From a virus, in the IMG/VR virus record IMGVR_UViG_3300037041_000399, positions 1-64,000 of that record: a stretch of DNA of 64,000 nt, one strand, 5' to 3'. Below are positions 1-64,000 of the stretch, piece after piece; position 1 is the first letter of the stretch; the number at the start of each line of letters is the position of its first letter. The translations under genes were made by a program, and so were the position numbers. The notes under the pieces were generated by a model. The model was not told the DNA's origin and searched no databases. It saw only the letters and a list, made by a program, of their open reading frames with translations.

Positions 1-14
1 TTTTTTTTTTTTTT

Positions 15-242
15 ATGGTCTCAGAACACAGTAAAGATGGTGATATTACGTCTCCTTATAAGGGAGTTTTTTGGCACACTAAAAGATGCAAGTGGATAGC
101 AGATACTAGAATAGTACAAAAGTTTAGAATTGAAAAGAAATATATCGGCTCTTTTGATTGCCCACATAAAGCATACAAAGCGCGTAAAGAGTTTGAGGCT
201 AGAACGGATCATAAATGGGAGTTGATTCCGTACGATGACTAG
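15..242 (+). CDS. AP2-domain protein, possibly a truncated homing endonuclease
   Basis: This 75-residue protein is almost entirely an AP2/ERF-like DNA-binding fold. It has a YKGVFW start, a KKYIGSF strand and an AYKARKEF helix, the layout seen at the C-terminus of many phage HNH homing endonucleases. The same layout forms the C-terminal half of the HNH protein at 21561-22025. No HNH part is visible, and only a run of T residues precedes the ATG at 15, so the gene may be cut by the edge of the sequence or be a free-standing AP2 remnant. Its stop codon abuts the first 18-mer motif at 243. The domain call is fairly sure; completeness is not. Confidence 0.6.
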   Translation: MVSEHSKDGDITSPYKGVFWHTKRCKWIADTRIVQKFRIEKKYIGSFDCPHKAYKARKEFEARTDHKWELIPYDD

Positions 243-260
243 ACCCCGTTAAATTAACCC
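243..260 (+). promoter_or_regulatory. Repeated 18-mer, copy 1 (candidate phage promoter)
   Basis: ACCCCGTTAAATTAACCC begins directly after the stop codon of the AP2 ORF. The core GTTAAATTAAC is a near-perfect inverted repeat around a central A. Six copies occur in the window, all on the coding strand and all ahead of gene blocks. A C-rich stretch and an AT hairpin (278-297) follow. A promoter for a phage RNA polymerase fits best; an operator is possible. Confidence 0.7.
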
Positions 261-277
261 TTTTCCGTCCCCCCTGA

Positions 278-297
278 ATTATAATTCTTATTATAAT
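278..297 (+). other. AT-rich hairpin 17 nt after the 18-mer (leader hairpin 1)
   Basis: ATTATAAT at 278-285 pairs with ATTATAAT at 290-297 around a TCTT loop, giving 8 base pairs. Comparable hairpins follow the 18-mer copies at 22179 and 52458 at the same distance, one of them with a different stem sequence. It may cap and stabilise the 5' end of the late transcript. Confidence 0.5.
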
Positions 298-342
298 ATA
301 TATCTTAAAAGGAACTTTAAAAGATCCTAAACCTATATAGCG

Positions 343-360
343 AACCCGTTAAATTAACCC
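343..360 (+). promoter_or_regulatory. Repeated 18-mer, copy 2 (candidate phage promoter)
   Basis: AACCCGTTAAATTAACCC lies exactly 100 bp after copy 1, 65 bp before the terminase small subunit start. It lacks the C-rich stretch and hairpin. A paired arrangement also occurs before the scaffold gene (copies 3 and 4, 85 bp apart). Confidence 0.68.
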
Positions 361-424
361 TTATTTTAAAAATAAAGAATAGTACTATGAGAAGTGCTAT
401 CTTACTGAAAAACTAGAGGTTTGT

Positions 425-820
425 ATGAATGCAATGACAAGGATCCATCAAATAAAGAAGGGAGGTCATGCGGCTGTACACAAACTTAATGAGTTGAGAT
501 TCGATCCGATCGTGGAATTAGTTACTAAGTATCGTGAGATAGAGCAACAAATAGAATTCTATAATGATTGGAGAGCCAATATTATTGTACCTTTGACATC
601 TACTGGCAAAGTACGTACATATGACCAGCAGGTTCATATGAATCTCTACGATAAGTTAACTACAATCGGTGAAAAGCTCCTTCGATACGGGTACGGCAGA
701 GTGCCTGAGCTACATGACGACACAACACAAGAACGTGTACCATTAATTATTAATTTAAACAAAGAAGGCGATCAATACGTCATAGGAGAGACACGTGATA
801 TATCTACTGATAGCGATTAG
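425..820 (+). CDS. terS: Putative terminase small subunit
   Basis: This 131-residue protein would bind phage DNA ends and recruit the large terminase at the start of packaging. The call rests mainly on its place as the first gene of the late operon, just ahead of the large subunit, and on a helical, charged middle part (residues about 25-95). I see no clear helix-turn-helix signature, so the family is not proven from sequence alone. It follows a leader with two copies of the 18-mer. The start at 425 has an AGAGG purine run upstream. It could instead be an unrelated small early-late protein. Confidence 0.55.
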   Translation: MNAMTRIHQIKKGGHAAVHKLNELRFDPIVELVTKYREIEQQIEFYNDWRANIIVPLTSTGKVRTYDQQVHMNLYDKLTTIGEKLLRYGYGRVPELHDDTTQERVPLIINLNKEGDQYVIGETRDISTDSD

Positions 821-886
821 TTTGTACTATATATCTTTTATTGCTTATTCTCTTTATGTACCTGAGATAACTGACCGTGCTCTTAA

Positions 887-1069
887 ATGGATGCTCTTTA
901 TTTGCGTCTTAAATTCTTTTATTTATATATGGTACCAAGCATGCTCCTCAATATAATTATTGCATTATCAAGTATATGGCTTAGTACATCAAGTTGGATA
1001 GTACTAGTAATGGCCATTACGTTCTTAAGATTATTAGCGGATGCTTTGGAGATTATTCGTGGCTATTGA
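887..1069 (+). CDS. Small hydrophobic protein, doubtful
   Basis: The 60 residues are mostly hydrophobic, with two likely membrane segments and an end reading RLLADALEIIRGY. It fills the gap between the terminase genes and overlaps the start of the large subunit. No good ribosome-binding site precedes the ATG. A second hydrophobic frame runs from a TTG at 822 to a stop near 957 and looks like the N-terminal half of the same kind of protein, so the gene may be frameshifted. A holin-like role is possible but unproven. Confidence 0.35.
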   Translation: MDALYLRLKFFYLYMVPSMLLNIIIALSSIWLSTSSWIVLVMAITFLRLLADALEIIRGY

Positions 1070-2387
1070 ATTACATCCAGCGCAATCAGAAATTTATCGT
1101 GCTTTATTCATTGAGCGTAGTGTTAGATATGCTACTGTGTGTTGTGCTCGTGGCTGGGGCAAGTCCTATAAGGCTGCTGTAGCTGCTATATCCGCTGTGT
1201 TTGAATTACTCGAATTACCAGCTAATGTGCCTAATAAAAAGGTATATATTATTGCTCCTACCTTTGATCAAGTAAAAGATATTTATTATCCGCTAATCCA
1301 CTATGATCTTGGGATGGAGCATTATGCAATTAAAGCATCTCGCGATACAGGGCGGTTCTTATTTCCTAGTAACGTAGAGTTAATATTACTCTCGTACGAA
1401 TCGGTTGAACGTATGCGTGGTAAGGGTGCTTATTTTGTTGTATGGGACGAAGTCTCTTCTTGTACTAAAGGTATTAGTGCTGAGGAGGCATGGCAGTCCG
1501 TAATACAGCCTACTATTGCAACTCGTTGGAGTAATAGAAGGGCATTAGCTGTTGGTGCTAAATCACCTGGAAGAGCTTTACTTATTAGTACACCGAAAGG
1601 ATATAACTTCTTTCATGAGATGTGTATGTACCATGAGACAGACCCCGATTGGGGTTTCTGGCAATATGATTATTTACAGTCACCTTTCTTAGATCCTGTT
1701 GAAATTGAAAAATTGAGGGATAAGTTAGATCCTGTAACATGGGCATCAGAGTATATGGCTTCATTTGCAGAATCTGGTAATAGTGTCTTTTATTGTTTCG
1801 ATAGAAAGAAACATGTAGATGGACATTTAAAATACTTTGAACCAGGAGAAGATGTACATGTCTGTATCGACTTCAACGTCATGCGACAATGTTCTAGTGT
1901 ATTCGCACTCAGAGGTCATCAGATGCAGTTTATCGATGAGATGCAAGGACACCCAGACACTGAAGCCCTCGCTATCGCTCTTAAGACTAAATTCGAAGGG
2001 CACAAAATCTATGCATACCCAGATCCATCAGGAAGATCTAGAAAGACTTCTGCGCCGGTGGGACGAACGGATTTCAGTATATTAGAGTCCAATGGTATTA
2101 TTTGTAAAGCGCATAGAGCAGCTCCTCCTATTGTTGATAGTGTTGCAGCTGTTAATCGTAAGTTACAAACCGCATCAGGTAAAATAGATCTGTATGTGCA
2201 TCCAAAATGTAGCGGTACCATTTTATCATTAGAGAGAACAAAGTGGACTGACCGTAATTTAGATATAGCGACTATCGATAAGTCGGAAGGTATAGAACAT
2301 TTCTCTGATGGTATAAGATATGCCGTAGAATATCTATATCCCATACAAACAGGTGGGAAACGAACTTCCCGTGGTTTCAACTTTTAA
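1059..2387 (+). CDS. terL: Terminase large subunit (packaging ATPase/nuclease)
   Basis: This 442-residue motor protein pumps DNA into the procapsid and cuts it. The Walker A motif ARGWGKS is at residues 30-36. The Walker B and catalytic acidic pair in FVVWDE is at D130-E131. A STPKGYNFF coupling motif follows, then an RNase H-like nuclease domain beginning with CIDFNV (D271). I choose the GTG at 1059, which has TTTGGAG seven bases upstream; the in-frame ATG at 1041 lies inside that ribosome-binding site. It overlaps the upstream hydrophobic ORF by 11 bases. Length and domain order are typical of the family. Confidence 0.93.
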   Translation: MAIELHPAQSEIYRALFIERSVRYATVCCARGWGKSYKAAVAAISAVFELLELPANVPNKKVYIIAPTFDQVKDIYYPLIHYDLGMEHYAIKASRDTGRFLFPSNVELILLSYESVERMRGKGAYFVVWDEVSSCTKGISAEEAWQSVIQPTIATRWSNRRALAVGAKSPGRALLISTPKGYNFFHEMCMYHETDPDWGFWQYDYLQSPFLDPVEIEKLRDKLDPVTWASEYMASFAESGNSVFYCFDRKKHVDGHLKYFEPGEDVHVCIDFNVMRQCSSVFALRGHQMQFIDEMQGHPDTEALAIALKTKFEGHKIYAYPDPSGRSRKTSAPVGRTDFSILESNGIICKAHRAAPPIVDSVAAVNRKLQTASGKIDLYVHPKCSGTILSLERTKWTDRNLDIATIDKSEGIEHFSDGIRYAVEYLYPIQTGGKRTSRGFNF

Positions 2388-2397
2388 GGATATTCGG

Positions 2398-2775
2398 ATG
2401 GAAACACAAGACTGGGTCAATATCTTCATCGGTATTGGAGGAACTATAGCAACGACTTTTATAGGGTTGTTAACAACCAAGTTCAAAAGTCTAGAGGACG
2501 ACCATGATGTGGCTATTCAAGCATTAAACGATTTAAGAATATTAATAGCAACTGACTATGTCAAAAGAACAGATCTTAATGTACATCTCAGCGAAATCTC
2601 GCGCAAACTAGACAAATTAGAAGAGCTTGAAGTGCAAATGTCAACGCATTATGCACGTAAAGAAGATCTTAAGGGTCTAGGCGAAAGCCTGGGAAAGAAA
2701 CTAGATCTAGTTCTTGAACGACTAGAAAGAAAAGTGGATAGAGCCGAATTCAATGATAGGAGGCTAAATGGCTAG
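2398..2775 (+). CDS. Small protein with N-terminal membrane segment and coiled coil
   Basis: The ATG at 2398 is preceded by AAGGA at the terminase stop and is better than the upstream in-frame ATG at 2353. The 125 residues comprise a membrane segment at about 8-26, then a highly charged helical region with heptad-like leucines and repeated KRTDL/RKEDL units. Similar TM-plus-coil proteins occur beside phage terminase or lysis genes and are often labelled holin-like. The stop overlaps the next gene by 8 bases. A lysis or membrane-anchoring role is inference only. Confidence 0.6.
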   Translation: METQDWVNIFIGIGGTIATTFIGLLTTKFKSLEDDHDVAIQALNDLRILIATDYVKRTDLNVHLSEISRKLDKLEELEVQMSTHYARKEDLKGLGESLGKKLDLVLERLERKVDRAEFNDRRLNG

Positions 2776-3349
2776 AAGTAAAATTAATGTGCCTACAACT
2801 GACCTTGTCACAGACACAGGTAGTGTATTGTGGTCATTTATTAAGGGTGAACAATTAGAGTTTCCAATTACGTTAAAGTTTTTAGATGATGCTACTAGCG
2901 GATATACGTATGAAGCTGTAGTTATTGAAGCTGATAATGCCAATGCTAAAGGTATTCCTTCGGGAGCGTTAAATAACGGTGTTCAGTCTGTAATTGTGGT
3001 TAGAGTACCAGTATTCAGAGGTACATGGGATGCTGCACAAGCATATAACAGAGAAGAAGTAGTATTGTATAACGGTGTATATTACCGATTATTTGATGGA
3101 TTAGCAAGAATTAATAGTGGTAAGCCAGATGTGGATGCTACTTGGATAACAACACAATTAAATAAAATTTATGTACGATTCCCAAATACGTTAGGTGCTA
3201 CTTGGGTAACACAGCCGACTGTTGCACAGTCTAGTTACGGCTTCTTTGAGTTAAGAGTTACTGAAAATAGTGCTACATTTCCACGTACATGGAAACCCGT
3301 TAGAGGTTTAGTTGAAATTCAATTTAGTCCAACGGATCTAGTGCCATGA
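2768..3349 (+). CDS. Virion protein with carbohydrate-binding-like module
   Basis: The 193 residues include a GTWDAAQAYNREEVVLYNG segment (about 95-120), which resembles the aromatic core of small CBM5/12-type carbohydrate-binding modules found in tail fibres. The rest looks beta-rich. It opens the adhesion gene cluster, starts with AGGAGG upstream of ATG 2768, and shares ATGA-type coupling with the next gene at 3346. A role in receptor binding or baseplate decoration is likely; the exact structure it belongs to is unknown. Confidence 0.55.
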   Translation: MARSKINVPTTDLVTDTGSVLWSFIKGEQLEFPITLKFLDDATSGYTYEAVVIEADNANAKGIPSGALNNGVQSVIVVRVPVFRGTWDAAQAYNREEVVLYNGVYYRLFDGLARINSGKPDVDATWITTQLNKIYVRFPNTLGATWVTQPTVAQSSYGFFELRVTENSATFPRTWKPVRGLVEIQFSPTDLVP

Positions 3350-4248
3350 GTGAACAACTAGATACTAATTTAGTATTCAGTGATATAAGTACTGATGCTG
3401 TAATAAATGAAATAACAGCTAATGATACCAATATAGAGCATACAGCAGATATATCGTCTATAGACTTTGAAGCTCTTTATGCTAACTTAGAGTTATTGTC
3501 TACTGTAGTTTCTACTGAATTAGTATCTAATGTAGTGTCTGTTGATATTACAGCACTTGAGCAGGTTAATGAAACACTAAGTAATTTAACAAATAAGAAT
3601 ATTGTTGGTAACAAAACTGCTATTACTGAAGAAACTGCTATGCTTATTGGTGCATTTCAATATGTACCTGACAAAGTGTCTAACACTGAGCAGTTAGTAA
3701 AGGTTATGCAATATAATCGGGAACTGTTTGAAGAATTTAGTGTGCCTGAAGAAATTTCATTACAGCTTACTAAGGCTACTTTAGATGACTTCTTCAATAA
3801 GGATGTAGTGTCTTTACAACCAGAATCTCATAAAGAAGATATTGTCATGATATCTGAACTTGTCACTGAAGAATTAGTAAAGACTTTAATTAAGTTCTTT
3901 AACGATGAAGCACGTACAATTGAGTTCATAGATTATTATGCAGGTAACCAACGTGGTGGTCATGACGGTAAGCGGAGTATAGATGCCATATCGATGCAAC
4001 CAACTACACAAAAAGAAGATTCCCGTAGCAGTACTGATTCATACCTCTTAACAGTATATAAAAATATTGAAGAGACAATACATACTTTAGACTTTGTGGC
4101 TGTTGCAGGCGGTAGTAACGGTGGCGTTTCAACTGTTGGCGATATAGAACACGTACAAGATACGTTACAAATATTCTTACAAAACTATTTTGCTGAAGAC
4201 TACTGTAGTATAGACTACGTAGCTGCAAGTTATACAATTCAAGGATAA
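3346..4248 (+). CDS. Hypothetical adhesion-cluster protein
   Basis: I do not recognise a family in these 300 residues. The composition is acidic and rich in Val, Thr, Ser and Ile, with loosely repeated SDIST/SVDITAL-like stretches in the first 80 residues. The ATG overlaps the stop of the preceding gene (ATGA), and the next gene starts three bases after its stop, so it is translated as part of the tail-fibre cluster. A virion structural role is the simplest reading. Confidence 0.55.
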   Translation: MSEQLDTNLVFSDISTDAVINEITANDTNIEHTADISSIDFEALYANLELLSTVVSTELVSNVVSVDITALEQVNETLSNLTNKNIVGNKTAITEETAMLIGAFQYVPDKVSNTEQLVKVMQYNRELFEEFSVPEEISLQLTKATLDDFFNKDVVSLQPESHKEDIVMISELVTEELVKTLIKFFNDEARTIEFIDYYAGNQRGGHDGKRSIDAISMQPTTQKEDSRSSTDSYLLTVYKNIEETIHTLDFVAVAGGSNGGVSTVGDIEHVQDTLQIFLQNYFAEDYCSIDYVAASYTIQG

Positions 4249-4250
4249 AA

Positions 4251-4706
4251 ATGTTAAACGAAAAACTTTATGCAAAAGGTAACGTAACCTTTGAGCTTAG
4301 AGATGAATTTGGAAATATTAAGGAGACTGGGTCAACTAATTTAATTGTTAATACAGGGCTCTCATATATTACCAGTAGAATTCTCAATAGTAATACTGCC
4401 CCAATTGGCTATATGGCATTAGGCACAGGCACAACAGCTGCAGCAGTAGCTAATACAGCACTAGAAATACCATTAGGCCCTCGTGTAGCTTTATCTGGCA
4501 ATAGCCAAGTAACTACTAATGTTCTTGATGATTCTGTACAGTATACAGCTAATTTTGCCCCTGGCACTGCTACAGGCGGTATTACAGAAGCAGCGCTATG
4601 GAATGCTGAAACAGAAGGTACAATGATTGCACGTACTGTATTCCCTATTATTAATAAAGGGCCTTTAGACGTATTAGCGATTGTTTGGAAAATCACAATT
4701 TATTAA
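4251..4706 (+). CDS. Virion-associated protein, copy A of a tandem pair
   Basis: The 151 residues match a common phage structural type, with a pattern like 'NEKLYAKGNVTFELRDEFG', a TNLIVNTG strand, a MALGTGTTAAAVANTAL segment and a terminal TARTVFP-like strand. Such proteins sit beside tail fibre genes and probably form beta-sandwich fibre or collar parts. The next gene is a clear paralogue with the same order of motifs. No catalytic motif is visible. Confidence 0.65.
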   Translation: MLNEKLYAKGNVTFELRDEFGNIKETGSTNLIVNTGLSYITSRILNSNTAPIGYMALGTGTTAAAVANTALEIPLGPRVALSGNSQVTTNVLDDSVQYTANFAPGTATGGITEAALWNAETEGTMIARTVFPIINKGPLDVLAIVWKITIY

Positions 4707-4715
4707 GGATTTGGA

Positions 4716-5174
4716 ATGATTAATGACAGCTTTAATGCTAGAGGGACTGTTAAAGCAGTCCTCAGAAATTCAACAGGTGAAATTAAAGAAATACAAGTAT
4801 CGAATACAATTGTAAATTTCGGTAAAACTTTTATGACATCCAGACTATTTTCTACTGCTAGTGATGCTTATGCATACCATATTGGAATAGGGGATGACAA
4901 CACTGCTGTAGCAGCTTCTCAAGTACAATTAGTAAATCAATTAGAAAATAGAGTACCTACAGCTGCGCCTACAAGTGTAACTACTGTTATTGCTAATGAT
5001 ACGCTTCAATTAGTAGCAATGTTTGGATTAGGTGAGACAACTTTACAAATCCAAGAAGCAGGATTATTTACTGCACTAACAGGTTCTAATATGATTGCAC
5101 GTACTACATTCGGCTTAATTACAAAAACGCCTGATGATACCTTAACAATTACATGGAAAATCCAACAAGCATAA
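4716..5174 (+). CDS. Virion-associated protein, copy B of a tandem pair
   Basis: This 152-residue paralogue of the preceding gene keeps the ARGTVKAVLRNSTGEIKE start, the SNTIVNFG strand, the IGIGDDNTAVAASQ segment and the MIARTTFGLI end, at modest identity. It starts after AAGGA. The pair looks like an old duplication. Two divergent copies could form hetero-oligomers in the same structure or serve alternative adhesion parts. Confidence 0.65.
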   Translation: MINDSFNARGTVKAVLRNSTGEIKEIQVSNTIVNFGKTFMTSRLFSTASDAYAYHIGIGDDNTAVAASQVQLVNQLENRVPTAAPTSVTTVIANDTLQLVAMFGLGETTLQIQEAGLFTALTGSNMIARTTFGLITKTPDDTLTITWKIQQA

Positions 5175-5183
5175 GGAATTTCT

Positions 5184-6059
5184 ATGAATATCATCACTAG
5201 GTTAGGCAAGGGAAGCCCTCTTACTAATAGTGAGATGGATTCTAATCTTTTAAGCCTAAGAGACAGCACAGCATCTAAAGTAGGCGTTGTTGATACGATC
5301 TTTTGGACAGATGGAGTCTACCCTCCAAATAGTATAGTCTTATATCAAGGCTCAACATATATTAATGAAAATGAAACTTCAGATATTCCAGGTTTATCCG
5401 ATGAGTGGATTGCACTGTCTAGTACATCTAAATCTAGTCTACTGACGTTTGCCTCTGATACTTTGACAGTAACAAATGGCGTAATTAAACCTAAACATAA
5501 GCCTAGAGATGATATTTCATGGGGTTGGTTGTTATTGACCACGCCTCCACAGCCGTTAGTCCCATCTTTATATACCTCTCCTAATTTTTATATAGGGCCT
5601 GAGTACAATGGACAACAAGTTAAAATTTTCTATGCGCATGTAGATCAGCCAATTATAATGGCAGAACGTTCAGTTAAATTTACTATATTTACATTTGATT
5701 TTGAAAAACATCTACATGAGATGATCACGGCAATTGATACAATTACTTTTGATCTTAATAAATCGTTAATTAATACTGTTGTATCATCTGATCATATATA
5801 TAAAGATATTACTACCAGTCATTTCTCAACTTTTGAGTCTTTAGATGCGTTTTATAAACTTAGAGATAGAAATAAATTTCCGAACGAAATAACACAATTA
5901 GCCGATAGTATTTCTACTTCGGTTGCCAAGGTCGGGGGTATTAGGGATTATGGGAGTATTACAGAGAGTTCTATTATCTTTGTTGATTTCCAATTAATAA
6001 CAGATACCCCTACACAATTTAGAGACTATGGAGCTACTTATGACAGCTATACAAGCTAA
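5184..6059 (+). CDS. Putative tail fibre protein
   Basis: The N-terminus MNIITRLGKGSPLTNSEMDS is the standard phage tail fibre opening, followed by a CBM-like segment (IVLYQGSTYINENE, residues about 52-66) with the usual trailing 'WIALSS'. The rest of the 291 residues is unrecognised, with long helical stretches near the end. AAGGA precedes the ATG. It overlaps the next gene by 20 bases. It probably attaches to the distal tail and contacts the cell surface. Confidence 0.72.
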   Translation: MNIITRLGKGSPLTNSEMDSNLLSLRDSTASKVGVVDTIFWTDGVYPPNSIVLYQGSTYINENETSDIPGLSDEWIALSSTSKSSLLTFASDTLTVTNGVIKPKHKPRDDISWGWLLLTTPPQPLVPSLYTSPNFYIGPEYNGQQVKIFYAHVDQPIIMAERSVKFTIFTFDFEKHLHEMITAIDTITFDLNKSLINTVVSSDHIYKDITTSHFSTFESLDAFYKLRDRNKFPNEITQLADSISTSVAKVGGIRDYGSITESSIIFVDFQLITDTPTQFRDYGATYDSYTS

Positions 6060-7266
6060 GTTTAGAAGAGGTTCCACCAGTGACCATTCCACGTTTACAG
6101 GCGCAGATGGTGAGGTTACAGTAGATACTACTAAACACACTGTAGTTGTACATAATGGAATAAAAATTGGTGGCTACCCTTTACAAATAGAATTAAATAG
6201 CGGTACTAATATTAAGACGATAAATTCAGTATCTATTTTAGCTTCTGGAAATATTGTATTAGAGGCCCCTACAAATAAAAATATAGCGAATGGTTATGTA
6301 GGCTTGGATTCTAATAATAAAATACCACTTGCGCAAATACCTGATGTCATTATCGGACAATTAGAATATCAAGGCGCTCGTGATATGGCAACAACTTTAC
6401 CTGCTGCTAGTGCTACTAATAAGGGCTGGTATTATATTGCATCTAACGCTACTCTACAAAATGGCTATCTAGTAGGTGATTGGGCAGTATCTAACGGTAC
6501 TACATGGGATAAAATTGACAATACAGATGCCGTACAAACTGTCGCAGGGCGCACAGGAGCAGTGTTACTTACAAGTGCTGATCTTACAGATTTAGCTACT
6601 GTTATAACTGGGCCATTGGCCTTAAAAGCTCCTTTAGCATCACCTAGCTTTACAGGAATTCCTTTAGCACCTACAGCTGTAGCTGGTACAAACACAACAC
6701 AGCTAGCTACAACAGCATTTGTTACAGCTGCAGATAATTTAAAAGCTAACCTTGCAAGTCCTACATTTACTGGAGCTCCTTTAGCCCCTACAGCAGCCGC
6801 TGGAACAAATACAACACAGCTAGCCACTACAGCTTTTGTGGTAACAAGTTTTGCACCTTTAGCGAGTCCTACTTTTACAGGGATTCCAGCAGCCCCTACA
6901 GCTGCAGCAGGGACAAATACAACGCAACTGGCTACAACAGCACATGTATACGCTAATTATTCTGGAAAGACTATAGGAACAAGTGCGCAAGCAGCTTATA
7001 CATTAGCCATTGGAGATAGAGCGACTAAAATTACTGTCACAGGTAATATTATTCTTCCTGCAAATGTATTTTCTAATGGTGACATAATTATATTATATAA
7101 TGATTCTGCTAGTGTTATTACAATAACGCCAGGTGCTGGATTAACTATGTATCAAGATGCTGTAGTTACAGCGAAAACTACATTAAACTTAGCACCAAAA
7201 GGCTTGTGTGGCATTTGTTATAATAGTGCAACAACTGTAAGTCTTAGTGGAAAGGGTATAACATGA
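6040..7266 (+). CDS. Tail fibre protein with triplicated fibre repeats
   Basis: The start at 6040 has GGAG six bases upstream and gives the canonical fibre N-terminus MTAIQAKFRRGSTSDHSTF, as in other phage fibre heads. The middle (residues about 195-305) carries three near-identical fibre repeats of the type 'ASPTFTGxPxAPTAxAGTNT' followed by QLATTAFV, a motif widespread in trimeric tail fibres. The C-terminus is beta-rich. The protein is 408 residues and is translationally coupled to the following Asp-box protein (stop/start overlap at 7263-7266). Confidence 0.82.
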   Translation: MTAIQAKFRRGSTSDHSTFTGADGEVTVDTTKHTVVVHNGIKIGGYPLQIELNSGTNIKTINSVSILASGNIVLEAPTNKNIANGYVGLDSNNKIPLAQIPDVIIGQLEYQGARDMATTLPAASATNKGWYYIASNATLQNGYLVGDWAVSNGTTWDKIDNTDAVQTVAGRTGAVLLTSADLTDLATVITGPLALKAPLASPSFTGIPLAPTAVAGTNTTQLATTAFVTAADNLKANLASPTFTGAPLAPTAAAGTNTTQLATTAFVVTSFAPLASPTFTGIPAAPTAAAGTNTTQLATTAHVYANYSGKTIGTSAQAAYTLAIGDRATKITVTGNIILPANVFSNGDIIILYNDSASVITITPGAGLTMYQDAVVTAKTTLNLAPKGLCGICYNSATTVSLSGKGIT

Positions 7267-10200
7267 GTATCCTAGCAATGTTTTTGGCTACACTAGGCGC
7301 TGCTAAGCGTTGGATCGTAATTAATTGCGGAGCTAGTAAAAAGGTTTGTGTTACAAATAAATCAGCAGCCGTTATAACTACTTCCGAGACATTGAGTACT
7401 TCCCTAGACATGGGAATAACTTGGGATTCTCCTATAAAAAGCAATATTAGAGGACTTGCAACAAATACTTCTAATATTATGATTGCACTTGATGCTTCAA
7501 AAACTGTTTATAAGTTCAGCGATAGTGCTGCAAGTTGGGATAGTGGTAAGGTTATTATAGGCGTTAATATCGGCTATGGTAAAGAAAATTTTATAATATT
7601 TGAGAGTGGTGGTATTAGCGCAGCTGCTATATCTACAGATGGCGTGCTTTGGGACCAACCTTATGCAAGCTATAATTATACCCCAAGCACTGTGTTTTAT
7701 GAGGCTAATGGAAATAAATGGCAATGGGTTAGTCAAGGTATCTGTCGTTGTGTTAATGGGGTTATGGTATCAAGGGCCATAACTCTTGGCACTAATGCAA
7801 AGGTTTTTGCTTATGGCGCAGGTAAATTAGTAGGTATTTATTACGCTCGATCTAGCTCACTAGGGCAGAAAGCGTATATTTATACGTCAACCGATATACT
7901 AACATGGGACGCGGGCGTAGATTTTGGAACAAACGATACTGACTTTATTTTGTATTACATTAATAACAAATTTATTGCATTAGGGACTTATACAGGTCTT
8001 GCTTCCTCTACAACAAAATCTACTGTTACGGCAGTTAGTACAGATGGAATAACTTGGGTTAAAAGTAATAGTAGAACGACGCTAGCCTCTGATTTATTAT
8101 GGGACGGGACGTATTATATCACAGGCAGTGATACCAGTAAATCTAGAAGTACTGATGGACTTGCATGGGTATCTTATGGATCTTTTACATTACCAAGCGC
8201 TTCTGCTAATTATCCTTATATAACATTTATTTTTACTGGGCATAATGGCTCCTATTTAGTTGGAACAGGTAATAACAATGCATCTGTTACAACAGATTTT
8301 AATACCTTCACGGCTTGCGTAGGCCTTTCAGGTTTTACAATTACTGGTAGTAACCTCGCGAATGTCATTTTAGGCCCTGATAAGACTTTACTCTTAAATG
8401 GTTCTGCAGGTGTTATTCCTTACGTTAGTACTGATCTTTTAACTTGGAGTCAAGTAAACATATCAAACCCAACAGGTGCAGTAGTCGGTTATACAACCGG
8501 TTCTTATGGCAATGGGCGGTATATGCTAGCAGGCGCTACGACAGCTTCAAATGCATACTTAAGTTCAACTGATGGTATTAATTTTTATGGCCCAGCAGCA
8601 GGCGCAAGTATTTATTCTAAAGAAGGTTTCGCATATAATACGGCAGGCACTCTATATCTTACTGTTAATGGAAATTCTTTTAGTACATCTACTGATGGAT
8701 TAGCGTGGACGGCGTCTACATTCAAAACAGGCTTTGCTGTTTATTATGCTACATTTGGAAACGGTATATTCGTTGTTGGGTCTGGCACATCAAGTGTGGC
8801 AGCATCAACAGATTGTATTACATGGACATATTCTACTTCATTCACAGCTTCAACATTTGGTGGTAATCCTATTTATTACCTATTGTATGGTAATGGTCTT
8901 TTCGTAATAAGCTCATATTATGGCTATCCATACTATACTTCCACAGATGGTATAACATGGAGTGCTCGGGCAAGAAATCCGCCTACCTCTGTTGAGCACC
9001 AATTAATTTTCAGTGGAACAACCTGGAAAGAAGTATATTATTCTTCTGTAAATAGATCTACTGATTTCGTTACATGGACTACTCATACAGGTATTTCCAA
9101 TCGTGTTGCTTACGGAAAGACAGTTAGAAAAGTGGTAGCTATGACTGATAATACCCTTATTATGCACTATTTGTTCGGTAGCATGAATGGTACCGGTGTA
9201 AGCTATAGTAATGATGATGGCATTACATGGAGTGCAACGCCTCCCTCATTCAGTGCACCTTGGGGTAGTAGTGAAGATTGGGTGTTAGTGAGGGATCCTT
9301 TTTCCAATAATGTATTAATGTTTCAAAACAATCCAGCAGTACCTGGCACTAGGGGACAATGGAGTCCAAATGGCTATAGCTGGAACAACATTAGTGGTGG
9401 CAGTCCGACTTGGACGCCCAAAGTTGGTACTCCAACAGGGATTTTAATCTTATCTTCACCAACCCTGAAATTTCCTTATCCATACAATTCAACAGTAGGC
9501 GCAACCTTCCCTGCTTCCACTATTTGGAAAATGTTAGAGTACTTAGGTAATAGTTGGGTCTTACTAAACACTTTAGGAAATGTTTATAGAAGTCCTAACG
9601 GAATAGATTGGACTGCAGCAGGCTCTAGCGGCACATTAACATACGACTATAACTTCAAAGTAAACGGTAGAGTATATGTTAGCAATGGCCTTAAATATAC
9701 TGCTGATGGTTATAATTGGTATGCAGTTACGGGGGTCGGTTCTGCCCCATTCGCTGTTTCGTATGCTAATGGTATCTATCTAATGTCTTATTCTGCAGCT
9801 ACTGGCAAACGTTCCACAGATGGAGTAACATGGACATCCACTAATCTTACAACACAGTACTCTAATGCATATGCTATTGGTAATTTATTTTACAGAATTA
9901 GCCCTGTTTCTTATGGCAGTTCCGACTATTTAGAGAGGTATGTAACATCTACAGACGCCTTAACCTGGAAGACGGTGGATTATCTTTACCCCGTCTGTAA
10001 AAATACGAGCGGTGTTTACTTAGTAAATAGTCCAAGTTCAGTTAATTTTGCTTACAGGTCTACAGATGGGATTACATGGTCTTCTGTAACCTTGCCTGCT
10101 ACCGGTCAGTGGCAAGGGCCTGCTTATGGCAGGGGAAAATTTATTATGGTGCAATATGGCGGGACTAGTGTAATATCTTCAACAGATGGTATTACATGGG

Positions 10201-10832
10201 TTAGTGCAACTTTAAATGTTACGGCTAATTGGAATCTAGTAAATGCAGGTACGTTAGGCTTCACGGTACGTGCTGAAACTAGTGTTGCCGCATCAACATA
10301 CTATAGGTACTCGACAGATGCAATAACATGGGTTGACCCTACACCAACATGGGGCCTTGCAACAGCAGTAGCTGGTGGTCCAAATGAAATGCTAATAATA
10401 CACGGCGATACGACAACTGCAGGTAATGTTGTAAAGCGTACAACAGATTTTGTTACCTGGACAAACTATACGCTACCTGTTTCTGCATTTTGGGGCTGTT
10501 TAGTGTATGGAGCAGGTAAATATATAGCGATATCTAAAGGAACTAATACGCAAGTTTATGCATATTCTACTGATGGGATTACGTGGGTTACTGGTAATCT
10601 TCCAAACAGTCGTAATTGGTCAGATGCTACCTACATAGTCAATAGTGATGTAGGGTTTGTTCTTTGCGGATTTAATGGCAATTCCTCGGAGTCTTATAGC
10701 TCGACTGATGGTATTAATTGGACAACATATTCAGTGCCAAGTAGATCCTTTCCCCCTTATATTAGTGGTAATAAAGATTTTATAGTAGCAGTAAATGCTA
10801 ATAACACAACAGGAGATAGATACGGTGATTAA
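7263..10832 (+). CDS. Giant Asp-box (BNR) repeat adhesin or depolymerase
   Basis: This 1189-residue protein contains about 24 copies of the Asp-box signature S-T-D-G-I-T-W or close variants, spaced roughly every 40-55 residues from about residue 40 to the end. Asp-boxes mark the blades of beta-propellers in sialidases and other glycan-active proteins. The number implies several propellers in series. I see no sialidase arginine triad, so binding rather than hydrolysis may be its job. It lies directly after a fibre gene by stop/start overlap and before a glycosyltransferase, so it is probably the main surface-recognition protein. Confidence 0.8.
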   Translation: MSILAMFLATLGAAKRWIVINCGASKKVCVTNKSAAVITTSETLSTSLDMGITWDSPIKSNIRGLATNTSNIMIALDASKTVYKFSDSAASWDSGKVIIGVNIGYGKENFIIFESGGISAAAISTDGVLWDQPYASYNYTPSTVFYEANGNKWQWVSQGICRCVNGVMVSRAITLGTNAKVFAYGAGKLVGIYYARSSSLGQKAYIYTSTDILTWDAGVDFGTNDTDFILYYINNKFIALGTYTGLASSTTKSTVTAVSTDGITWVKSNSRTTLASDLLWDGTYYITGSDTSKSRSTDGLAWVSYGSFTLPSASANYPYITFIFTGHNGSYLVGTGNNNASVTTDFNTFTACVGLSGFTITGSNLANVILGPDKTLLLNGSAGVIPYVSTDLLTWSQVNISNPTGAVVGYTTGSYGNGRYMLAGATTASNAYLSSTDGINFYGPAAGASIYSKEGFAYNTAGTLYLTVNGNSFSTSTDGLAWTASTFKTGFAVYYATFGNGIFVVGSGTSSVAASTDCITWTYSTSFTASTFGGNPIYYLLYGNGLFVISSYYGYPYYTSTDGITWSARARNPPTSVEHQLIFSGTTWKEVYYSSVNRSTDFVTWTTHTGISNRVAYGKTVRKVVAMTDNTLIMHYLFGSMNGTGVSYSNDDGITWSATPPSFSAPWGSSEDWVLVRDPFSNNVLMFQNNPAVPGTRGQWSPNGYSWNNISGGSPTWTPKVGTPTGILILSSPTLKFPYPYNSTVGATFPASTIWKMLEYLGNSWVLLNTLGNVYRSPNGIDWTAAGSSGTLTYDYNFKVNGRVYVSNGLKYTADGYNWYAVTGVGSAPFAVSYANGIYLMSYSAATGKRSTDGVTWTSTNLTTQYSNAYAIGNLFYRISPVSYGSSDYLERYVTSTDALTWKTVDYLYPVCKNTSGVYLVNSPSSVNFAYRSTDGITWSSVTLPATGQWQGPAYGRGKFIMVQYGGTSVISSTDGITWVSATLNVTANWNLVNAGTLGFTVRAETSVAASTYYRYSTDAITWVDPTPTWGLATAVAGGPNEMLIIHGDTTTAGNVVKRTTDFVTWTNYTLPVSAFWGCLVYGAGKYIAISKGTNTQVYAYSTDGITWVTGNLPNSRNWSDATYIVNSDVGFVLCGFNGNSSESYSSTDGINWTTYSVPSRSFPPYISGNKDFIVAVNANNTTGDRYGD

Positions 10833-11445
10833 GTATAATATATTAATAGTTACGCCTGGTACGATGATGACGGCAGGTTACGTCGAATCTCTCGTTAGCA
10901 CAATAGAAGAGTGTAATAGACAAGGATTAACTTATAGATGGATGAATGGGCAAAGTCCACTAGTCCATAATGCGCGAGAGGCCGCTATAACAGGCGATAA
11001 GAATCTTAATTTAAACGATAAAGGGCCGTTACACGATCAGTATGCATATGATAAGTTATTTATGATAGATTCTGATATAAGTTGGACCGTAGAAGACTTC
11101 TTTAAATTATTCTATTCAGGCAAAGATGTCATATGTGGCACTTATATGCTTAGTGATGGTAATACTACTTCAAATTTCTTAGATAGAAATACTTTGAAAA
11201 AAGCTAGTGTAGATATTGAAGTAGAAGGCACAGGTTTAGGCTTTGTCTGCGTGAGACAGGGCGTGTTTGAAAATATTTCGAGACCTTGGTTTGCCTATTG
11301 TTATCAAAAACATCCCAATAACTGTGAGACACCTGCTGGAGAGGATATTTCTTGGTGCTTTCATGTAACCCAATCAGGCTACAGAATATTTGTAGACCCT
11401 TCTGTAAATGTAGGCCATACGAAGTCAATGCTATTGACAGTATAG
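10825..11445 (+). CDS. GT-A type glycosyltransferase-like protein
   Basis: The 206-residue protein starts at the GTG at 10825, with AGGAGA eight bases upstream, and overlaps the end of the Asp-box gene. It begins YNILIVTPG, a nucleotide-sugar binding strand, and carries FMIDSDISW with a DxD-type pair (D82, D84) typical of metal-binding GT-A enzymes. A later segment, GEDISWCFH, fits the catalytic acidic position. It would transfer a sugar from an activated donor. Placement suggests that the acceptor is a fibre protein, but modification of DNA or host surface glycans is possible. Confidence 0.72.
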   Translation: MIKYNILIVTPGTMMTAGYVESLVSTIEECNRQGLTYRWMNGQSPLVHNAREAAITGDKNLNLNDKGPLHDQYAYDKLFMIDSDISWTVEDFFKLFYSGKDVICGTYMLSDGNTTSNFLDRNTLKKASVDIEVEGTGLGFVCVRQGVFENISRPWFAYCYQKHPNNCETPAGEDISWCFHVTQSGYRIFVDPSVNVGHTKSMLLTV

Positions 11446-11446
11446 T

Positions 11447-11539
11447 GTGAATAAAGATACTCGGTCAGTATATAGACAAGCATTAACAACGCAAGAAGGT
11501 TTTCCATTTAATGTGGTTTGGCCTATTGCACCAAATTGA
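11447..11539 (+). pseudogene. Remnant or mini-gene like the end of a tail-fibre-assembly protein
   Basis: A GTG start at 11447 opens a 30-residue frame ending YRQALTTQEGFPFNVVWP plus a few residues. The same end, YRQALLDVPQQEGFPLTITW, closes the 150-residue protein at 51106-51558. This Arg-Gln-Ala-Leu...Gly-Phe-Pro...Trp-Pro pattern is a recognisable C-terminus of phage tail-fibre-assembly-type proteins. The frame is either a decayed second copy next to the first fibre cluster or a genuinely short protein. It touches the preceding stop codon. Confidence 0.55.
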
Positions 11540-11592
11540 GGGGACCCCCTCATGAACCGAGTTGGGCGGTTTCTACCTAACAAAACCCGGAG
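11538..11592 (+). promoter_or_regulatory. Structured leader before the 11599 gene, possible pseudoknot
   Basis: Two hairpins lie in a row: GAGGG 11538-11542 with CCCTC 11547-11551, and AACCG 11555-11559 with CGGTT 11567-11571. The loop of the second (UUGGG, 11562-11566) can pair with CCCGG 11586-11590, forming an H-type pseudoknot that runs into the ribosome-binding site (GGAG 11589-11592). No T-run follows, so translational control is more likely than termination. Confidence 0.4.
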
Positions 11593-11598
11593 TTACAA

Positions 11599-12501
11599 AT
11601 GGCTGACATGACAACACCAAACATCTTTACAATGCCACAAACAAATGGCAATGACATGGGAATGGGCGCGATTACACCTTTAATATTAGGTGCTGCTCTT
11701 TTCGGTGGAAGAGGTGGATTGTTCGGTAATAATAATGGTGAAGCAGCGGTTGCAGCGGCAGCTGTAGAACGTGGTGCTACTGTTAGTGAAGTACAAGGTA
11801 TCATTAATGGTACTAATACTAGCCAAGATCTTGGCTCAGTAAGACGTGAAATTGGTGAAGTTCAAAGAGAGATCTGGAAAGCTGAGGGCGATTTACAAAC
11901 TGCAATCACAGCAAGTAATGGCACTGTTACTAACCAAATCCTACAAGCTCAAATTGCTAGTATGCAAGGACAAGCAGCTATTATGGCTTCTGTCGATATG
12001 CATGCCGCTGATATTGAAGGTAGTATTGCAAATTCATTAGCAGCAACTAATGCAGCTTTTGCAGTAACTAATGCATCTATTGCAGCAGGAGCCGCAGCAA
12101 CAGCTTTAGCAGCTAAAGACGCAGAAATTTCTGGTTTACGTAATACACAACTTATTACAGCGAGTATTGCAGCTGATGGCAGCTTAACACGTGCGGCTAT
12201 TGCAGATCTTAAAGATTCATTACCAAACGCTCGCGAATTACAATTACAACGTGAAGTTGGTGTGTTAGAAGTTCAACTATCACGCCAGTTGGCATCTGAA
12301 GCTGTTCGTTCAGGCAATGTTGACGTTATTACTAACGTTAATCAAACAGCTGTTCAAACACAACAGCAACAACAAATCCAAGGTATTTTAAGTGCCGTTC
12401 AAGCATTAGGTCACAACCAAAGTGCTATGGCGACTAACTTAAATATTGGAGGTAGCCAACGTGGTGTTAATCAAACACCAACTAACGTTGCCGGGTTTTG
12501 A
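11599..12501 (+). CDS. Ala-rich putative virion protein
   Basis: The 300 residues are rich in Ala, Gln, Asn and Thr. An N-terminal Gly/Met-rich stretch (GAALFGGRGGLFGNNN, about 31-46) is followed by long Ala-rich helices and a Q-rich segment near residue 255. I recognise no family. CCCGGAG lies before the ATG, and a structured leader precedes it. Position between the fibre cluster and the lysis/portal genes suggests a virion or internal head protein. Confidence 0.6.
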   Translation: MADMTTPNIFTMPQTNGNDMGMGAITPLILGAALFGGRGGLFGNNNGEAAVAAAAVERGATVSEVQGIINGTNTSQDLGSVRREIGEVQREIWKAEGDLQTAITASNGTVTNQILQAQIASMQGQAAIMASVDMHAADIEGSIANSLAATNAAFAVTNASIAAGAAATALAAKDAEISGLRNTQLITASIAADGSLTRAAIADLKDSLPNARELQLQREVGVLEVQLSRQLASEAVRSGNVDVITNVNQTAVQTQQQQQIQGILSAVQALGHNQSAMATNLNIGGSQRGVNQTPTNVAGF

Positions 12502-12515
12502 TGAAAAGGTAAAAT

Positions 12516-12860
12516 ATGGACTCGTCCGCAATCCAGAGACAGATCGAACTGCTCCAAGCCCAGATGATACCAGTGAGAGCACAAGCACTAAAAAGGGTAG
12601 AGTCGGTAGAAGAGACAGTGAAACGAGTTCTTCAGGTGGAGATGGCGAAGTTACAACCTCCTAGCTCACAAGTAGAGTCTGTAGCTAATGAAGGCATTAA
12701 TATGCTTTCGGCTATAGGCTCTGCCTTGACTGAAGAGCAACAACAATGGTTATCAGTGCCAGAGAATCAAACATGTGTTCCTGAATTCTTCTCAACAACA
12801 GAAGGGCAAGCTATCACAAGACGATTCTTTACGGCGTATAAGGAATACAAATGCAAGTAG
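12516..12860 (+). CDS. Hypothetical helical protein
   Basis: The 114 residues are largely helical and Gln/Glu-rich, with a coiled-coil-like N-terminus (residues 1-50) and a compact C-terminus containing WLSVPENQTC. AAAAGG precedes the ATG at 12516. It overlaps the next gene by 10 bases. I do not recognise the family; neighbours suggest a virion or lysis-associated role. Confidence 0.55.
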   Translation: MDSSAIQRQIELLQAQMIPVRAQALKRVESVEETVKRVLQVEMAKLQPPSSQVESVANEGINMLSAIGSALTEEQQQWLSVPENQTCVPEFFSTTEGQAITRRFFTAYKEYKCK

Positions 12861-13102
12861 TACATACAGTAAAGCTGTCTGCTGAAGAAAAAGAAGACCT
12901 ACTTAAACTAGCGACTAAAGTCGGTACAGTTCAAGAAAGTGCAGCTTATACTCCAGAAGAAAAAGCTAAATTAGTTAAAGACAATACAGATTGGTTTCAT
13001 TCATTATTATGTGACTATATTCATGAAGCATTTAGTTATGGGTATAATGAAGGTAAGAATTTAGCCGATCTTAAAGATACAGAAATGTATAAACCAGACT
13101 AG
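12851..13102 (+). CDS. Hypothetical small acidic helical protein
   Basis: The 83-residue protein is helical and charged, with EEKEDLLKLATKVG near the start and a YIHEAFSYGYNEGKNL segment near the end. It is translated by overlap with the preceding gene. No recognised family and no membrane segment. Confidence 0.55.
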   Translation: MQVVHTVKLSAEEKEDLLKLATKVGTVQESAAYTPEEKAKLVKDNTDWFHSLLCDYIHEAFSYGYNEGKNLADLKDTEMYKPD

Positions 13103-13112
13103 GGGGTTAAAA

Positions 13113-13220
13113 ATGTACGCAAATATTATTGAAGATATTATCGAAGAAGTAGTTGAGCTTGTAGTGCCTGACGATGTAATTGAAGAAGTTATTGAAACAA
13201 TCGTAGAGGAGGTTTTGTGA
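13113..13220 (+). CDS. Very small acidic amphipathic peptide
   Basis: A 35-residue frame starting at ATG 13113, after a GGGGG-containing purine tract, is nearly all Ile, Val, Glu and Asp, in short IIEDIIEEVVE-like repeats. This predicts a single amphipathic helix. It overlaps the GTG start of the next gene, whose AGGAGG lies within it. A coupling peptide or lysis modulator are possibilities; function unknown. Confidence 0.5.
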   Translation: MYANIIEDIIEEVVELVVPDDVIEEVIETIVEEVL

Positions 13221-13384
13221 AAAACAGCCTAGATAAAGCATTTAAAGATGCAGGAAAAGCTATTAATCACACTGTTCATGAAGCCACAGATGTTGTAGAA
13301 AAGGTTGTAACTAACCCTGATGTACAAGACGTGGCAAAAGAAGTCGCTATTGGCGTTGCTGTTGCAGCGATTACAGCGGCTTAA
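13217..13384 (+). CDS. Small helical protein upstream of endolysin
   Basis: The 55-residue frame starts at GTG 13217 with AGGAGG just upstream. It has an amphipathic first half (KNSLDKAFKDAGKAIN) and an Ala/Val-rich end (VAIGVAVAAITAA) that could dip into a membrane. It ends three bases before the endolysin start. A holin or antiholin role is possible from context only. Confidence 0.5.
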   Translation: MKNSLDKAFKDAGKAINHTVHEATDVVEKVVTNPDVQDVAKEVAIGVAVAAITAA

Positions 13385-13386
13385 TT

Positions 13387-13842
13387 ATGGAACTAAGCGA
13401 TAAAGGCGCAGAAGACTTAAAAGGTTCTGAAGGGTTTAGATCGCAACCGTATCCAGATGGTGAGGGCGTCCCTACAATTGGCTTTGGTAGTACTGTTTAT
13501 GAGAACGGTAAAAAAGTCACATTAAAGGACGCTCCCATTACTAAGGAACGAGCGTTACAGCTTTTCAAAATTACCCTTAAGCAATATACAAGCGCAGTAG
13601 ATAAAAGTGTTACTGTACCCTTAACCCAAAACGAATTCGATGCTTTAGTCGAATTAACATATAATATTGGTGGCCCTGCTTTTCAAAAGTCTACCCTATT
13701 ACGTCTCTTAAATGCTGGTGCTCCTCGTGATCAAGTAGCAGCACAATTCCTCAGATGGAATAAAGATAACGGTAAGGTAGTTGAAGGCTTAACCAATAGA
13801 CGTAAACGTGAATCAAATAAATTTTTAGGACTTACAAAATGA
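13387..13842 (+). CDS. GH24 endolysin (T4-type lysozyme)
   Basis: This 151-residue muramidase cleaves the glycan strand of peptidoglycan at the end of infection. The catalytic triad is clear: E15 in SEGFR, D24 and T30, with the E-x8-D-x5-T spacing of T4 lysozyme. The GFG after T30 and the later RRKRE segment also fit the family. No signal peptide is seen, so release needs a holin; candidates are the small genes just upstream and the one at 51555. It overlaps the next start (ATGA). Confidence 0.93.
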   Translation: MELSDKGAEDLKGSEGFRSQPYPDGEGVPTIGFGSTVYENGKKVTLKDAPITKERALQLFKITLKQYTSAVDKSVTVPLTQNEFDALVELTYNIGGPAFQKSTLLRLLNAGAPRDQVAAQFLRWNKDNGKVVEGLTNRRKRESNKFLGLTK

Positions 13843-14027
13843 GCGAATTAATTGAACCAAAAGTAGTACCAGTTGCTAAAGTTGAATTTACACCATTCTT
13901 TAACCAAGTACCCTCTAATTGGGAATTAAGTGCTAAAGAAGACGGCGCTATTGTCGGCTACAACCCTGTATCTGGCGAAAGATTTGAAGGTACAATGGAA
14001 AACTTTAATAAAGCTCTAAGAGGCTAA
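13839..14027 (+). CDS. Hypothetical small protein before portal
   Basis: The 62 residues have a Pro/Val-rich start and a compact end (GYNPVSGERFEGTMENFNKAL). Its ATG overlaps the endolysin stop, and the portal starts one base after its own stop. No recognised family. Confidence 0.5.
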   Translation: MSELIEPKVVPVAKVEFTPFFNQVPSNWELSAKEDGAIVGYNPVSGERFEGTMENFNKALRG

Positions 14028-14028
14028 T

Positions 14029-15621
14029 ATGACAGGCGTCGTTAAAACAGTAGCAGATCCTTGCCAGACGTACCTTCATTTTATATCTTCTTGGGCCAAA
14101 AGTCGCGCTGTTTGTAACGGTGAACGTGCAGTTAAAGAGATTGATAGCTCTTTAGATTTAATCAGAATGACAAATCTATTGTTACCATTCTCTCCCTCCA
14201 TGAGCGTTAGACAGTACGAATTCTACAAAGCAGAAGCAGAATTGCCAGGCATTACAGCACAATTTGCTAAGATGCTAGTAGGTGGTATGTTGAGAAAACC
14301 CCCTATTATTGAATTACCTGAGAATGCGCCTGAAGAAGCATTAGACTGGCTTACTAATAACATTGGTAGAGATGATTGTACTCTTGTAGCTTTCTTAGAT
14401 GATATCTTATGGGAAGAAGTACAGACTTCTAGAGCATGGATATTTGTAGATTATCCTAATGTAGAAAATCCAGATGCACTAGATAAAGAAGTTAAAGATC
14501 AAATTAAACCATATCCTATCTTGCAAAAAGCTGAAACAATTATTAACTGGTCTACTACAACAAATATGTTTGGCAAGACAGTATTAAATCGTGTTATTGT
14601 AAAAGGATATATGGATGATTATTCTGTAAACGAATTTCATGCCACTCGTGTGCCTGCTGTTTGGGTACATGAATTAGATGAGAAAAATGAGTACAGAATT
14701 AGAATTTATGCTGGTACTGTTGCAGACAATGGTGACCAAACAATTAAGCCAGGGGATGCTGCTAGTAGAGGCGATCGTTTATTACCTTCAGGCGGCTTTG
14801 AGTTAGTAGCAGTTTTAGACAGCATTATGTCTAATGGTGAAAAATTAACTCACATCCCTGCATGGCCTTTGAACGGCAATATCACTCCTGTAACACCCTT
14901 GTTAGCACCTATTGTTGACAAAGAAATTAGCTTGTACAATAAGATTAGTAGACGTAATCATTTATTATATGGTGCTTCTACGTATACACCTGTTATTGCA
15001 TCTGATATGCCAGACGAAGAATTTGAGGATATTGTGAATTCTGGATTAGGTGCTTGGATACGACTAAGACAGGGCGATACAGCGACTGTACTAGAAACGC
15101 CTACAGCAGCTTTAGCAGATATGCAGGCGGCTATTGCAGCTACTATGGATGAGATGGCTAAGCTTGGTATTAGAATGCTAACAACAGAAAACGAACAATC
15201 TGGTGTTGCGTTAGAGATACGTAATGCCTCTCAGACCGCACAGTTAGCTGTTTTAAGTACTAAAATATCAAATACAATGAAGCAAGTTATTTGCCTAATG
15301 CTTAACTGGCGTTATAACTTAGATTGTGAAGCTTGTGATATTACATTTGAGCTGTCTGCAGATTTTGATCCAGTACCATTAGGCGCTGATTGGCTAAACT
15401 TAATTACACAATGGTATCAAGGCGGATTATTGCCAAGATCTGTTTGGTTACAAATGTTGAAAGCTAATGATATTCTAAATGCTGAATATGATGACGAAGA
15501 GGCATTAGCAGAAGTTAATAACGATCAGCAAATTATCCCTGCTGCAACTAAATACAATGATCAGTATGCCTTGCAAACTGAGGCAGCTGCAACTGGAAAG
15601 GCCTCTGCGCCTAAGGAGTAA
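14029..15621 (+). CDS. Portal protein, DUF4055-like
   Basis: This 530-residue protein should form the dodecameric portal ring through which DNA enters and leaves the head. The N-terminus (WAKSRAVCNGERAVK ... QYEFYKAEAELPGITAQFAK) and the phrase MLVGGMLRKPP are typical of the DUF4055 portal-like family. The C-terminus is helical and Ala/Gln-rich. Length is normal. It lies between the endolysin and the MuF-type protein, the usual portal-MuF order. Confidence 0.85.
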   Translation: MTGVVKTVADPCQTYLHFISSWAKSRAVCNGERAVKEIDSSLDLIRMTNLLLPFSPSMSVRQYEFYKAEAELPGITAQFAKMLVGGMLRKPPIIELPENAPEEALDWLTNNIGRDDCTLVAFLDDILWEEVQTSRAWIFVDYPNVENPDALDKEVKDQIKPYPILQKAETIINWSTTTNMFGKTVLNRVIVKGYMDDYSVNEFHATRVPAVWVHELDEKNEYRIRIYAGTVADNGDQTIKPGDAASRGDRLLPSGGFELVAVLDSIMSNGEKLTHIPAWPLNGNITPVTPLLAPIVDKEISLYNKISRRNHLLYGASTYTPVIASDMPDEEFEDIVNSGLGAWIRLRQGDTATVLETPTAALADMQAAIAATMDEMAKLGIRMLTTENEQSGVALEIRNASQTAQLAVLSTKISNTMKQVICLMLNWRYNLDCEACDITFELSADFDPVPLGADWLNLITQWYQGGLLPRSVWLQMLKANDILNAEYDDEEALAEVNNDQQIIPAATKYNDQYALQTEAAATGKASAPKE

Positions 15622-15623
15622 AA

Positions 15624-16187
15624 ATGAAAAGTGTAAGAAGAAGTATGGCTCTTAAGGGCAATACAAATGCTAAAGGAGCTAGAGGTGGCGCTACTGTTGG
15701 TGCTATTGGCGGTTTATTTGGTGTACCAGGCTCTTTAGTGGCTGGTATGGTTGCACAGAATCATGCCAACAAGTCATTAGGCACAGCTAATAAAGCACAA
15801 GGCGAACGTGTTCTTAGTAGACAACGTAAGGCGTCAACTGGAATCGGAGCAGCTTCTGTAGGCGCATCGATTGGTTATAAGTCGGCGATGATGGCTAGTC
15901 CTGCAACAATGCTAGCAGGTTTTAAAGGTGGCTCTATGATATCGAGTGCTGCGTTAGCTTCTGGCGTTGGTATGACAAAAGGAATGGTTGTTGCTGGAGT
16001 AGGCGGTGCTGTTGCAGGTGCTATTATTGGTGGCGGTATGAATTACTTAGCCTCTCGTGCTGGTTCTGCAATTATTGGAAGTCCTGAGAAAAAGAAAAAT
16101 GTAGCGCGTGATGTAAAAGCACTACAAGCACACATGAAGGCAGGTAAACCCTTATCTGCCACTAAGATGACTAAACTCGCTTATTAG
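15624..16187 (+). CDS. Gly/Ala-rich protein, possible internal or ejection protein
   Basis: The 187 residues include several Gly-zipper-like hydrophobic stretches (GATVGAIGGLFGVPGSLVAG at about 22-41, and VVAGVGGAVAGAIIGGG at about 126-142) separated by basic segments (KKKNVARDVK). Such Gly-rich hydrophobic segments are found in membrane-inserting proteins. It lies between the portal and the MuF-polymerase genes. I infer, without direct proof, a virion protein that could help DNA or polymerase cross the host membrane. Confidence 0.5.
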   Translation: MKSVRRSMALKGNTNAKGARGGATVGAIGGLFGVPGSLVAGMVAQNHANKSLGTANKAQGERVLSRQRKASTGIGAASVGASIGYKSAMMASPATMLAGFKGGSMISSAALASGVGMTKGMVVAGVGGAVAGAIIGGGMNYLASRAGSAIIGSPEKKKNVARDVKALQAHMKAGKPLSATKMTKLAY

Positions 16188-16195
16188 GTTTAAAA

Positions 16196-19100
16196 ATGGC
16201 CGTTAATGCTAACACACAAATTTATGACAAGACGCTAGATCGTGCTGCAATGACACGCCTTTATGAAAGAAGAGTCTCCGGAAAAGTAGATTTAATCATT
16301 GATGGCCATGTCCTACGTCTTGACAAATTAATAAAAGCTTTTGAAAGTATGAACCCCTTTCGTAAAGAACTGGATAGAGAACTTACAAAGACTTACAAAA
16401 ATGTAAATAATACTGTACATAAAGACTTATTGTCTTTAACAACAGACCAGTTATCTTTTGCCTATCAAAAGGTGGAAGTAGCTATGGGTAATATTTGGCG
16501 TACAGAAAGACCTAAGCAAAGAGTTGCAGAAGAAATAGCACTAGCAAATCCACTTCACAAAAACCAAACAATGGAACAAGGTTGGAGTGGGATTGCTAAT
16601 AATGAAAAGATTAGACTAGAAGCTGTAATACGTAAAGGTATTGCTGACGGAAAGACAATGGACCAGATAGCTCTTGAAGTTCGTACTGGTAATGTACATA
16701 AGATTACAAGAACACAAGCTAAGGGTTTAGTTATTACTGCTGTTACTTCTGTGTGCTCTCAAGCTGATCATGCAATCTATAAAGCAAATGGTAAAGCCTT
16801 ACAAGGGTGGCAATATGTATCTGTTCTTGATGCTCGCACAACCCCTATCTGCGCTGGTCGCGATGGGCATATTTATGACATTTCTGATACTGTACATCTC
16901 CCTCCAGCTCATTGGCATTGTCGTTCAACAACTACTCCTGTGTTTAAATCATGGGAAGATATGTCAAAGCTTGAAGGAGTTGCACAGGTTCGTAAACGAA
17001 ACTTAGCAGGACTTACGGATGATCAGAAAGCCTTTTATGATGGCAATACACCATTAAGAGAAAGTTATAATGACTGGCTGCTAAGACAACCTCAAGACAT
17101 CCAATTAAGACACTTAGGTGATTATAAAAAAGTTAGTATGTTTAATAGTCAGCAGTTAACTTTAGACAAATTTACGAATGATGAAGGCAATACTATTGGT
17201 ATTACTGAACTGAGACGTATGACGGACTCTACGTATACTCTTCCAAATGATACACAAAAGTTTGCTAATGCTAAAGCTAAATTAGATGCGATGCAATTAC
17301 ATGCAACAACGCCTGAAGCCTTTTATCAAGATACAAAATTAGTAAATACATTAAGAGATTATTATTTATTACAAGCTGGCGAATTAGATGGTACTCTATC
17401 CCTCACAAACTATCGCGGTTCCCTCTTACATACCAAGAAGGCTACCAAATCACGAGTACTCAACAGCTTGCCAACAGAAGAGCAAACAATCTTCAATCCA
17501 GTTACAGGTCGTTACGAAGACGTCAGATTGTACCAACCAAACGTTGAGGTATTAAATAATAACCTAAGATTACTACGTGAAAGCCCTGTATTAAAGCAAG
17601 AAGATAAAGACTTCATTGAGAAGTTTATTGGCAGTCTTGATGAAAAGATGGGTGCTAATGAAAGAGCTGCTGTAGCAGATAATCTTCGTATTATATTCAC
17701 TAGGTTCCGTAATAACGGAGAGCAATGGGGTAACTTCAAGGCTGTAGTACAAGGTCAGATTAAGTTTGATGTAATGAATGTATCAGATTCTCTTGAAACA
17801 CAATTAAGAAGAGATACTGATGTACTTAAGAAATTAACGCAAGACAATTACATTGACCCTATACTAGGCCCTACTCAGCTACAAGATCTTCATGATAATT
17901 TTATCAACAATATTCGTGCTAGAAATAACTGGGAAGATAGTGTTGCTCCTAAGATTGCTAGAGAATTACGCAATGTATTTGATTACAAGATACCTATTAA
18001 ATTAAAAAGAATGCCTAATGGCAAAGAACGATTATCAGAAGCTGATTTAGATCAATTTTATTTACGATTTGCGCACAGATTAAGTATGGCAGATATGCCG
18101 GATAGAGATCAATTTGCAGTTGCATTAGGACGTGACTTATATAATATGTCAGGCTTAAATGGTAATCGCAAAGAATGGTATGATTTAGGGATGTCAATGT
18201 TAGAAGCAAAGAATGTTACTAAGTTCTTTGAAGTAGAAACATTTGGCGTTCAAAAGCGAAGAATGAAAAGCAGATTGAGCAACAGTCTGTTTGGCCCTTA
18301 TTATGACACTCTGTCATATAACATACGGGTTACTGATCCTCGTGTACAAGAGTATGCGCAGCTCACAAGGAAAGTGGAAGTCGGCCTACGTGTTGGCGTT
18401 ACATCTGAGAAGAACAAGTTGCTATTCCGCGAGGGTTATAAAACGTACTTTATTGACAGAGGTCTCCTAGGTTTAGAAGATACTCGTATTCCCATTACAT
18501 CTACAAACAGCTTTAGTGATTTTCCTGAACAATTTGTTGATAAGAACCTAGCTAATGCTTTAAATTGGGCATCAAAGTCTAAGTATAAAATTGACGAAGA
18601 TTTTTATGATTTTACAAAGAAATTATTGTACTTCGAAGATGATAGAGGCAACGCTAAGAAGTATAACGAATTGAATGAATATAAACACTATATTTCTTCT
18701 AGGGGAGATGCCTATGAAAGATTCAAATCGATGGACTGGTTACGGACACGAGGATATTCTTTTAGTAATCATGCTTTTGTTGACCATCGTGCTCGTATAT
18801 ATGATCGCGGACTCATTAGTCCTCAGTCAGGAGAGTCCTTCAGACCATTCCTTAATACCGAACAATCAAAAGTGTTGGGTGAGGCTGGATACAGAAACTT
18901 CAGAGACCAAATAGGTGCATTTATGGGCGGTCTTAATGATACTTTTGAAGGGCGATATAATTCATTATCCTTTACTGGTAGACAAAAGATTGCTGATAAG
19001 CTATGGCCAGATATGGTAGATATTGGCAACAAGATGCTACGTGGTAAGCCTGCTGATCTTCGTGCTATATTAGAATCAGAAATGGTACAATTAGTAGATG

Positions 19101-21511
19101 GTGAAGAACTAGGCAAGTTCTTTAGGTTTGCTATGGAATCAGCTAAGATAGATAATCATTTAAAAGCTGGTGGTACTATGGAAGACTATAAGACAGCCTT
19201 AGCTTTAGAACAAGATGCTTCATCTTCTGGTGCTCAAATTATTGCATTAACAACAAAGAACAAACAGTTAGCTGAATTATCTAATGTTGTACCTACAAAT
19301 CAAAAACGTAGATTGTACGATGAGATTGCTGCTGCCACTTATAATGATCCTCGTTTTAAAGTATTAAACGAGAAGTTGGGGTTAAATGAAAAAGATTTAC
19401 GGAAGGCGGCTAAAGCTCAGAACATGGTTACTTTTTATGGTGCAGGTGAACGAACTGGCATCCTTAATGTGGAAGGCAAGCTCGCAAAGATTTTGGAAAA
19501 GGCACCTGCAAAGCCTATAGAGGTTAAGGTAACAGAGGGTTTGTTATCTGAAAGACAAGACTCAGCTGGTTTACTACGTGTATTAGGTGTTGAAAACAAA
19601 ACAGATCCAAATTATGTAGGGACTCCCGAAGAGATTATTAAAGCTCAAGGTGATCTAATTGCTAAAGCTATGAAAGGTAAGTTATCTCCTGCAGAATTAA
19701 AAGATACATTTAAATGGTTACATACTGCTGATATTGAATTGACAGATGCTCGTAGAGAAAGAGCTACATATAAAACATTTGATCATAAGACTGGTGAAAA
19801 ATTCTCTAAAGAAAAGATAGCTGAAAATAAGGCTAAATTTGAACAGCGCTCAAAAGGCGATACTAAGAAATATATTGCTATGCAAGTTGTAGAAGAACTC
19901 GGTGAGTTTTTGGATGAGCATTTAAAATCTTTAAATGTCCCTTCCAATTCAAGAGCTTTTAAATTACTAGAAGCTCAAAAGCGTATCTTAAAGTCAAATA
20001 GATTTGGTGAAGACACTATTATTAAAGATGAAGCTAGTGTTTATAATTTAAAGACAAATAAACAAGCTGCTGAAATGGCTTTAGAAGATGCAGAATTTAC
20101 CGTTGCTACAGCTGATACTGAAAAGACTATAGCAGATCTTAACTTAGCATTACAAGAAGAATTAGTCAATGTAACTAAAAAGCCTGAATCTTTTGCATCT
20201 ACTTTAGTTGTTAAAGCATCTGATCGTGATAAGGTACTTAATGAAATATCTGCAAGAGCAGCGAGATACGAAAGGTTTGACCCTGAAACAGCTAATGAGC
20301 TTAAAGAACTCAGAGCGAATGTACGAGATATCTTTAATAAAGGTCAGGATCCTGGCGACGATATTATGGAAGCGCTCTACTTCCTCGATCCAGAGACTAA
20401 ACAGTTAGTTGAAAAGATGTCTCATCAATATGGCAGAGTCGTAACACCTGCTGACTTCCAAGCTATTGCTAAAATTATGTCTGAACAGTTAAGTGAGCAA
20501 GTACCTATCTTAAAAGACTTTACTAAGTTCTTTGGTAGACTTGCTGAAGACTTTTTAATTAACTCTAAGCCTTCTAAATCTGCATTTGATTGGAAAGATA
20601 TTGGTGCTACTGGTATTCTAGGCACACGTAAGAGAGGTTATGTACTACCTGATCGTGTGAGTGAAATACTAGGGTTAAAAGCTGGTGAGCCTCTGTCTGA
20701 AAAGTTTTTGAGCAGATTTAACGGATGGAAACCAGACGGACCTTTATCGGACTTACTATTTGGTGTTAAAGCACCAGATAATAGACGTACAGGTTTTAAA
20801 GTCTTTAAATTAGAACCTATTGAAAAAGCAACTATATCAAAAGGTTTTGAAATATTCTATGCAAATAAACTTCCTACGTCATGGACTAATGTGCCTTGGG
20901 TTAATTTTGACGGTAAAATTATCGAACAAAATTTCACTCAGACATTTGAGGAGCGTCTAGCTTATAAGGATAAAGACGGGAATTGGGTTAACAATATACT
21001 ACAAATACCTCAAAAGACAGAAGCTACATGGTGGGAACAAGTCGTAAACGCAGATGGGAAAATTAATGATATCGCAGACGCAGGAAAAGCAAGAACAGCT
21101 TTTGCCGTTAACGGGAACCATTCCAACGACGCCACATTGGTCAAGAATTTCCATTTGTGGGGAAAGGAAAATGATATTGCCACAAGTACAATCCACGATG
21201 CCTTCTTTGCAAACGCAGCAGATATGCTCAATGCAAGAGCAGGGATTAGAAAGTTGTATGCACGAACTCTTGATGCGTCACCCGTCTTATCTACTCTGAA
21301 TGAGATGAAAGCTCGCGGGTTGCCTAAAGAACTATATGATCAGTACTTACAAGAAGCTATTGACAAGGGATTAATACCTGTAGAAGGGGTGTCCGTTGTT
21401 GGCGGCAAAGTACTAAAGAAATCCGATATTCTCACCAAAGAGAATATTATGTCAGATATACCTGATCCTACTAAATTTGAGGATGATTGGGGTTTTTATG
21501 GCATAGGCTGA
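16196..21511 (+). CDS. MuF-type head protein fused to a single-subunit RNA polymerase (putative virion RNA polymerase)
   Basis: This 1771-residue protein has two recognisable parts. Residues about 165-250 are an SPP1 gp7/Mu F domain, with C219, an H-containing strand and the HWHCRS signature at 239-244. From about residue 700 onward it is a T7/N4-type RNA polymerase. A VDHRARIY segment is at 862-869. Motif A has D1007, G1012 and Q1014. Motif B has R1069, K1073 and Y1081-G1082. Motif C has H1667-D1668. Spacings within each motif equal those of T7 (D537/G542/Q544; R627/K631/Y639; H811/D812). The B to C distance is about 587 residues against 173 in T7, so a large insertion is present. Next to the portal gene, it is likely packaged and injected to start transcription. 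Confidence 0.88.
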   Translation: MAVNANTQIYDKTLDRAAMTRLYERRVSGKVDLIIDGHVLRLDKLIKAFESMNPFRKELDRELTKTYKNVNNTVHKDLLSLTTDQLSFAYQKVEVAMGNIWRTERPKQRVAEEIALANPLHKNQTMEQGWSGIANNEKIRLEAVIRKGIADGKTMDQIALEVRTGNVHKITRTQAKGLVITAVTSVCSQADHAIYKANGKALQGWQYVSVLDARTTPICAGRDGHIYDISDTVHLPPAHWHCRSTTTPVFKSWEDMSKLEGVAQVRKRNLAGLTDDQKAFYDGNTPLRESYNDWLLRQPQDIQLRHLGDYKKVSMFNSQQLTLDKFTNDEGNTIGITELRRMTDSTYTLPNDTQKFANAKAKLDAMQLHATTPEAFYQDTKLVNTLRDYYLLQAGELDGTLSLTNYRGSLLHTKKATKSRVLNSLPTEEQTIFNPVTGRYEDVRLYQPNVEVLNNNLRLLRESPVLKQEDKDFIEKFIGSLDEKMGANERAAVADNLRIIFTRFRNNGEQWGNFKAVVQGQIKFDVMNVSDSLETQLRRDTDVLKKLTQDNYIDPILGPTQLQDLHDNFINNIRARNNWEDSVAPKIARELRNVFDYKIPIKLKRMPNGKERLSEADLDQFYLRFAHRLSMADMPDRDQFAVALGRDLYNMSGLNGNRKEWYDLGMSMLEAKNVTKFFEVETFGVQKRRMKSRLSNSLFGPYYDTLSYNIRVTDPRVQEYAQLTRKVEVGLRVGVTSEKNKLLFREGYKTYFIDRGLLGLEDTRIPITSTNSFSDFPEQFVDKNLANALNWASKSKYKIDEDFYDFTKKLLYFEDDRGNAKKYNELNEYKHYISSRGDAYERFKSMDWLRTRGYSFSNHAFVDHRARIYDRGLISPQSGESFRPFLNTEQSKVLGEAGYRNFRDQIGAFMGGLNDTFEGRYNSLSFTGRQKIADKLWPDMVDIGNKMLRGKPADLRAILESEMVQLVDGEELGKFFRFAMESAKIDNHLKAGGTMEDYKTALALEQDASSSGAQIIALTTKNKQLAELSNVVPTNQKRRLYDEIAAATYNDPRFKVLNEKLGLNEKDLRKAAKAQNMVTFYGAGERTGILNVEGKLAKILEKAPAKPIEVKVTEGLLSERQDSAGLLRVLGVENKTDPNYVGTPEEIIKAQGDLIAKAMKGKLSPAELKDTFKWLHTADIELTDARRERATYKTFDHKTGEKFSKEKIAENKAKFEQRSKGDTKKYIAMQVVEELGEFLDEHLKSLNVPSNSRAFKLLEAQKRILKSNRFGEDTIIKDEASVYNLKTNKQAAEMALEDAEFTVATADTEKTIADLNLALQEELVNVTKKPESFASTLVVKASDRDKVLNEISARAARYERFDPETANELKELRANVRDIFNKGQDPGDDIMEALYFLDPETKQLVEKMSHQYGRVVTPADFQAIAKIMSEQLSEQVPILKDFTKFFGRLAEDFLINSKPSKSAFDWKDIGATGILGTRKRGYVLPDRVSEILGLKAGEPLSEKFLSRFNGWKPDGPLSDLLFGVKAPDNRRTGFKVFKLEPIEKATISKGFEIFYANKLPTSWTNVPWVNFDGKIIEQNFTQTFEERLAYKDKDGNWVNNILQIPQKTEATWWEQVVNADGKINDIADAGKARTAFAVNGNHSNDATLVKNFHLWGKENDIATSTIHDAFFANAADMLNARAGIRKLYARTLDASPVLSTLNEMKARGLPKELYDQYLQEAIDKGLIPVEGVSVVGGKVLKKSDILTKENIMSDIPDPTKFEDDWGFYGIG

Positions 21512-21560
21512 AAAGCTATAGCTATTAACATTCTTTAAACTATACCGAAAGGACTTAAAA

Positions 21561-22025
21561 ATGGAAATTACACAAGACTTCTTGAAAAAGAATTATCATT
21601 ATGGAGATGGATTTTTATATTCTATTACTACAGGAAATTTAGTGGGTCATTTCAATGGGAGTGGGAGAGTTCAAATTACAATAAGACTAAATGGCAAAAA
21701 GAAACAATTTTATGCTCACCGTCTTATTTTCCTCTATCATAATGGGTATTTACCAGAAATTGTAGATCATATTGATAGAGATCCTGCTAATAATAGAATA
21801 GAAAATTTAAGAGCGGCAACACCAACAGAAAGCTCTTGTAATAGGATTACACCAAATGCTTCAGGCTATCCTGGTGTAGATAAGTATAATAAAAGATGGC
21901 GTGCAAAAATTAGATATCAAAATAAATATATACATATAGGATATTTTGATACACCTGAAGAAGCTTATAAAGCTTATAATACAACACGTCTAGAATTACA
22001 TGGCGAATTTGCGCCACAAGGGTAA
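21561..22025 (+). CDS. HNH homing endonuclease with AP2 domain
   Basis: The 154-residue protein has an HNH_3 nuclease core: AHRLIFLYHNG, VDHIDRDPANNRIENLRAAT (residues about 52-88). An AP2-like DNA-binding end follows (GYPGVDKYNKRWRAKI to AYKAYNTTRLELHGEF). These selfish enzymes cut an allele lacking them and copy themselves in. It lies alone between the MuF-polymerase and the capsid operon leader, a typical free-standing insertion. AAAGGA precedes the ATG. Confidence 0.9.
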   Translation: MEITQDFLKKNYHYGDGFLYSITTGNLVGHFNGSGRVQITIRLNGKKKQFYAHRLIFLYHNGYLPEIVDHIDRDPANNRIENLRAATPTESSCNRITPNASGYPGVDKYNKRWRAKIRYQNKYIHIGYFDTPEEAYKAYNTTRLELHGEFAPQG

Positions 22026-22028
22026 ACT

Positions 22029-22163
22029 ATGAATACTGAAATTAAAAGATGTAATTGTAAACACGAAGCGCAAGATAAACTCCACGGCAATGGGATGCGA
22101 GTTATGAATGCAACTCAAAAGAAAGACTTCCGTTGCACTGTATGTGGAGCAACACATAAGTAA
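22029..22163 (+). CDS. Small zinc-ribbon protein
   Basis: A 44-residue frame with two CxC/CxxC pairs (KRCNCKHE near the start and CTVCG near the end) that can bind one zinc ion. Small phage zinc-ribbon proteins of this kind are common near structural genes; a role in nucleic acid or protein binding is inferred. It starts three bases after the HNH stop. Confidence 0.65.
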   Translation: MNTEIKRCNCKHEAQDKLHGNGMRVMNATQKKDFRCTVCGATHK

Positions 22164-22178
22164 CTATTTGGTTGGGAG

Positions 22179-22196
22179 ACCCCGTTAAATTAACCC
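22179..22196 (+). promoter_or_regulatory. Repeated 18-mer, copy 3
   Basis: ACCCCGTTAAATTAACCC lies 185 bp before the scaffold gene and is followed by CAGCCGTCTCCCCC and an AT hairpin, as in copies 1 and 5. Confidence 0.7.
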
Positions 22197-22214
22197 TCAG
22201 CCGTCTCCCCCTAT

Positions 22215-22232
22215 ATTATAATTAATTATAAT
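22215..22232 (+). other. AT-rich leader hairpin 2
   Basis: ATTATAA at 22215-22221 pairs with TTATAAT at 22226-22232 around TTAA, 18 nt after copy 3 of the 18-mer. A further AT-only stretch with TATATAAT-like sequence follows to 22255. Confidence 0.45.
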
Positions 22233-22263
22233 GATATATAATATAATATATATCTCTTATATA

Positions 22264-22281
22264 ACCCCGTTAAATTAACCC
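22264..22281 (+). promoter_or_regulatory. Repeated 18-mer, copy 4
   Basis: A perfect copy of ACCCCGTTAAATTAACCC 85 bp after copy 3, without the C-rich stretch. It is the nearest copy to the scaffold and capsid genes. The 200 bp between 22164 and 22363 hold only this leader. Confidence 0.68.
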
Positions 22282-22363
22282 TAAATATAGAAATTTAGAG
22301 ATTCCATCATTATAGATTGTATCTGTAATATATAAACGAGTTGTACTCAAAGGAAATAAACAA

Positions 22364-23011
22364 ATGTCTACCGAAACTGATGAAACAAAAACACAAGAAA
22401 CTAATACTCCTGCTCCGGATAGTACTACTACCACTCCTCCTGTGGATGACGTGGACAGCAAAATCCAAGAAGCACTTAAGCCTATCAAATCGAAACTCGA
22501 TAACGCGTATAAAGAGCGTGACGAAGCTTTAAGAAAAGCAGCAGAGTATGAACAGAAAGAAAAAGAAGCTAATATAGCACGTCTACAAGAAGAAGGAAAA
22601 CACAAAGAAGCTTATGAACTTCAGTTGGCAGAAGCTAATGCAAAATTAGAGGCTGTAACAAAGCGTAACATAGAGCTTGCTCGTGATGCAGAAATTAAAT
22701 CTGTATTAGCAAGTTATACGCTTAGAAATGATAAAGCTCGAGATATGGCCTATATGGATATAGCTAGCCAACTTGTACAAAATGAACAAGGTGTCTGGAT
22801 TCACAAGAGTGGTGCTGATCTTAGAACGTTTGTAAAACAATTTTCTGAAAACGACGATAATTCTTTCTTGTTTAAACAAAAAGCATCATCAGGTGCAGGT
22901 AGCACTTCATCTAGTACTACGCCTTCTACTGACACAAAACCGAAATCAATATTTCACATGTCTCAGGAAGAGGTACTAAAACTTGCGGCGGAAGGAAAAC
23001 TACGCCAATAA
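22364..23011 (+). CDS. Scaffold protein
   Basis: The 215-residue protein is acidic and highly helical. It has a Thr/Pro-rich N-terminus, a coiled coil from about 30 to 110 (EARKAAEYEQKEKEAN-like heptads), a Ser/Thr linker and a basic C-terminal helix that probably contacts capsid protein. It directly precedes the capsid gene, the usual place for a procapsid scaffold. It follows an 18-mer pair and AAAGGA. Confidence 0.82.
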   Translation: MSTETDETKTQETNTPAPDSTTTTPPVDDVDSKIQEALKPIKSKLDNAYKERDEALRKAAEYEQKEKEANIARLQEEGKHKEAYELQLAEANAKLEAVTKRNIELARDAEIKSVLASYTLRNDKARDMAYMDIASQLVQNEQGVWIHKSGADLRTFVKQFSENDDNSFLFKQKASSGAGSTSSSTTPSTDTKPKSIFHMSQEEVLKLAAEGKLRQ

Positions 23012-23030
23012 ACTACTAAGGAATTAAAAA

Positions 23031-24251
23031 ATGGCTGCAACAAGCGTTAACTATACCAGCGGAACATCTGGTAATAATAACAATTATGTATTACAAGAAG
23101 CTATTGGTGCTTATAGCGATGAAGCTTACACCACTGCTCGTAAACTTTCTGGTACTGGAATCACATCTAGCAACCCACAAATTGATACTAACACAGAAAC
23201 CTTTATTGGTCAAATGCGTTGGTTAAAACCTTTAAATCCAACTATCAATATTGCGTCTTTAACAGATGCTACTGATGGTGCTAAAACTAACTATCAATCA
23301 GAATTTAGTACTTACATTAAAACTGTTCGTACTCATGGTGCTGAAAAAGTCAACATGACTGAAGTAGTTACACGTCAAGATGGTTTAGCTAAAATTGGTC
23401 GTGACTTTGGCGAAACTCGTGCGCAAGACGAACACAATGCAATTCTTTCTGTATTGAAAGGTGTTGCTATTTCTGAAGCACTATTAGGCACTGGCACAGG
23501 CGGCTTAGGCGGCCAAACTTTCACTAATGATCCTACAAGCATGAACAACGGTTTCTACGTTGATTTAGGCTCTACAGGTAAAATTGTTAGTGCTAATGGT
23601 GTATCACCTGCTGGTGTTGCTAACTATGCATACCAAGGTGCATCACGTGCAGAAAGCCTTTTAAATGCGTTCGGTCAAGCTTTCAAAGACTACGAACCAG
23701 AATGGGCATACTTAGCTGTGTCTCCTGAAGTATTAGCGTCTTTCCGTTCAGCTAATTTCGTTGATGAAATTACTATTACCGAAGGCAACATGAACTTCCA
23801 AACAATCTTCAATGGTAAATTCCGTTTGATTGTTACACGTGCTAACCAATCTTTAAGCACTGATGAATTGACTGCCCTTAACTTAGGTGCTGGTGTTGAC
23901 ATTACAGGTACTAAAACCTCATTTATTATCTTACCTGGTGCTATTGCAATGGAATCATTAGCAGTGCCTGATTCTACTGAAGTATACCGTGATGCTAACA
24001 AATACAAAGGTGGTGGTGTTACTTCTGTCTGGTCACGTTGGGGCTATGTATTAGCACCTGCTGGTTATGACTGGAATGGTGATGTAACTAAATTCCCAAG
24101 TGATTCTGATTACTCTCAATTCCGTGCTGCTGGCGCAACTGTTGCTGCTACTGGTGTTAATGCAGGTAACCGTGCAAGTGTACAAGGTGCTTGGAAACGT
24201 AAAGCGTCTTCTGCATTGTCTTTAGGTATCTTGCCTGTATTCCATTCTTAA
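23031..24251 (+). CDS. Major capsid protein
   Basis: The 406-residue protein lies between scaffold and head-tail connector genes. Its size suits a shell protein, and it contains the phrases TETFIGQMRWLKPL and WSRWGYVLAPAGYDW. Codon use is unlike its neighbours, favouring CGT, GGT, AAC and TTC as in highly expressed genes. I cannot prove the fold from sequence, but an HK97-like fold is expected. No protease domain is seen nearby. Confidence 0.82.
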   Translation: MAATSVNYTSGTSGNNNNYVLQEAIGAYSDEAYTTARKLSGTGITSSNPQIDTNTETFIGQMRWLKPLNPTINIASLTDATDGAKTNYQSEFSTYIKTVRTHGAEKVNMTEVVTRQDGLAKIGRDFGETRAQDEHNAILSVLKGVAISEALLGTGTGGLGGQTFTNDPTSMNNGFYVDLGSTGKIVSANGVSPAGVANYAYQGASRAESLLNAFGQAFKDYEPEWAYLAVSPEVLASFRSANFVDEITITEGNMNFQTIFNGKFRLIVTRANQSLSTDELTALNLGAGVDITGTKTSFIILPGAIAMESLAVPDSTEVYRDANKYKGGGVTSVWSRWGYVLAPAGYDWNGDVTKFPSDSDYSQFRAAGATVAATGVNAGNRASVQGAWKRKASSALSLGILPVFHS

Positions 24252-24261
24252 GGAGTAGGTT

Positions 24262-24738
24262 ATGGCACTCGTTAAAGGTGTTAATTCTTATGCTAATTTG
24301 ACAGAGGCCGATACTTATTTTGAAAACAAGTTAGACGTGGCTGCTTGGCTTGATGCTGCTGATACTCAAAAAGAGCAAGCATTATGTACAGCCACAGCTA
24401 TTCTCGATGAATTGGTATGGATCGGAGTCATTTATGACCCTTCTCAAAGTTTGGCATTCCCTCGAAAAGATGCAGAATACTTCGATCCTAAACAAGGTAC
24501 TATGGTAGAGTTATCTGGTATTCCATTGAGAATAACAATCGCTACCTATGAACTTGCATATCATCTTTTAAACAATGATGGTCTATTTGATGACACAGGC
24601 ATGGTAAAGAATCTTAATTTAGGTGATATTAGTTTACAGACAGTGATGCCTGCTAACAAAATACCACGTATTGTAAGAAGCTATATCAACCCATTACTAA
24701 CTAATAGTGGTGCAAGAACATGGTGGAGGGCTAACTAA
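24262..24738 (+). CDS. Head-tail connector (adaptor), DnaT_2-like
   Basis: The 158-residue helical protein opens with SYANLTEADTYFENKL and continues with DTQKEQALCTATAILDEL, the pattern of the phage proteins annotated as DnaT-like but acting as head-tail adaptors. It follows the capsid gene and is coupled by TAATG to the next gene. It probably binds under the portal. Confidence 0.72.
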   Translation: MALVKGVNSYANLTEADTYFENKLDVAAWLDAADTQKEQALCTATAILDELVWIGVIYDPSQSLAFPRKDAEYFDPKQGTMVELSGIPLRITIATYELAYHLLNNDGLFDDTGMVKNLNLGDISLQTVMPANKIPRIVRSYINPLLTNSGARTWWRAN

Positions 24739-25079
24739 TGGCCTACAAAGGACTTATTGGAAACCAGTTGACATTGGCATTTAACATGGCTAAAGATTTA
24801 GCTGTGTCAATGACGTTCATGAGTGCCACAAAAGAATTTGATTTTAGCACTGGTGCTGTAGACACTACTGCCTCAAGCAGTGTCATTGTAAAAGCTATTC
24901 CCGTGAAAACAAGAAAGACAAAAGACTCTGAATCCTTACAAATCTTAATTAAGAACAAGGATGTCGGTGACGTGTCTCTCTTTTCTACTGTTGTGAATGA
25001 CGGCGTGGAATGGACTATTAGTGCTACGATCATCTCAAATACATACACGAGTATATTAGAACTTACGAGGTCATTATAA
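24738..25079 (+). CDS. Putative head closure (stopper) protein
   Basis: This 113-residue beta-rich protein lies between adaptor and tail terminator, where the stopper protein sits in siphovirus connector modules. Residues like IKNKDVGDVSLFSTV suggest a small beta barrel. It is coupled to both neighbours by TAATG overlaps. Call by position. Confidence 0.55.
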   Translation: MAYKGLIGNQLTLAFNMAKDLAVSMTFMSATKEFDFSTGAVDTTASSSVIVKAIPVKTRKTKDSESLQILIKNKDVGDVSLFSTVVNDGVEWTISATIISNTYTSILELTRSL

Positions 25080-25483
25080 TGGGAAAATTCGTAGGTGTTG
25101 AGAAAGATATATTTAGTGTATTTGCTACCCCTGCGTGGGTGGCAGAGAGTATAAAGACATTCCCATCGAACTATATAACTGTGAATAGTGGCAAGGAATT
25201 TATCCGAGTCTCTGTGATACCTAGTGGTTACGGCATAAACCGTACTTCTACTAGCGGTATCCTCATGATTGATATTTTTATACCTGCCGGAGGAGGCACA
25301 AGACGTGCTTTCGAGATTGCAGACACATTAGATTCCTATTTAGTGAATAAGGCTATCAGTCATTTAACCGATAATGCTCAAACCCAATTTGGGTTCAGTT
25401 CGATTAGTCCTAATGGGATCGACAAGGACAATCCCTCACTATATAGAGTCACTTACTCTATCACGTTTAACTACTTTTGTTAA
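25079..25483 (+). CDS. Tail terminator-like protein (DUF4128-like)
   Basis: The 134-residue protein has the DUF4128 pattern: a start like KDIFSVFATP, a strand GILMIDIFIPAGGGTRRAFEI, and a closing strand YRVTYSITFNYFC. Proteins of this type cap the tail tube and join it to the head. It precedes the tail tube genes. Confidence 0.72.
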   Translation: MGKFVGVEKDIFSVFATPAWVAESIKTFPSNYITVNSGKEFIRVSVIPSGYGINRTSTSGILMIDIFIPAGGGTRRAFEIADTLDSYLVNKAISHLTDNAQTQFGFSSISPNGIDKDNPSLYRVTYSITFNYFC

Positions 25484-25492
25484 GGAATAAAA

Positions 25493-26050
25493 ATGGCGGC
25501 TAATCATATTAGTTCTATTAGTAGTGCAATGTATACAAACCTTTGCATTACAACAGCTACAAAATCAGCTTCAGCATTACCTACTGGTGACGGTGTAGCA
25601 ACACCTTTTGCCGTATATACTGCAGGCTCACCTGAGTTTACAGAAATTCGTAATATTAAAGAATTTCCTGCTATTGGTACACCAGCTAATATTGTCAAAG
25701 TGCCTGAATACGGTTCAGAAACTTCTTTCCAAATTCAAGGTCAAGCTGATGCTCCGCAAATGGAGATTACACTTAACTATGTACCTTCAGAATGGGCAGA
25801 AAATAAATTGCTTAATGGTGGCGGTATTAAAGTTGGCGATAAGAAAATCTATATGTTTAGGTTTGCTTTATTGTCTAAAGCAGCTAACAACACTCTTATC
25901 GATGGTTTTGGCGGTACTGCAAACTCTTGCTATTATTTCTTAGGCAAATTGGAAGCCTTAGAAGTAACTCCAAGCTTAACAGACGCAATGACTGCTAAAT
26001 TGACTATTTCTGTACAATCGTCAATCGTTGGCGCGTACTCAGTTGCTTAA
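25493..26050 (+). CDS. Major tail (tube) protein, copy 1
   Basis: The 185-residue beta-rich protein has KEFPAIGTPANIVKVPEYG, SFQIQGQADAPQMEITL and YYFLGKLEALEVTPSLTDA, in a tail tube layout. It should polymerise in hexameric rings around the tape measure. The next gene is a longer paralogue sharing all these segments. AAGGA precedes the ATG. Confidence 0.82.
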   Translation: MAANHISSISSAMYTNLCITTATKSASALPTGDGVATPFAVYTAGSPEFTEIRNIKEFPAIGTPANIVKVPEYGSETSFQIQGQADAPQMEITLNYVPSEWAENKLLNGGGIKVGDKKIYMFRFALLSKAANNTLIDGFGGTANSCYYFLGKLEALEVTPSLTDAMTAKLTISVQSSIVGAYSVA

Positions 26051-26062
26051 GGAGATCAACTA

Positions 26063-26854
26063 ATGGCACATATTAAATCTTTGGGTGCTGCACGTTATGC
26101 AGACCTTTCTGTATCTTTGTTAGCAACCGGTACTGCAGCTGAATATACCAATGCCAATGGTATTACATTTGCGCACATGGAAACTATCTTAGCTACGATT
26201 AAATCAATTTCTGGTAAAAGTGGATTATCTTCTGCAGCTGGCGACAATACAGCATTAGCTGCTGCAATGTCAGCAGTACCTGTTACTGGTAATGCGGTTG
26301 GCTTGTTTGCAAAAGAAGCAGTAGCTTCTGGAGACACCACTTTAAGTTTAGCTAATACTAAAAACTATATTAGAATTAAACATGTAAAAGAATTCCCTGC
26401 TATTGGTACACCTGCGAATATCGTTAAGGTGCCTAATTATGGTAGAAAAAGTTCTTTGCAAATTCAAGGTCAAGCCGATTCTCCTACAATGGAGTTAACA
26501 CTTAACTATGTACCTTCATTATGGGAAAGTAATACACTCAGCACTGAAGACGCTAGCGGATTACCTGTTACTTCTTTTGCCAAAATTGGTGATGGTCGTG
26601 TTTATCTATTCAGATTTACCTTATTAGATACTAAACCAGATGGCTATAATGCTATTAAAGGTACTATTACTAATGAAGATTCTATTGCTGATGATGGTAA
26701 CTTGACAACTTTAACTGCTGCAGAAAACACAAGCTATTATTTCTTGGGTAAACTTGAAGCTTTAGAAGTAACACCAAGCTTGACTGATGCAATTACAGCT
26801 AAACTAACAATTGCTGTACAATCAGATGTTTACGGTGCTTTCACTGTAGATTAA
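26063..26854 (+). CDS. Major tail (tube) protein, copy 2, larger paralogue
   Basis: The 263-residue protein carries the same core as copy 1, including IGTPANIVKVPNYGRKSS and YYFLGKLEALEVTPSLTDA, with an extra N-terminal part (about residues 1-95) and a short loop insertion. The tube may be built from two subunits, or one copy may form a special ring. GGAGA precedes the ATG. A 29-codon in-frame open stretch follows its stop. Confidence 0.82.
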   Translation: MAHIKSLGAARYADLSVSLLATGTAAEYTNANGITFAHMETILATIKSISGKSGLSSAAGDNTALAAAMSAVPVTGNAVGLFAKEAVASGDTTLSLANTKNYIRIKHVKEFPAIGTPANIVKVPNYGRKSSLQIQGQADSPTMELTLNYVPSLWESNTLSTEDASGLPVTSFAKIGDGRVYLFRFTLLDTKPDGYNAIKGTITNEDSIADDGNLTTLTAAENTSYYFLGKLEALEVTPSLTDAITAKLTIAVQSDVYGAFTVD

Positions 26855-26930
26855 TCTATATTTCCTATATGGAATGCTCAACGGCTGGAGCAATTAAAAC
26901 AAGAAGGCCGTCTTTATATTAAGGATGACT

Positions 26931-27146
26931 ATGGAATTCGATAAACCATTTAGCTTGGAATATGTAATTGGGATTACAGTCAAGCATATGCTGAAAAGCA
27001 TAGATATAAGTATTAATAAAACATTCGAAAGAACTAAAGATGAGTCTCTGTCTCCTGCAAAGAAAACAGAAGCTTTCGAAACTCTCTCAATTTTACATCA
27101 AATGCGAGCACAACTAGATGAGCGCAAAATCAATAAAGGTAAGTAA
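26931..27146 (+). CDS. Hypothetical small tail-region protein
   Basis: The start at 26931 has AAGGA five bases upstream, better than the in-frame ATG at 26925. The 71 residues are helical and charged (SINKTFERTKDESLSPAKKTEAFETL). It lies between the tail tube and chaperone genes. No recognised family. Confidence 0.55.
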   Translation: MEFDKPFSLEYVIGITVKHMLKSIDISINKTFERTKDESLSPAKKTEAFETLSILHQMRAQLDERKINKGK

Positions 27147-27147
27147 C

Positions 27148-27465
27148 ATGTCAGAAGCAAAAGGTATTAAAGCACTTGTTGGTCAACGTATGACTAAAAC
27201 AGTTAAGTTCTTAGGTGGAGATGTTAAGATCTCTAAGTTAACTGTTGCTGAAGTTTTAGAAATTCAAGCAAAAGCTAAAGACGCAGAAAAAGATGAAAAC
27301 GCAGGTTTAGAATTATTGAAAACTGTTATTCGTTCTGCTGTTGAAGGCGGTTCTGACTTAGATGATAGTGATTTTGATAATTTCCCAATGGATGAATTAT
27401 CACGTCTTTCTAATGAGATTATGAAGTATTCTGGATTAGGCCAAGAAGCGGGAAAGTCTGCTTAA
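27148..27465 (+). CDS. Tail assembly chaperone G
   Basis: This 105-residue protein has the place, size and -1 frameshift of lambda gpG. It should bind the tape measure protein and help tube assembly. I choose the ATG at 27148, which has AAAGG upstream; the ATG at 27118 lies inside the preceding gene. Its last codons contain the slippery heptamer at 27450-27456. Confidence 0.82.
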   Translation: MSEAKGIKALVGQRMTKTVKFLGGDVKISKLTVAEVLEIQAKAKDAEKDENAGLELLKTVIRSAVEGGSDLDDSDFDNFPMDELSRLSNEIMKYSGLGQEAGKSA

Positions 27466-27797
27466 ATCCTGAAGAGCTTTCAATCTTTGAATTAGCTTTT
27501 CATCTTAAAATGCCTATCTATAAAATGTATGAAGAGATGACTTATGAAGAACTACTAGGGTGGTTTAGTTATCTTGAACAAAGACCTATAGAATGGCGTG
27601 CGGATGACAGGGCAGCTAAGCTTATACAAGTACAGGGTGTCAAGGAAAAACCTTGGCAACTGTTTACTTCATTAGATGCTATTTACAATCCAAAATCTAA
27701 TAGCAATAAAGAGGAAGGCGAATTTGATGCGAATAACTTTAAACGCTCTGGATTCTTCCAACAGCTAATGAAAGCTTCAGGGGGAGAGGTATTAAAA
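27148..27797 (+). CDS. Frameshifted tail assembly chaperone GT
   Basis: A -1 slip at GGGAAAG (27450-27456) joins the first 103 codons of G to the overlapping frame that runs to the stop at 27798-27800. The added part reads LNPEELSIFELAFHLKMPIY, then MYEEMTYEELLGWFSYLEQR, the usual T-domain pattern. The fusion is about 217 residues. In lambda, gpG and gpGT are both needed at a set ratio for tail assembly. Confidence 0.85.
27450..27456 (+). promoter_or_regulatory. -1 ribosomal frameshift site
   Basis: G GGA AAG in the zero frame is the exact slippery heptamer used between lambda genes G and T. The stop of G (TAA 27463-27465) is 7 bases downstream, and the -1 frame is open through 27797. Confidence 0.88.
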
Positions 27798-28093
27798 TGA
27801 GTATTAAAGTTACTTTAAATCTAAATGAAATTTTACAGGCAAAAACACAAGCTGCTATAAATGATACTGTAGATACTTTAGTAGAAGCATTAAAAGCTGC
27901 CACTCCTGTAGACACTGGTCGCGCTAGAGATGGTTGGCAAAACGTAGATGGAAAAATAATTAATGATGTTGAATATATCAGTGAATTGAATGCAGGCAGC
28001 AGTAAACAAGCTCCTGCATACTTCATTGAACGGACATTATTAGAACATAGTCAAGTAGACTCTAATGGTGTTATTGTTACACCTACAAACTAA
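27797..28093 (+). CDS. Minor tail/head-tail joining protein, HK97 gp10-like
   Basis: The 98-residue protein includes ALKAATPVDTGRARDGWQN, the TPVDTGxxR signature of HK97 gp10-like head-tail joining proteins. The end (YFIERTLLEHSQVD) also fits. It overlaps the chaperone stop (ATGA) and is followed by a terminator. Its unusual place after the chaperones rather than in the connector block is worth noting. Confidence 0.72.
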   Translation: MSIKVTLNLNEILQAKTQAAINDTVDTLVEALKAATPVDTGRARDGWQNVDGKIINDVEYISELNAGSSKQAPAYFIERTLLEHSQVDSNGVIVTPTN

Positions 28094-28097
28094 TAAC

Positions 28098-28139
28098 ACC
28101 CCTTTATTATTACCTTATGGTATTAGTGGAGGGGTTTTT
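28098..28139 (+). terminator. Rho-independent terminator before the tape measure gene
   Basis: ACCCCT at 28098-28103 pairs with AGGGGT at 28130-28135, with partial inner pairing (ACC/GGT around TTAT) and a five-T run at 28135-28139. It probably lowers read-through into the tape measure gene, which is needed in few copies. Confidence 0.7.
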
Positions 28140-28153
28140 AATGGAGAAACAGG

Positions 28154-31100
28154 ATGTCAGGTATAGTCATCGAAGTCGAAGCAAAGGTATCCCAAGCAGA
28201 GACTTCATTAGAACGATTAAACGATGTAGTACGAAATATCACAGCAAGCCTTAAAGCTGTTGATAAAGGATTGGAAAATCTATCACTTAAGAAAGAAGTT
28301 CCATTAGACAAAACAGAGAAAGCTTTAAATAATTTATCACCTAAAATCGATAAGTTGCAAAGCAGCACTGATAAGTTATTTAAAGGTTCTTCTAATGTAG
28401 ATAATCGATATTCAAAGGAATTTGTTAATATTGGTGTATCTGCAGAAATGGCAGGTAAGCGAGTAGAAAAGGCTTTTAATGATATTACATTAAAACCTAA
28501 CGATGCTGCATTAAAAAGTTTTTCATTTGAAATTGATAGAACATCTAGAAAGATATCTAAACAAATGTCAGAAGGTATTTCTAAAAAAGATCTTAGAGAT
28601 ACTGAAAGTAGTCTATTAAACATAAATAAAAGTATTACAGGTATTTCAGGTAATATTACAAGTGCCGTTGGTTCTATTGGTACTGCAATTGCCGCTTTTG
28701 GCTCTATTGCTACCATTGGAATGTTTGTAAAATCACTATCAGATATTACGTCATCTTTTACTGAAATAGAATCTAAGATTGCAATGGTAACAGGGCGTAC
28801 TGTTGCATTCTCAGAAGCACAACAAGCACTGTTAAAAGTTGCTGCAGAGACACGTACTACCTATGGAGCTACTGCAGATGCCTTCTCAGGTGTTGGGCGT
28901 GCTATGAAAGACGTTGGGGCAACTAGTGAGCAACTGTTCAGAGTTACTAAGGTATTGCAGCAATCGCAGGCGTTGTCTGGCGGCTCGTCAGAGGGCTTTA
29001 AAGCGGCAATGATGCAGTTGAATCAAGGCCTTTCTTCTGGCGCACTACGGGGCGAAGAACTCAATTCTGTGCTAGAACAGGCACCTGCTATTGCAGACGC
29101 ACTTGCGCGGTCTTTACACGTTTCTGTAGGCGCATTAAAAGGAATTGCTGAACAAGGTAAACTAACAACTTCAGTAGTTTTCAGTTCATTGCTAAAGCAA
29201 GCCGATTATATTAATGATAAATTCAAAGCTATTAACCCAACGCTAGGCAATGCAATGGAAGCTGGCTTTGAAGGTGCTAAACGATTTGCCTTTGAATTAG
29301 ACAAAGGATTAGGTCTCTCTCAAGATCTTGCAAAAGCTGTTTCTAAACTAACATCCGGGTTAGGCACAAAAACCAGTGGCATTAGAGTCTTTGCAGCTGA
29401 CTTTGATGTACAATTAAAAGAAGCAATTATACGTGTTAAATCGTATATGCAGCCTTTGACACAAGTCGTTACAGCACTGGGGCAAGAATTTTATAGAGTA
29501 TTTTCTTCTTGGAAAATTCCAGAAGGTTCCCAAAAGCCTCTAGATGATCTGATACGTAAGTTTACAATATTTAAATTTGTACTTACGCATACAGACCCTG
29601 GAACAGATACTAAGATTTTATTTAGAAAAGTAGAAACTGCAATTGTAGACAGTGTAAAAACTATCAGTGATTTATTAGATAAGGGGATAAAACTTAGCGA
29701 TAAGTTTATTATGCCTATTATTGATAAGATTAAAGATTTGTATCCTAAAGCCAGAAAAGCGTTATTAACAACCCTAGATGGTCTCAGAAGTGTCATAAAA
29801 GAATCAATGTCAGTACTTGCTGACGGCTTTGAAATTGGTGCTGAATTTGTTAAACCTATTATTAGAGAGTTGACTAAGCTGCCAGATCAGCTAATACTAA
29901 TTTTTAATAAAGTAGCCAAGGCTTTAGGTAGTGCTGCTTCTGCTACCAGTTCGCTTGCTGATGGCGTTGCAGATTTATTAGATTCTGTTACCCTTAAAGT
30001 AGGTGATTTAGACGGTATTTACGAGTACTTAAATAGCTTTAAAGATAAAGTAATTACTATCTTCTTTAAAATATGGGATGCAGTTATTGGCCACTCATGG
30101 TGGACTGATACAATTGATAGTATTATAGATACTTCCAAGTCTCTTTGGGAAAAAGCTTCTCCTGGCCTTATACGCTTTAGAGATAGTATAATTGCGTTAT
30201 TTAAAACTATTGCTAGTACGGTTACTACAGCATTTAATGATGCTATGGTTAAGCTTAATATAGAACCTAAATCAGTCTCATTTAAAATACCAATAAGTAT
30301 AGATGATGCTAAGGTACAATTTGAAGGCGTGTATGACAGCTTTGTAAAAACGTTTGATAAATTTAAAGATGATTTCCCTTTACTATTCAAAGCAATAGCA
30401 GCAGGCGTTGGTGCGATTCTTGTAGGAATGTTCTTACCTTCTGGCAATTTTGTATTATTGCTTGAAGCAGCTTTAATTTCAGCTTCGATTCAAAGTGCTA
30501 CAATGTTTGCAGAAACAATTGGCAGAGACTTAGGGGACGCAAGCCTTTTAGCTGGTTTAGGTAATAACTTAGGTGCTGCAGCTGGAAAGCTCTTTGCATC
30601 ATTCCTTGCTAATATGCCACTACTTGTTAGCGCATTCCTTGGCTTTATTAGTGAATTTACAAAAGAATTCTTAAAGCAATTACCTATCATTGGAGTGGCA
30701 TTTAAAGCTCTCTTCGGAATAGCTGGTGCCTTTGGCATGGCAGGGCCTTTAGGTCTTGTAGGTGCTATATTCTTCGGCAGAGGTATATTAGGCATAATGG
30801 CAACATTTGGCTTTTATACTGAAGCGATAACGGGCTTCATGGCAAAAATGGCAATTCTTGGTAACTTCTTTGGAGGCGGTGGCGGGTTAATCTCTAGGTT
30901 ATTATTTGGAGCAGGTAGAGCTTGGCATTTTCTTCCTATATTAGGATTAATAGCATCTCTATCAGGTGCTTTTGATGCATTGTATAATGATTCTAGTCTG
31001 AGTGCTTTAATCATTAATGGCGGTTTAATCTATTTTGCAATCTTTGGTAAAGGCGGTTTAGCTGGATTTGCTAAAATAGGTATGTTAGTTCGTGCTAATA

Positions 31101-34100
31101 TTGTAGGCATACTATCAGAGTTTACTGCAACAGCAGGATTAGCATCTAGTATTGCAGCTGGCGGTGCCTTTGGTCCAATGTTAATGGCTGGTATTCGTAA
31201 TTTCAGAAACTTCTTTAGAGGTGTTTCTGCGATGTCTGCAATGTTTTTCTCTTCTTCATTGAGCAGTTGGGCACAATACTTTACCAGATGGATAGCAGTT
31301 ACAGGCTTTTCTGGCAATATACTTAGATTCTTTAGAACCTTTTATTTAAATATCTTTGGTCCAATTACTGCAGCCTCATATTCCTTTGCACCGTTAGCAC
31401 AATCTTTTGTAGCTGCAATTAGTGCTATGAAAGCAGCTGCTGTAAGCTTTATAATGACTGCAAGAACTGCAGGTATTGCGATGGGCGGCTGGCTTGCTGC
31501 ACTGACAAGAATGTTATTAGGTGGACCAGGGATTTTAATACTTGTTGGATTAATTGCTTCTTTATTTAGCAAATCAGCTGATGCTGCTGAATCCTTTAGA
31601 GAAGAAAGTAACAAAGGTTTCTTTGAAAACTTAACTGATAATATTGCTAATCTTGATATTATAGGCTATTTTAGAGGACTGAAAGATAAGCTTGATGCAA
31701 TTGATTTTGGAGGGATGCTTGGTGTAAACTTTAAAGTCTCTATATATGCTGCTCTAACAGCAGTCACTGCGGCTTTAATGCTGTTTAGTACAAATGTACG
31801 TAAAACACTTATGCTCTTGGCTGGCGACTTGTTAGTATTTTCAGGTAAAGCTTTATTCAGCATTGCAGCATTATTTAGTCCTGTAGAAGTTTTAGCAGCT
31901 GGCGCACTATTGCTCAAAGCAGGCTGGTGGGCTGGTGTAAACCTCAATAGAGGTTTAACAATGGGCTTTGCGCTTAAAGATACTATTATCTCAATTATTA
32001 TGAGACTTCAGGCAACAGCAGCTTTAGCTGGTGCAATGAGAACCTTGGGCATAACAATGGCTGTCGGATTGTTAGGAGCGTTTTCTGCAGAGGCTATTGG
32101 ATTTGCAGACTTCTCAGCAATGTCTGTGTTAGGCTTTACTGCAATTGCCGCATTTATTTATCCTATTTTAAACGGTTTAACGGTGATTCCTGCTGCTATT
32201 ACTGCAGCATTTACTGGCGGTACGATTATGCAAGCTATTGGTGTATTATCGGCTAGAATATTATTGATGTTTGCACCATTAGGCTTAGCTGCTGCAGGTG
32301 CCTTTGCAGGCGCATGGGCAGGTGGCCAGTTTGGTGATGACATGGCTATGATAGGTGGACTTGCTGGCGCTTTGTTAGCCTTTAAGTTTACTGAATCAAT
32401 TATGACAGGTATCACTGAGTTCTTGGCTGTTGGTGCAAGACTCATGACATTAGGTTGGGTAGGTTTAGCCTTAACAGCTGCTGGACTTATTTATGCATGG
32501 TTATTTGGTAGTGACAGTACTTCATTATCACAAGATTTAGATAGTATAATTGAAAAGACTCGTACGCTGTTTGGTATGAAACCTAATCCTGTTGATTTTA
32601 GAACTGGATTGCGTTTAGATGATTTACAAGCAGCTGCAACAATGGGTATTAAGATTGATTATAAAATTGATCCTATTAGTGCTGCATTAGCTTCTGACTC
32701 CTCCAAAGAAGCTGTAACAAAAGCCACAGAAGATTTAGCACAGGCTATTAGAGATGCAAAAGCAGATTGGGATATTTCAGGTTTAACTCAGGATCAAAGA
32801 GATCTATTACAGAAGAAAGTAAAAGCTACTGCAGCTCGTGTTGATGCCGCTTCTGCTTCTACGCCTTTTGTATTTAAAGACTTTGGAAAGAACTTGACCC
32901 AAGCTCAAAGATATCGTCCAGATACTCTTTGGGGGCAATTGCAAAGACAAGGTGCACAAGCAGCTTTAGATGCTGAGTTTGAAGTTAAATTAAAGCAATT
33001 GTCTATAGCAAGTAGAATGCCATGGAACCAGACATCAGCTGCTAGATTAGATCTTAAAAGCCAAAGAGATGCAGTTTCTCTTTCTAAAGATACTACTTAC
33101 AATGCTAACTATTCTCCATTAGATGCTGAAACAGCTAAGTTAGCGCAACTTACAAAAGGCTTTGATAATCTTGGCCCTGTTGGTCCTAAGATGATGGCGC
33201 ATCTCAAAGATACTGGTAGAGAGATTATAGCTCTAACTAAGCAAATAAATGAGAATAAGTATTGGTTCTGGGAGCACCCTAACGGTAAGATATGGGAAAA
33301 TGCTGCTCCAGATCCTAAGCTAATTGCACAAATGAAAATGCTTCGTGCAGAGTATAAATCAACTGCAGAAGATATTGTGCGTTATAGTACTCTCATGAAA
33401 GCTGCTCAATCTTTTGCAGGCAGAATAAGTTCTATTGCTAGCAAGTTTGATATGAAAGGTGTTGAAAGTAAATTAGACACTAATAAAATATTTGCTAATA
33501 GTGACACTGCTGTTAATCGAATGGAAAAGCTTGGTGAAGCTGCTGAAAGACTTTCTAAAAGCCTTGAGGGTGTATTTGATGTAAAAGCTAAGAATGATAT
33601 TATTCTTAATATTGAAGAAGTTGTTAAGCAGAAAGAAAGACTTAAAGAAGATTCTGTACAGTCTTACAAGTATGCATCTCCTGTAATACCTAAGATGGCA
33701 GAAGAATTAGGATTAGGTGCAGGCAAAGCAGCTGCAGGATTACCTGAAAATATATCAGGCCCTGTATTAGCACGTATGACTGAATTAAAAAGACAACGTG
33801 AAGACTTTTTAAATAAGCCAGTTAGACCTGTAAATCCTGATTTAGTGCCTCAAGACTTTGTAAAAGAAACTGCGCAAAATAAGCATGAAACAATGGTATA
33901 CCAAGGTGATATGCGCCTTTGGCAGACCCGTAAAAAGAACCAAGAAACTGTTATTAAAACACTTGAAGAAGAGTTTGCAAATAATAAACTAGGTTCTACG
34001 CAAGCTGCATTAATTCAGGCTAAAAGAGAAGCCACTAAGATCCAGATGGAGGAGCCTGTTAAGCCAGCATTAGCAATGCTAGATGCTAAAGCACAACAAG

Positions 34101-37100
34101 CTAAAATGGAAAAGCTTCGTATTGAATACAAACAGAAATTAGAAATCTATAAGAATGATAATTTTGAGTATTTTGATAAGTACATGAAGAATCTTGTTGA
34201 GTCTTTTGATCTTGGTGACGAGTTACGTAAAGAGCTTTGGAGCAATGTCAAAACAAAACCAGGACAAATGGCGGATGTTGCTAATAAGCTTAATATTGAT
34301 ATTGGCGATTTGTATAGTACATTTGGTGCTGATGTAGCTGCAGGCTTACTACAACAAGCTGATGATGTTGCTGCTGCTATTGATCGTGCTATGGCTACTC
34401 AACAGTACGATAAACTACCAGCCTTAAAGCAACGTAAGGCCGCATTGACAACTAGAATGGCAACCCCTGAGTTTAAATCTCGTGGTGCTATGGCAGAATC
34501 AATGGGACTTGATCAGAGTTTAATCCCTGGTATTAGCACAGACGTTTTAGATTCGTTAGAAGCTGGTTACAAAAAGATTAAAGAAATTGATACGTATCTT
34601 GAGATGAACAAGAATACTATTAGCGATGCCACTTATCAAGCTAAGATACAAGAGAAGTTAAATGAACAACTCTCAGGAAAGAAAGCTGCGTTAGATGCTA
34701 GCTTTGGAAGACCTTCTTTTGAACTTCAAGCACGTATAGGAACTAATCTTACGGGTGCTCAGTTATCATTAATCTCACAAACAGATGTAGATAACTTAAA
34801 AGCTGCTGAATTAAACTTAGCTAAAATTAAATTAGACTTAGATGGTTCAAATGCTAATGCAGATACTTTGACAGACTATTTCAAAGCACTAGCAGATGAA
34901 GCTGAAGCTCGTTATCAAGCATCTCGTAATGCTGCATCCAAAACAGGTGCAGGAATGATGCAATCACTAGCTGATGTTAATTTTAGTGGTGCTAGTAAAC
35001 TTAACTTGTTACCTCCTGCAATTGTACAAAATGTAATTAAGCTTAGTAACTATATTAAAGATCTTAGACATAATCTAGAACAACCAACCTCTCCTGAAGC
35101 TTTTATTGCAATTAATAAAGAAATTGCTAAAACAGAAGAGGCGTTAAGTTCTATCAGAGATCAGTATACTAGTCTCCAAGACAAAATTAGTTCTGTCAAT
35201 GAAGTGTTTGGCGTTAGCTTTAGTAATATTGATTTTGTATCGTTAGGCTCTTCTTTGACTAGCACTTTGATAACTGTTGCTCAAAGTCTTAAAACAGAAC
35301 TTGCAAAAGAAATGGAGAAAGGTTTCTTAAGCGTAAGAGCTGAGAGTATTATTAAGGTATTAGATAGCTTAACTACAACTGGTACTTACTTAAAATTCTT
35401 TGCTGACTTTAAGAAAAATGCTAGAGAAAGTTTAACAGATGGAATGAAATCTGCTTTTGATAAGATTAAATCAATTGCACCTAACTTTGGCTTTAGTCAA
35501 AATCAATTCCAAATGATGGATAAAGGTTCTCGTGACCAATATTCCAAACAAGCTTCTGACATAACTGCATTAACAGCTATTCAAGGGCTAAATGGTTTAA
35601 CACAGAATCAAACAGATATCATCAATCAAAAACAACCTGTTGATGAAATGATGAAGCAACTGATTGATTCGTTTGATACTAATCAGTTAAAACAGTATGA
35701 AAAGCTAACTTCATCTCCTGTAGATCTTCAATTAAAAGCTGCTGATATACAATTAGAAGCTGCTAAAATGAACCTGGAGGCGGTTAAAGGCAAGGCACCT
35801 GAAGTAACAACACCTTTCAAAGAAGCTTCTAAGCAAACTACAGAAAGAGCTTTAGCCACAGGCCCACGAAGTGGTGTAACTTCATTAGCTGAAATGGCTA
35901 AGGATATTCCTTGGTCAGCTAATGCGCCTAAGCCTAAATTTAGACCTGATGTAGAACGGTGGGATTCATTAATACAAGACGCAGTGAAAGAATTTCCACG
36001 TGTAACAGTAGAAATGGTTAAGGCCGTTGTTGAACATGAATCTCGTGGATTAAATATTAAGTCAGGCATTACTCCAAAACCAGGTTATAAAGAAACCTCA
36101 TTTGGATTAGGTCAGTTTAATGATGCTACTGCTAAAACATTTGGAGTTGATAAGACAGATCCTGCGTCTACAATAAGAGGTATTGCACAATATTTATCTC
36201 TAAATATGAAAACGTTTGGAAATACTCGTGATGCCTTTAGAGCATATGCCGTTGGGCCGACAGGTGCCAAACAAGGTTTAGGTCAAGATAAAGCTGATGA
36301 GTTTATGACTACATTAGCAACTGGACGTGCGCCTAAATCTGCACCTGTAACTACTTCTCCTGAGCTTATAAAGCCTACTGCTGAATCTGTTGCTAAATCT
36401 ATTGAAGTCGCTGTTTCAAAACAAGGGGAGCTTAGCAGAGCTTTCAATGTAGACCTCATGGCTAGGATTAAAGAAATAGGTAAACAGAAACCGTTTGAAG
36501 CATATCAATTGGATAAACTTCAAAATCAGATTAACCCAAATGTTAGTACTCCAGCAGAATTATTATCTACTCATGGAGCTAAACTTGGCACTGATATTGT
36601 CGGTCAGATGAATGAAACTCAGATATCTTTGGCTACATCTCTTAACGAAAAATTGATGCAAGTTCAGCAACAATTTAATGCAAATCCAAGTACAGCTTTG
36701 CAACAAAGTATTACTACATACTCAGAAATGTTAAAAGCATTTACTGAAGGTGTTACAGCGGATGCTGAAGAGCTTGGTATAGCTAAGATGGTTGCATTCT
36801 CTTCTGCCAATTCTACCAACATCAGTAAATTCTTAAGTAGATTTAGCGGTATCAGTGAAGAACTTGTCATGACAATGAATGAAGCTGATAAAGCTTTAGC
36901 AAAGAATATGACAATTATTCGTGAGGATCTAAAAGATAAGCTAGCAGCTGACGCTAAAGCTGGTAAATCAACTACTGCTACTGCACTTAAAATATTAGAT
37001 TTAAGCGATAATATTTCAGACCTAGGTAATAAGGCAATGGATGCAGCTAAAGAAATTAAAACAGCTGGTGAGTCTTTTGCTTCTGGATTTACATCTTCCT

Positions 37101-39634
37101 TTAAAGACGCTTTCAAAGGTTTAATGAATCAAGATAAAGCGGATGGTAAGTCTGTAATAGGTACATTTGGCAACAAACTCAAAACATCAATTAAAGACCA
37201 AGTACTAAACACTGTTGCTGATTCATTTACTAATGTACTTGAATTAGGTAAAGGCGGTAAACTTACAAAAGTATTACAAAATGTAGGTAAGAATTTATTT
37301 AGTACTATTGGTTCAGCTGGTAGCGGCATTAAGAAGATTCTTTCAGGCAATATGACTATGGAAGGATTTACGAGTGGTATTAGCGACTGGTGGAGTGGAA
37401 TTACTGGCGGTGATACCACAGATACCTCTAATATGTCACCTGAAGAAATCCAGTTAACAGCTGCTGAGAAGTTTTCTAAAGCTGTCGATAAGTTTGCAAA
37501 TGGTGGTGTAGGCGGTGGCTTAGGTGGTATTGCCAAAGCTGCAGCTGGTGGTGGATTCCTTAGTGGTTTAGGTGATACACTTATGAGTGCCTTGCCGTGG
37601 GTTGCAGGTGGCGCTGGTGTGCTAGGTTTAGGTGCTTTACTGTCAGGCAGTGGAAAAGGGAGTTGGAACGAAGGCACTAAAGGTCTTGGTGGTGATTTCT
37701 TCTCTTCATTTAATGGTGGTAAATCATCTAGTGGAAATCCTACAAGTTTCTTAAATCCTGTTACAGGTATATTTGAAACAATAAGAGAAGGCGGTTCATC
37801 TCTTCTTAGCGGAGTAGGTAAAGCTGCATCTGGTAATTGGAATGCAGATACCTTTGCAGGCATTCGAAGTGGAAACATGGATAAAGGCACTGGAGTGTTT
37901 GATAGTGTTACCAATGGGTTATCTAGCTTATTACCTGGCTCGCAAACAGGAGATATCTCTACGAAGTCTATAACAGCTCTCGGTCAATCTATGCAAAATA
38001 GTTTGCCTGATGCTAAAGTAGAGGGACTATGGGATATTTTATTATCACCGCTTATGTTCTTATTTAAATTACTAAAAGATGGCTTTTTAGGGATAGTAGG
38101 GATGTTTACAGGCGTAGGTCAAGGAGTAGGTACAAGCTCTGGTACTGGTGAAAGCTCTACAAGTCCTTCTGCAGGCAATACATCTAAATCACCATTTAGT
38201 GGTATGTTTGGATTAGCTGCTGGTGGTCAAGTTAAAGGACCAGGGACTCCTACTTCAGATTCTATACCTGCACTACTATCTAACGGAGAGTTTGTAGTAA
38301 ATGCTAAAGCTACTAAAGATCATAGGGATCTTCTAGAAAAGATTAATAGTGGCAAGGTAATTAAACGTTCACTAGGTGGCATGATTGGTATGGGCGCTAG
38401 TTTAGCCGGTACATTTATGAAAGGCAAAACTGGTAGTCTTATTGGCACATTAGGCTCTGGTATTAGTGGCATAATGGGTATGATCGATAAACAGCAAGCC
38501 GCAGCTGCTAGTGAAAAGTTACTTGCAGCAGCTACACACCTAGAATCAGCTGCTACAGCATTAGAAAGTTTTGCAGCTAAGGGTGGTGTAGGTGGTGGTC
38601 TCCAATCAGCTGTCCAAGGTGAAGGTCAAGGCGGAGGTGGCGGTGGTCTGCTGCGAGGCGGTATTAAATCATTAATGAGCCAAGGGTCTAGTGGTGGTAT
38701 CATGGATTCTATTCAAGGCTTCTTTAGTAATGGATTAAATGCTGAGCACGGTACAGATGCACTAGGTGGACAATCATTTGGTGTATTACAATCAGATGCC
38801 AACGCAAGTGTTGGAAGTTATGGTGTTCTTGCTGCTGATGCTAACTCTTCTATCAATGGTGCTGCAGCTGGTAACAGCTTTGGCGTAATGGCTTCTGACG
38901 CTAATGGCGGAGGAATGTTTGATGGCTTAACTAGTATGTTCAGTGAAGGCGGTTCGCTTAGCAATATGTTTGGTGGATTAACCGATGGCATTTCAGGTAT
39001 GTTCCAAGGCTTAGTAGGTGGCGAAGGCGGTGGTGGCATTATGAGCATGTTCCAAGGCTTAGTCGGCGGTGAAGGTGGTGGCGGTATTATGAGCATGTTC
39101 AGCGGCCTCATAGGTGGCGAAGGCGGTGGTGGTATCATGGGTATGTTTAGCGGCCTCTTTGGTGGTGGTGGTGCAGGTGGCGCTCTTGGCGGCATTGGAG
39201 ATATATTTGGCAGTCTTATGAGTATGTTACCATTTGGCTTTGCTGATGGTGGCAGTGTAAGAGGCCCAGGCTCTAGCACCTCTGATTCAATACCAGCTAT
39301 GTTATCTAATGGCGAATTTGTTGTTAACGCAGCATCTACTCGAGAACATAGAGGATTATTAGAACATCTAAATAGCGGTAAGCCTCTGGCTAAACACTAC
39401 CTAGGCGGTTTACACTTAGCTGATGGCGGAATAGCTACTGCAGCTGCGCCTATAATGACCACACCTACTGCTAGTTCTGCCAAGCCGTTACGTAGCAATA
39501 AAGACTCTACAGTAGTAAATTTAAACATAACAGGCGATATATCTCGTCAAACTCGCGCGGAAGTTTACAAGCTAATCCCTAATATAACACAGGGCGTAAA
39601 CACGCATAATAAAGACAGCAACTATAAAGGATAA
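28154..39634 (+). CDS. Giant tape measure protein with lytic transglycosylase domain
   Basis: This 3826-residue protein sets tail length and enters the host with the DNA. An N-terminal tape-measure core is at about 215-365 (ATADAFSGVGRAMKDVG ... GALRGEELNSVLEQAPAIA). Many hydrophobic segments lie between about 740 and 1460. An SLT-type lytic transglycosylase domain lies near 2595-2720, with catalytic E2629 in EHESRG, then SFGLGQF and AYAVGP. The last 800 residues are Gly-rich with repeats and two copies of a GPGxxTSDSIPAxLSNGEFV motif. At roughly 0.15 nm per residue it would suit a tail of about 0.5 micrometre. The start has GGAG seven bases upstream. Confidence 0.93.
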   Translation: MSGIVIEVEAKVSQAETSLERLNDVVRNITASLKAVDKGLENLSLKKEVPLDKTEKALNNLSPKIDKLQSSTDKLFKGSSNVDNRYSKEFVNIGVSAEMAGKRVEKAFNDITLKPNDAALKSFSFEIDRTSRKISKQMSEGISKKDLRDTESSLLNINKSITGISGNITSAVGSIGTAIAAFGSIATIGMFVKSLSDITSSFTEIESKIAMVTGRTVAFSEAQQALLKVAAETRTTYGATADAFSGVGRAMKDVGATSEQLFRVTKVLQQSQALSGGSSEGFKAAMMQLNQGLSSGALRGEELNSVLEQAPAIADALARSLHVSVGALKGIAEQGKLTTSVVFSSLLKQADYINDKFKAINPTLGNAMEAGFEGAKRFAFELDKGLGLSQDLAKAVSKLTSGLGTKTSGIRVFAADFDVQLKEAIIRVKSYMQPLTQVVTALGQEFYRVFSSWKIPEGSQKPLDDLIRKFTIFKFVLTHTDPGTDTKILFRKVETAIVDSVKTISDLLDKGIKLSDKFIMPIIDKIKDLYPKARKALLTTLDGLRSVIKESMSVLADGFEIGAEFVKPIIRELTKLPDQLILIFNKVAKALGSAASATSSLADGVADLLDSVTLKVGDLDGIYEYLNSFKDKVITIFFKIWDAVIGHSWWTDTIDSIIDTSKSLWEKASPGLIRFRDSIIALFKTIASTVTTAFNDAMVKLNIEPKSVSFKIPISIDDAKVQFEGVYDSFVKTFDKFKDDFPLLFKAIAAGVGAILVGMFLPSGNFVLLLEAALISASIQSATMFAETIGRDLGDASLLAGLGNNLGAAAGKLFASFLANMPLLVSAFLGFISEFTKEFLKQLPIIGVAFKALFGIAGAFGMAGPLGLVGAIFFGRGILGIMATFGFYTEAITGFMAKMAILGNFFGGGGGLISRLLFGAGRAWHFLPILGLIASLSGAFDALYNDSSLSALIINGGLIYFAIFGKGGLAGFAKIGMLVRANIVGILSEFTATAGLASSIAAGGAFGPMLMAGIRNFRNFFRGVSAMSAMFFSSSLSSWAQYFTRWIAVTGFSGNILRFFRTFYLNIFGPITAASYSFAPLAQSFVAAISAMKAAAVSFIMTARTAGIAMGGWLAALTRMLLGGPGILILVGLIASLFSKSADAAESFREESNKGFFENLTDNIANLDIIGYFRGLKDKLDAIDFGGMLGVNFKVSIYAALTAVTAALMLFSTNVRKTLMLLAGDLLVFSGKALFSIAALFSPVEVLAAGALLLKAGWWAGVNLNRGLTMGFALKDTIISIIMRLQATAALAGAMRTLGITMAVGLLGAFSAEAIGFADFSAMSVLGFTAIAAFIYPILNGLTVIPAAITAAFTGGTIMQAIGVLSARILLMFAPLGLAAAGAFAGAWAGGQFGDDMAMIGGLAGALLAFKFTESIMTGITEFLAVGARLMTLGWVGLALTAAGLIYAWLFGSDSTSLSQDLDSIIEKTRTLFGMKPNPVDFRTGLRLDDLQAAATMGIKIDYKIDPISAALASDSSKEAVTKATEDLAQAIRDAKADWDISGLTQDQRDLLQKKVKATAARVDAASASTPFVFKDFGKNLTQAQRYRPDTLWGQLQRQGAQAALDAEFEVKLKQLSIASRMPWNQTSAARLDLKSQRDAVSLSKDTTYNANYSPLDAETAKLAQLTKGFDNLGPVGPKMMAHLKDTGREIIALTKQINENKYWFWEHPNGKIWENAAPDPKLIAQMKMLRAEYKSTAEDIVRYSTLMKAAQSFAGRISSIASKFDMKGVESKLDTNKIFANSDTAVNRMEKLGEAAERLSKSLEGVFDVKAKNDIILNIEEVVKQKERLKEDSVQSYKYASPVIPKMAEELGLGAGKAAAGLPENISGPVLARMTELKRQREDFLNKPVRPVNPDLVPQDFVKETAQNKHETMVYQGDMRLWQTRKKNQETVIKTLEEEFANNKLGSTQAALIQAKREATKIQMEEPVKPALAMLDAKAQQAKMEKLRIEYKQKLEIYKNDNFEYFDKYMKNLVESFDLGDELRKELWSNVKTKPGQMADVANKLNIDIGDLYSTFGADVAAGLLQQADDVAAAIDRAMATQQYDKLPALKQRKAALTTRMATPEFKSRGAMAESMGLDQSLIPGISTDVLDSLEAGYKKIKEIDTYLEMNKNTISDATYQAKIQEKLNEQLSGKKAALDASFGRPSFELQARIGTNLTGAQLSLISQTDVDNLKAAELNLAKIKLDLDGSNANADTLTDYFKALADEAEARYQASRNAASKTGAGMMQSLADVNFSGASKLNLLPPAIVQNVIKLSNYIKDLRHNLEQPTSPEAFIAINKEIAKTEEALSSIRDQYTSLQDKISSVNEVFGVSFSNIDFVSLGSSLTSTLITVAQSLKTELAKEMEKGFLSVRAESIIKVLDSLTTTGTYLKFFADFKKNARESLTDGMKSAFDKIKSIAPNFGFSQNQFQMMDKGSRDQYSKQASDITALTAIQGLNGLTQNQTDIINQKQPVDEMMKQLIDSFDTNQLKQYEKLTSSPVDLQLKAADIQLEAAKMNLEAVKGKAPEVTTPFKEASKQTTERALATGPRSGVTSLAEMAKDIPWSANAPKPKFRPDVERWDSLIQDAVKEFPRVTVEMVKAVVEHESRGLNIKSGITPKPGYKETSFGLGQFNDATAKTFGVDKTDPASTIRGIAQYLSLNMKTFGNTRDAFRAYAVGPTGAKQGLGQDKADEFMTTLATGRAPKSAPVTTSPELIKPTAESVAKSIEVAVSKQGELSRAFNVDLMARIKEIGKQKPFEAYQLDKLQNQINPNVSTPAELLSTHGAKLGTDIVGQMNETQISLATSLNEKLMQVQQQFNANPSTALQQSITTYSEMLKAFTEGVTADAEELGIAKMVAFSSANSTNISKFLSRFSGISEELVMTMNEADKALAKNMTIIREDLKDKLAADAKAGKSTTATALKILDLSDNISDLGNKAMDAAKEIKTAGESFASGFTSSFKDAFKGLMNQDKADGKSVIGTFGNKLKTSIKDQVLNTVADSFTNVLELGKGGKLTKVLQNVGKNLFSTIGSAGSGIKKILSGNMTMEGFTSGISDWWSGITGGDTTDTSNMSPEEIQLTAAEKFSKAVDKFANGGVGGGLGGIAKAAAGGGFLSGLGDTLMSALPWVAGGAGVLGLGALLSGSGKGSWNEGTKGLGGDFFSSFNGGKSSSGNPTSFLNPVTGIFETIREGGSSLLSGVGKAASGNWNADTFAGIRSGNMDKGTGVFDSVTNGLSSLLPGSQTGDISTKSITALGQSMQNSLPDAKVEGLWDILLSPLMFLFKLLKDGFLGIVGMFTGVGQGVGTSSGTGESSTSPSAGNTSKSPFSGMFGLAAGGQVKGPGTPTSDSIPALLSNGEFVVNAKATKDHRDLLEKINSGKVIKRSLGGMIGMGASLAGTFMKGKTGSLIGTLGSGISGIMGMIDKQQAAAASEKLLAAATHLESAATALESFAAKGGVGGGLQSAVQGEGQGGGGGGLLRGGIKSLMSQGSSGGIMDSIQGFFSNGLNAEHGTDALGGQSFGVLQSDANASVGSYGVLAADANSSINGAAAGNSFGVMASDANGGGMFDGLTSMFSEGGSLSNMFGGLTDGISGMFQGLVGGEGGGGIMSMFQGLVGGEGGGGIMSMFSGLIGGEGGGGIMGMFSGLFGGGGAGGALGGIGDIFGSLMSMLPFGFADGGSVRGPGSSTSDSIPAMLSNGEFVVNAASTREHRGLLEHLNSGKPLAKHYLGGLHLADGGIATAAAPIMTTPTASSAKPLRSNKDSTVVNLNITGDISRQTRAEVYKLIPNITQGVNTHNKDSNYKG
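38779..38910 (+). repeat. FGVLxxDANxS repeats in the tape measure C-terminus
   Basis: Three copies of a short unit (FGVLQSDANAS, YGVLAADANSS, FGVMASDANGG) lie in tandem with short spacers. They are in frame and look like a recent internal expansion. Confidence 0.6.
38998..39178 (+). repeat. 48-bp tandem repeats in the tape measure gene
   Basis: A 16-residue unit, MFQGLVGGEGGGGIMS, recurs about 3.5 times in frame with small changes (QGLV to SGLI to SGLF). The DNA repeat is also strong, so slippage could change the copy number. Confidence 0.75.
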
Positions 39635-39636
39635 TT

Positions 39637-40266
39637 ATGAGTTACGGTATCTGTAATGAAAATGGAGACGTTATTGCTAGATTTGTTGTACCAACAACAC
39701 TTGTAAGCAATCAACCTGTCTTCGCTACAGATACCCTTTCCTTACATAGAAAGACAACGGCAAGAGGTGCTCAGCGTTGGGAATTAACGTCTAACGTTGA
39801 GCCTTTGTATAATAATGCCGAGGCACTCTTTGTCAATCTAGTAAGAAGAGGGCATCATTCAGAAGTATGGATTAAGGCACCTCAAAATACAGGTGTAATT
39901 GCAAAACTGAGAAGTGTTACTGGAGATAATAATGTACTTACATTAGATATTGGTGCACGCTCAAATGTGAATGGCAATGGAAATTTAGTAATTACATCAA
40001 CGCCTGCATATACAATCCCTATGGGAACTTTGATAACTCTATCAGGAGACAATAAGGTGTATATGTTATTACAAGATTTAGTACCAGACAGCTTATCTAT
40101 TAGTGTATATCCTGAAATTCGTATTACTGCACCTAGCTCTGGCACTATGACTTATTCAGGTGTCAAGATGAGATGTTTATATGATATGGATACAATACAA
40201 GGTATGATGTATCAAGATGGGATTTTAATGGACATGGGCGCTATTAAATTTGTGGAGTACTTGTGA
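39637..40266 (+). CDS. Distal tail protein (putative)
   Basis: The 209-residue beta-rich protein follows the tape measure gene and precedes the hub and tip genes, the usual place for a distal tail or minor tail protein. It contains no obvious enzymatic motif. Its stop overlaps the next start. Identification is by position and fold type only. Confidence 0.6.
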   Translation: MSYGICNENGDVIARFVVPTTLVSNQPVFATDTLSLHRKTTARGAQRWELTSNVEPLYNNAEALFVNLVRRGHHSEVWIKAPQNTGVIAKLRSVTGDNNVLTLDIGARSNVNGNGNLVITSTPAYTIPMGTLITLSGDNKVYMLLQDLVPDSLSISVYPEIRITAPSSGTMTYSGVKMRCLYDMDTIQGMMYQDGILMDMGAIKFVEYL

Positions 40267-40895
40267 TGATCATTTTATCAGATCATAATATACAAATGTT
40301 AGAGACTCCCGGTGCATACGCAATATTTGTGGTATCAATTTTAAATAAGGATAATGAAGTTATTTATGCTTCTACTACTCACTTTTCAGATATTATTATA
40401 CCATGTGCATCTTTATTTAGTACGCCAGTCAAGGATTTAGGCGGTTATGTAATTTCCAATATGACGTATATTGCAGATGGTTCTCTAATGGCTTTACAAG
40501 CCCCTAAATTATCAACTTCAGTGGATAGAGAGCAATATAGTTTAAACATTGTGGATCCAGACTTACTTATTATTGCTGCAAAATATAATGGTCTTATTGG
40601 CTGTAAACTGAAGGTTGCATGCTTGTTTGCCTCTAATAGCAATATTAATATAGCTAAAGAAAATTTATTAATAGTGTATGCGGGTAGAATTACAGGCACA
40701 ACACATACAAGAAAAACTCAACACCAAGGAGAGTCATTTTTGACTATTATAGGCGGTTCTCCAATGTATAATTTAGATCAAAAGAATGGTATTTATTTTT
40801 CTGATCCTAAAGTTAAAGAAAGAGACCCTCAAGATACTTGCGCAGAAAGAGTTTATATATCATCTAGAAACTATGCTTTACATTGGGGAAGATAA
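40263..40895 (+). CDS. Tail hub-like minor tail protein
   Basis: The 210-residue protein begins with a beta-rich domain and has a KLSTSVDREQYSLNIVDPD strand, YAGRITGTTHT and, at its C-terminus, a FLTIIGGSPMYNLDQKNG to DTCAERVYI segment. This layout resembles hub or cell-attachment minor tail proteins (DUF2163-like) upstream of J. The start is ATG 40263 or the adjacent ATG at 40266. Its stop forms TAATG with the next start. Confidence 0.65.
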   Translation: MMIILSDHNIQMLETPGAYAIFVVSILNKDNEVIYASTTHFSDIIIPCASLFSTPVKDLGGYVISNMTYIADGSLMALQAPKLSTSVDREQYSLNIVDPDLLIIAAKYNGLIGCKLKVACLFASNSNINIAKENLLIVYAGRITGTTHTRKTQHQGESFLTIIGGSPMYNLDQKNGIYFSDPKVKERDPQDTCAERVYISSRNYALHWGR

Positions 40896-43800
40896 TGACA
40901 GATCCGTTTTCGATAATCATGGCGATTGTTTCAATTGCAATGACAATCTATCAAATCATTGCAGCACCTAAGCCAAAACCGCCTCCACAAAATATGCCAC
41001 AAACAACTGGCATTGATGTTACAGCAGATGGTGTTCCTGCTTATTTACCTGTTGTATATGGTAGAGCACGTGTTAATGGCATACGCGCTTGTACTGACTT
41101 AAGCGCGGGATATGTGTATAACAATACACCTGAAGGGTTTAAGCGCTTTAATCCGACAGCGACTTCTGCACTTACAGCTAGGCTGACAGAGAGTAACACA
41201 GGATTAAAACAAGCTGTCATGGAGACTCAGATTGCACTAGCACATGGGCCTATTCATGATGTTGTTGATATTCTTATTGAAGATTTTGGGCCTGACAATC
41301 CTAATTTTGCTTATAGAAATGACAATACTGCACATAAGAATATTACATTACGTAATAAATTACCTACAGCTACCTGGCAAATTGATGTCTGTAAGGCAGG
41401 TGGTGTTGCGCACCCTAATGGAGCTTCTACCAATACTTTTAAAGATATTGCTTATGCGCATTGCACATTAGTATTAGATCCGGTAGAACCTCAATTTAAT
41501 GGAATGCCAGATATTTCCTTTCTGGTAGAAGGCATAAAAGTGCAGAAATGGAAGTTAGTTGACAATATTCCTGTTGTTGATGGTGCTAAGCAATATTCTA
41601 ACAATCCTGCTTGGTGCTTAATAGACTACCTTACTAACGAAATATATGGAAAAGGTGTTACTATCGATGAAATTGATTTGCACTCTTTTATTAAAGTAGC
41701 TAACCTTTGTGAAACTGTATTTCCAACCCAATATAAAATTGGTGGACAGATCAACGCTGGTGTTCCTGCGCTTCAAACGAGAAAAATGTTTGAATGTAAT
41801 ATCGCACTAGATACTGGTAGACCAATGCGTGAAAACATTGATAGCTTACTGTCTACAATGAATGGCGGGATGCTAACATGGTCTGCTGGTAAATATAAGC
41901 TAAGTGCAATCCACCCTACAACAAAAGATGACTTAATTGAACTAACAAAAGTAAATGGCCAAGTAAACTCTATTAATCAGTTAACAGATGATGATTTAAT
42001 CTTAGATCAAGATCTAGAAATTGCATGGCCAGATGCAGGCACAAGGCTTAATCAAGTTACTATTCATTTTAAGAATGAAGCTAGAAACTTTAAAGATGAT
42101 GCAATTACGTGGCCTGTGTTATATAAGGACGCTGAATCTAACGTATCATCTACTTCGCAAAAAGTTCCTGGACATAAGTCTACGTATCAATGGTTAAAGG
42201 TTAGTAATGATGGCAAATTAAATTGGAGTAAGTGGGCCTTCCCTACTTATTTTGAGCAATTTGGGGTTAACAACAGAGGGCCTGTAGATCACGGTACTGA
42301 TGTGTATCACGTGCTAGTACAAAAGAATTCAGGTGGTAATTATTTCTTAGATGCTGTTTGTACGGCTCGCATCAATCGTATTAAGATTGTAAGAATGTAT
42401 CCAGAAAACCCTGGAACAGCCGAAACGGTAATGATAAATTCTACTCAGGCAGCTGCTCCTAAATTCTCTGGAAACTATGCTACGAGGTTTAACACAAACG
42501 GTGACAAATTCTATTATAATACACTACACAGTGGTGTTGTTACAATAGGTTATTATGGTGGCGACTGGTGGTGTGGTATAACGCGTGTAATGACAGACAC
42601 TACAACACAAGCTGTTTTGACTATAGATCCTGGAGAAAAATATTATTTAAGAATTGAAATAGAGTATACTAATACGCCTTGTTATGCAGAAAGTCATAAA
42701 GGGACTGGACCTGAAAATCGTGATGCAGTGTATCTAGACTATAACCCTGCAGATGGTGTTGTTTATGGATTACAACTAATTGATTATGCAGCTGGAGAAA
42801 AAGTATTATGGCAAACAGGTCAAGATTATTATGAATCATTTGATATTGCCACAACAAATCAGACTAATACTCTTATAAAAGCTAATCAGTTACACGAAGA
42901 ATTAAAAGCAATTGATGGTGACTTATTATTAGAAAAGGATTTCACAATCCCCGGAATTAGTACTATTTACCATGCTTGGTTTAGAGGTGAAGAAGTAGTT
43001 AGAGCTAGTCGTTTTGGATTTAAGCTTTCACTAAAGTATTTAGTTAGAAATATGTATTTAGAGCCTGGGGATGTATTTACGCTAAATTCAGATACATTAG
43101 AGTTATTGCCGTACAAAGGTAATTGGACAGCTGGTAGTAGTTATTCTAAAGGAAATATTGTGTATTATAATAATAATTATTATATACGTATTTCAGGTTT
43201 TGATGTAGTAAGTGCAACGGTACCTAGTGCAGATATTTCATGGGATACTACAGTATATCCGCTACCTTTTAGGGTAACAGCTAGTTCTTTGAATGAAGAG
43301 AATATATGTTCTATTTCTGCTGACTTTATTACAAAAGATTTCTTTGTAAGTGATGTAGATTTACCAGACTTTAAACATGACTTAGAAAGCCCTATCTATA
43401 GATTAACGGATACAACAATTAAGTATTTTGTATTTGAATCCGCTCGTAACAGTACAATAGGTAGCCCCGGAACACTAAGGGTATCTTCCAATAGCAGACT
43501 AGTAACAACATATACTTATCAAGCTTGTTACGATTATGAGTTAGATTCTGGCAAAGAACCTACATTCATAACGTTAGCTGAAACAGGTGCAGTGTATTAT
43601 GAAGTACCTCCAACAACAGCTACAACTGCAATCTTTAGAGTAATTCCTAAAGACTTTGAGAATAATACATTAGTGCCTGCTTATAGTATATTAGAGGGTG
43701 TACATACTTTATCTCATTTTGGAAATGCTTTAGTACTAGCTGCTGATGACAACACAATTATGTATACGGATGACAAGCCTGCAAAAGCTACTACAATGTT

Positions 43801-46800
43801 ACATGCTATTCTAGATGAACCAGCTCCTACTAGAGTCTATACATGGACAGTAGATAATATTGTACAAAATTGGACAGGTGCAGAACATGCTTTGACTTTA
43901 CCTAATCCTAAAGCTGATAAGAAAGAGATTGTAATTTCAGTCAAGGTTACTGATTCAGTCGATACGTTCTATAAGTATGCAGATACTATTACAATTAGCT
44001 TTGTCAGTAACGCTGACTCATTGCCTTTGTTTAGATTAAAAGATACGTTGTTATTGCTGAAGAAAGAATCATTTGCTGATAACTTACCGATCAATATTCC
44101 GATTGAGTATAAGGTAAAGGGTATTGATACAGCACTACCTACATATACAATTGCAGCAACAGGTTGTACTGTCTCAGCTACATCAACAGGTGTTAGTATT
44201 ACAGCAATTGATGCAACAGCTTCTGTAAATGAGTTTTCAGTGACATCTCCGCTTACTGTATCTAGTTGTAAAATTATATTGTATAGTGCAACAGCTACTG
44301 TTGTTACGACTGCTTTAGACAGTGCCAGACAGTACGTAAATTATAAGCTAGACAATACCTTGTCAACAGCCAATGACACAATTACATTTACTGCAAAAGT
44401 AATTGGAGGGAATGTATTAGACTACACGTATGCTTTCTATATTGACGCTGAAACGACAGCTAGGCAAAATAGTATTTCTAATGTATACACTTATACACCG
44501 CCTGCTAGTTTCACTGCAATGCCCCAATTACTCAAGGTATTTGTACGTCAAAATGGCGTTGATGTAGCTGCTGATTATGTATCTATAAGTGGTCATCAAG
44601 CTTCTAGTACGGTTGCTGATATTCATCTTTACAATCCATTACATATCTTACCGATAAATAATGATGGTACTGTATCAATGACAGGCAGTGGTACTAAATT
44701 AGATGTATACCTAGGCACCAATACACTCAATTTTGTATCAACGTTAACTGGTGCTAGTAACGGCTCTTACACAGTAACAGCCAGCCAAGAAGGTTTATCA
44801 GGTAGTTCTTCTATAGTGGTAGTAGCAGACGGTCTCCAAAGTTGTAAGACAAGTGATTATGCAACAATCTTAACTACCTCACTATCAGCTAATATTTCAT
44901 TTACTGTAACTGTTAAAGATTTTAACGGTGTTGTATTCACATATCCTGTGATCTCTCAAAAATTGTTAAAACAAACTTCAGTAGAATTGAGTACTGAAGC
45001 ACAAGATTTGTTAGATACATTAGCTTTTTCACATAGTACTGTTGCAACAGATATTCCAATACCAACATTTTCTTCTGACTCCTTCACATATAATGCAGAT
45101 ACAAATGCAGATGGAAAAGTAGATGGCTCAATTAATTGGGTGTTTAATAGTGTAGCTTATCCTGCAATAGATGGCTTTGTTGTATGTTACGTAAGTAATT
45201 CAACAGCAGCACAAGCTAACTTAACTGTAGAAGATATCTTAAAATCAACTACAAGGCAGATTGTAAAAAGCAATGTAAGAAGTATTTCATATCAAAACTT
45301 AGGTACAACTAAATATCAATGTGCTTTTGTATTTGCATATAGAAAAGTTGTAAAGTCAGTTTATGACGCTTATGCAAAGACTAAAGTTATTACATCCGCA
45401 GGAGATTTATGGATTGTATCATCAATCGCTAGAAGTCATGCAGATGGTCTCTTAGATAAGTATATCGATAGACTAGTTATCAATGCTGACTTCAAAGATA
45501 GCCAAGGCAACTTAATTGTAATGTCAGATGTAGCTGCAAATATTGCTGACTTTAATGTTAACAACAATACTTCTGTTGCATACTTTAATCCAATTACTTT
45601 TAATAGTATTACATATGATAATACTAAAGTTAATTCAGGTAATATTGATTTCCTTGTTTCTTTTGAGGTACTAGGGAATGATGCTTTAAAACCTTTATCT
45701 GATATTGATGCTTTTGCAGTATTAGAGAAAACTACTCTTAATAATACTGTTGCATGGCCTGCTGTTACTGCTGCTGCTTTACTGAAAGATTTAAATACAG
45801 TGCATGTACCAGGAGACTCTCCTGCTATTCAAGTTGGAGATTATTTTAGATATAATGTACCATTTGATGAGGCAAAAGCTAATGTATTCAGAAATGTATA
45901 TGTATGTGCTTATCGAGAAATATCTAAGAAGACTTACGATTCGGTTTCATTCAATCAAGGTGGACATTCTAAAGTTAAAATAGGAACTCGATACTATTTT
46001 GCAGGGCCTGTTGTAGCTGCAATGACACCTACTACATATTCTCAATATACAGACATTTTAACTATCAAAGCAAATCTTAAGTTGCCTGACGGTACTGTTG
46101 TTAGTACAGCTGATGTCTATGAGAATTTACAAGATTTTAATGATTCTAATAATACATCTATTGCAGCAATTGTAGAACCTTTGTTTTCTACAGATAAGAT
46201 AACATATGATAATACACAATGCAATTCTGGAAATATTAATTATGTGCTTAAATTTACACACGTAAACGCCATTAATACGGCTACTGATTCGATAGATGGT
46301 TTTGCTATTCTGGAAAAAACTGTAGCAACAGTTGCTAATATTAATAATGTAAGTGCTGGTGTTATTTTTAAAGATCCTGCTACAAAGTTTATAAGTGCTA
46401 CTTCAACTGCAGACTTAACGCCTGAAACATCATTAACAAGAACATATTATGTTGAAATGACTAATTCACCAGGACTAGCTTATCGTACAGTATTCGTTGT
46501 TGCGTATCGGGTAGTTAGTGCAACAAAAGCTAAACTATCAACTGGCACTGTTATTAGGTATAATGGTAAAAATCATATTTGTTCTGATGTAGCTAGAAGT
46601 AATCCAAGTGTTAATTTAGACTACTATAATGGACCTTTATATTCTAAGATCACGCTATTAACATCTACAGGCGTTTCTATAAGTACTAATAGTATTTACG
46701 AAAATGTATATGACTTTAATAAGTCAAGTACAGGTACCGATAATATTGAAGTAAACCCTAGTAATGTGCTTTTGGATTATGATATCAATATGGTATATCC

Positions 46801-48397
46801 TTCTGGTAATATTGACTTGATTTGTACTTTTACCTTTACAGGTATTACGGACCCTGTAAATAACAATGTTATTGAGGGTTTTTGTGTAGGTATTCTTGAA
46901 AGGAAAGATCAAGGCGCTCTCACAACACCAACACCAAGTGCTTTGTTAAAGGATCCTTTATCTGTATTTGTAGCTACTAGTAAAGATGTTACAACATATA
47001 ATGCTATTTTTAAGAATGTTAATCCAACCTTATTTAGAACAGCGGTAGTATTACCATATCGTACAGTAATAAGAAGTGCTTATGATGTATATCCTCAAAA
47101 CTTTACATCTGTTGCGGTCAAGGGCACTAAAACTTTGTATAATAAACTATACTTTGTAATGCCTGTTGCTGTAACAAGAAGTCATGTGAATAGTAGTTTG
47201 TATCAAGCTAAGACAGTTGCTTTAATGACAGGTAGTGTAGCTACCGCAAATGGTACATTTAATATTGTAAATGCTATTGGTGATTTCAGTTTGCTTAATA
47301 CTGAAAATATGGCTAAGACAGCAGCTTTGACAGGGGTTACGTTTGGTGCTACTCCAATTACATTTGAAGGTAATTTAGAAAATGTAGATGTAATTGTTAC
47401 ATGGGCGTATGCAGGTCTTGAAGCTGATATTGACGGCTTTGTAATAGACTATCAATCTTCTGCAAAAAGTAATATTAGTAAACCAGCTATTGGCAAGGTA
47501 GCTAATAATGGTTATTATAGTGTTGCGCCTTCTTTGCGTAGCTTTAGATTACCAAATCAAAATCTTAAGAACTATTTTAACTTTTGTGTAATACCTTACC
47601 ATGTAATTTCAGAACCTACTTATCAAAGTAATTATAAAGTGGTTGGTACGAAAGATCGTATTTGTACTATTAATAATACACGTATGGTATTTGATAACAG
47701 TTACGGATTAGCTTCAGCCACTGCACAACAGTATAGTAGAAGAGATACACAAAATGCATCTGCACCTGGTACTCCTGTGATAGGTGATTATTGGTTAAAT
47801 ACAAATAGTGTAACTGTTTCTGGTATTGATTCTTTTGTAACTGCTAAATTTAATGGTACCAATTGGGAGCCTTTAACAACAGCTGAATTGGCTGCTAAAA
47901 AGATTACTCAGACCTATAGCGGCATAACAGAGCCCGCTAATCATGCAGGTTTCTATTGGAAAAATGCATCATTACTTGATGTATCTGGTGTTAAAGCTGG
48001 TGATACTGTCAGCTTTGATGAGACATTAGGTATTTGGGTTTCGGCTACAGTTAAGGAAACTCTAACAATTGGCCTTGATTCTGCTAAGACTCAATATGTA
48101 TTGGAAGGTAATTTGTATCTAACATCTGATCTAGTCAATGGCGGCTATAAGCTGTACTTGGCTAAGAATGGAAATTGGGTACCTTTCAAAATATTTGACA
48201 CTGCTGGTGTGAGTACTAGTGCTCCTAGTAAAAATGCGGCAACAATATATCATTTGAAACTAGCAAAAGCTATGACAACTAAATCTCAAAATCTTCCTAC
48301 ATACTACTATCGAGCGGCTACAACAGATCCTTGGTTAACTGCTAATATATATGATAAGAAATTAATTAAATCAACGACAATTCCAACTAGAGTATAA
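40895..48397 (+). CDS. Tail tip (host specificity J-like) protein
   Basis: The 2500-residue protein starts at ATG 40895 (TAATG overlap, GGGGA upstream; a start at 40883 lies inside the previous gene). The first residues form a hydrophobic segment followed by PKPKPPPQNMP and a VTADGVPAYLPVVYGRARVNG strand, as in J-like tip proteins. Residues about 1389-2290 hold five repeats of a roughly 190-residue domain with ITYDNTxxNSGNIDFxxxF and a following Y-rich strand, probably fibronectin-like. The C-terminus has a TPVIGDYWLNTNS-type fibre module. It is the distal tip that contacts the host. Confidence 0.87.
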   Translation: MTDPFSIIMAIVSIAMTIYQIIAAPKPKPPPQNMPQTTGIDVTADGVPAYLPVVYGRARVNGIRACTDLSAGYVYNNTPEGFKRFNPTATSALTARLTESNTGLKQAVMETQIALAHGPIHDVVDILIEDFGPDNPNFAYRNDNTAHKNITLRNKLPTATWQIDVCKAGGVAHPNGASTNTFKDIAYAHCTLVLDPVEPQFNGMPDISFLVEGIKVQKWKLVDNIPVVDGAKQYSNNPAWCLIDYLTNEIYGKGVTIDEIDLHSFIKVANLCETVFPTQYKIGGQINAGVPALQTRKMFECNIALDTGRPMRENIDSLLSTMNGGMLTWSAGKYKLSAIHPTTKDDLIELTKVNGQVNSINQLTDDDLILDQDLEIAWPDAGTRLNQVTIHFKNEARNFKDDAITWPVLYKDAESNVSSTSQKVPGHKSTYQWLKVSNDGKLNWSKWAFPTYFEQFGVNNRGPVDHGTDVYHVLVQKNSGGNYFLDAVCTARINRIKIVRMYPENPGTAETVMINSTQAAAPKFSGNYATRFNTNGDKFYYNTLHSGVVTIGYYGGDWWCGITRVMTDTTTQAVLTIDPGEKYYLRIEIEYTNTPCYAESHKGTGPENRDAVYLDYNPADGVVYGLQLIDYAAGEKVLWQTGQDYYESFDIATTNQTNTLIKANQLHEELKAIDGDLLLEKDFTIPGISTIYHAWFRGEEVVRASRFGFKLSLKYLVRNMYLEPGDVFTLNSDTLELLPYKGNWTAGSSYSKGNIVYYNNNYYIRISGFDVVSATVPSADISWDTTVYPLPFRVTASSLNEENICSISADFITKDFFVSDVDLPDFKHDLESPIYRLTDTTIKYFVFESARNSTIGSPGTLRVSSNSRLVTTYTYQACYDYELDSGKEPTFITLAETGAVYYEVPPTTATTAIFRVIPKDFENNTLVPAYSILEGVHTLSHFGNALVLAADDNTIMYTDDKPAKATTMLHAILDEPAPTRVYTWTVDNIVQNWTGAEHALTLPNPKADKKEIVISVKVTDSVDTFYKYADTITISFVSNADSLPLFRLKDTLLLLKKESFADNLPINIPIEYKVKGIDTALPTYTIAATGCTVSATSTGVSITAIDATASVNEFSVTSPLTVSSCKIILYSATATVVTTALDSARQYVNYKLDNTLSTANDTITFTAKVIGGNVLDYTYAFYIDAETTARQNSISNVYTYTPPASFTAMPQLLKVFVRQNGVDVAADYVSISGHQASSTVADIHLYNPLHILPINNDGTVSMTGSGTKLDVYLGTNTLNFVSTLTGASNGSYTVTASQEGLSGSSSIVVVADGLQSCKTSDYATILTTSLSANISFTVTVKDFNGVVFTYPVISQKLLKQTSVELSTEAQDLLDTLAFSHSTVATDIPIPTFSSDSFTYNADTNADGKVDGSINWVFNSVAYPAIDGFVVCYVSNSTAAQANLTVEDILKSTTRQIVKSNVRSISYQNLGTTKYQCAFVFAYRKVVKSVYDAYAKTKVITSAGDLWIVSSIARSHADGLLDKYIDRLVINADFKDSQGNLIVMSDVAANIADFNVNNNTSVAYFNPITFNSITYDNTKVNSGNIDFLVSFEVLGNDALKPLSDIDAFAVLEKTTLNNTVAWPAVTAAALLKDLNTVHVPGDSPAIQVGDYFRYNVPFDEAKANVFRNVYVCAYREISKKTYDSVSFNQGGHSKVKIGTRYYFAGPVVAAMTPTTYSQYTDILTIKANLKLPDGTVVSTADVYENLQDFNDSNNTSIAAIVEPLFSTDKITYDNTQCNSGNINYVLKFTHVNAINTATDSIDGFAILEKTVATVANINNVSAGVIFKDPATKFISATSTADLTPETSLTRTYYVEMTNSPGLAYRTVFVVAYRVVSATKAKLSTGTVIRYNGKNHICSDVARSNPSVNLDYYNGPLYSKITLLTSTGVSISTNSIYENVYDFNKSSTGTDNIEVNPSNVLLDYDINMVYPSGNIDLICTFTFTGITDPVNNNVIEGFCVGILERKDQGALTTPTPSALLKDPLSVFVATSKDVTTYNAIFKNVNPTLFRTAVVLPYRTVIRSAYDVYPQNFTSVAVKGTKTLYNKLYFVMPVAVTRSHVNSSLYQAKTVALMTGSVATANGTFNIVNAIGDFSLLNTENMAKTAALTGVTFGATPITFEGNLENVDVIVTWAYAGLEADIDGFVIDYQSSAKSNISKPAIGKVANNGYYSVAPSLRSFRLPNQNLKNYFNFCVIPYHVISEPTYQSNYKVVGTKDRICTINNTRMVFDNSYGLASATAQQYSRRDTQNASAPGTPVIGDYWLNTNSVTVSGIDSFVTAKFNGTNWEPLTTAELAAKKITQTYSGITEPANHAGFYWKNASLLDVSGVKAGDTVSFDETLGIWVSATVKETLTIGLDSAKTQYVLEGNLYLTSDLVNGGYKLYLAKNGNWVPFKIFDTAGVSTSAPSKNAATIYHLKLAKAMTTKSQNLPTYYYRAATTDPWLTANIYDKKLIKSTTIPTRV

Positions 48398-48399
48398 TT

Positions 48400-51102
48400 A
48401 TGTCAACTGACTATATAATGGTCGGAGATTCGTGGGTAAATACAAGTTCCAGTTCAATTACGGATGCTGTAACCTCGCAGGTAATTCCTGCGGGGGCTAC
48501 GGCTACGTGGACTGGTGATACTTGGATTATATCTGACAAACCTACGGCTTCAGGCTCAACAGCTCCTGCTAATCCCACAGAGGGGCAACAATGGATAGAT
48601 ACCTCAACTACGCCAGCAGTATTAAAGGTCTATCATCAATATTTGAATCCACAGTGGGTTTCAATATCCACATTTGTAACACAAGGTACTGATATTGGGG
48701 TAGCAAATGGTGCTACAAGGAACATGAATCAAGGGACATATGATTCAACAAAAACGTATATATTAGGTGATATTGTAACACTTGTTGGGAATAGTTGGAC
48801 ATGTTCTGTAGCAACTAGTGGTAATGCACCTCCTACAGATAGTACAACAGTATCAAATACTTGGTGGAAATTATTAGCAGCAAAGGGTACTGATGGTGCT
48901 TCAGTTACGATAGCTGATTTGTTATCAGAATCAGATGTAGTACCTGCAGATGCTGAGGGTAAAAATTATACACTTCCAACCGGTAATAAGTTACGGCTAT
49001 ATATTGGAGCTACCATTCAAACAGCTAATGTTACATACTCTGTTAGTAGTGCTCAATCAGGGTTAATAGCTGTCATCGATCCGACAGGTTCAATCAGCTT
49101 TAGTGGAACTTGGACAAGTGATTTAGCACAATTTACGTTTACTGCTACTTACTTCTCAGTGCAATATACGGCAGGTTATACAATAGCTAAAGCAAAGAAA
49201 GGCACTAATACTGTACTAGTGGATATCAAATCAGATGCTGACGTTATACCTGCAAAAACTGACGGTACTGGATTTACGCTACCAACTGGTAATGCCATTG
49301 TGGTTTATGATGGTGGAACATTAGTTACTAATCCTGTTAGCGGAACTGCTGTTATTTCATATAGTGTTGCAGCAACCCCATTAAACAGGCTTGGTCTAGC
49401 TATTGATAACTTTGGTAATATAACTTTAAATCAAAGTACAGGCGCATGGAACAGTGACGGCGAGTCTTTTACAATCAATACTACTTATAAGGGGATTACA
49501 TATACTAATATTTACACAATTGCTAAGGCTAAAGCGGGGGCTCAGGGCATTTCTACTTATCTAGCTTCTGTGTATTATAACGGTACGCCCTCAGGCGCTC
49601 CTACAGGTGGTTCATATAATTTTAGTAGTAATGTATTTACTGGTCCAACAACTGCTGGCTGGCAGAAAACTCCATTTGCTGCTACCACAACAGGGCAATA
49701 TGTATCAACACAGATATTCACATCTAATAATGGTGGGGTGTCTATATCATGGTCAACTCCTGTATTGTACAATAAGAATGGTATTGATGGTAATCCAGGT
49801 GGTCCAGGGACTCCGGGTACTTCATTTTATAGCGCTACTGTGTATTTGCAGTCACTAAGCACGCCTAGTGCGCCTACTGGTGGTTCTTATACATTTGGTG
49901 GTACATTGACAGCGCCAAGCGGTTGGTCTAAGACACAGCCTGCTACTACTACAACACCTACATGGAGTTGCGAGTATACGTTTAGTACGACAACAGCTGG
50001 TGCTACTGTAAACGGTGGTACATGGCAAAATGTTAAAATATGTGCTCAAAATGGTACTAATGGTGTTAGTATTAAAGGTGATCAAGGCAAATCAGCTACA
50101 CGCGCGTTCACTTTAAGTACAGTTGGTACTCCAGCTACTATTACAAATTACACAACAGATGGCGTAACAAGTCTACCTGCATCTACAGCTAATAGTTGGT
50201 CTAGTATAACTCTGTCTCCTAGTAATAACCAAGCGCAGTGGCAATCAGATGGCATAATAGACTATGTGACACAAAAAATTACATGGGGCGCACCTTACCT
50301 TACCGTATTTAAAGTTGATACATTATCTGCGTTTACGACTAATACCGGTGAATTAAATGTTACCGGAAATATTAATATGACATCTAATAGTATGGCTATT
50401 AGATCAGGTACTGCAGTCACATTTGGCAGTGCTGGCTATTATATGGGGTTAAATGCTAGTGGTAAAGCTTTGTTATCTATAATGGCTGATGCTAGTAATG
50501 GTATTAAATACGATGGGTCAACTAACACTATTTCATTACTAGGTAAAATAATTACTAGTGGAAATCTTGCTACTAACTCTGTATTAAATGACGCAATAAA
50601 AGCAGGAGAAGTAAGCACAGCTTCTGTAGCTACTAACGCTATTACAAACTATTGGTATAAGCTTCGACAAACAACAGATAATACTGGCTATCCTTATGCT
50701 GTACCAACAGCTGGTGCAATTACTTCAGATTCTTTTGACGAATTCACAGTAACCGCTGCAGGCGTATTAGAGATAACTATAATTAGTGTTGTGCAAAATA
50801 AATCAACATCTACTGCATATCGAATAGAAGGATGGACGTCTATCTCAAAGAATGGAACTTTTAAAGATACGCTTAGAGATACTAGATTTGAGGCATTGGA
50901 TGCTGGGGTTGCTAGTAATAACTTCCAAGCGGGTAACTCAGGCGGCACTTCAGGTTCAATGCGTAGTTTTGTAATAATGCAACAAATTGAAGTAGCAGCT
51001 AATGATAAGATTATTGTAAAAGTTTCGCACAGACCACATGCAAGTCAAAGTGTGTTGTTTGTAAAATCAAACAGTTATTCAGCTGTATTATATAAGAGAT
51101 AA
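48400..51102 (+). CDS. Tail fibre/tip-associated protein
   Basis: The 900-residue protein has fibre features: WIDTSTTPAVLKVY and YDSTKTYILGDIVTLVGNSW segments (CBM-like) in the first 150 residues, two repeats starting with DIKSDADVIPAKTDGTGFTL and a similar unit, a short collagen-like stretch NPGGPGTPG, two GAPTGGSYNFSS-type repeats, and a beta-rich end. It starts three bases after the J stop. It is probably a central fibre or side fibre at the tail tip. Confidence 0.75.
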   Translation: MSTDYIMVGDSWVNTSSSSITDAVTSQVIPAGATATWTGDTWIISDKPTASGSTAPANPTEGQQWIDTSTTPAVLKVYHQYLNPQWVSISTFVTQGTDIGVANGATRNMNQGTYDSTKTYILGDIVTLVGNSWTCSVATSGNAPPTDSTTVSNTWWKLLAAKGTDGASVTIADLLSESDVVPADAEGKNYTLPTGNKLRLYIGATIQTANVTYSVSSAQSGLIAVIDPTGSISFSGTWTSDLAQFTFTATYFSVQYTAGYTIAKAKKGTNTVLVDIKSDADVIPAKTDGTGFTLPTGNAIVVYDGGTLVTNPVSGTAVISYSVAATPLNRLGLAIDNFGNITLNQSTGAWNSDGESFTINTTYKGITYTNIYTIAKAKAGAQGISTYLASVYYNGTPSGAPTGGSYNFSSNVFTGPTTAGWQKTPFAATTTGQYVSTQIFTSNNGGVSISWSTPVLYNKNGIDGNPGGPGTPGTSFYSATVYLQSLSTPSAPTGGSYTFGGTLTAPSGWSKTQPATTTTPTWSCEYTFSTTTAGATVNGGTWQNVKICAQNGTNGVSIKGDQGKSATRAFTLSTVGTPATITNYTTDGVTSLPASTANSWSSITLSPSNNQAQWQSDGIIDYVTQKITWGAPYLTVFKVDTLSAFTTNTGELNVTGNINMTSNSMAIRSGTAVTFGSAGYYMGLNASGKALLSIMADASNGIKYDGSTNTISLLGKIITSGNLATNSVLNDAIKAGEVSTASVATNAITNYWYKLRQTTDNTGYPYAVPTAGAITSDSFDEFTVTAAGVLEITIISVVQNKSTSTAYRIEGWTSISKNGTFKDTLRDTRFEALDAGVASNNFQAGNSGGTSGSMRSFVIMQQIEVAANDKIIVKVSHRPHASQSVLFVKSNSYSAVLYKR

Positions 51103-51105
51103 AAT

Positions 51106-51558
51106 ATGTACTATTTATTAATATTTGACAAGAATACAAAACTTTCAACAGGATCTGCCATTGTATCCGAATTGGAGAAAACTCCTGACTATATTCAAGT
51201 AGAACTTTCTGAGGATGAATTTTATAACCTTAAGAATAACTCTAATACGTTAAAGTATGAAAATGGGGAGATTAAAAAATATCTGCCAAGACCTTCGTTT
51301 GCGCACTACTGGGATAATAATCTCAATGAATGGTTATTAGACACTGCTCTCGAATTTAGTTTAAAATCTGATGAAGTAAGAGATTTACGTCTAGCTAAGT
51401 TAAACGAGTTAGATAAATTTACACAGAACCCCCTTCGTTGGATGAGCTTGTCAGATGAGCTTAAGAATCAGTTAGCGGTTTATAGGCAAGCTTTATTAGA
51501 CGTACCTCAACAAGAAGGTTTCCCATTAACTATAACTTGGCCGGAGAGTCCAGTATGA
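51106..51558 (+). CDS. Tail fibre assembly-like chaperone
   Basis: The 150-residue protein follows the fibre gene. It has a beta-rich first half and a helical second half ending YRQALLDVPQQEGFPLTITW, the typical C-terminus of tail fibre assembly-type proteins. It should aid folding or attachment of the preceding fibre. It overlaps the holin start. Confidence 0.7.
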   Translation: MYYLLIFDKNTKLSTGSAIVSELEKTPDYIQVELSEDEFYNLKNNSNTLKYENGEIKKYLPRPSFAHYWDNNLNEWLLDTALEFSLKSDEVRDLRLAKLNELDKFTQNPLRWMSLSDELKNQLAVYRQALLDVPQQEGFPLTITWPESPV

Positions 51559-51737
51559 GTTATTTATTTGCACGATTAAAAGAGCCATCTACATGGTTTG
51601 GTATTATCTCATCTACTCTAGCATCATTAAGTGCTTTTAAAGTGGTAGAATTGTCACCAGAACAAATGGACGGTATATTAGCATTGTCTGTTGCCATCTT
51701 AGGTGGCGGACATGTAACTTCAAAGGATCCTGAATAA
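51555..51737 (+). CDS. Holin (putative)
   Basis: The 60-residue protein, starting at ATG 51555 with GGAGAG upstream, has two hydrophobic segments (WFGIISSTLASLSAF and MDGILALSVAILGGG) and a charged C-terminus (TSKDPE). This is a common small-holin shape. It overlaps the fibre-chaperone stop and ends just before a terminator-like hairpin. The endolysin is far upstream (13387), so holin and endolysin are separate in this genome. Confidence 0.65.
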   Translation: MSYLFARLKEPSTWFGIISSTLASLSAFKVVELSPEQMDGILALSVAILGGGHVTSKDPE

Positions 51738-51745
51738 AGGAGATT

Positions 51746-51770
51746 GCCCTGACTTCGGTTGGGGCTTTTT
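51746..51770 (+). terminator. UUCG-tetraloop hairpin with T-run, possibly a split ribosome-binding site
   Basis: GCCCTGAC (51746-51753) pairs with GTTGGGGC (51758-51765) around TTCG, with two G-T pairs, then five T. It looks like a terminator closing the late operon. AAGGAGAT at 51737-51744 lies just upstream and the next ATG (51774) just downstream. With the hairpin folded, about 9 nt separate the two, an ideal spacing. Confidence 0.7.
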
Positions 51771-51773
51771 AAT

Positions 51774-52292
51774 ATGAAATTTAGAAAATCAAACATAAAA
51801 GAATTAAATAAATATTATGATGTAGCAATTGAGTGCTCATTATCAAGTAGAGTACCTGAATTTACATTAGACAAAGATTATGTACTTAAGGTGATATCAG
51901 ATCTAATGCATGGAGAATACTTTAGAGTAATAGAATACAAAGATGAAGTTGTTGGCTGGATGGCGGCTAATAAGAATAATGTACAGTTATATAATACCAG
52001 AGATGTATTATCAGTCACTAGTTATCAATGTATACTCAAAGGTCGTAAGGCAATTGAGGCACTAATAGATATTCATGAGGATCTATATGATTTTGCTATA
52101 TCTAGAAAGTATGAGCTAGTTGTAACCAATTCAGTACTTAATTCAAGGAATACATTTAATCGAATACTTACGCAAGAAGGCTGGCTGGATCGCAACAGCG
52201 TGTTACTGCGAAAAACCCCCCATTATTTGGCCAGTAGCGGGGGCAGACGTGCCGTTCGGCCTCAGACCATTACGGAAGCCATGGGGCGGTGA
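51774..52292 (+). CDS. GNAT-like acetyltransferase-fold protein
   Basis: The 172-residue protein (ATG 51774) has a layout resembling GNAT N-acetyltransferases: an N-terminal helix, a strand FRVIEYKDEVVGWMAA, a helix GRKAIEALIDIHEDLYDFA and a strand-helix ending FNRILTQEGWL. The acetyl-CoA loop is poorly conserved, so activity is uncertain. The last 25 residues (after RKTPH) come from the GC-rich segment and look unlike the rest, so the original gene end may have been replaced. Confidence 0.55.
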   Translation: MKFRKSNIKELNKYYDVAIECSLSSRVPEFTLDKDYVLKVISDLMHGEYFRVIEYKDEVVGWMAANKNNVQLYNTRDVLSVTSYQCILKGRKAIEALIDIHEDLYDFAISRKYELVVTNSVLNSRNTFNRILTQEGWLDRNSVLLRKTPHYLASSGGRRAVRPQTITEAMGR

Positions 52293-52450
52293 AAACGGGG
52301 TAGAGAGGGGCAGATTTGCAAACTGGTCGCCTGTGGCACGCGGGGCGTGGGGCATGGCTGAGGGATCGGGGCGGCAGTTGCGGGGCAAGACGGGTGGTTT
52401 CTGGTTGCAGAATGGGTAGTTCTGTGGCTGGTTATCGCCCGTTTTTTACG
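52175..52450 (+). other. GC-rich island between late and early regions
   Basis: About 275 bases have clearly higher G+C than the rest of the window, with runs of four to five G on the + strand (for example around 52227, 52283, 52297, 52342, 52368). The island covers the end of the GNAT-like gene and a non-coding stretch. It holds C6/G5 inverted runs at 52217-52231 and ends in a terminator-like hairpin. No convincing gene is seen in it. A cos or packaging site, origin, structured RNA or transferred piece are the alternatives. Confidence 0.6.
52399..52449 (+). terminator. Terminator-like hairpin at the end of the GC-rich island
   Basis: ACGGGTGG near 52399-52406 can pair with TCGCCCGT near 52436-52443, with an internal hairpin CAGAA/TTCTG, followed by TTTTTT. 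It would stop late transcription just before the early promoter motif at 52458. Confidence 0.5.
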
Positions 52451-52457
52451 CACCACA

Positions 52458-52475
52458 AACCCGTTAAATTAACCC
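52458..52475 (+). promoter_or_regulatory. Repeated 18-mer, copy 5
   Basis: AACCCGTTAAATTAACCC starts just after the GC-rich island. The following TTCTCCGTTCCCCC and hairpin match copies 1 and 3. It heads the early gene block. Confidence 0.7.
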
Positions 52476-52492
52476 TTCTCCGTTCCCCCTAT

Positions 52493-52510
52493 ATTATTAA
52501 TTCTAATAAT
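52493..52510 (+). other. AT-rich leader hairpin 3
   Basis: ATTATTA (52493-52499) pairs with TAATAAT (52504-52510) around ATTC, 17 nt after copy 5. The stem differs from those at 278 and 22215, but pairing is kept, a sign of selection on structure. Confidence 0.5.
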
Positions 52511-52545
52511 GCGGAAATAATAGTATCTTATATGAAGTACTATAA
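52511..52545 (+). repeat. Leader repeat copy 1
   Basis: GCGGAAA, five bases, then GTATCTTATATGAAGTAC and ATAA. The same arrangement recurs at 53622-53656. GTA-CTT and AAGTAC can form a small hairpin with a bulge. It may be a regulatory RNA element or promoter. Confidence 0.55.
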
Positions 52546-52564
52546 TAACCTTTGGAGATACATT

Positions 52565-52960
52565 ATGTTAAGATTAATTGCTACAAAAGATCGTAAAACA
52601 ATTGCTGTTGTTTATGGTAACATCGTTGCAGATATGGCTGAGTTTTTACCTGTGTGGCGGTCACACAAGTGGTTTAACATTTATACAAACTTGGAATACA
52701 AGTCTTTAGAGGAATTCCTTTGGAAATCTCTAGAGGAGAATGATTCGTTGTTTCAATATAGACCTTGGGATGATCATTACTATGTGCCAACTACAATGAC
52801 TATTAGACACAACGGGCATGAGGCTTATAGCAGATTTATGCAGAATATTGATTGTACTTATACTTTGTATACTGTGTATGAAGACTTGACGGGCGTCGTT
52901 GCTAACTTTAAAGATAAGAAAGCTATTAAGAAATGGCTTAAAGAACAGGGGATTAAATAA
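52565..52960 (+). CDS. Early-region hypothetical protein
   Basis: The 131 residues start at ATG 52565, with GGAGA upstream. The open frame extends much further upstream through the GC island, but that part has no coding look. It includes many aromatic and charged residues (FQYRPWDDHYYVPTTMTIRHNG), a C-terminal KKWLKEQGIK and no recognised domain. It is first in the early block and coupled to the next gene by TAATG. Confidence 0.55.
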   Translation: MLRLIATKDRKTIAVVYGNIVADMAEFLPVWRSHKWFNIYTNLEYKSLEEFLWKSLEENDSLFQYRPWDDHYYVPTTMTIRHNGHEAYSRFMQNIDCTYTLYTVYEDLTGVVANFKDKKAIKKWLKEQGIK

Positions 52961-53166
52961 TGAAATATGAAGTAGTTATACTCAATCAGAATGCTGATCT
53001 TTATACCAAGACAAGCTTATTAGACGCTTACTTAAACTTTGAAAAGTACACAAGTAAGATTGTAATTGCGGTAGACAAAGAAACAGGTGCTTTTAAACAT
53101 GTTGCTAATGTACAGCAATTAAGAGAAGTATCTGCAAGATTATTTTATATGGGAGAGTTCAAATGA
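52960..53166 (+). CDS. Early-region hypothetical protein
   Basis: The 68 residues have alternating hydrophobic strands (EVVILNQNADLY, KIVIAVDKETGAF) suggesting a small mixed fold. Coupled to both neighbours. No recognised family. Confidence 0.5.
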   Translation: MKYEVVILNQNADLYTKTSLLDAYLNFEKYTSKIVIAVDKETGAFKHVANVQQLREVSARLFYMGEFK

Positions 53167-53462
53167 GTACTGTAATGTTTATGATCGATGCAGTTTTAGA
53201 TATACGCGTTAGAACACACAGTGTGTTTGATTATGTTCTTTTTGAAGCTGAGTGCTACGATGAATGTATTACACTCCTGGACAGTGCTGATGCACGTCTT
53301 AGGGTTGGTGACAACTATTCATACAGCTGGAATCACGTTCACTGGGACGGACAAAGGCTGGAATCTTTTATAACTTTGTTAGATCTTATTGAGCATGACA
53401 AGTACAAACTTAACGTCCTAACAGAAGGACATCTATTTCAGCAAGGGGTATTAGTATTATGA
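53163..53462 (+). CDS. Early-region hypothetical protein
   Basis: The 99 residues are aromatic and acidic, with a segment DNYSYSWNHVHWDGQRLE. It overlaps genes on both sides. No recognised family. Confidence 0.5.
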   Translation: MSTVMFMIDAVLDIRVRTHSVFDYVLFEAECYDECITLLDSADARLRVGDNYSYSWNHVHWDGQRLESFITLLDLIEHDKYKLNVLTEGHLFQQGVLVL

Positions 53463-53617
53463 GTGAATGGTATAGCTTTATTGAAGCAATGTTAACAATT
53501 GGTTTTTATTGTGTTTATGTGTTTTACAATGTGTTTGCAGAGCATTGCGAAGGACAGCGTAAGTATCGTAAAGTGCGTAGCTGGAATCGTTCAGCTATGC
53601 AAAAAGATTATAAATAA
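53459..53617 (+). CDS. Small membrane protein, early region
   Basis: A 52-residue frame with one membrane segment (about 8-26, AMLTIGFYCVYVFYNVF) and a basic C-terminus (GQRKYRKVRSWNR). The ATG overlaps the stop of the previous gene (ATGA). Basic tail and single pass suggest a small inner-membrane protein, perhaps altering the host. Confidence 0.55.
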   Translation: MSEWYSFIEAMLTIGFYCVYVFYNVFAEHCEGQRKYRKVRSWNRSAMQKDYK

Positions 53618-53621
53618 AAAC

Positions 53622-53656
53622 GCGGAAAATGGGGTATCTTATATGAAGTACAATAA
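53622..53656 (+). repeat. Leader repeat copy 2
   Basis: Same GCGGAAA-N5-GTATCTTATATGAAGTAC block as at 52511, one change in the flanking CAATAA. It heads the 53692 gene. Confidence 0.55.
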
Positions 53657-53691
53657 GGTACCTCAATCAATTAATTATTTGGAGTATTATC

Positions 53692-54126
53692 ATGAACCTA
53701 TTGAACACAACAACAGCAACTACAGTAAACAACGTTAGTATCCGTTTCGCAGACAATGGCACACGTATTGAAATGCGTGGTGAGTTTGCAGCCATCCGCG
53801 AAGTAATCGCAAGCAACCCAGGAGTATGCATCGACATGGACATGTATCAAGAAGGCCTCGACGAAGTAGTCGGAGGTATCTTCAATCGTGATGCACAACG
53901 CATCATCCTTGAGTTGACCTCAATGGGTGTTGAGCTTGAGAGAGACGGCTACAACACTTTCCGTGAAACAGGCCTAATGAATAACGGCTTTGTTCGCATT
54001 CGTGTATCAGAAGTAAATCTTCAGTTGCTAGCTGGAGAATCAATAGCTCGCCAAACAGCTGTAGCGGATGCAATCGGCGCATCAGTTACAGGCTCAATGC
54101 GTGGCTATGTAGTCTCAATGTGGTAA
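53692..54126 (+). CDS. Early-region hypothetical protein
   Basis: The 144-residue protein shows codon use like a highly expressed gene (many CGC, ATC, GAG codons), unlike neighbours. It is beta/alpha mixed with a Ser/Ala-rich end (ADAIGASVTGSMRGYVVSMW). No recognised family. An RBS leader, TTAATTATTTGGAGTATTA, precedes it and is repeated before the 54424 gene. Possibly an abundant early protein. Confidence 0.6.
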   Translation: MNLLNTTTATTVNNVSIRFADNGTRIEMRGEFAAIREVIASNPGVCIDMDMYQEGLDEVVGGIFNRDAQRIILELTSMGVELERDGYNTFRETGLMNNGFVRIRVSEVNLQLLAGESIARQTAVADAIGASVTGSMRGYVVSMW

Positions 54127-54169
54127 ATGTATAAGATAGTGCCAACAACTAACTTTAAAGGTGAACAAC

Positions 54170-54316
54170 ATGAATCCAGTACAAGCAGCACAAGCAGCAG
54201 TAGACGCGAAATTATTAGCAATGAAGATCGAACATGATGCAAGAATTAAAGCATTAGATGAAGATAAAGAATTCGCTAAAATGCTAGCAGAAATGCAAGC
54301 TAAGCTTAAATGCTAA
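54170..54316 (+). CDS. Small Ala/Lys-rich helical protein
   Basis: The 48-residue frame (PVQAAQAAVDAKLLAMKIEH...) starts at ATG 54170 with AAAGGTG upstream and predicts one long helix. A competing frame from 54127 has low-complexity Ser-rich content and is rejected. Its 3' end abuts the ribozyme leader. Confidence 0.55.
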   Translation: MNPVQAAQAAVDAKLLAMKIEHDARIKALDEDKEFAKMLAEMQAKLKC

Positions 54317-54347
54317 TAAAAGACCTGAGTAGGTCTCTAAACTGCTT

Positions 54348-54403
54348 AGTGTCTAAGGGATGTGTATCCCATACTGATGATGGTTCAAAAGAACCGAAAC
54401 ACT
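54348..54403 (+). ncRNA. Hammerhead ribozyme (type III)
   Basis: All parts of a hammerhead are present. Stem III is AGUGU 54348-54352 with ACACU 54399-54403. The cleavage triplet GUC ends at C54353. Stem I is U54354-A54373 and A54355-U54372, an A-A mismatch, then GGGAU 54357-54361 with AUCCC 54366-54370 and a GUGU loop. The core CUGAUGA is at 54374-54380. Stem II is GGUUC 54382-54386 with GAACC 54391-54395 and an AAAA loop. GAAA is at 54396-54399. One unpaired U (54381) after CUGAUGA departs from the consensus. It lies in the leader of the 54424 gene and would cut the early transcript there. Confidence 0.85.
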
Positions 54404-54423
54404 TAATTATTTGGAGTATTACT

Positions 54424-54600
54424 ATGTTTAACAAAATCAAAAATTATTTAAATGGCAACAGAAAAGAAATCGATGAAGCCAGAGAATTCCTTATCACATG
54501 GCAAGAAGGCCAAAAAGCTGCTGATGAACTAGTAGCTAAGTTTGAAGCAAAAGCCTTAGTAATGAAACTTGAAAGATTAGCGAGAGAACGTCATGCTTAA
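54424..54600 (+). CDS. Small charged helical protein behind a hammerhead ribozyme
   Basis: The start at 54424 has TTGGAG upstream; the longer frame from 54310 passes through the ribozyme. The 58 residues are helical and charged (EAREFLITWQEGQKAADELVAKFEAK). It overlaps the next gene by 8 bases. Cleavage by the ribozyme would leave a structured 5' end on its message. No known family. Confidence 0.6.
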   Translation: MFNKIKNYLNGNRKEIDEAREFLITWQEGQKAADELVAKFEAKALVMKLERLARERHA

Positions 54601-54784
54601 TGCTAAAGTGTTGGACTACACTAAAAAGTTCGGGAAAGAAGTTCTTAATGTTCTTCAAACACCTGTCTTTGAGATTAAAATTGGGGAACCCAAACCTCAA
54701 GAACCAACACAAGAAGTTAATGATAAAGCAGATGAATTAGCTGCTATGGTCGAACTCTTACAACGAAAATTTAATGGCTTATAA
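54593..54784 (+). CDS. Small hypothetical protein
   Basis: The 63 residues include a Pro/Glu-rich middle (EIKIGEPKPQEPTQEVNDK) and a C-terminal coiled-coil-like helix. It is coupled to the previous gene. No known family. Confidence 0.5.
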   Translation: MLNAKVLDYTKKFGKEVLNVLQTPVFEIKIGEPKPQEPTQEVNDKADELAAMVELLQRKFNGL

Positions 54785-54795
54785 AGGATATTATT

Positions 54796-55053
54796 ATGTT
54801 TACTTTTATTTCACACTTGTTCATGTCTCCATTTGAAATTTTTATGGAAACACTATTAAGCCCAATGGGTTTAATTATGATTGTAACGTTTGCATTAGCC
54901 ATTGTTGGTTACTTCAAAGTACGTCAAGCCAGAAAGAATCATGCGCACATTGTTGTTATCAACTTGTGGGAATTGATCTTCTGGGTATCAGTTGTTATAA
55001 CTTCAGGTTGTAACTTAGTATATGCAATCATGCATCCTTCAGTCTTTTGGTGA
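54796..55053 (+). CDS. Membrane protein, two spans
   Basis: The 85 residues have hydrophobic segments at about 23-43 (MGLIMIVTFALAIVGYF) and 55-78 (NLWELIFWVSVVITSGCNLVYA), joined by a basic loop (KVRQARKNHAH). This is a likely inner-membrane protein with AAGGA before the ATG. It may be a superinfection-exclusion or host-modifying factor. Confidence 0.55.
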   Translation: MFTFISHLFMSPFEIFMETLLSPMGLIMIVTFALAIVGYFKVRQARKNHAHIVVINLWELIFWVSVVITSGCNLVYAIMHPSVFW

Positions 55054-55056
55054 TTT

Positions 55057-55227
55057 ATGAAATTAAAATTTGCTTTCTATACATTGCTAACTATTCTAGT
55101 AGCAATTACAATGCTGTATGTAGGTGCGCTTCTTTACAAAGTAGCGTTGTTGTTAATCGCGGTATTATTACTAATCATCGGATACCAAGTATCTGAATTA
55201 ACACGGAGATTTACAAATGGCAGCTAA
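55057..55227 (+). CDS. Small membrane protein, two spans
   Basis: A 56-residue frame with two hydrophobic segments (FYTLLTILVAITMLYVGALL and VALLLIAVLLLIIGY). It starts three bases after the previous gene's stop and overlaps the next start by 11 bases. No strong RBS, so translation is probably coupled. Confidence 0.5.
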   Translation: MKLKFAFYTLLTILVAITMLYVGALLYKVALLLIAVLLLIIGYQVSELTRRFTNGS

Positions 55228-55534
55228 CATAAGGCTTCAAGGTTTCTATCCAGTAGCAACTGAAAAGGTTTTAAATGAAGAAGCTCCTGGGGATCTATTC
55301 TTATCTCCTTTAGTGTATAGGCATACCGTGCGTGAAGTTGATGCAAGTCAGTTAGTTGTAATGGAAGATGTAGAAAAATTCATGTGTGGTTCCGGATGGG
55401 ACTTCGCAGATGTAGTAGCTGTAGCAGATTTAACAGGAACAATTCCAATACCATTTTATGTGTTGAAGGAAAAGATTCCAAGGCTTTTAACCTTGGTTAA
55501 TAGGTACAAACCAAGATTTATAGAAACTGTGTAA
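55217..55534 (+). CDS. Early-region hypothetical protein
   Basis: The 105 residues contain VDASQLVVMEDVEKFMCGSGWDF and a basic end (RLLTLVNRYKPRF). CGGAG precedes the ATG. It ends just before a strong terminator. No recognised family. Confidence 0.55.
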   Translation: MAANIRLQGFYPVATEKVLNEEAPGDLFLSPLVYRHTVREVDASQLVVMEDVEKFMCGSGWDFADVVAVADLTGTIPIPFYVLKEKIPRLLTLVNRYKPRFIETV

Positions 55535-55540
55535 AACAAA

Positions 55541-55595
55541 CCCTCTCTGGCTCCTTCGGGAGCTGGGGAGGGCTTTCTCTCTTATTTTTTTTTTT
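55541..55595 (+). terminator. Strong rho-independent terminator before the RNA polymerase gene
   Basis: A 14-bp stem (55541-55554 with 55559-55572, three G-T pairs) closes a TTCG loop, and a long T-run follows at about 55583-55595. It separates the small early genes from the RNA polymerase gene, so the latter needs its own promoter or read-through. Confidence 0.85.
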
Positions 55596-55632
55596 CTCAA
55601 ACTGCAAACTTTGTAACCTTAGCTCATAACTG

Positions 55633-55708
55633 ATGCCTTCGGGCATCGAATCTTTGTAGTCTACCAGGACAGCTATGAAGAATATTCTACAGGATTCGAT
55701 TCTGTTAT
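55633..55708 (+). promoter_or_regulatory. Structured leader before the RNA polymerase gene
   Basis: GATGCC (55633-55638) pairs with GGCATC around TTCG. ATCGAATC...GTAG (from about 55646) can pair with CTACAGGATTCGAT (about 55689-55702). The fold covers the start of the short ORF at 55675. Confidence 0.4.
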
Positions 55709-55803
55709 GTGCTTTAATTTTGTTTAATGGCATTCGTATTGAAACATTTACGATGTTTATCTTTTTAACCTTAATACTACCTAGGAATCATAATGCGGAA
55801 TAA
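55675..55803 (+). CDS. Short membrane peptide overlapping the RNA polymerase start
   Basis: The 42-residue frame with AGGA five bases upstream of its ATG is hydrophobic (DSILLCALILFNGI and FTMFIFLTLIL). Its stop overlaps the polymerase start by 11 bases. It may act as a leader ORF coupling translation to the polymerase. Confidence 0.45.
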   Translation: MKNILQDSILLCALILFNGIRIETFTMFIFLTLILPRNHNAE

Positions 55804-58012
55804 GTTATTAAAGTCTTTACGTACAAGAATTGCTGTAGAAATTGCACCACAATCTCCAATTAAGTTTTTAAAGAAGCTTGACATAGAAGAGCATCTAGAT
55901 GAGATTATTGCAAACACTTACTTGTACACAAGACCTAAAAAGGGTTCTGACAAGGAAATTATAATGTCAGAAGTAATTTGTATTATTGGGCACAATATGC
56001 GAAAGGGCGAAAAGAAAGATTCAGCTACAGCAGCCAGATGTGGTGCTTTTATTTTATACTCATTTGCAGAGCTAGGCCTCACAGAAATAGTAATGACTAG
56101 TGCAGCTAATGGCCACGGCACATACGTAGTTAAAGTCGTAGATGAAAAGAGTATGCAGGAATTATGGGAAACAGTATCTAGACAGGGTGGTAAGGGTAAA
56201 TTACCATCAGCAACACCATATGCAGATTGGACAAGTTTTAGGCATGATACAGGTGCCGTTTTAGTTAAGACACAATCAAAAGCTGTAGCAGAAATCTTAA
56301 CACCTGAAACACATCCAATTGTATTTGAGTCTATTAATAAAAGTCAAAGAGTAGGTTGGCTGATTAACAAAGAAGTCTATAATATTGCTAAGTGGGCTTT
56401 AAGTAACAAAACAGAAGCATTCAGTGATATTTGGGAACAGCATAATCCACAAGCACGTACAACTAAATTAAGAGAGACTAAAGCTATTCTTAGTATTGCA
56501 GACAAGTTTACTGATATTCCTTTTTACCATTTGTACTATCTAGACTTTAGAGGTCGTAAATATCCAACTACAGCGTATCTACATGAGCAGTCTTCTGACA
56601 TTGCTAAGGGCTTATTAATGCGTCAAGACAAGAAGGTTATTGGACAAGATGGTTTCTTTTGGCTATGCGTATCAATTGCAAGTAACTGGGCAGGTAACTC
56701 AGGTAGAGAAGATGGTGCTAAGACAGATAAAATACCTCTAAAAGACAGATATCAGTGGGTACTAGACAATGAAGAAATTCTGACAGCGTATGCACTTTCG
56801 CCTAAGCTAAATCAAGGCTGGATGGAAGCTGATAAGCCTTGGCAATTCTTAGCTGCTTGTATTGAGCTTAAGAACGCGTTAAGTATGGGTTCTAGTTATC
56901 TTCAGTATGAGTCTCATGTAGAGTGTTTCATTGACGGTTCTACTAATGGCTCACAGCATTTAAGTGCTCTCACTAGAGATGAAATTACAGCACCATATGT
57001 TAATTTAGTACCATTAGAAATGCCTGGAGATTTATATGCATACGTGGCTAACCATGTGTGGAGTAAAATCTCGACTATTGTAAATGCAATGTCGCCAAGC
57101 TTAGTATTAGAGTGTGAAGAATTTATTGATGGATTAATAGCGTTAAAAAGAAAGATTGTTGCGGCTGAACCCAAATCAGAGTTACGTAGTCAATTAGTGT
57201 CACAAATAAGAGCATACAAAACAAAATGGACAGATGTCGGTGAAAAGGCTTCTCCAGTATTTTGGCATAGAATTAAAGATAGTAAGCAACGTAGAAAGAT
57301 TGTTAAAAGGAATGTAATGACATTACCGTATGGCGGTTCAGGGTATGGCTTGTCAGAACAACAAATTGATGATTCTAAAAAGCATGGTATAGAATTGTTA
57401 ATGAATATGGAACACAAATGGGCATCATGGATGGGACGATTAGTATTTGAAGATGCTAAAGAATCTTTACAAAGACCTATGATGCTATTAGAAGTATTTG
57501 AGAAAGCTGGAGCAGCTGCTGAGAAGAAAGGTAAATTCTTAGAGTGGACAGTGCCTGTTACAAATTTCCCTGTAGTGCAAAATTATACAGAAGGTCGTAC
57601 TAAAAAGATACATATTCAATGGGGTCCGAGAATTGGCATTAGGAGTGAAACCACCGGATACTTTGGAAATGATATACAATTACATATATGTTTTATTGAG
57701 GATCAAGTACCCTCAAAAGGAAAGCAGTCCCAAGGAGCAGCACCAAATGTAATCCATTCATTGGATGCAGCGCACTTAGCGATGACAACAGCTAAATGCG
57801 ATTTTCCTATTACGACTATACATGATTCCTATGGCTGCCTGCTTGCAGATATGCCTAAGCTATATCAATGTGTGCGTGATACTTTTGTCGAGCTTTACCA
57901 AGAGAATCCTTTGTTTCCCCTGATCGATAAGATAAATGGCGATTTAAGCTATTTAGATATGGGTGAGCTGGATGTTAATTTAATTCTAGAAAGTGAATAT
58001 GCTTTCGCATAG
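55793..58012 (+). CDS. T7-like single-subunit RNA polymerase
   Basis: The 739-residue enzyme transcribes phage genes from specific promoters. Motifs match T7 RNA polymerase: YLDFRGRKYP; motif A FIDGSTNGSQ with D381; motif B R501, K505, Y513-G514 in RRKIVKRNVMTLPYG; motif C H677-D678 in IHDSYG; and a C-terminal SEYAFA, like the FAFA foot of T7. Length is about 140 residues less than T7 (883), mainly in the N-terminal domain, which holds promoter-recognition and exit-channel parts in T7. AGGA lies before the ATG. A terminator and structured leader precede it. Confidence 0.95.
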   Translation: MRNKLLKSLRTRIAVEIAPQSPIKFLKKLDIEEHLDEIIANTYLYTRPKKGSDKEIIMSEVICIIGHNMRKGEKKDSATAARCGAFILYSFAELGLTEIVMTSAANGHGTYVVKVVDEKSMQELWETVSRQGGKGKLPSATPYADWTSFRHDTGAVLVKTQSKAVAEILTPETHPIVFESINKSQRVGWLINKEVYNIAKWALSNKTEAFSDIWEQHNPQARTTKLRETKAILSIADKFTDIPFYHLYYLDFRGRKYPTTAYLHEQSSDIAKGLLMRQDKKVIGQDGFFWLCVSIASNWAGNSGREDGAKTDKIPLKDRYQWVLDNEEILTAYALSPKLNQGWMEADKPWQFLAACIELKNALSMGSSYLQYESHVECFIDGSTNGSQHLSALTRDEITAPYVNLVPLEMPGDLYAYVANHVWSKISTIVNAMSPSLVLECEEFIDGLIALKRKIVAAEPKSELRSQLVSQIRAYKTKWTDVGEKASPVFWHRIKDSKQRRKIVKRNVMTLPYGGSGYGLSEQQIDDSKKHGIELLMNMEHKWASWMGRLVFEDAKESLQRPMMLLEVFEKAGAAAEKKGKFLEWTVPVTNFPVVQNYTEGRTKKIHIQWGPRIGIRSETTGYFGNDIQLHICFIEDQVPSKGKQSQGAAPNVIHSLDAAHLAMTTAKCDFPITTIHDSYGCLLADMPKLYQCVRDTFVELYQENPLFPLIDKINGDLSYLDMGELDVNLILESEYAFA

Positions 58013-58021
58013 GAGTTTATA

Positions 58022-58324
58022 ATGCAGTTAATGACAATTCGTGAGTACTTAGAAATGATTGAGTTTGAAGTGTGCTATCAGACATTGAGCCACAGGCTAA
58101 CCTTGCTAGGGGTCAAACCTCTTCATTTCAAACGAGTTGGTAAGAATTTAGCAGGGTTATTTAAATTGTCTGATTTACAAGCTGCTGGTAATTACAAGAA
58201 AAGGCTACCACGTAAGCCACAACCTATAGTCTTGCAAACAGAAATACTTACTTTTCTTAGTAACCCTTTAACACCTGTACATCGCTGGTACGGCTACAGA
58301 AATGAGGAATTAAAATGGCTTTAA
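58022..58324 (+). CDS. Putative DNA-binding protein
   Basis: The 100-residue protein opens TIREYLEMIEFEVCYQTLSH followed by RLTLLGVKPLHFKRVG and LFKLSDLQAAG, the pattern of a winged-helix/excisionase-type helix-turn-helix. The C-terminus is basic. It lies directly behind the RNA polymerase. Regulatory function is inferred. Confidence 0.5.
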   Translation: MQLMTIREYLEMIEFEVCYQTLSHRLTLLGVKPLHFKRVGKNLAGLFKLSDLQAAGNYKKRLPRKPQPIVLQTEILTFLSNPLTPVHRWYGYRNEELKWL

Positions 58325-58518
58325 CAATGTTTCCAGGCGGTATTAAAGAGCCTCAAGATAGAATACTTCTTGTGGTACAAGGCAAGCCAGAGCATATAGA
58401 GCAACTCAATGAGATGCTTAAAGCTGGATGGAGAGTAGCTGAAATTATTTCTCTTAGTGGATTTGCAAATCTACCGGGAGAAGCACATTATTTACTTAAT
58501 AGAGGAGATACGTTATGA
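58315..58518 (+). CDS. Hypothetical small protein
   Basis: The 67 residues (ILLVVQGKPEHIEQLNEMLKAGWRV...) form a small alpha/beta fold. It overlaps both neighbours. No recognised function. Confidence 0.5.
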   Translation: MALTMFPGGIKEPQDRILLVVQGKPEHIEQLNEMLKAGWRVAEIISLSGFANLPGEAHYLLNRGDTL

Positions 58519-58985
58519 AGATCTTAAGAACACCTTTACACAAGATTGTATCAGGTTCAACTGGAGTAGCTAATCCAGCTTTCTTAAATGCAGCAGCTTT
58601 AGGGCCAGAAGAAACTATAACTGAGATTATTAACAAGGCTATGACATACACAAGAGAACCTGCAACAGAAAAGTTCTCTACAGAAGTTTTGGCATACGTT
58701 AATAATGTAATTAATATGTACCTAAGAGAAATCTTAGTTAACGGTACTTGCTATAAGCATCACTTAGCTACAAATGATGTAGGGTTTGTATTTGATGTAT
58801 CCTACTCTACAACAGTAGGTAAAGGTACAGGAATTAGCGCTGAAGTGCAAGTACTACAAGATGATGATACAATTAGAGATTTCTATTTGCATTATCGTGT
58901 TGTGCTACCAAACGGTACTACAACAACATGGCGCATTGACAGCGTTGAAGATAGCAACTGGTTGAGCTATATGGCTCAAGAATAA
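58515..58985 (+). CDS. Hypothetical protein
   Basis: The 156-residue protein has a helical N-terminal half (ITEIINKAMTYTREPATEKF) and a beta-rich second half (YSTTVGKGTGISAEVQVLQDD). It overlaps the previous gene (ATGA). No recognised family. Confidence 0.55.
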   Translation: MKILRTPLHKIVSGSTGVANPAFLNAAALGPEETITEIINKAMTYTREPATEKFSTEVLAYVNNVINMYLREILVNGTCYKHHLATNDVGFVFDVSYSTTVGKGTGISAEVQVLQDDDTIRDFYLHYRVVLPNGTTTTWRIDSVEDSNWLSYMAQE

Positions 58986-58997
58986 TAGGAGAATAAA

Positions 58998-59399
58998 ATG
59001 AAAGATAAATTAGATACACTATTAGCATTAGCTTTAGTCCACAATTGGACTGTTGATAGAGAAATGGGCTATGAAATTGCAGAAGTAAAAGAATTTCATG
59101 GCACCGATCTTATAGAGTGGGACGAAGACTTTGCTGAAGAGATTGAAGAAGAATATGATGAAATGATGTATGTCTTTAGAAAAGACGGCACTGTCTTAAC
59201 GTATAATGAAGAATCAGGCAGCTACTTTAACTTCTATGATGCATTACAAGTAGAGCCTGATCCTCTTGAAACCTATTGGAGAGAAGCAATAGCTGATAGT
59301 ACATATGATACATTCTTAACAGAAAATATCAAACGCGGTAGCATACGAGAACCGAATCCAAACTATCCGTCTGAAGAAGACTTAAGAGTGACTTACTAA
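58998..59399 (+). CDS. Hypothetical acidic protein
   Basis: The 133-residue protein is strongly acidic (WDEDFAEEIEEEYDEMM). Such proteins may mimic DNA or inhibit host enzymes, but nothing specific is recognised. AGGAG lies before the ATG. Confidence 0.5.
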   Translation: MKDKLDTLLALALVHNWTVDREMGYEIAEVKEFHGTDLIEWDEDFAEEIEEEYDEMMYVFRKDGTVLTYNEESGSYFNFYDALQVEPDPLETYWREAIADSTYDTFLTENIKRGSIREPNPNYPSEEDLRVTY

Positions 59400-59400
59400 G

Positions 59401-59433
59401 TAATAAAGCCTGGGTATGCTTCTTAACTGCCCA
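59401..59433 (+). promoter_or_regulatory. Leader element similar to one before the hammerhead
   Basis: TAATAAAGCCTGGGTATGCT then TCTTAACTGCCCA aligns with the segment at 54314-54349, sharing TAATAAA, CCTG, GTA, TCT and AACTGC. TGGG/CCCA can pair here. Function unknown. Confidence 0.35.
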
Positions 59434-59455
59434 CAACTGACAGAAGGAGGTAGTC

Positions 59456-59833
59456 ATGTTAGGAATGACTCCAACACTATGTCTCGTTGCTGCAATGTAC
59501 TTCGAGGCTAGAAACCAAACGTCCGATGCCATGTTAGGTGTCGGTCAAGTATTAATGGAGAATACAGAGAATGGCAAAACTATGTATGACACATTGAAAA
59601 AGAAGGGGCTGTTCTCTTGGGCTAGGAAAGGAGTTAAAATACCTAAACCTAAGAGTCCGGCGGACGTTGAAGTTTTTGAGCATCAGCAGAAGCTGGCGCG
59701 AAAAATGCTTTTCAAACAACTTAGAACACCTTTATTACGAGGTAAGTATAGGTATTTTAATAATTGGCAACTAGGCAGGCGATTTAAGACTAATGTACCG
59801 TTAGTTAGAATTGATGACTTAGTTTTCTATTGA
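59456..59833 (+). CDS. SleB-like cell wall hydrolase
   Basis: The 125-residue protein has the SleB/CwlJ (Hydrolase_2) core: LVAAMYFEARNQTSDAMLGV with E17 as catalytic residue, QVLMENTENG, and a later FSWARKG. It should cut peptidoglycan. Its place in the early region, away from the endolysin and holin, is unusual. A strong GGAGG precedes the ATG. There is no signal peptide. Confidence 0.8.
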   Translation: MLGMTPTLCLVAAMYFEARNQTSDAMLGVGQVLMENTENGKTMYDTLKKKGLFSWARKGVKIPKPKSPADVEVFEHQQKLARKMLFKQLRTPLLRGKYRYFNNWQLGRRFKTNVPLVRIDDLVFY

Positions 59834-59840
59834 GGATTTT

Positions 59841-60101
59841 ATGGACAATATTAGAGCAGTAATTGATTATGTAATTGGGTCTGAGGCGTATGACTATGAA
59901 AACTACGTAACTGAAGTTTGGTGGGATCGAGACTTTTCACTAGAGAATAAAGAGCAACTAGAGATATCTTTGATAGATCCAGAAGTTGATCATCCCTATA
60001 AGACTGCAGTACTAGCACAGAGAGAGCTAGGAACCTTAGGAAAACCTGAACCTGTTTTTCTAGACCTAACAATGGATCAGTTTGCGGCATTAGTATCATG
60101 A
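59841..60101 (+). CDS. Hypothetical acidic protein
   Basis: The 86 residues are acidic (EAYDYENYVTEVWWDRDF). It overlaps the next gene (ATGA). No recognised family. Confidence 0.5.
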   Translation: MDNIRAVIDYVIGSEAYDYENYVTEVWWDRDFSLENKEQLEISLIDPEVDHPYKTAVLAQRELGTLGKPEPVFLDLTMDQFAALVS

Positions 60102-60262
60102 GTGTCTGGGAATATCTACTAATTGCCTACGCTATATTAGCTACGTATCGATTAGGCAAAGTTCTACAAGAGCTTATGCGATACAAAGAACATTGTGCTG
60201 ATTTAGAAGCACGATTAATTTTAACAACACTAGGTAAAAGACCTGATGACAGCCTTCACTAA
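60098..60262 (+). CDS. Small membrane-anchored protein
   Basis: A 54-residue frame with an N-terminal hydrophobic segment (VWEYLLIAYAILATY) followed by a helical charged part (KVLQELMRYKEHCADLEARL). It overlaps genes on both sides. This resembles a small anchored spanin- or holin-like peptide but is unproven. Confidence 0.5.
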   Translation: MSVWEYLLIAYAILATYRLGKVLQELMRYKEHCADLEARLILTTLGKRPDDSLH

Positions 60263-60416
60263 CGATGAAAGCCTTGAGCTATTACATTTATTAACTTTAC
60301 TTGGCGCTATAATAGGAATGCCTGAAGATCACGAAGCAGACAACTATAAGTTAACTGCAATTAAAATTATTGAATTTAAGGAGAACCTACATGCTAGTCT
60401 TGAAAACCGTTTATGA
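60246..60416 (+). CDS. Small hypothetical protein
   Basis: The 56-residue frame (ESLELLHLLTLLGAIIG ...) overlaps the previous gene by 17 bases and the next by 26. Continuous overlap and sensible composition support it weakly. Confidence 0.4.
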   Translation: MTAFTNDESLELLHLLTLLGAIIGMPEDHEADNYKLTAIKIIEFKENLHASLENRL

Positions 60417-60762
60417 TGTACGTGTATTGCCTGAAAGCTATAAAGATGTATTAGTTGATTTGGAGCCTGTCATTGGTGACCTTTCAAATCACCATGAGCT
60501 AATGGATAAGCTAGGCGGTAACGTATATATCCTTGAAGAAGAAGCAGAGTTAGAGAATATCGAAGTATATGACTTAGATCATGGAAATGGTACCTTACTT
60601 ACTATGCCAGGCTCATTTGACATGGCTGAGAGATTTGCAGGTGACTGGGTAAAAGTCATGAATGTTACTTCTAATTCAGGAGGTGCTGTTTATTATATAC
60701 CGCCTGCAGTTGCAGACCTTAACGATCATGTGTCCGAAAGTATTGATCTTTCGAATTACTAG
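60391..60762 (+). CDS. Hypothetical acidic protein
   Basis: The 123-residue protein starts at ATG 60391 with AAGGAG upstream. It is acidic with YILEEEAELENIEVYDLDHG in the middle. Its stop codon touches the 18-mer at 60763. No recognised family. Confidence 0.55.
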   Translation: MLVLKTVYDVRVLPESYKDVLVDLEPVIGDLSNHHELMDKLGGNVYILEEEAELENIEVYDLDHGNGTLLTMPGSFDMAERFAGDWVKVMNVTSNSGGAVYYIPPAVADLNDHVSESIDLSNY

Positions 60763-60780
60763 ACCCCGTTAAATTAACCC
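60763..60780 (+). promoter_or_regulatory. Repeated 18-mer, copy 6
   Basis: ACCCCGTTAAATTAACCC follows the stop of the previous gene and is 31 bp before the SSB-like gene. No C-rich stretch or hairpin follows. It heads the replication genes. Confidence 0.68.
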
Positions 60781-60810
60781 CTTCTAAACATTTATACATG
60801 AGATTTAAAA

Positions 60811-61281
60811 ATGGCAAATTTATATAATTTGGAAATACACCACCCAAACCTTGTAAAAGGTAAGAATAACTATGATCCAAGTAAACCTAAATGGTCTGCT
60901 ATGTTAGTAACTAAAAAAGAAGCACAAGCAAAAGAAGTTGCAAGTATGGGAATTAAAGTTACTGAGTTTAAAACTAACGAGGGTAAGATAGCTTGGAAAT
61001 TTAACGTAAGCAAGAATGTAACAAAGTTTACAGGAGAGCCAAGTACCCCTATTAGTGTTGTAGATATGGACGATAATCCATTGCCGAAAGATAATATTGG
61101 TAATGGTAGTATTGTAAATGTCAGATTATTTGAACGAGAATACGTAAACAAAGCCGGTAAGCCTGCAATAAGTTATATACTAATGGCAATACAAATTGTT
61201 AAATTGATTGAGTATAAGCCTACAAAACCTGGTGATTTTCCTCCTGCTGCTATTGAGTACGAAGATGGAGATGTATTCTAA
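60811..61281 (+). CDS. Single-stranded DNA-binding protein, gp2.5-like (putative)
   Basis: The 156-residue protein has an OB-fold-like strand pattern (KPKWSAMLVTKKEAQ, IVNVRLFEREY, SYILMAIQIVKL) and an acidic C-terminus ending YEDGDVF, a tail with terminal Phe as in T7 gp2.5. It directly precedes the DUF3310 and DNA polymerase genes. It would coat single strands during replication. Homology is inferred. Confidence 0.62.
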   Translation: MANLYNLEIHHPNLVKGKNNYDPSKPKWSAMLVTKKEAQAKEVASMGIKVTEFKTNEGKIAWKFNVSKNVTKFTGEPSTPISVVDMDDNPLPKDNIGNGSIVNVRLFEREYVNKAGKPAISYILMAIQIVKLIEYKPTKPGDFPPAAIEYEDGDVF

Positions 61282-61781
61282 TGGCACGCTACAAGTATAC
61301 TGTAGTAGATGGACTTGGCATTGAAGGCGCAGAATATTTCGACTTTAAAGAGATCCCTATTAATGCTATTATGGGAGACTATGGGCACGTTATATCTACA
61401 CGTATCGAAGACGGCACAAAAGCAGGTGCCTTAGTGACCAGAGATGATTATGAAGCTTGGCGTGAAATGCTTGATCGCTGTCATTGGCTCCCAAAGTCTG
61501 AAATTGTACAAGCTGTAGATCCAAAGCATTATAAAGGCTACGTAGAAGAGTTCCAGTGGATCGATACTATGAGCCGTATCCCTACGTTAAAAGATCCTAA
61601 GATATTTTCTGGTGCTGTAGAAATGCAAATTAGAAAATACCTTGACCGCAATGGTCAGAAAGATGATGTTGTACAAGAGCTACTTAAAGCGCGATGGTAT
61701 TTAAACTACTTGATTGCTTATAAGATTGCAGACAGACCAATCATGGTAGATGAGGTCGAAGATATTATATCTTCAATTTAA
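61281..61781 (+). CDS. DUF3310-domain protein
   Basis: The 166-residue protein has a DUF3310 signature in its C-terminal half: DPKHYKGYVEEFQWIDTM and MQIRKYLDRNGQKDD, then a helical end with KARWYLNYLIAYK. DUF3310 proteins are common in phage replication regions and sometimes called SaV-like or nucleotide kinase-related without proof. Coupled by TAATG. Confidence 0.68.
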   Translation: MARYKYTVVDGLGIEGAEYFDFKEIPINAIMGDYGHVISTRIEDGTKAGALVTRDDYEAWREMLDRCHWLPKSEIVQAVDPKHYKGYVEEFQWIDTMSRIPTLKDPKIFSGAVEMQIRKYLDRNGQKDDVVQELLKARWYLNYLIAYKIADRPIMVDEVEDIISSI

Positions 61782-61785
61782 CAAC

Positions 61786-61819
61786 AAAAGGGCGTTTCGT
61801 TTAATACGGAGCGCCTTTT
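61786..61819 (+). terminator. Terminator-like hairpin before the DNA polymerase gene
   Basis: AAAAGG (61786-61791) pairs with CCTTTT (61814-61819), with inner C-G pairs past a bulged G. The T-run is within the stem, so it may be an attenuator or RNA-processing signal rather than a strong terminator. Confidence 0.45.
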
Positions 61820-61829
61820 ATTCGAGGCT

Positions 61830-63779
61830 ATGATGAATTATATATTCGATGTAGAGACAGATGGTCTCTTACCTAATGTAACACGCATGTGGATTATGGT
61901 CGTTAAAGATCTAAGTACAGGAAAGAAAACACGCTACTTAGAAGGAGACTTTGGTTGGAAAACTCTATTTAACAATGCTAACCAGCTAATTGGGCACAAT
62001 ATAATTGGGTATGATATTTGTGTGCTAGAGAAATTGTTTGGATACAAAGTACCTGAGAAGACTAAAATAGTTGACACATTAATTCTTTCTCAAGTATTAG
62101 ACTACAAACGTTTCGGAGATAAAGGACACTCACTAAAAGTATGGGGTGAACATCTAGGGTATCCTAAGCAAGAATTTGAAGACTGGACACAGTATTCAGA
62201 AACTATGGCTGAGTATTGCGAAAACGACGTAGAGGTTAACTTCAGAATCCTAAAAGACTTACGGGATGAACTTAAGAAAGGTGAAGAGAAGTATCCAGAG
62301 CAGTTTAAAGTCTTGACACAATATATCAAGGTAGAACATGCTGTAGCTAAATGGTGCGCTGAAGCTAGTCTTCATGGGTGGCCTTTCGATACTAATAAGG
62401 CTTATGAACTTTACGATGAACTCGAAGCAAAGATGAATAGTACTTATGAGATTCTGAATAAAAAGCTAGGTCTTAAGGTAGTTGCAGTTGACAAGAAGCT
62501 TGGTGTAGTAGAAGCTAAAAAGCCTAAGTACAAGAAAGATGGTAGTTATGATGCGCATACAGCTAGGTGGTTTGATGTCAATCCTTGGAGTGGCTTTGAG
62601 CCTGAAGATAGAATTGTTGATGGCGAGTATTGTCGTATTACGATTGAACCTCTTAGTCTTAATTCTGTAACTGATGTAAAGGTATTCTTGTATAGGCACG
62701 GCTGGAAACCAACAGATTGGAACTACAAGCTAACTGAAGACTTAAAGCGTGAAAGAACAACACCTAAGATTACTGAAGATAGTTTAGAATTCTTAGGTGG
62801 TGATGGCAAGTTGTATAGTAACTATTTAACTGAAAAAGCAAGGCATTCGATTGTAAAAACATGGTTGGAGAATGTAGATGGCAATAGTAGACTTCATGGA
62901 GACTGTATGGTTATCGGGACCCCTAGTATGCGTTCACGTCATAGTATTATTGTTAATATCCCTAGTCCTGATGCTCCATACGGGAAACAAATGAGAGCAT
63001 TGTTTAAATGTATCCCTGGTTGGAAAGTAGTAGGCTGTGATAGTGCTGGTAATCAAGCTAGAGGTCTAGCACATTTCTTAGAAGATGAAGGCTTTACAGA
63101 TATCTTACTTAATGGTGATATTCATACCTTTAATGCAGATACTCTCAATCGTATCTTGAAAGAAACACTTAATATAGATTGGAATGACTACTGGATTAAG
63201 CAAGGTGTAACGGCAGATGAGAAGCATACTCTAGAAGAGAATCTAGCATTAAGAAGAAGAAATTGTGCTAAGCGTGTATTATACGCTTTCTTATTTGGTG
63301 CCTCAGGTGGTAAGCTTTGGAGCTATATGTTCAATGGTGAAATGAATGATACAAAGGGTGCTAAAGTTAAGAAAGAGTTTATTAAAGCCGTGCCAGGATT
63401 CAAGGCACTCTTAGATAAGCTTGAAGCTATCTTTGGTAAAACGAAACAGAGAGGACTTGGGTATATCCCTAGTCTAGCGCACAATAGGGTATACGTAGAC
63501 TCCTTTCATAAACTATTGGTGTATCTCTTACAATCCGCAGAAAAGATTACTTGTGGTGCAGCTTGTATGCTAGTACAACAGTATCTTAAAGAAGAGAAAA
63601 TTCCGTATCAACCTTTGATTATGTACCATGATGAATTCCAATTAATGGTACCAGAGGAATATGCAGAACGTGCAGTAGAGCTTGGCATTAAGGCTTTCCA
63701 AGAAGGCCCTAAACTATTTGGAGTCACTATCATGGATGGCTCTGGTTCCTTTGGCGATAATTGGTTGGAGACACACTAG
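61830..63779 (+). CDS. Family A DNA polymerase (T7 gp5-like) with 3'-5' exonuclease
   Basis: The 649-residue replicative polymerase has a DnaQ-type exonuclease (FDVETDG with D7 and E9; LIGHNIIGYD; YCENDVEVN). The polymerase domain has motif A with D404 (CDSAGNQAR), motif B RRRNCAKRVLYAFLFGA and motif C HDEFQ with D601. Position 409 is Gln where T7 has Glu480, the sugar steric-gate residue. Motif B keeps a Tyr at the T7 Y526 position. No 5' nuclease domain. The start could be the next ATG (61833), which is better spaced from CGAGG. Confidence 0.95.
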   Translation: MMNYIFDVETDGLLPNVTRMWIMVVKDLSTGKKTRYLEGDFGWKTLFNNANQLIGHNIIGYDICVLEKLFGYKVPEKTKIVDTLILSQVLDYKRFGDKGHSLKVWGEHLGYPKQEFEDWTQYSETMAEYCENDVEVNFRILKDLRDELKKGEEKYPEQFKVLTQYIKVEHAVAKWCAEASLHGWPFDTNKAYELYDELEAKMNSTYEILNKKLGLKVVAVDKKLGVVEAKKPKYKKDGSYDAHTARWFDVNPWSGFEPEDRIVDGEYCRITIEPLSLNSVTDVKVFLYRHGWKPTDWNYKLTEDLKRERTTPKITEDSLEFLGGDGKLYSNYLTEKARHSIVKTWLENVDGNSRLHGDCMVIGTPSMRSRHSIIVNIPSPDAPYGKQMRALFKCIPGWKVVGCDSAGNQARGLAHFLEDEGFTDILLNGDIHTFNADTLNRILKETLNIDWNDYWIKQGVTADEKHTLEENLALRRRNCAKRVLYAFLFGASGGKLWSYMFNGEMNDTKGAKVKKEFIKAVPGFKALLDKLEAIFGKTKQRGLGYIPSLAHNRVYVDSFHKLLVYLLQSAEKITCGAACMLVQQYLKEEKIPYQPLIMYHDEFQLMVPEEYAERAVELGIKAFQEGPKLFGVTIMDGSGSFGDNWLETH

Positions 63780-64000
63780 TGTTTGAATGTGATTGTTGCG
63801 GTAAGATATTTCACAATGCACCATCAATTATTGATGGCATTGACAAGATGTTTTGTTCTGGGCGTTGTTCTAAGCTTGAACAAGGCATGGTAACTGAGTA
63901 CACTCATGCACAAAGAGAAGCTGTTAATAAGCATCTCGATAAAAAGAGTCTACACCCTAGAAAGAAACCTACAATAACTAATACACTAGCCTTATCACCT
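63779..64000 (+). CDS. Zinc-finger protein, cut by window end
   Basis: The GTG at 63779 has GGAG eight bases upstream. The frame has VFECDCCGKIF and FCSGRCSKLEQG, a CxxC...CxxxC zinc-ribbon, followed by a basic stretch (KHLDKKSLHPRKKP). It stays open to 64000 (74 residues), so the real end lies beyond. Role unknown; nucleic acid binding is likely given its place behind the DNA polymerase. Confidence 0.6.
   Translation, partial: MFECDCCGKIFHNAPSIIDGIDKMFCSGRCSKLEQGMVTEYTHAQREAVNKHLDKKSLHPRKKPTITNTLALSP

Follow-up and report, generated by a model that had tools for sequence, protein, structure and literature searches.

A T7-class RNA polymerase joined to a phage head-morphogenesis (MuF) protein in viruses with siphovirus-type tail genes

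The fusion gene and its neighbourhood

The DNA analyzed here, which we call the window, is a stretch of 64,000 nucleotides covering positions 1 to 64,000 of the 78,236-base IMG/VR virus record IMGVR_UViG_3300037041_000399, in which the + strand holds nearly all genes. ORF calling gave an intact reading frame, without interruption, at 16196-21511 (+), whose 1771-aa product joins a MuF head-morphogenesis domain to a single-subunit RNA polymerase. The gene for a 530-aa portal protein lies upstream at 14029-15621 (+; PHROG 145, 2.6e-57). Its stop at 15621 agrees with the 575 bp that a sequence-only reading of this DNA, made earlier without database searches, had placed between portal and fusion gene, and the interval holds a single Gly/Ala-rich ORF of 187 aa (15624-16187, +) that belongs to no known family and has neither a Pfam nor a PHROG match. 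The arrangement is general, since a portal gene was found within 2.4 kb upstream of the fusion gene in all 55 relatives with enough upstream sequence.

Further along the window are genes of a siphovirus-type tail, among them one for a 3826-aa tape measure protein (28154-39634). Tape measure proteins correspond to about 1.5 angstrom of tail length per residue, and the predicted tail is therefore longer than 500 nm, which is unusually long for a siphovirus and bears on the passage of a large protein. A 2504-aa protein (40883-48397) has a central tail fibre J match at aa 204-405. RNA families were also sought in the window, and none was found.

Domain composition and conserved residues

The N-terminal part of the fusion protein contains a Phage_Mu_F domain at aa 142-246 (16619-16933, +; Pfam PF04233, E=1.3e-13), which at 52 bits against a curated cut-off of 29.6 is sufficient to call a MuF domain, and a head morphogenesis family (PHROG 241) matches aa 53-380 (16352-17335) at 4e-58. 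The C-terminal part is matched by the RNA_pol family at aa 1610-1714 (PF00940, E=1.8e-11; 44 bits against a cut-off of 22) and by the RNA polymerase family PHROG 414 (7.5e-22). Between these lie aa 381-860 (17336-18775, +), a linker and probable N-terminal polymerase part with no family match, for which no significant Pfam match was obtained. This long stretch of low similarity leaves room for a processed protein, in which MuF and polymerase are separated by a head protease or in the recipient cell and just one of them is packaged or injected. Such cleavage is very unlikely in our judgment, as none of 110 aligned genes has its reading frame divided between the halves.

We judged invariance in an alignment of 134 homologues, wherever a sequence covers the residue in question. 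Because the patterns used in the homologue search took in motif B and the NHSN stretch and left out motifs A and C, the conserved catalytic aspartates do not stem from the way in which homologues were selected, and conservation in motifs A and C reaches homologues at about 31% identity. On the MuF side, C219, Y227, H239, C242, R243 and S244 are invariant where covered; C219 and the HWHCRS string at 239-244 had been proposed as a MuF signature from the letters alone, and the residues are where that proposal put them. Motif A, DASSSGAQ (aa 1007-1014; 19214-19237, +), aligns to T7 DGSCSGIQ, and D1007, S1009, S1011, G1012 and Q1014 are invariant in 134/134 covering sequences; the pattern D.[ST].SG.Q turns up only once when the entire window is read in six frames. 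Motif C, HDAF (aa 1667-1670; 21194-21205, +), is equally fixed, with H1667 and D1668 invariant in 134/134. The residues that the sequence-only reading had assigned to motifs A (D1007, G1012, Q1014) and C (H1667-D1668) thus stand. Its motif B needs qualification: all four of its residues are present in RKAAKAQNMVTFYG (aa 1069-1082; 19400-19441, +), and K1073, Y1081 and G1082 are invariant in 135 rows, but R1069, the counterpart of T7 R627, is kept in the window protein and its clade and is Ala in the marine clade.

Two further conserved stretches were identified. A DxxGR-type motif, D863-H-R-A-R867 (18782-18796, +), reads DSRGR in the marine clade, and D863, R865 and R867 are invariant in all 127 covering sequences. 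NGNHSND at aa 1639-1645 (21110-21130, +) is the counterpart of T7 NFVHSQD in the T7 alignment, with N1641, H1642, S1643 and D1645 invariant in 135 rows of the homologue alignment.

Predicted fold of the polymerase half

An AlphaFold2 model of aa 572-1771 was built with 58 aligned sequences and reached a mean pLDDT of 73 and a pTM of 0.67, with high confidence near the motifs and low confidence in the optional insert described below. Searched with Foldseek against the PDB, this model returned T7 or mitochondrial RNA polymerases for all of the top 50 matches, and the best was T7 RNA polymerase (E=3.4e-12, probability 1.00); TM-scores by target length were moderate, at about 0.3 to 0.53 overall and 0.46 for the best T7 match. 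Among viral models the first match was A0A7S5FRK7 (1.2e-45), a protein of 1463 residues, which is the length of the DSS3_VP1 head protein, followed by phage RNA polymerases. A profile of 58 homologues likewise finds T7 RNA polymerase (4.6e-7). The polymerase half has, as modelled, a T7-like fold, whereas a fold search with aa 1-860 gave no significant match, the best being mitochondrial RNA polymerase at E=0.29.

Structural search and profile comparison had both been suggested as checks on the fusion, the latter against N4 virion RNA polymerase (vRNAP) as well as T7 RNA polymerase. Only the T7 comparison was positive. Aligning the fusion family with N4 and DSS3phi2 vRNAP in hhalign gave a probability of 0.4% in the wrong register, with an N4-side profile of only two sequences, and phmmer found no match between the fusion protein and N4 vRNAP. 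Membership in the N4 vRNAP family is excluded on the profile and on the letters of motifs A and C, which follow T7; with an N4-side profile of only two sequences, a deep common ancestry of single-subunit RNA polymerases is not in question. The assignment of the C-terminal two thirds to a polymerase holds for the motifs and the fold, which match T7, but fails for aa 1103-1333 within it. With these provisos the central proposal of the sequence-only reading, a MuF-RNA polymerase fusion, is borne out by Pfam, PHROG, fold search and conservation. We consider the fusion of a MuF protein with a T7-class RNA polymerase established on profile, fold and conservation evidence. By the features tested the protein is a MuF protein plus a T7-class polymerase; that it synthesizes RNA is an inference only.

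Insertions and introns in the polymerase

The exceptional region, aa 1103-1333 (19502-20194, +), lies between motifs B and C and is modelled mostly at low confidence. It is an inserted region outside the polymerase core, since it is optional and cleanly missing from most relatives. An intein or a known domain was considered for it and rejected, there being no Pfam match, no frame break and a clean absence in relatives. Other members of the family carry two unrelated in-frame inserts at one and the same site just before motif A, about 155 aa long in L081 and L082 and about 100 aa long in L004 and L028, and none of these has a Pfam match.

Motif B is a target of mobile elements in both polymerases that these phages encode, the fusion and a free-standing second enzyme (RNAP2, below). 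Several relatives have group I introns (Rfam RF00028) that split motif B codons of the fusion gene; these introns occupy two distinct positions, and some of them include an HNH gene. An HNH-bearing insertion at motif B also breaks the annotation of EBPR siphovirus 1 into gp47, gp48 and gp49, hiding the fusion. In three related genomes (G001, G005 and G008; contigs L188, L191 and L193), it is the RNAP2 gene that is interrupted, at the motif B Tyr-Gly near aa 513, by an insertion with an HNH-like ORF inside. Rfam found no group I intron above threshold in these RNAP2 interruptions, and an intein is excluded by the broken frames and the HNH ORF. On one of these contigs, a hammerhead type III match was noted below threshold at L193:4287-4342 (-; 34.4 bits, E=3e-4).

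These data bear on whether the polymerase domain is catalytically dead and carried as structural or DNA-binding cargo. Similarity to T7 RNA polymerase is low outside the motifs and some members have large inserts near the active site, as a dead enzyme would allow, but none of the catalytic residues of motifs A, B (K, YG) and C varies across 134 sequences from two divergent clades. In addition, the repeated presence of selfish group I introns in motif B points to essential, highly conserved sequence there, the unchanging kind of site that is typical for such elements. We give a dead domain almost no credence.

Relatives and their distribution

By tblastn against phage records, EBPR siphovirus 1 encodes a full-length relative at 57% identity, and the cultured roseophages DSS3_VP1 and DSS3_PM1 (Naomviridae) encode one, gp108, at 31% identity. 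In DSS3_VP1, whose laboratory host is Ruegeria pomeroyi DSS-3, this protein has the accession YP_010105321. The annotations of gp108 and of EBPR gp47-gp49 say only head morphogenesis, minor head protein-like or hypothetical protein. Scans of IMG/VR returned 383 relatives for the window protein and 526 for the DSS3_VP1 protein, two sets that may overlap, and MuF is present in 110/110 homologues that are not cut off at a contig end. A chance or chimeric assembly is excluded, as the architecture recurs in hundreds of independent IMG/VR contigs and in isolates. A family of viruses with siphovirus-type tail genes has thus joined a portal-associated head protein to a complete T7-like RNA polymerase. 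In bacterial genomes, homologues were found in only two contigs of one metagenome-assembled Gammaproteobacteria bin, which does not allow a host to be assigned.

The related Pelagibacter phage Kolga encodes an RNAP2-type polymerase and lacks the MuF-polymerase fusion. In the polymerase's place, its MuF protein gp59 (L084:6001-7902) carries a C-terminal domain that resembles a metalloprotease, a weak match below the Pfam cut-off; N4 vRNAP is likewise fused to a metalloprotease domain (PMC5512222). In the open literature that we searched, no pairing of MuF with a virion RNA polymerase of this kind is described, in line with the earlier statement that no such fusion was known, and a remark in the original Naomiviridae description is not excluded.

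A second RNA polymerase and two families of promoter-like repeats

RNAP2 is a free-standing T7-like RNA polymerase of 739 aa encoded at 55793-58012 (+), with matches to PHROG 414 (5e-121), to the N4-like RNA polymerase family PHROG 2166 (1e-37) and to T7 RNA polymerase (E=2e-44). We observed strong homologues in 15 of 18 related records; the remaining three, one of which has a weak match, are pieces of 28-47 kb, all below 48 kb. RNAP2 is also present in the independent contig G019 and in DSS3_VP1, where it is annotated as RNA polymerase. No second polymerase was detected by tblastn in the 45 kb examined of EBPR siphovirus 1, a partial record ending at the lysozyme gene. Just before the RNAP2 gene of the window, at 55541-55583 on the + strand, there is a strong intrinsic-terminator-like stem with a T run.

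Two strand-specific repeat families accompany these genes. Motif 1, RACCCGTTAAATTAACCCT, has seven copies in the record, all on the coding strand (7/7, none on the other), where shuffled sequences give 0-1, and its copies precede the terminase, scaffold/capsid, early and SSB/DNA polymerase blocks and one more block. They include 243-261, reading ACCCCGTTAAATTAACCCT, and 343-361; 22179-22197, upstream of the scaffold and major head protein genes, and 22264-22282; 52458-52476, at the start of the early block; and 60763-60781, upstream of the SSB-like and DNA polymerase genes (all +). These are candidate RNAP2 promoters. Equivalents occur in two related genomes (G002 and G009) and a variant in a third (G010), while the DSS3_VP1 form, TAATAGGKTRCGTTAAAGAGGGGG, is T7-promoter-like and absent near the RNAP2 gene of that phage. 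Three window copies of motif 1 have a C-rich stretch (CCGTYCCCCCT) behind them, together with an AT-rich inverted repeat (262-310, 22198-22250 and 52477-52512), and a C-rich element also follows some copies in G002 and G009; it is possibly a terminator or processing site.

Motif 2, TGCGGAAA-n4/5-RGTATCTTATATGA (first half GCGGAAA), is mostly followed by a hairpin. The window has two copies, both candidate early promoters: GCGGAAATAAT-AGTATCTTATATGA at 52511-52535 (+), and GCGGAAAATGG-GGTATCTTATATGA at 53622-53665 (+), the latter followed by the hairpin TGAaGTAC-AATAAG-GTACcTCA. The hairpin is weak at the window copy at 52522. Two or three copies, all on the coding strand, lie 1.2-3.8 kb before the RNAP2 start in 13/13 window-clade genomes, and G019, examined once the motif was fixed, has three exact copies. 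The hairpins vary in sequence and are significant (mean stem score of 4.53 vs 2.40 in shuffles, a value that 0/500 shuffles reach), but the position of the start site relative to the hairpin is undetermined and a 5' leader hairpin is equally possible. Three marine genomes (G014-G016) have a counterpart, GTGAGAAAA-n-GCATCTATAATGA plus hairpin, upstream of RNAP2, and this contains TATAAT. G017 has only a weak copy of motif 2, and G014 has one full copy about 6.3 kb before its RNAP2 gene.

A proposed virion polymerase as the first step of a transcription cascade

In SPP1, the portal protein directs a few copies of the MuF protein gp7 into the procapsid, and delivery has been proposed for toxins fused to MuF (PMC6316719). 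The vRNAP of N4 is ejected, and the early genes that it transcribes include RNAPII, the second RNA polymerase of that phage (PMC12633501). From this knowledge and the anatomy of the window, we infer that the MuF-polymerase fusion is virion cargo that reads motif 2. Like SPP1 gp7, the MuF part would bind the portal and bring a few copies of the protein into the procapsid. The T7-class polymerase would enter the cell together with the DNA or before it and may then transcribe, from motif 2 promoters, the early genes of the 52.5-55.5 kb block, which leads into the RNAP2 gene. Once made, RNAP2 would use motif 1 promoters to transcribe the genes for replication, packaging and virion structure. The case for a packaged and injected polymerase is strengthened by the observed second T7-like polymerase and by the two separate families of promoter-like repeats, one of them confined to the block ahead of the RNAP2 gene. 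We regard a virion RNA polymerase in an N4-like cascade built from different parts as the probable reading, in which packaging, injection, activity and promoter assignment are all inferred, the assignment of motif 2 to the fusion polymerase from position alone.

Against this cascade, a chain of roughly 200 kDa must pass a long tail tube, and there are no virion proteomics or transcription data. The TATAAT in the marine motif 2 could also be read by host RNA polymerase, and this, together with the place of the fusion gene in the late structural block, suits a polymerase half that is active and is not the early enzyme. Made late, it would act in the same cell, in late transcription, replication priming or packaging coupling, with MuF as a tether to the portal and host RNA polymerase reading the early genes, as in T7. 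The gene content of Kolga (RNAP2-type polymerase, MuF with a metalloprotease-like domain and no fused polymerase) implies that host-driven early expression is workable nearby. Yet RNAP2 is already on hand for later transcription, and MuF is a protein of the head interior. Motif 2 also lacks a conserved -35 box and an extended -10, and sigma-70-like sites show no excess in the 52.2-56 kb region (11 vs 12.1 in shuffles). We find a late role of this sort unlikely, though it keeps more weight than a cleaved or an inactive protein.

If the virion polymerase cascade is correct, it has several consequences. To our knowledge, injected T7-class RNA polymerases have been thought confined to N4-like podoviruses, and the same outcome has apparently been reached here with a different polymerase lineage and simple MuF targeting, in abundant environmental phages, including marine ones. 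A roseophage protein labelled only "head morphogenesis" becomes a testable candidate virion RNA polymerase, two candidate promoter classes are available for in vitro assay, and MuF is suggested as a general carrier of large enzymes. The model also raises the physical question of how an enzyme of roughly 200 kDa passes through a long tail. For the Naomviridae, one may speculate that an injected polymerase could answer how transcription starts on unusual, deoxyuridine-containing DNA.

Comparison with known systems

T7 RNA polymerase shares the letters and spacing of motifs A, B and C with the fusion, but it lacks a MuF domain, is expressed in the infected cell as an early gene product and does not travel in the virion. 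The virion RNA polymerases of giant phages (phiKZ/AR9) and crAss-like phages are delivered with the genome, as we propose for the fusion; these enzymes, in contrast, are of the two-double-psi-beta-barrel type, a fold unrelated to T7-class RNA polymerase. MuF-fused effectors of the SPP1 gp7-like kind share an N-terminal MuF beside the portal gene and an enzymatic C-terminal cargo (PMC5512222, PMC6316719), but there the cargo is a toxin or host-modifying enzyme (toxin, ADP-ribosyltransferase, PBECR or metalloprotease). The closest known proteins are homologues of the fusion itself, gp108 of DSS3_VP1 and DSS3_PM1 and gp47-gp49 of EBPR siphovirus 1; deoxyuridine (dU) is known in DSS3_VP1 DNA (PMC12697855) and not for the window clade.

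The nearest functional parallel is N4 (Schitoviridae). As with N4 gp50, the gene of a single-subunit RNA polymerase lies in the late structural block, a second T7-class polymerase is encoded in the genome (at 55793-58012, in a block whose earliness is inferred), and predicted early hairpin-associated promoters lead to that second polymerase. The parts differ: N4 gp50 is a protein of 3500 aa that lacks MuF and has its own dedicated NTD and CTD, its motif A is DGVTNG (type DGxTNG) and its motif C FDG where the fusion family has DASSSGAQ and HDAF, and N4 is a podovirus with a heterodimeric RNAPII, whereas the window phage has siphovirus-type tail genes. The odds lean only modestly towards an N4-like programme having evolved independently, through a T7-class RNA polymerase loaded by portal-bound MuF and a dedicated class of hairpin-associated early promoters that would turn on the second polymerase, such that phages of the window clade and the Naomviridae-like marine clade would, like N4, start transcription without host RNA polymerase.
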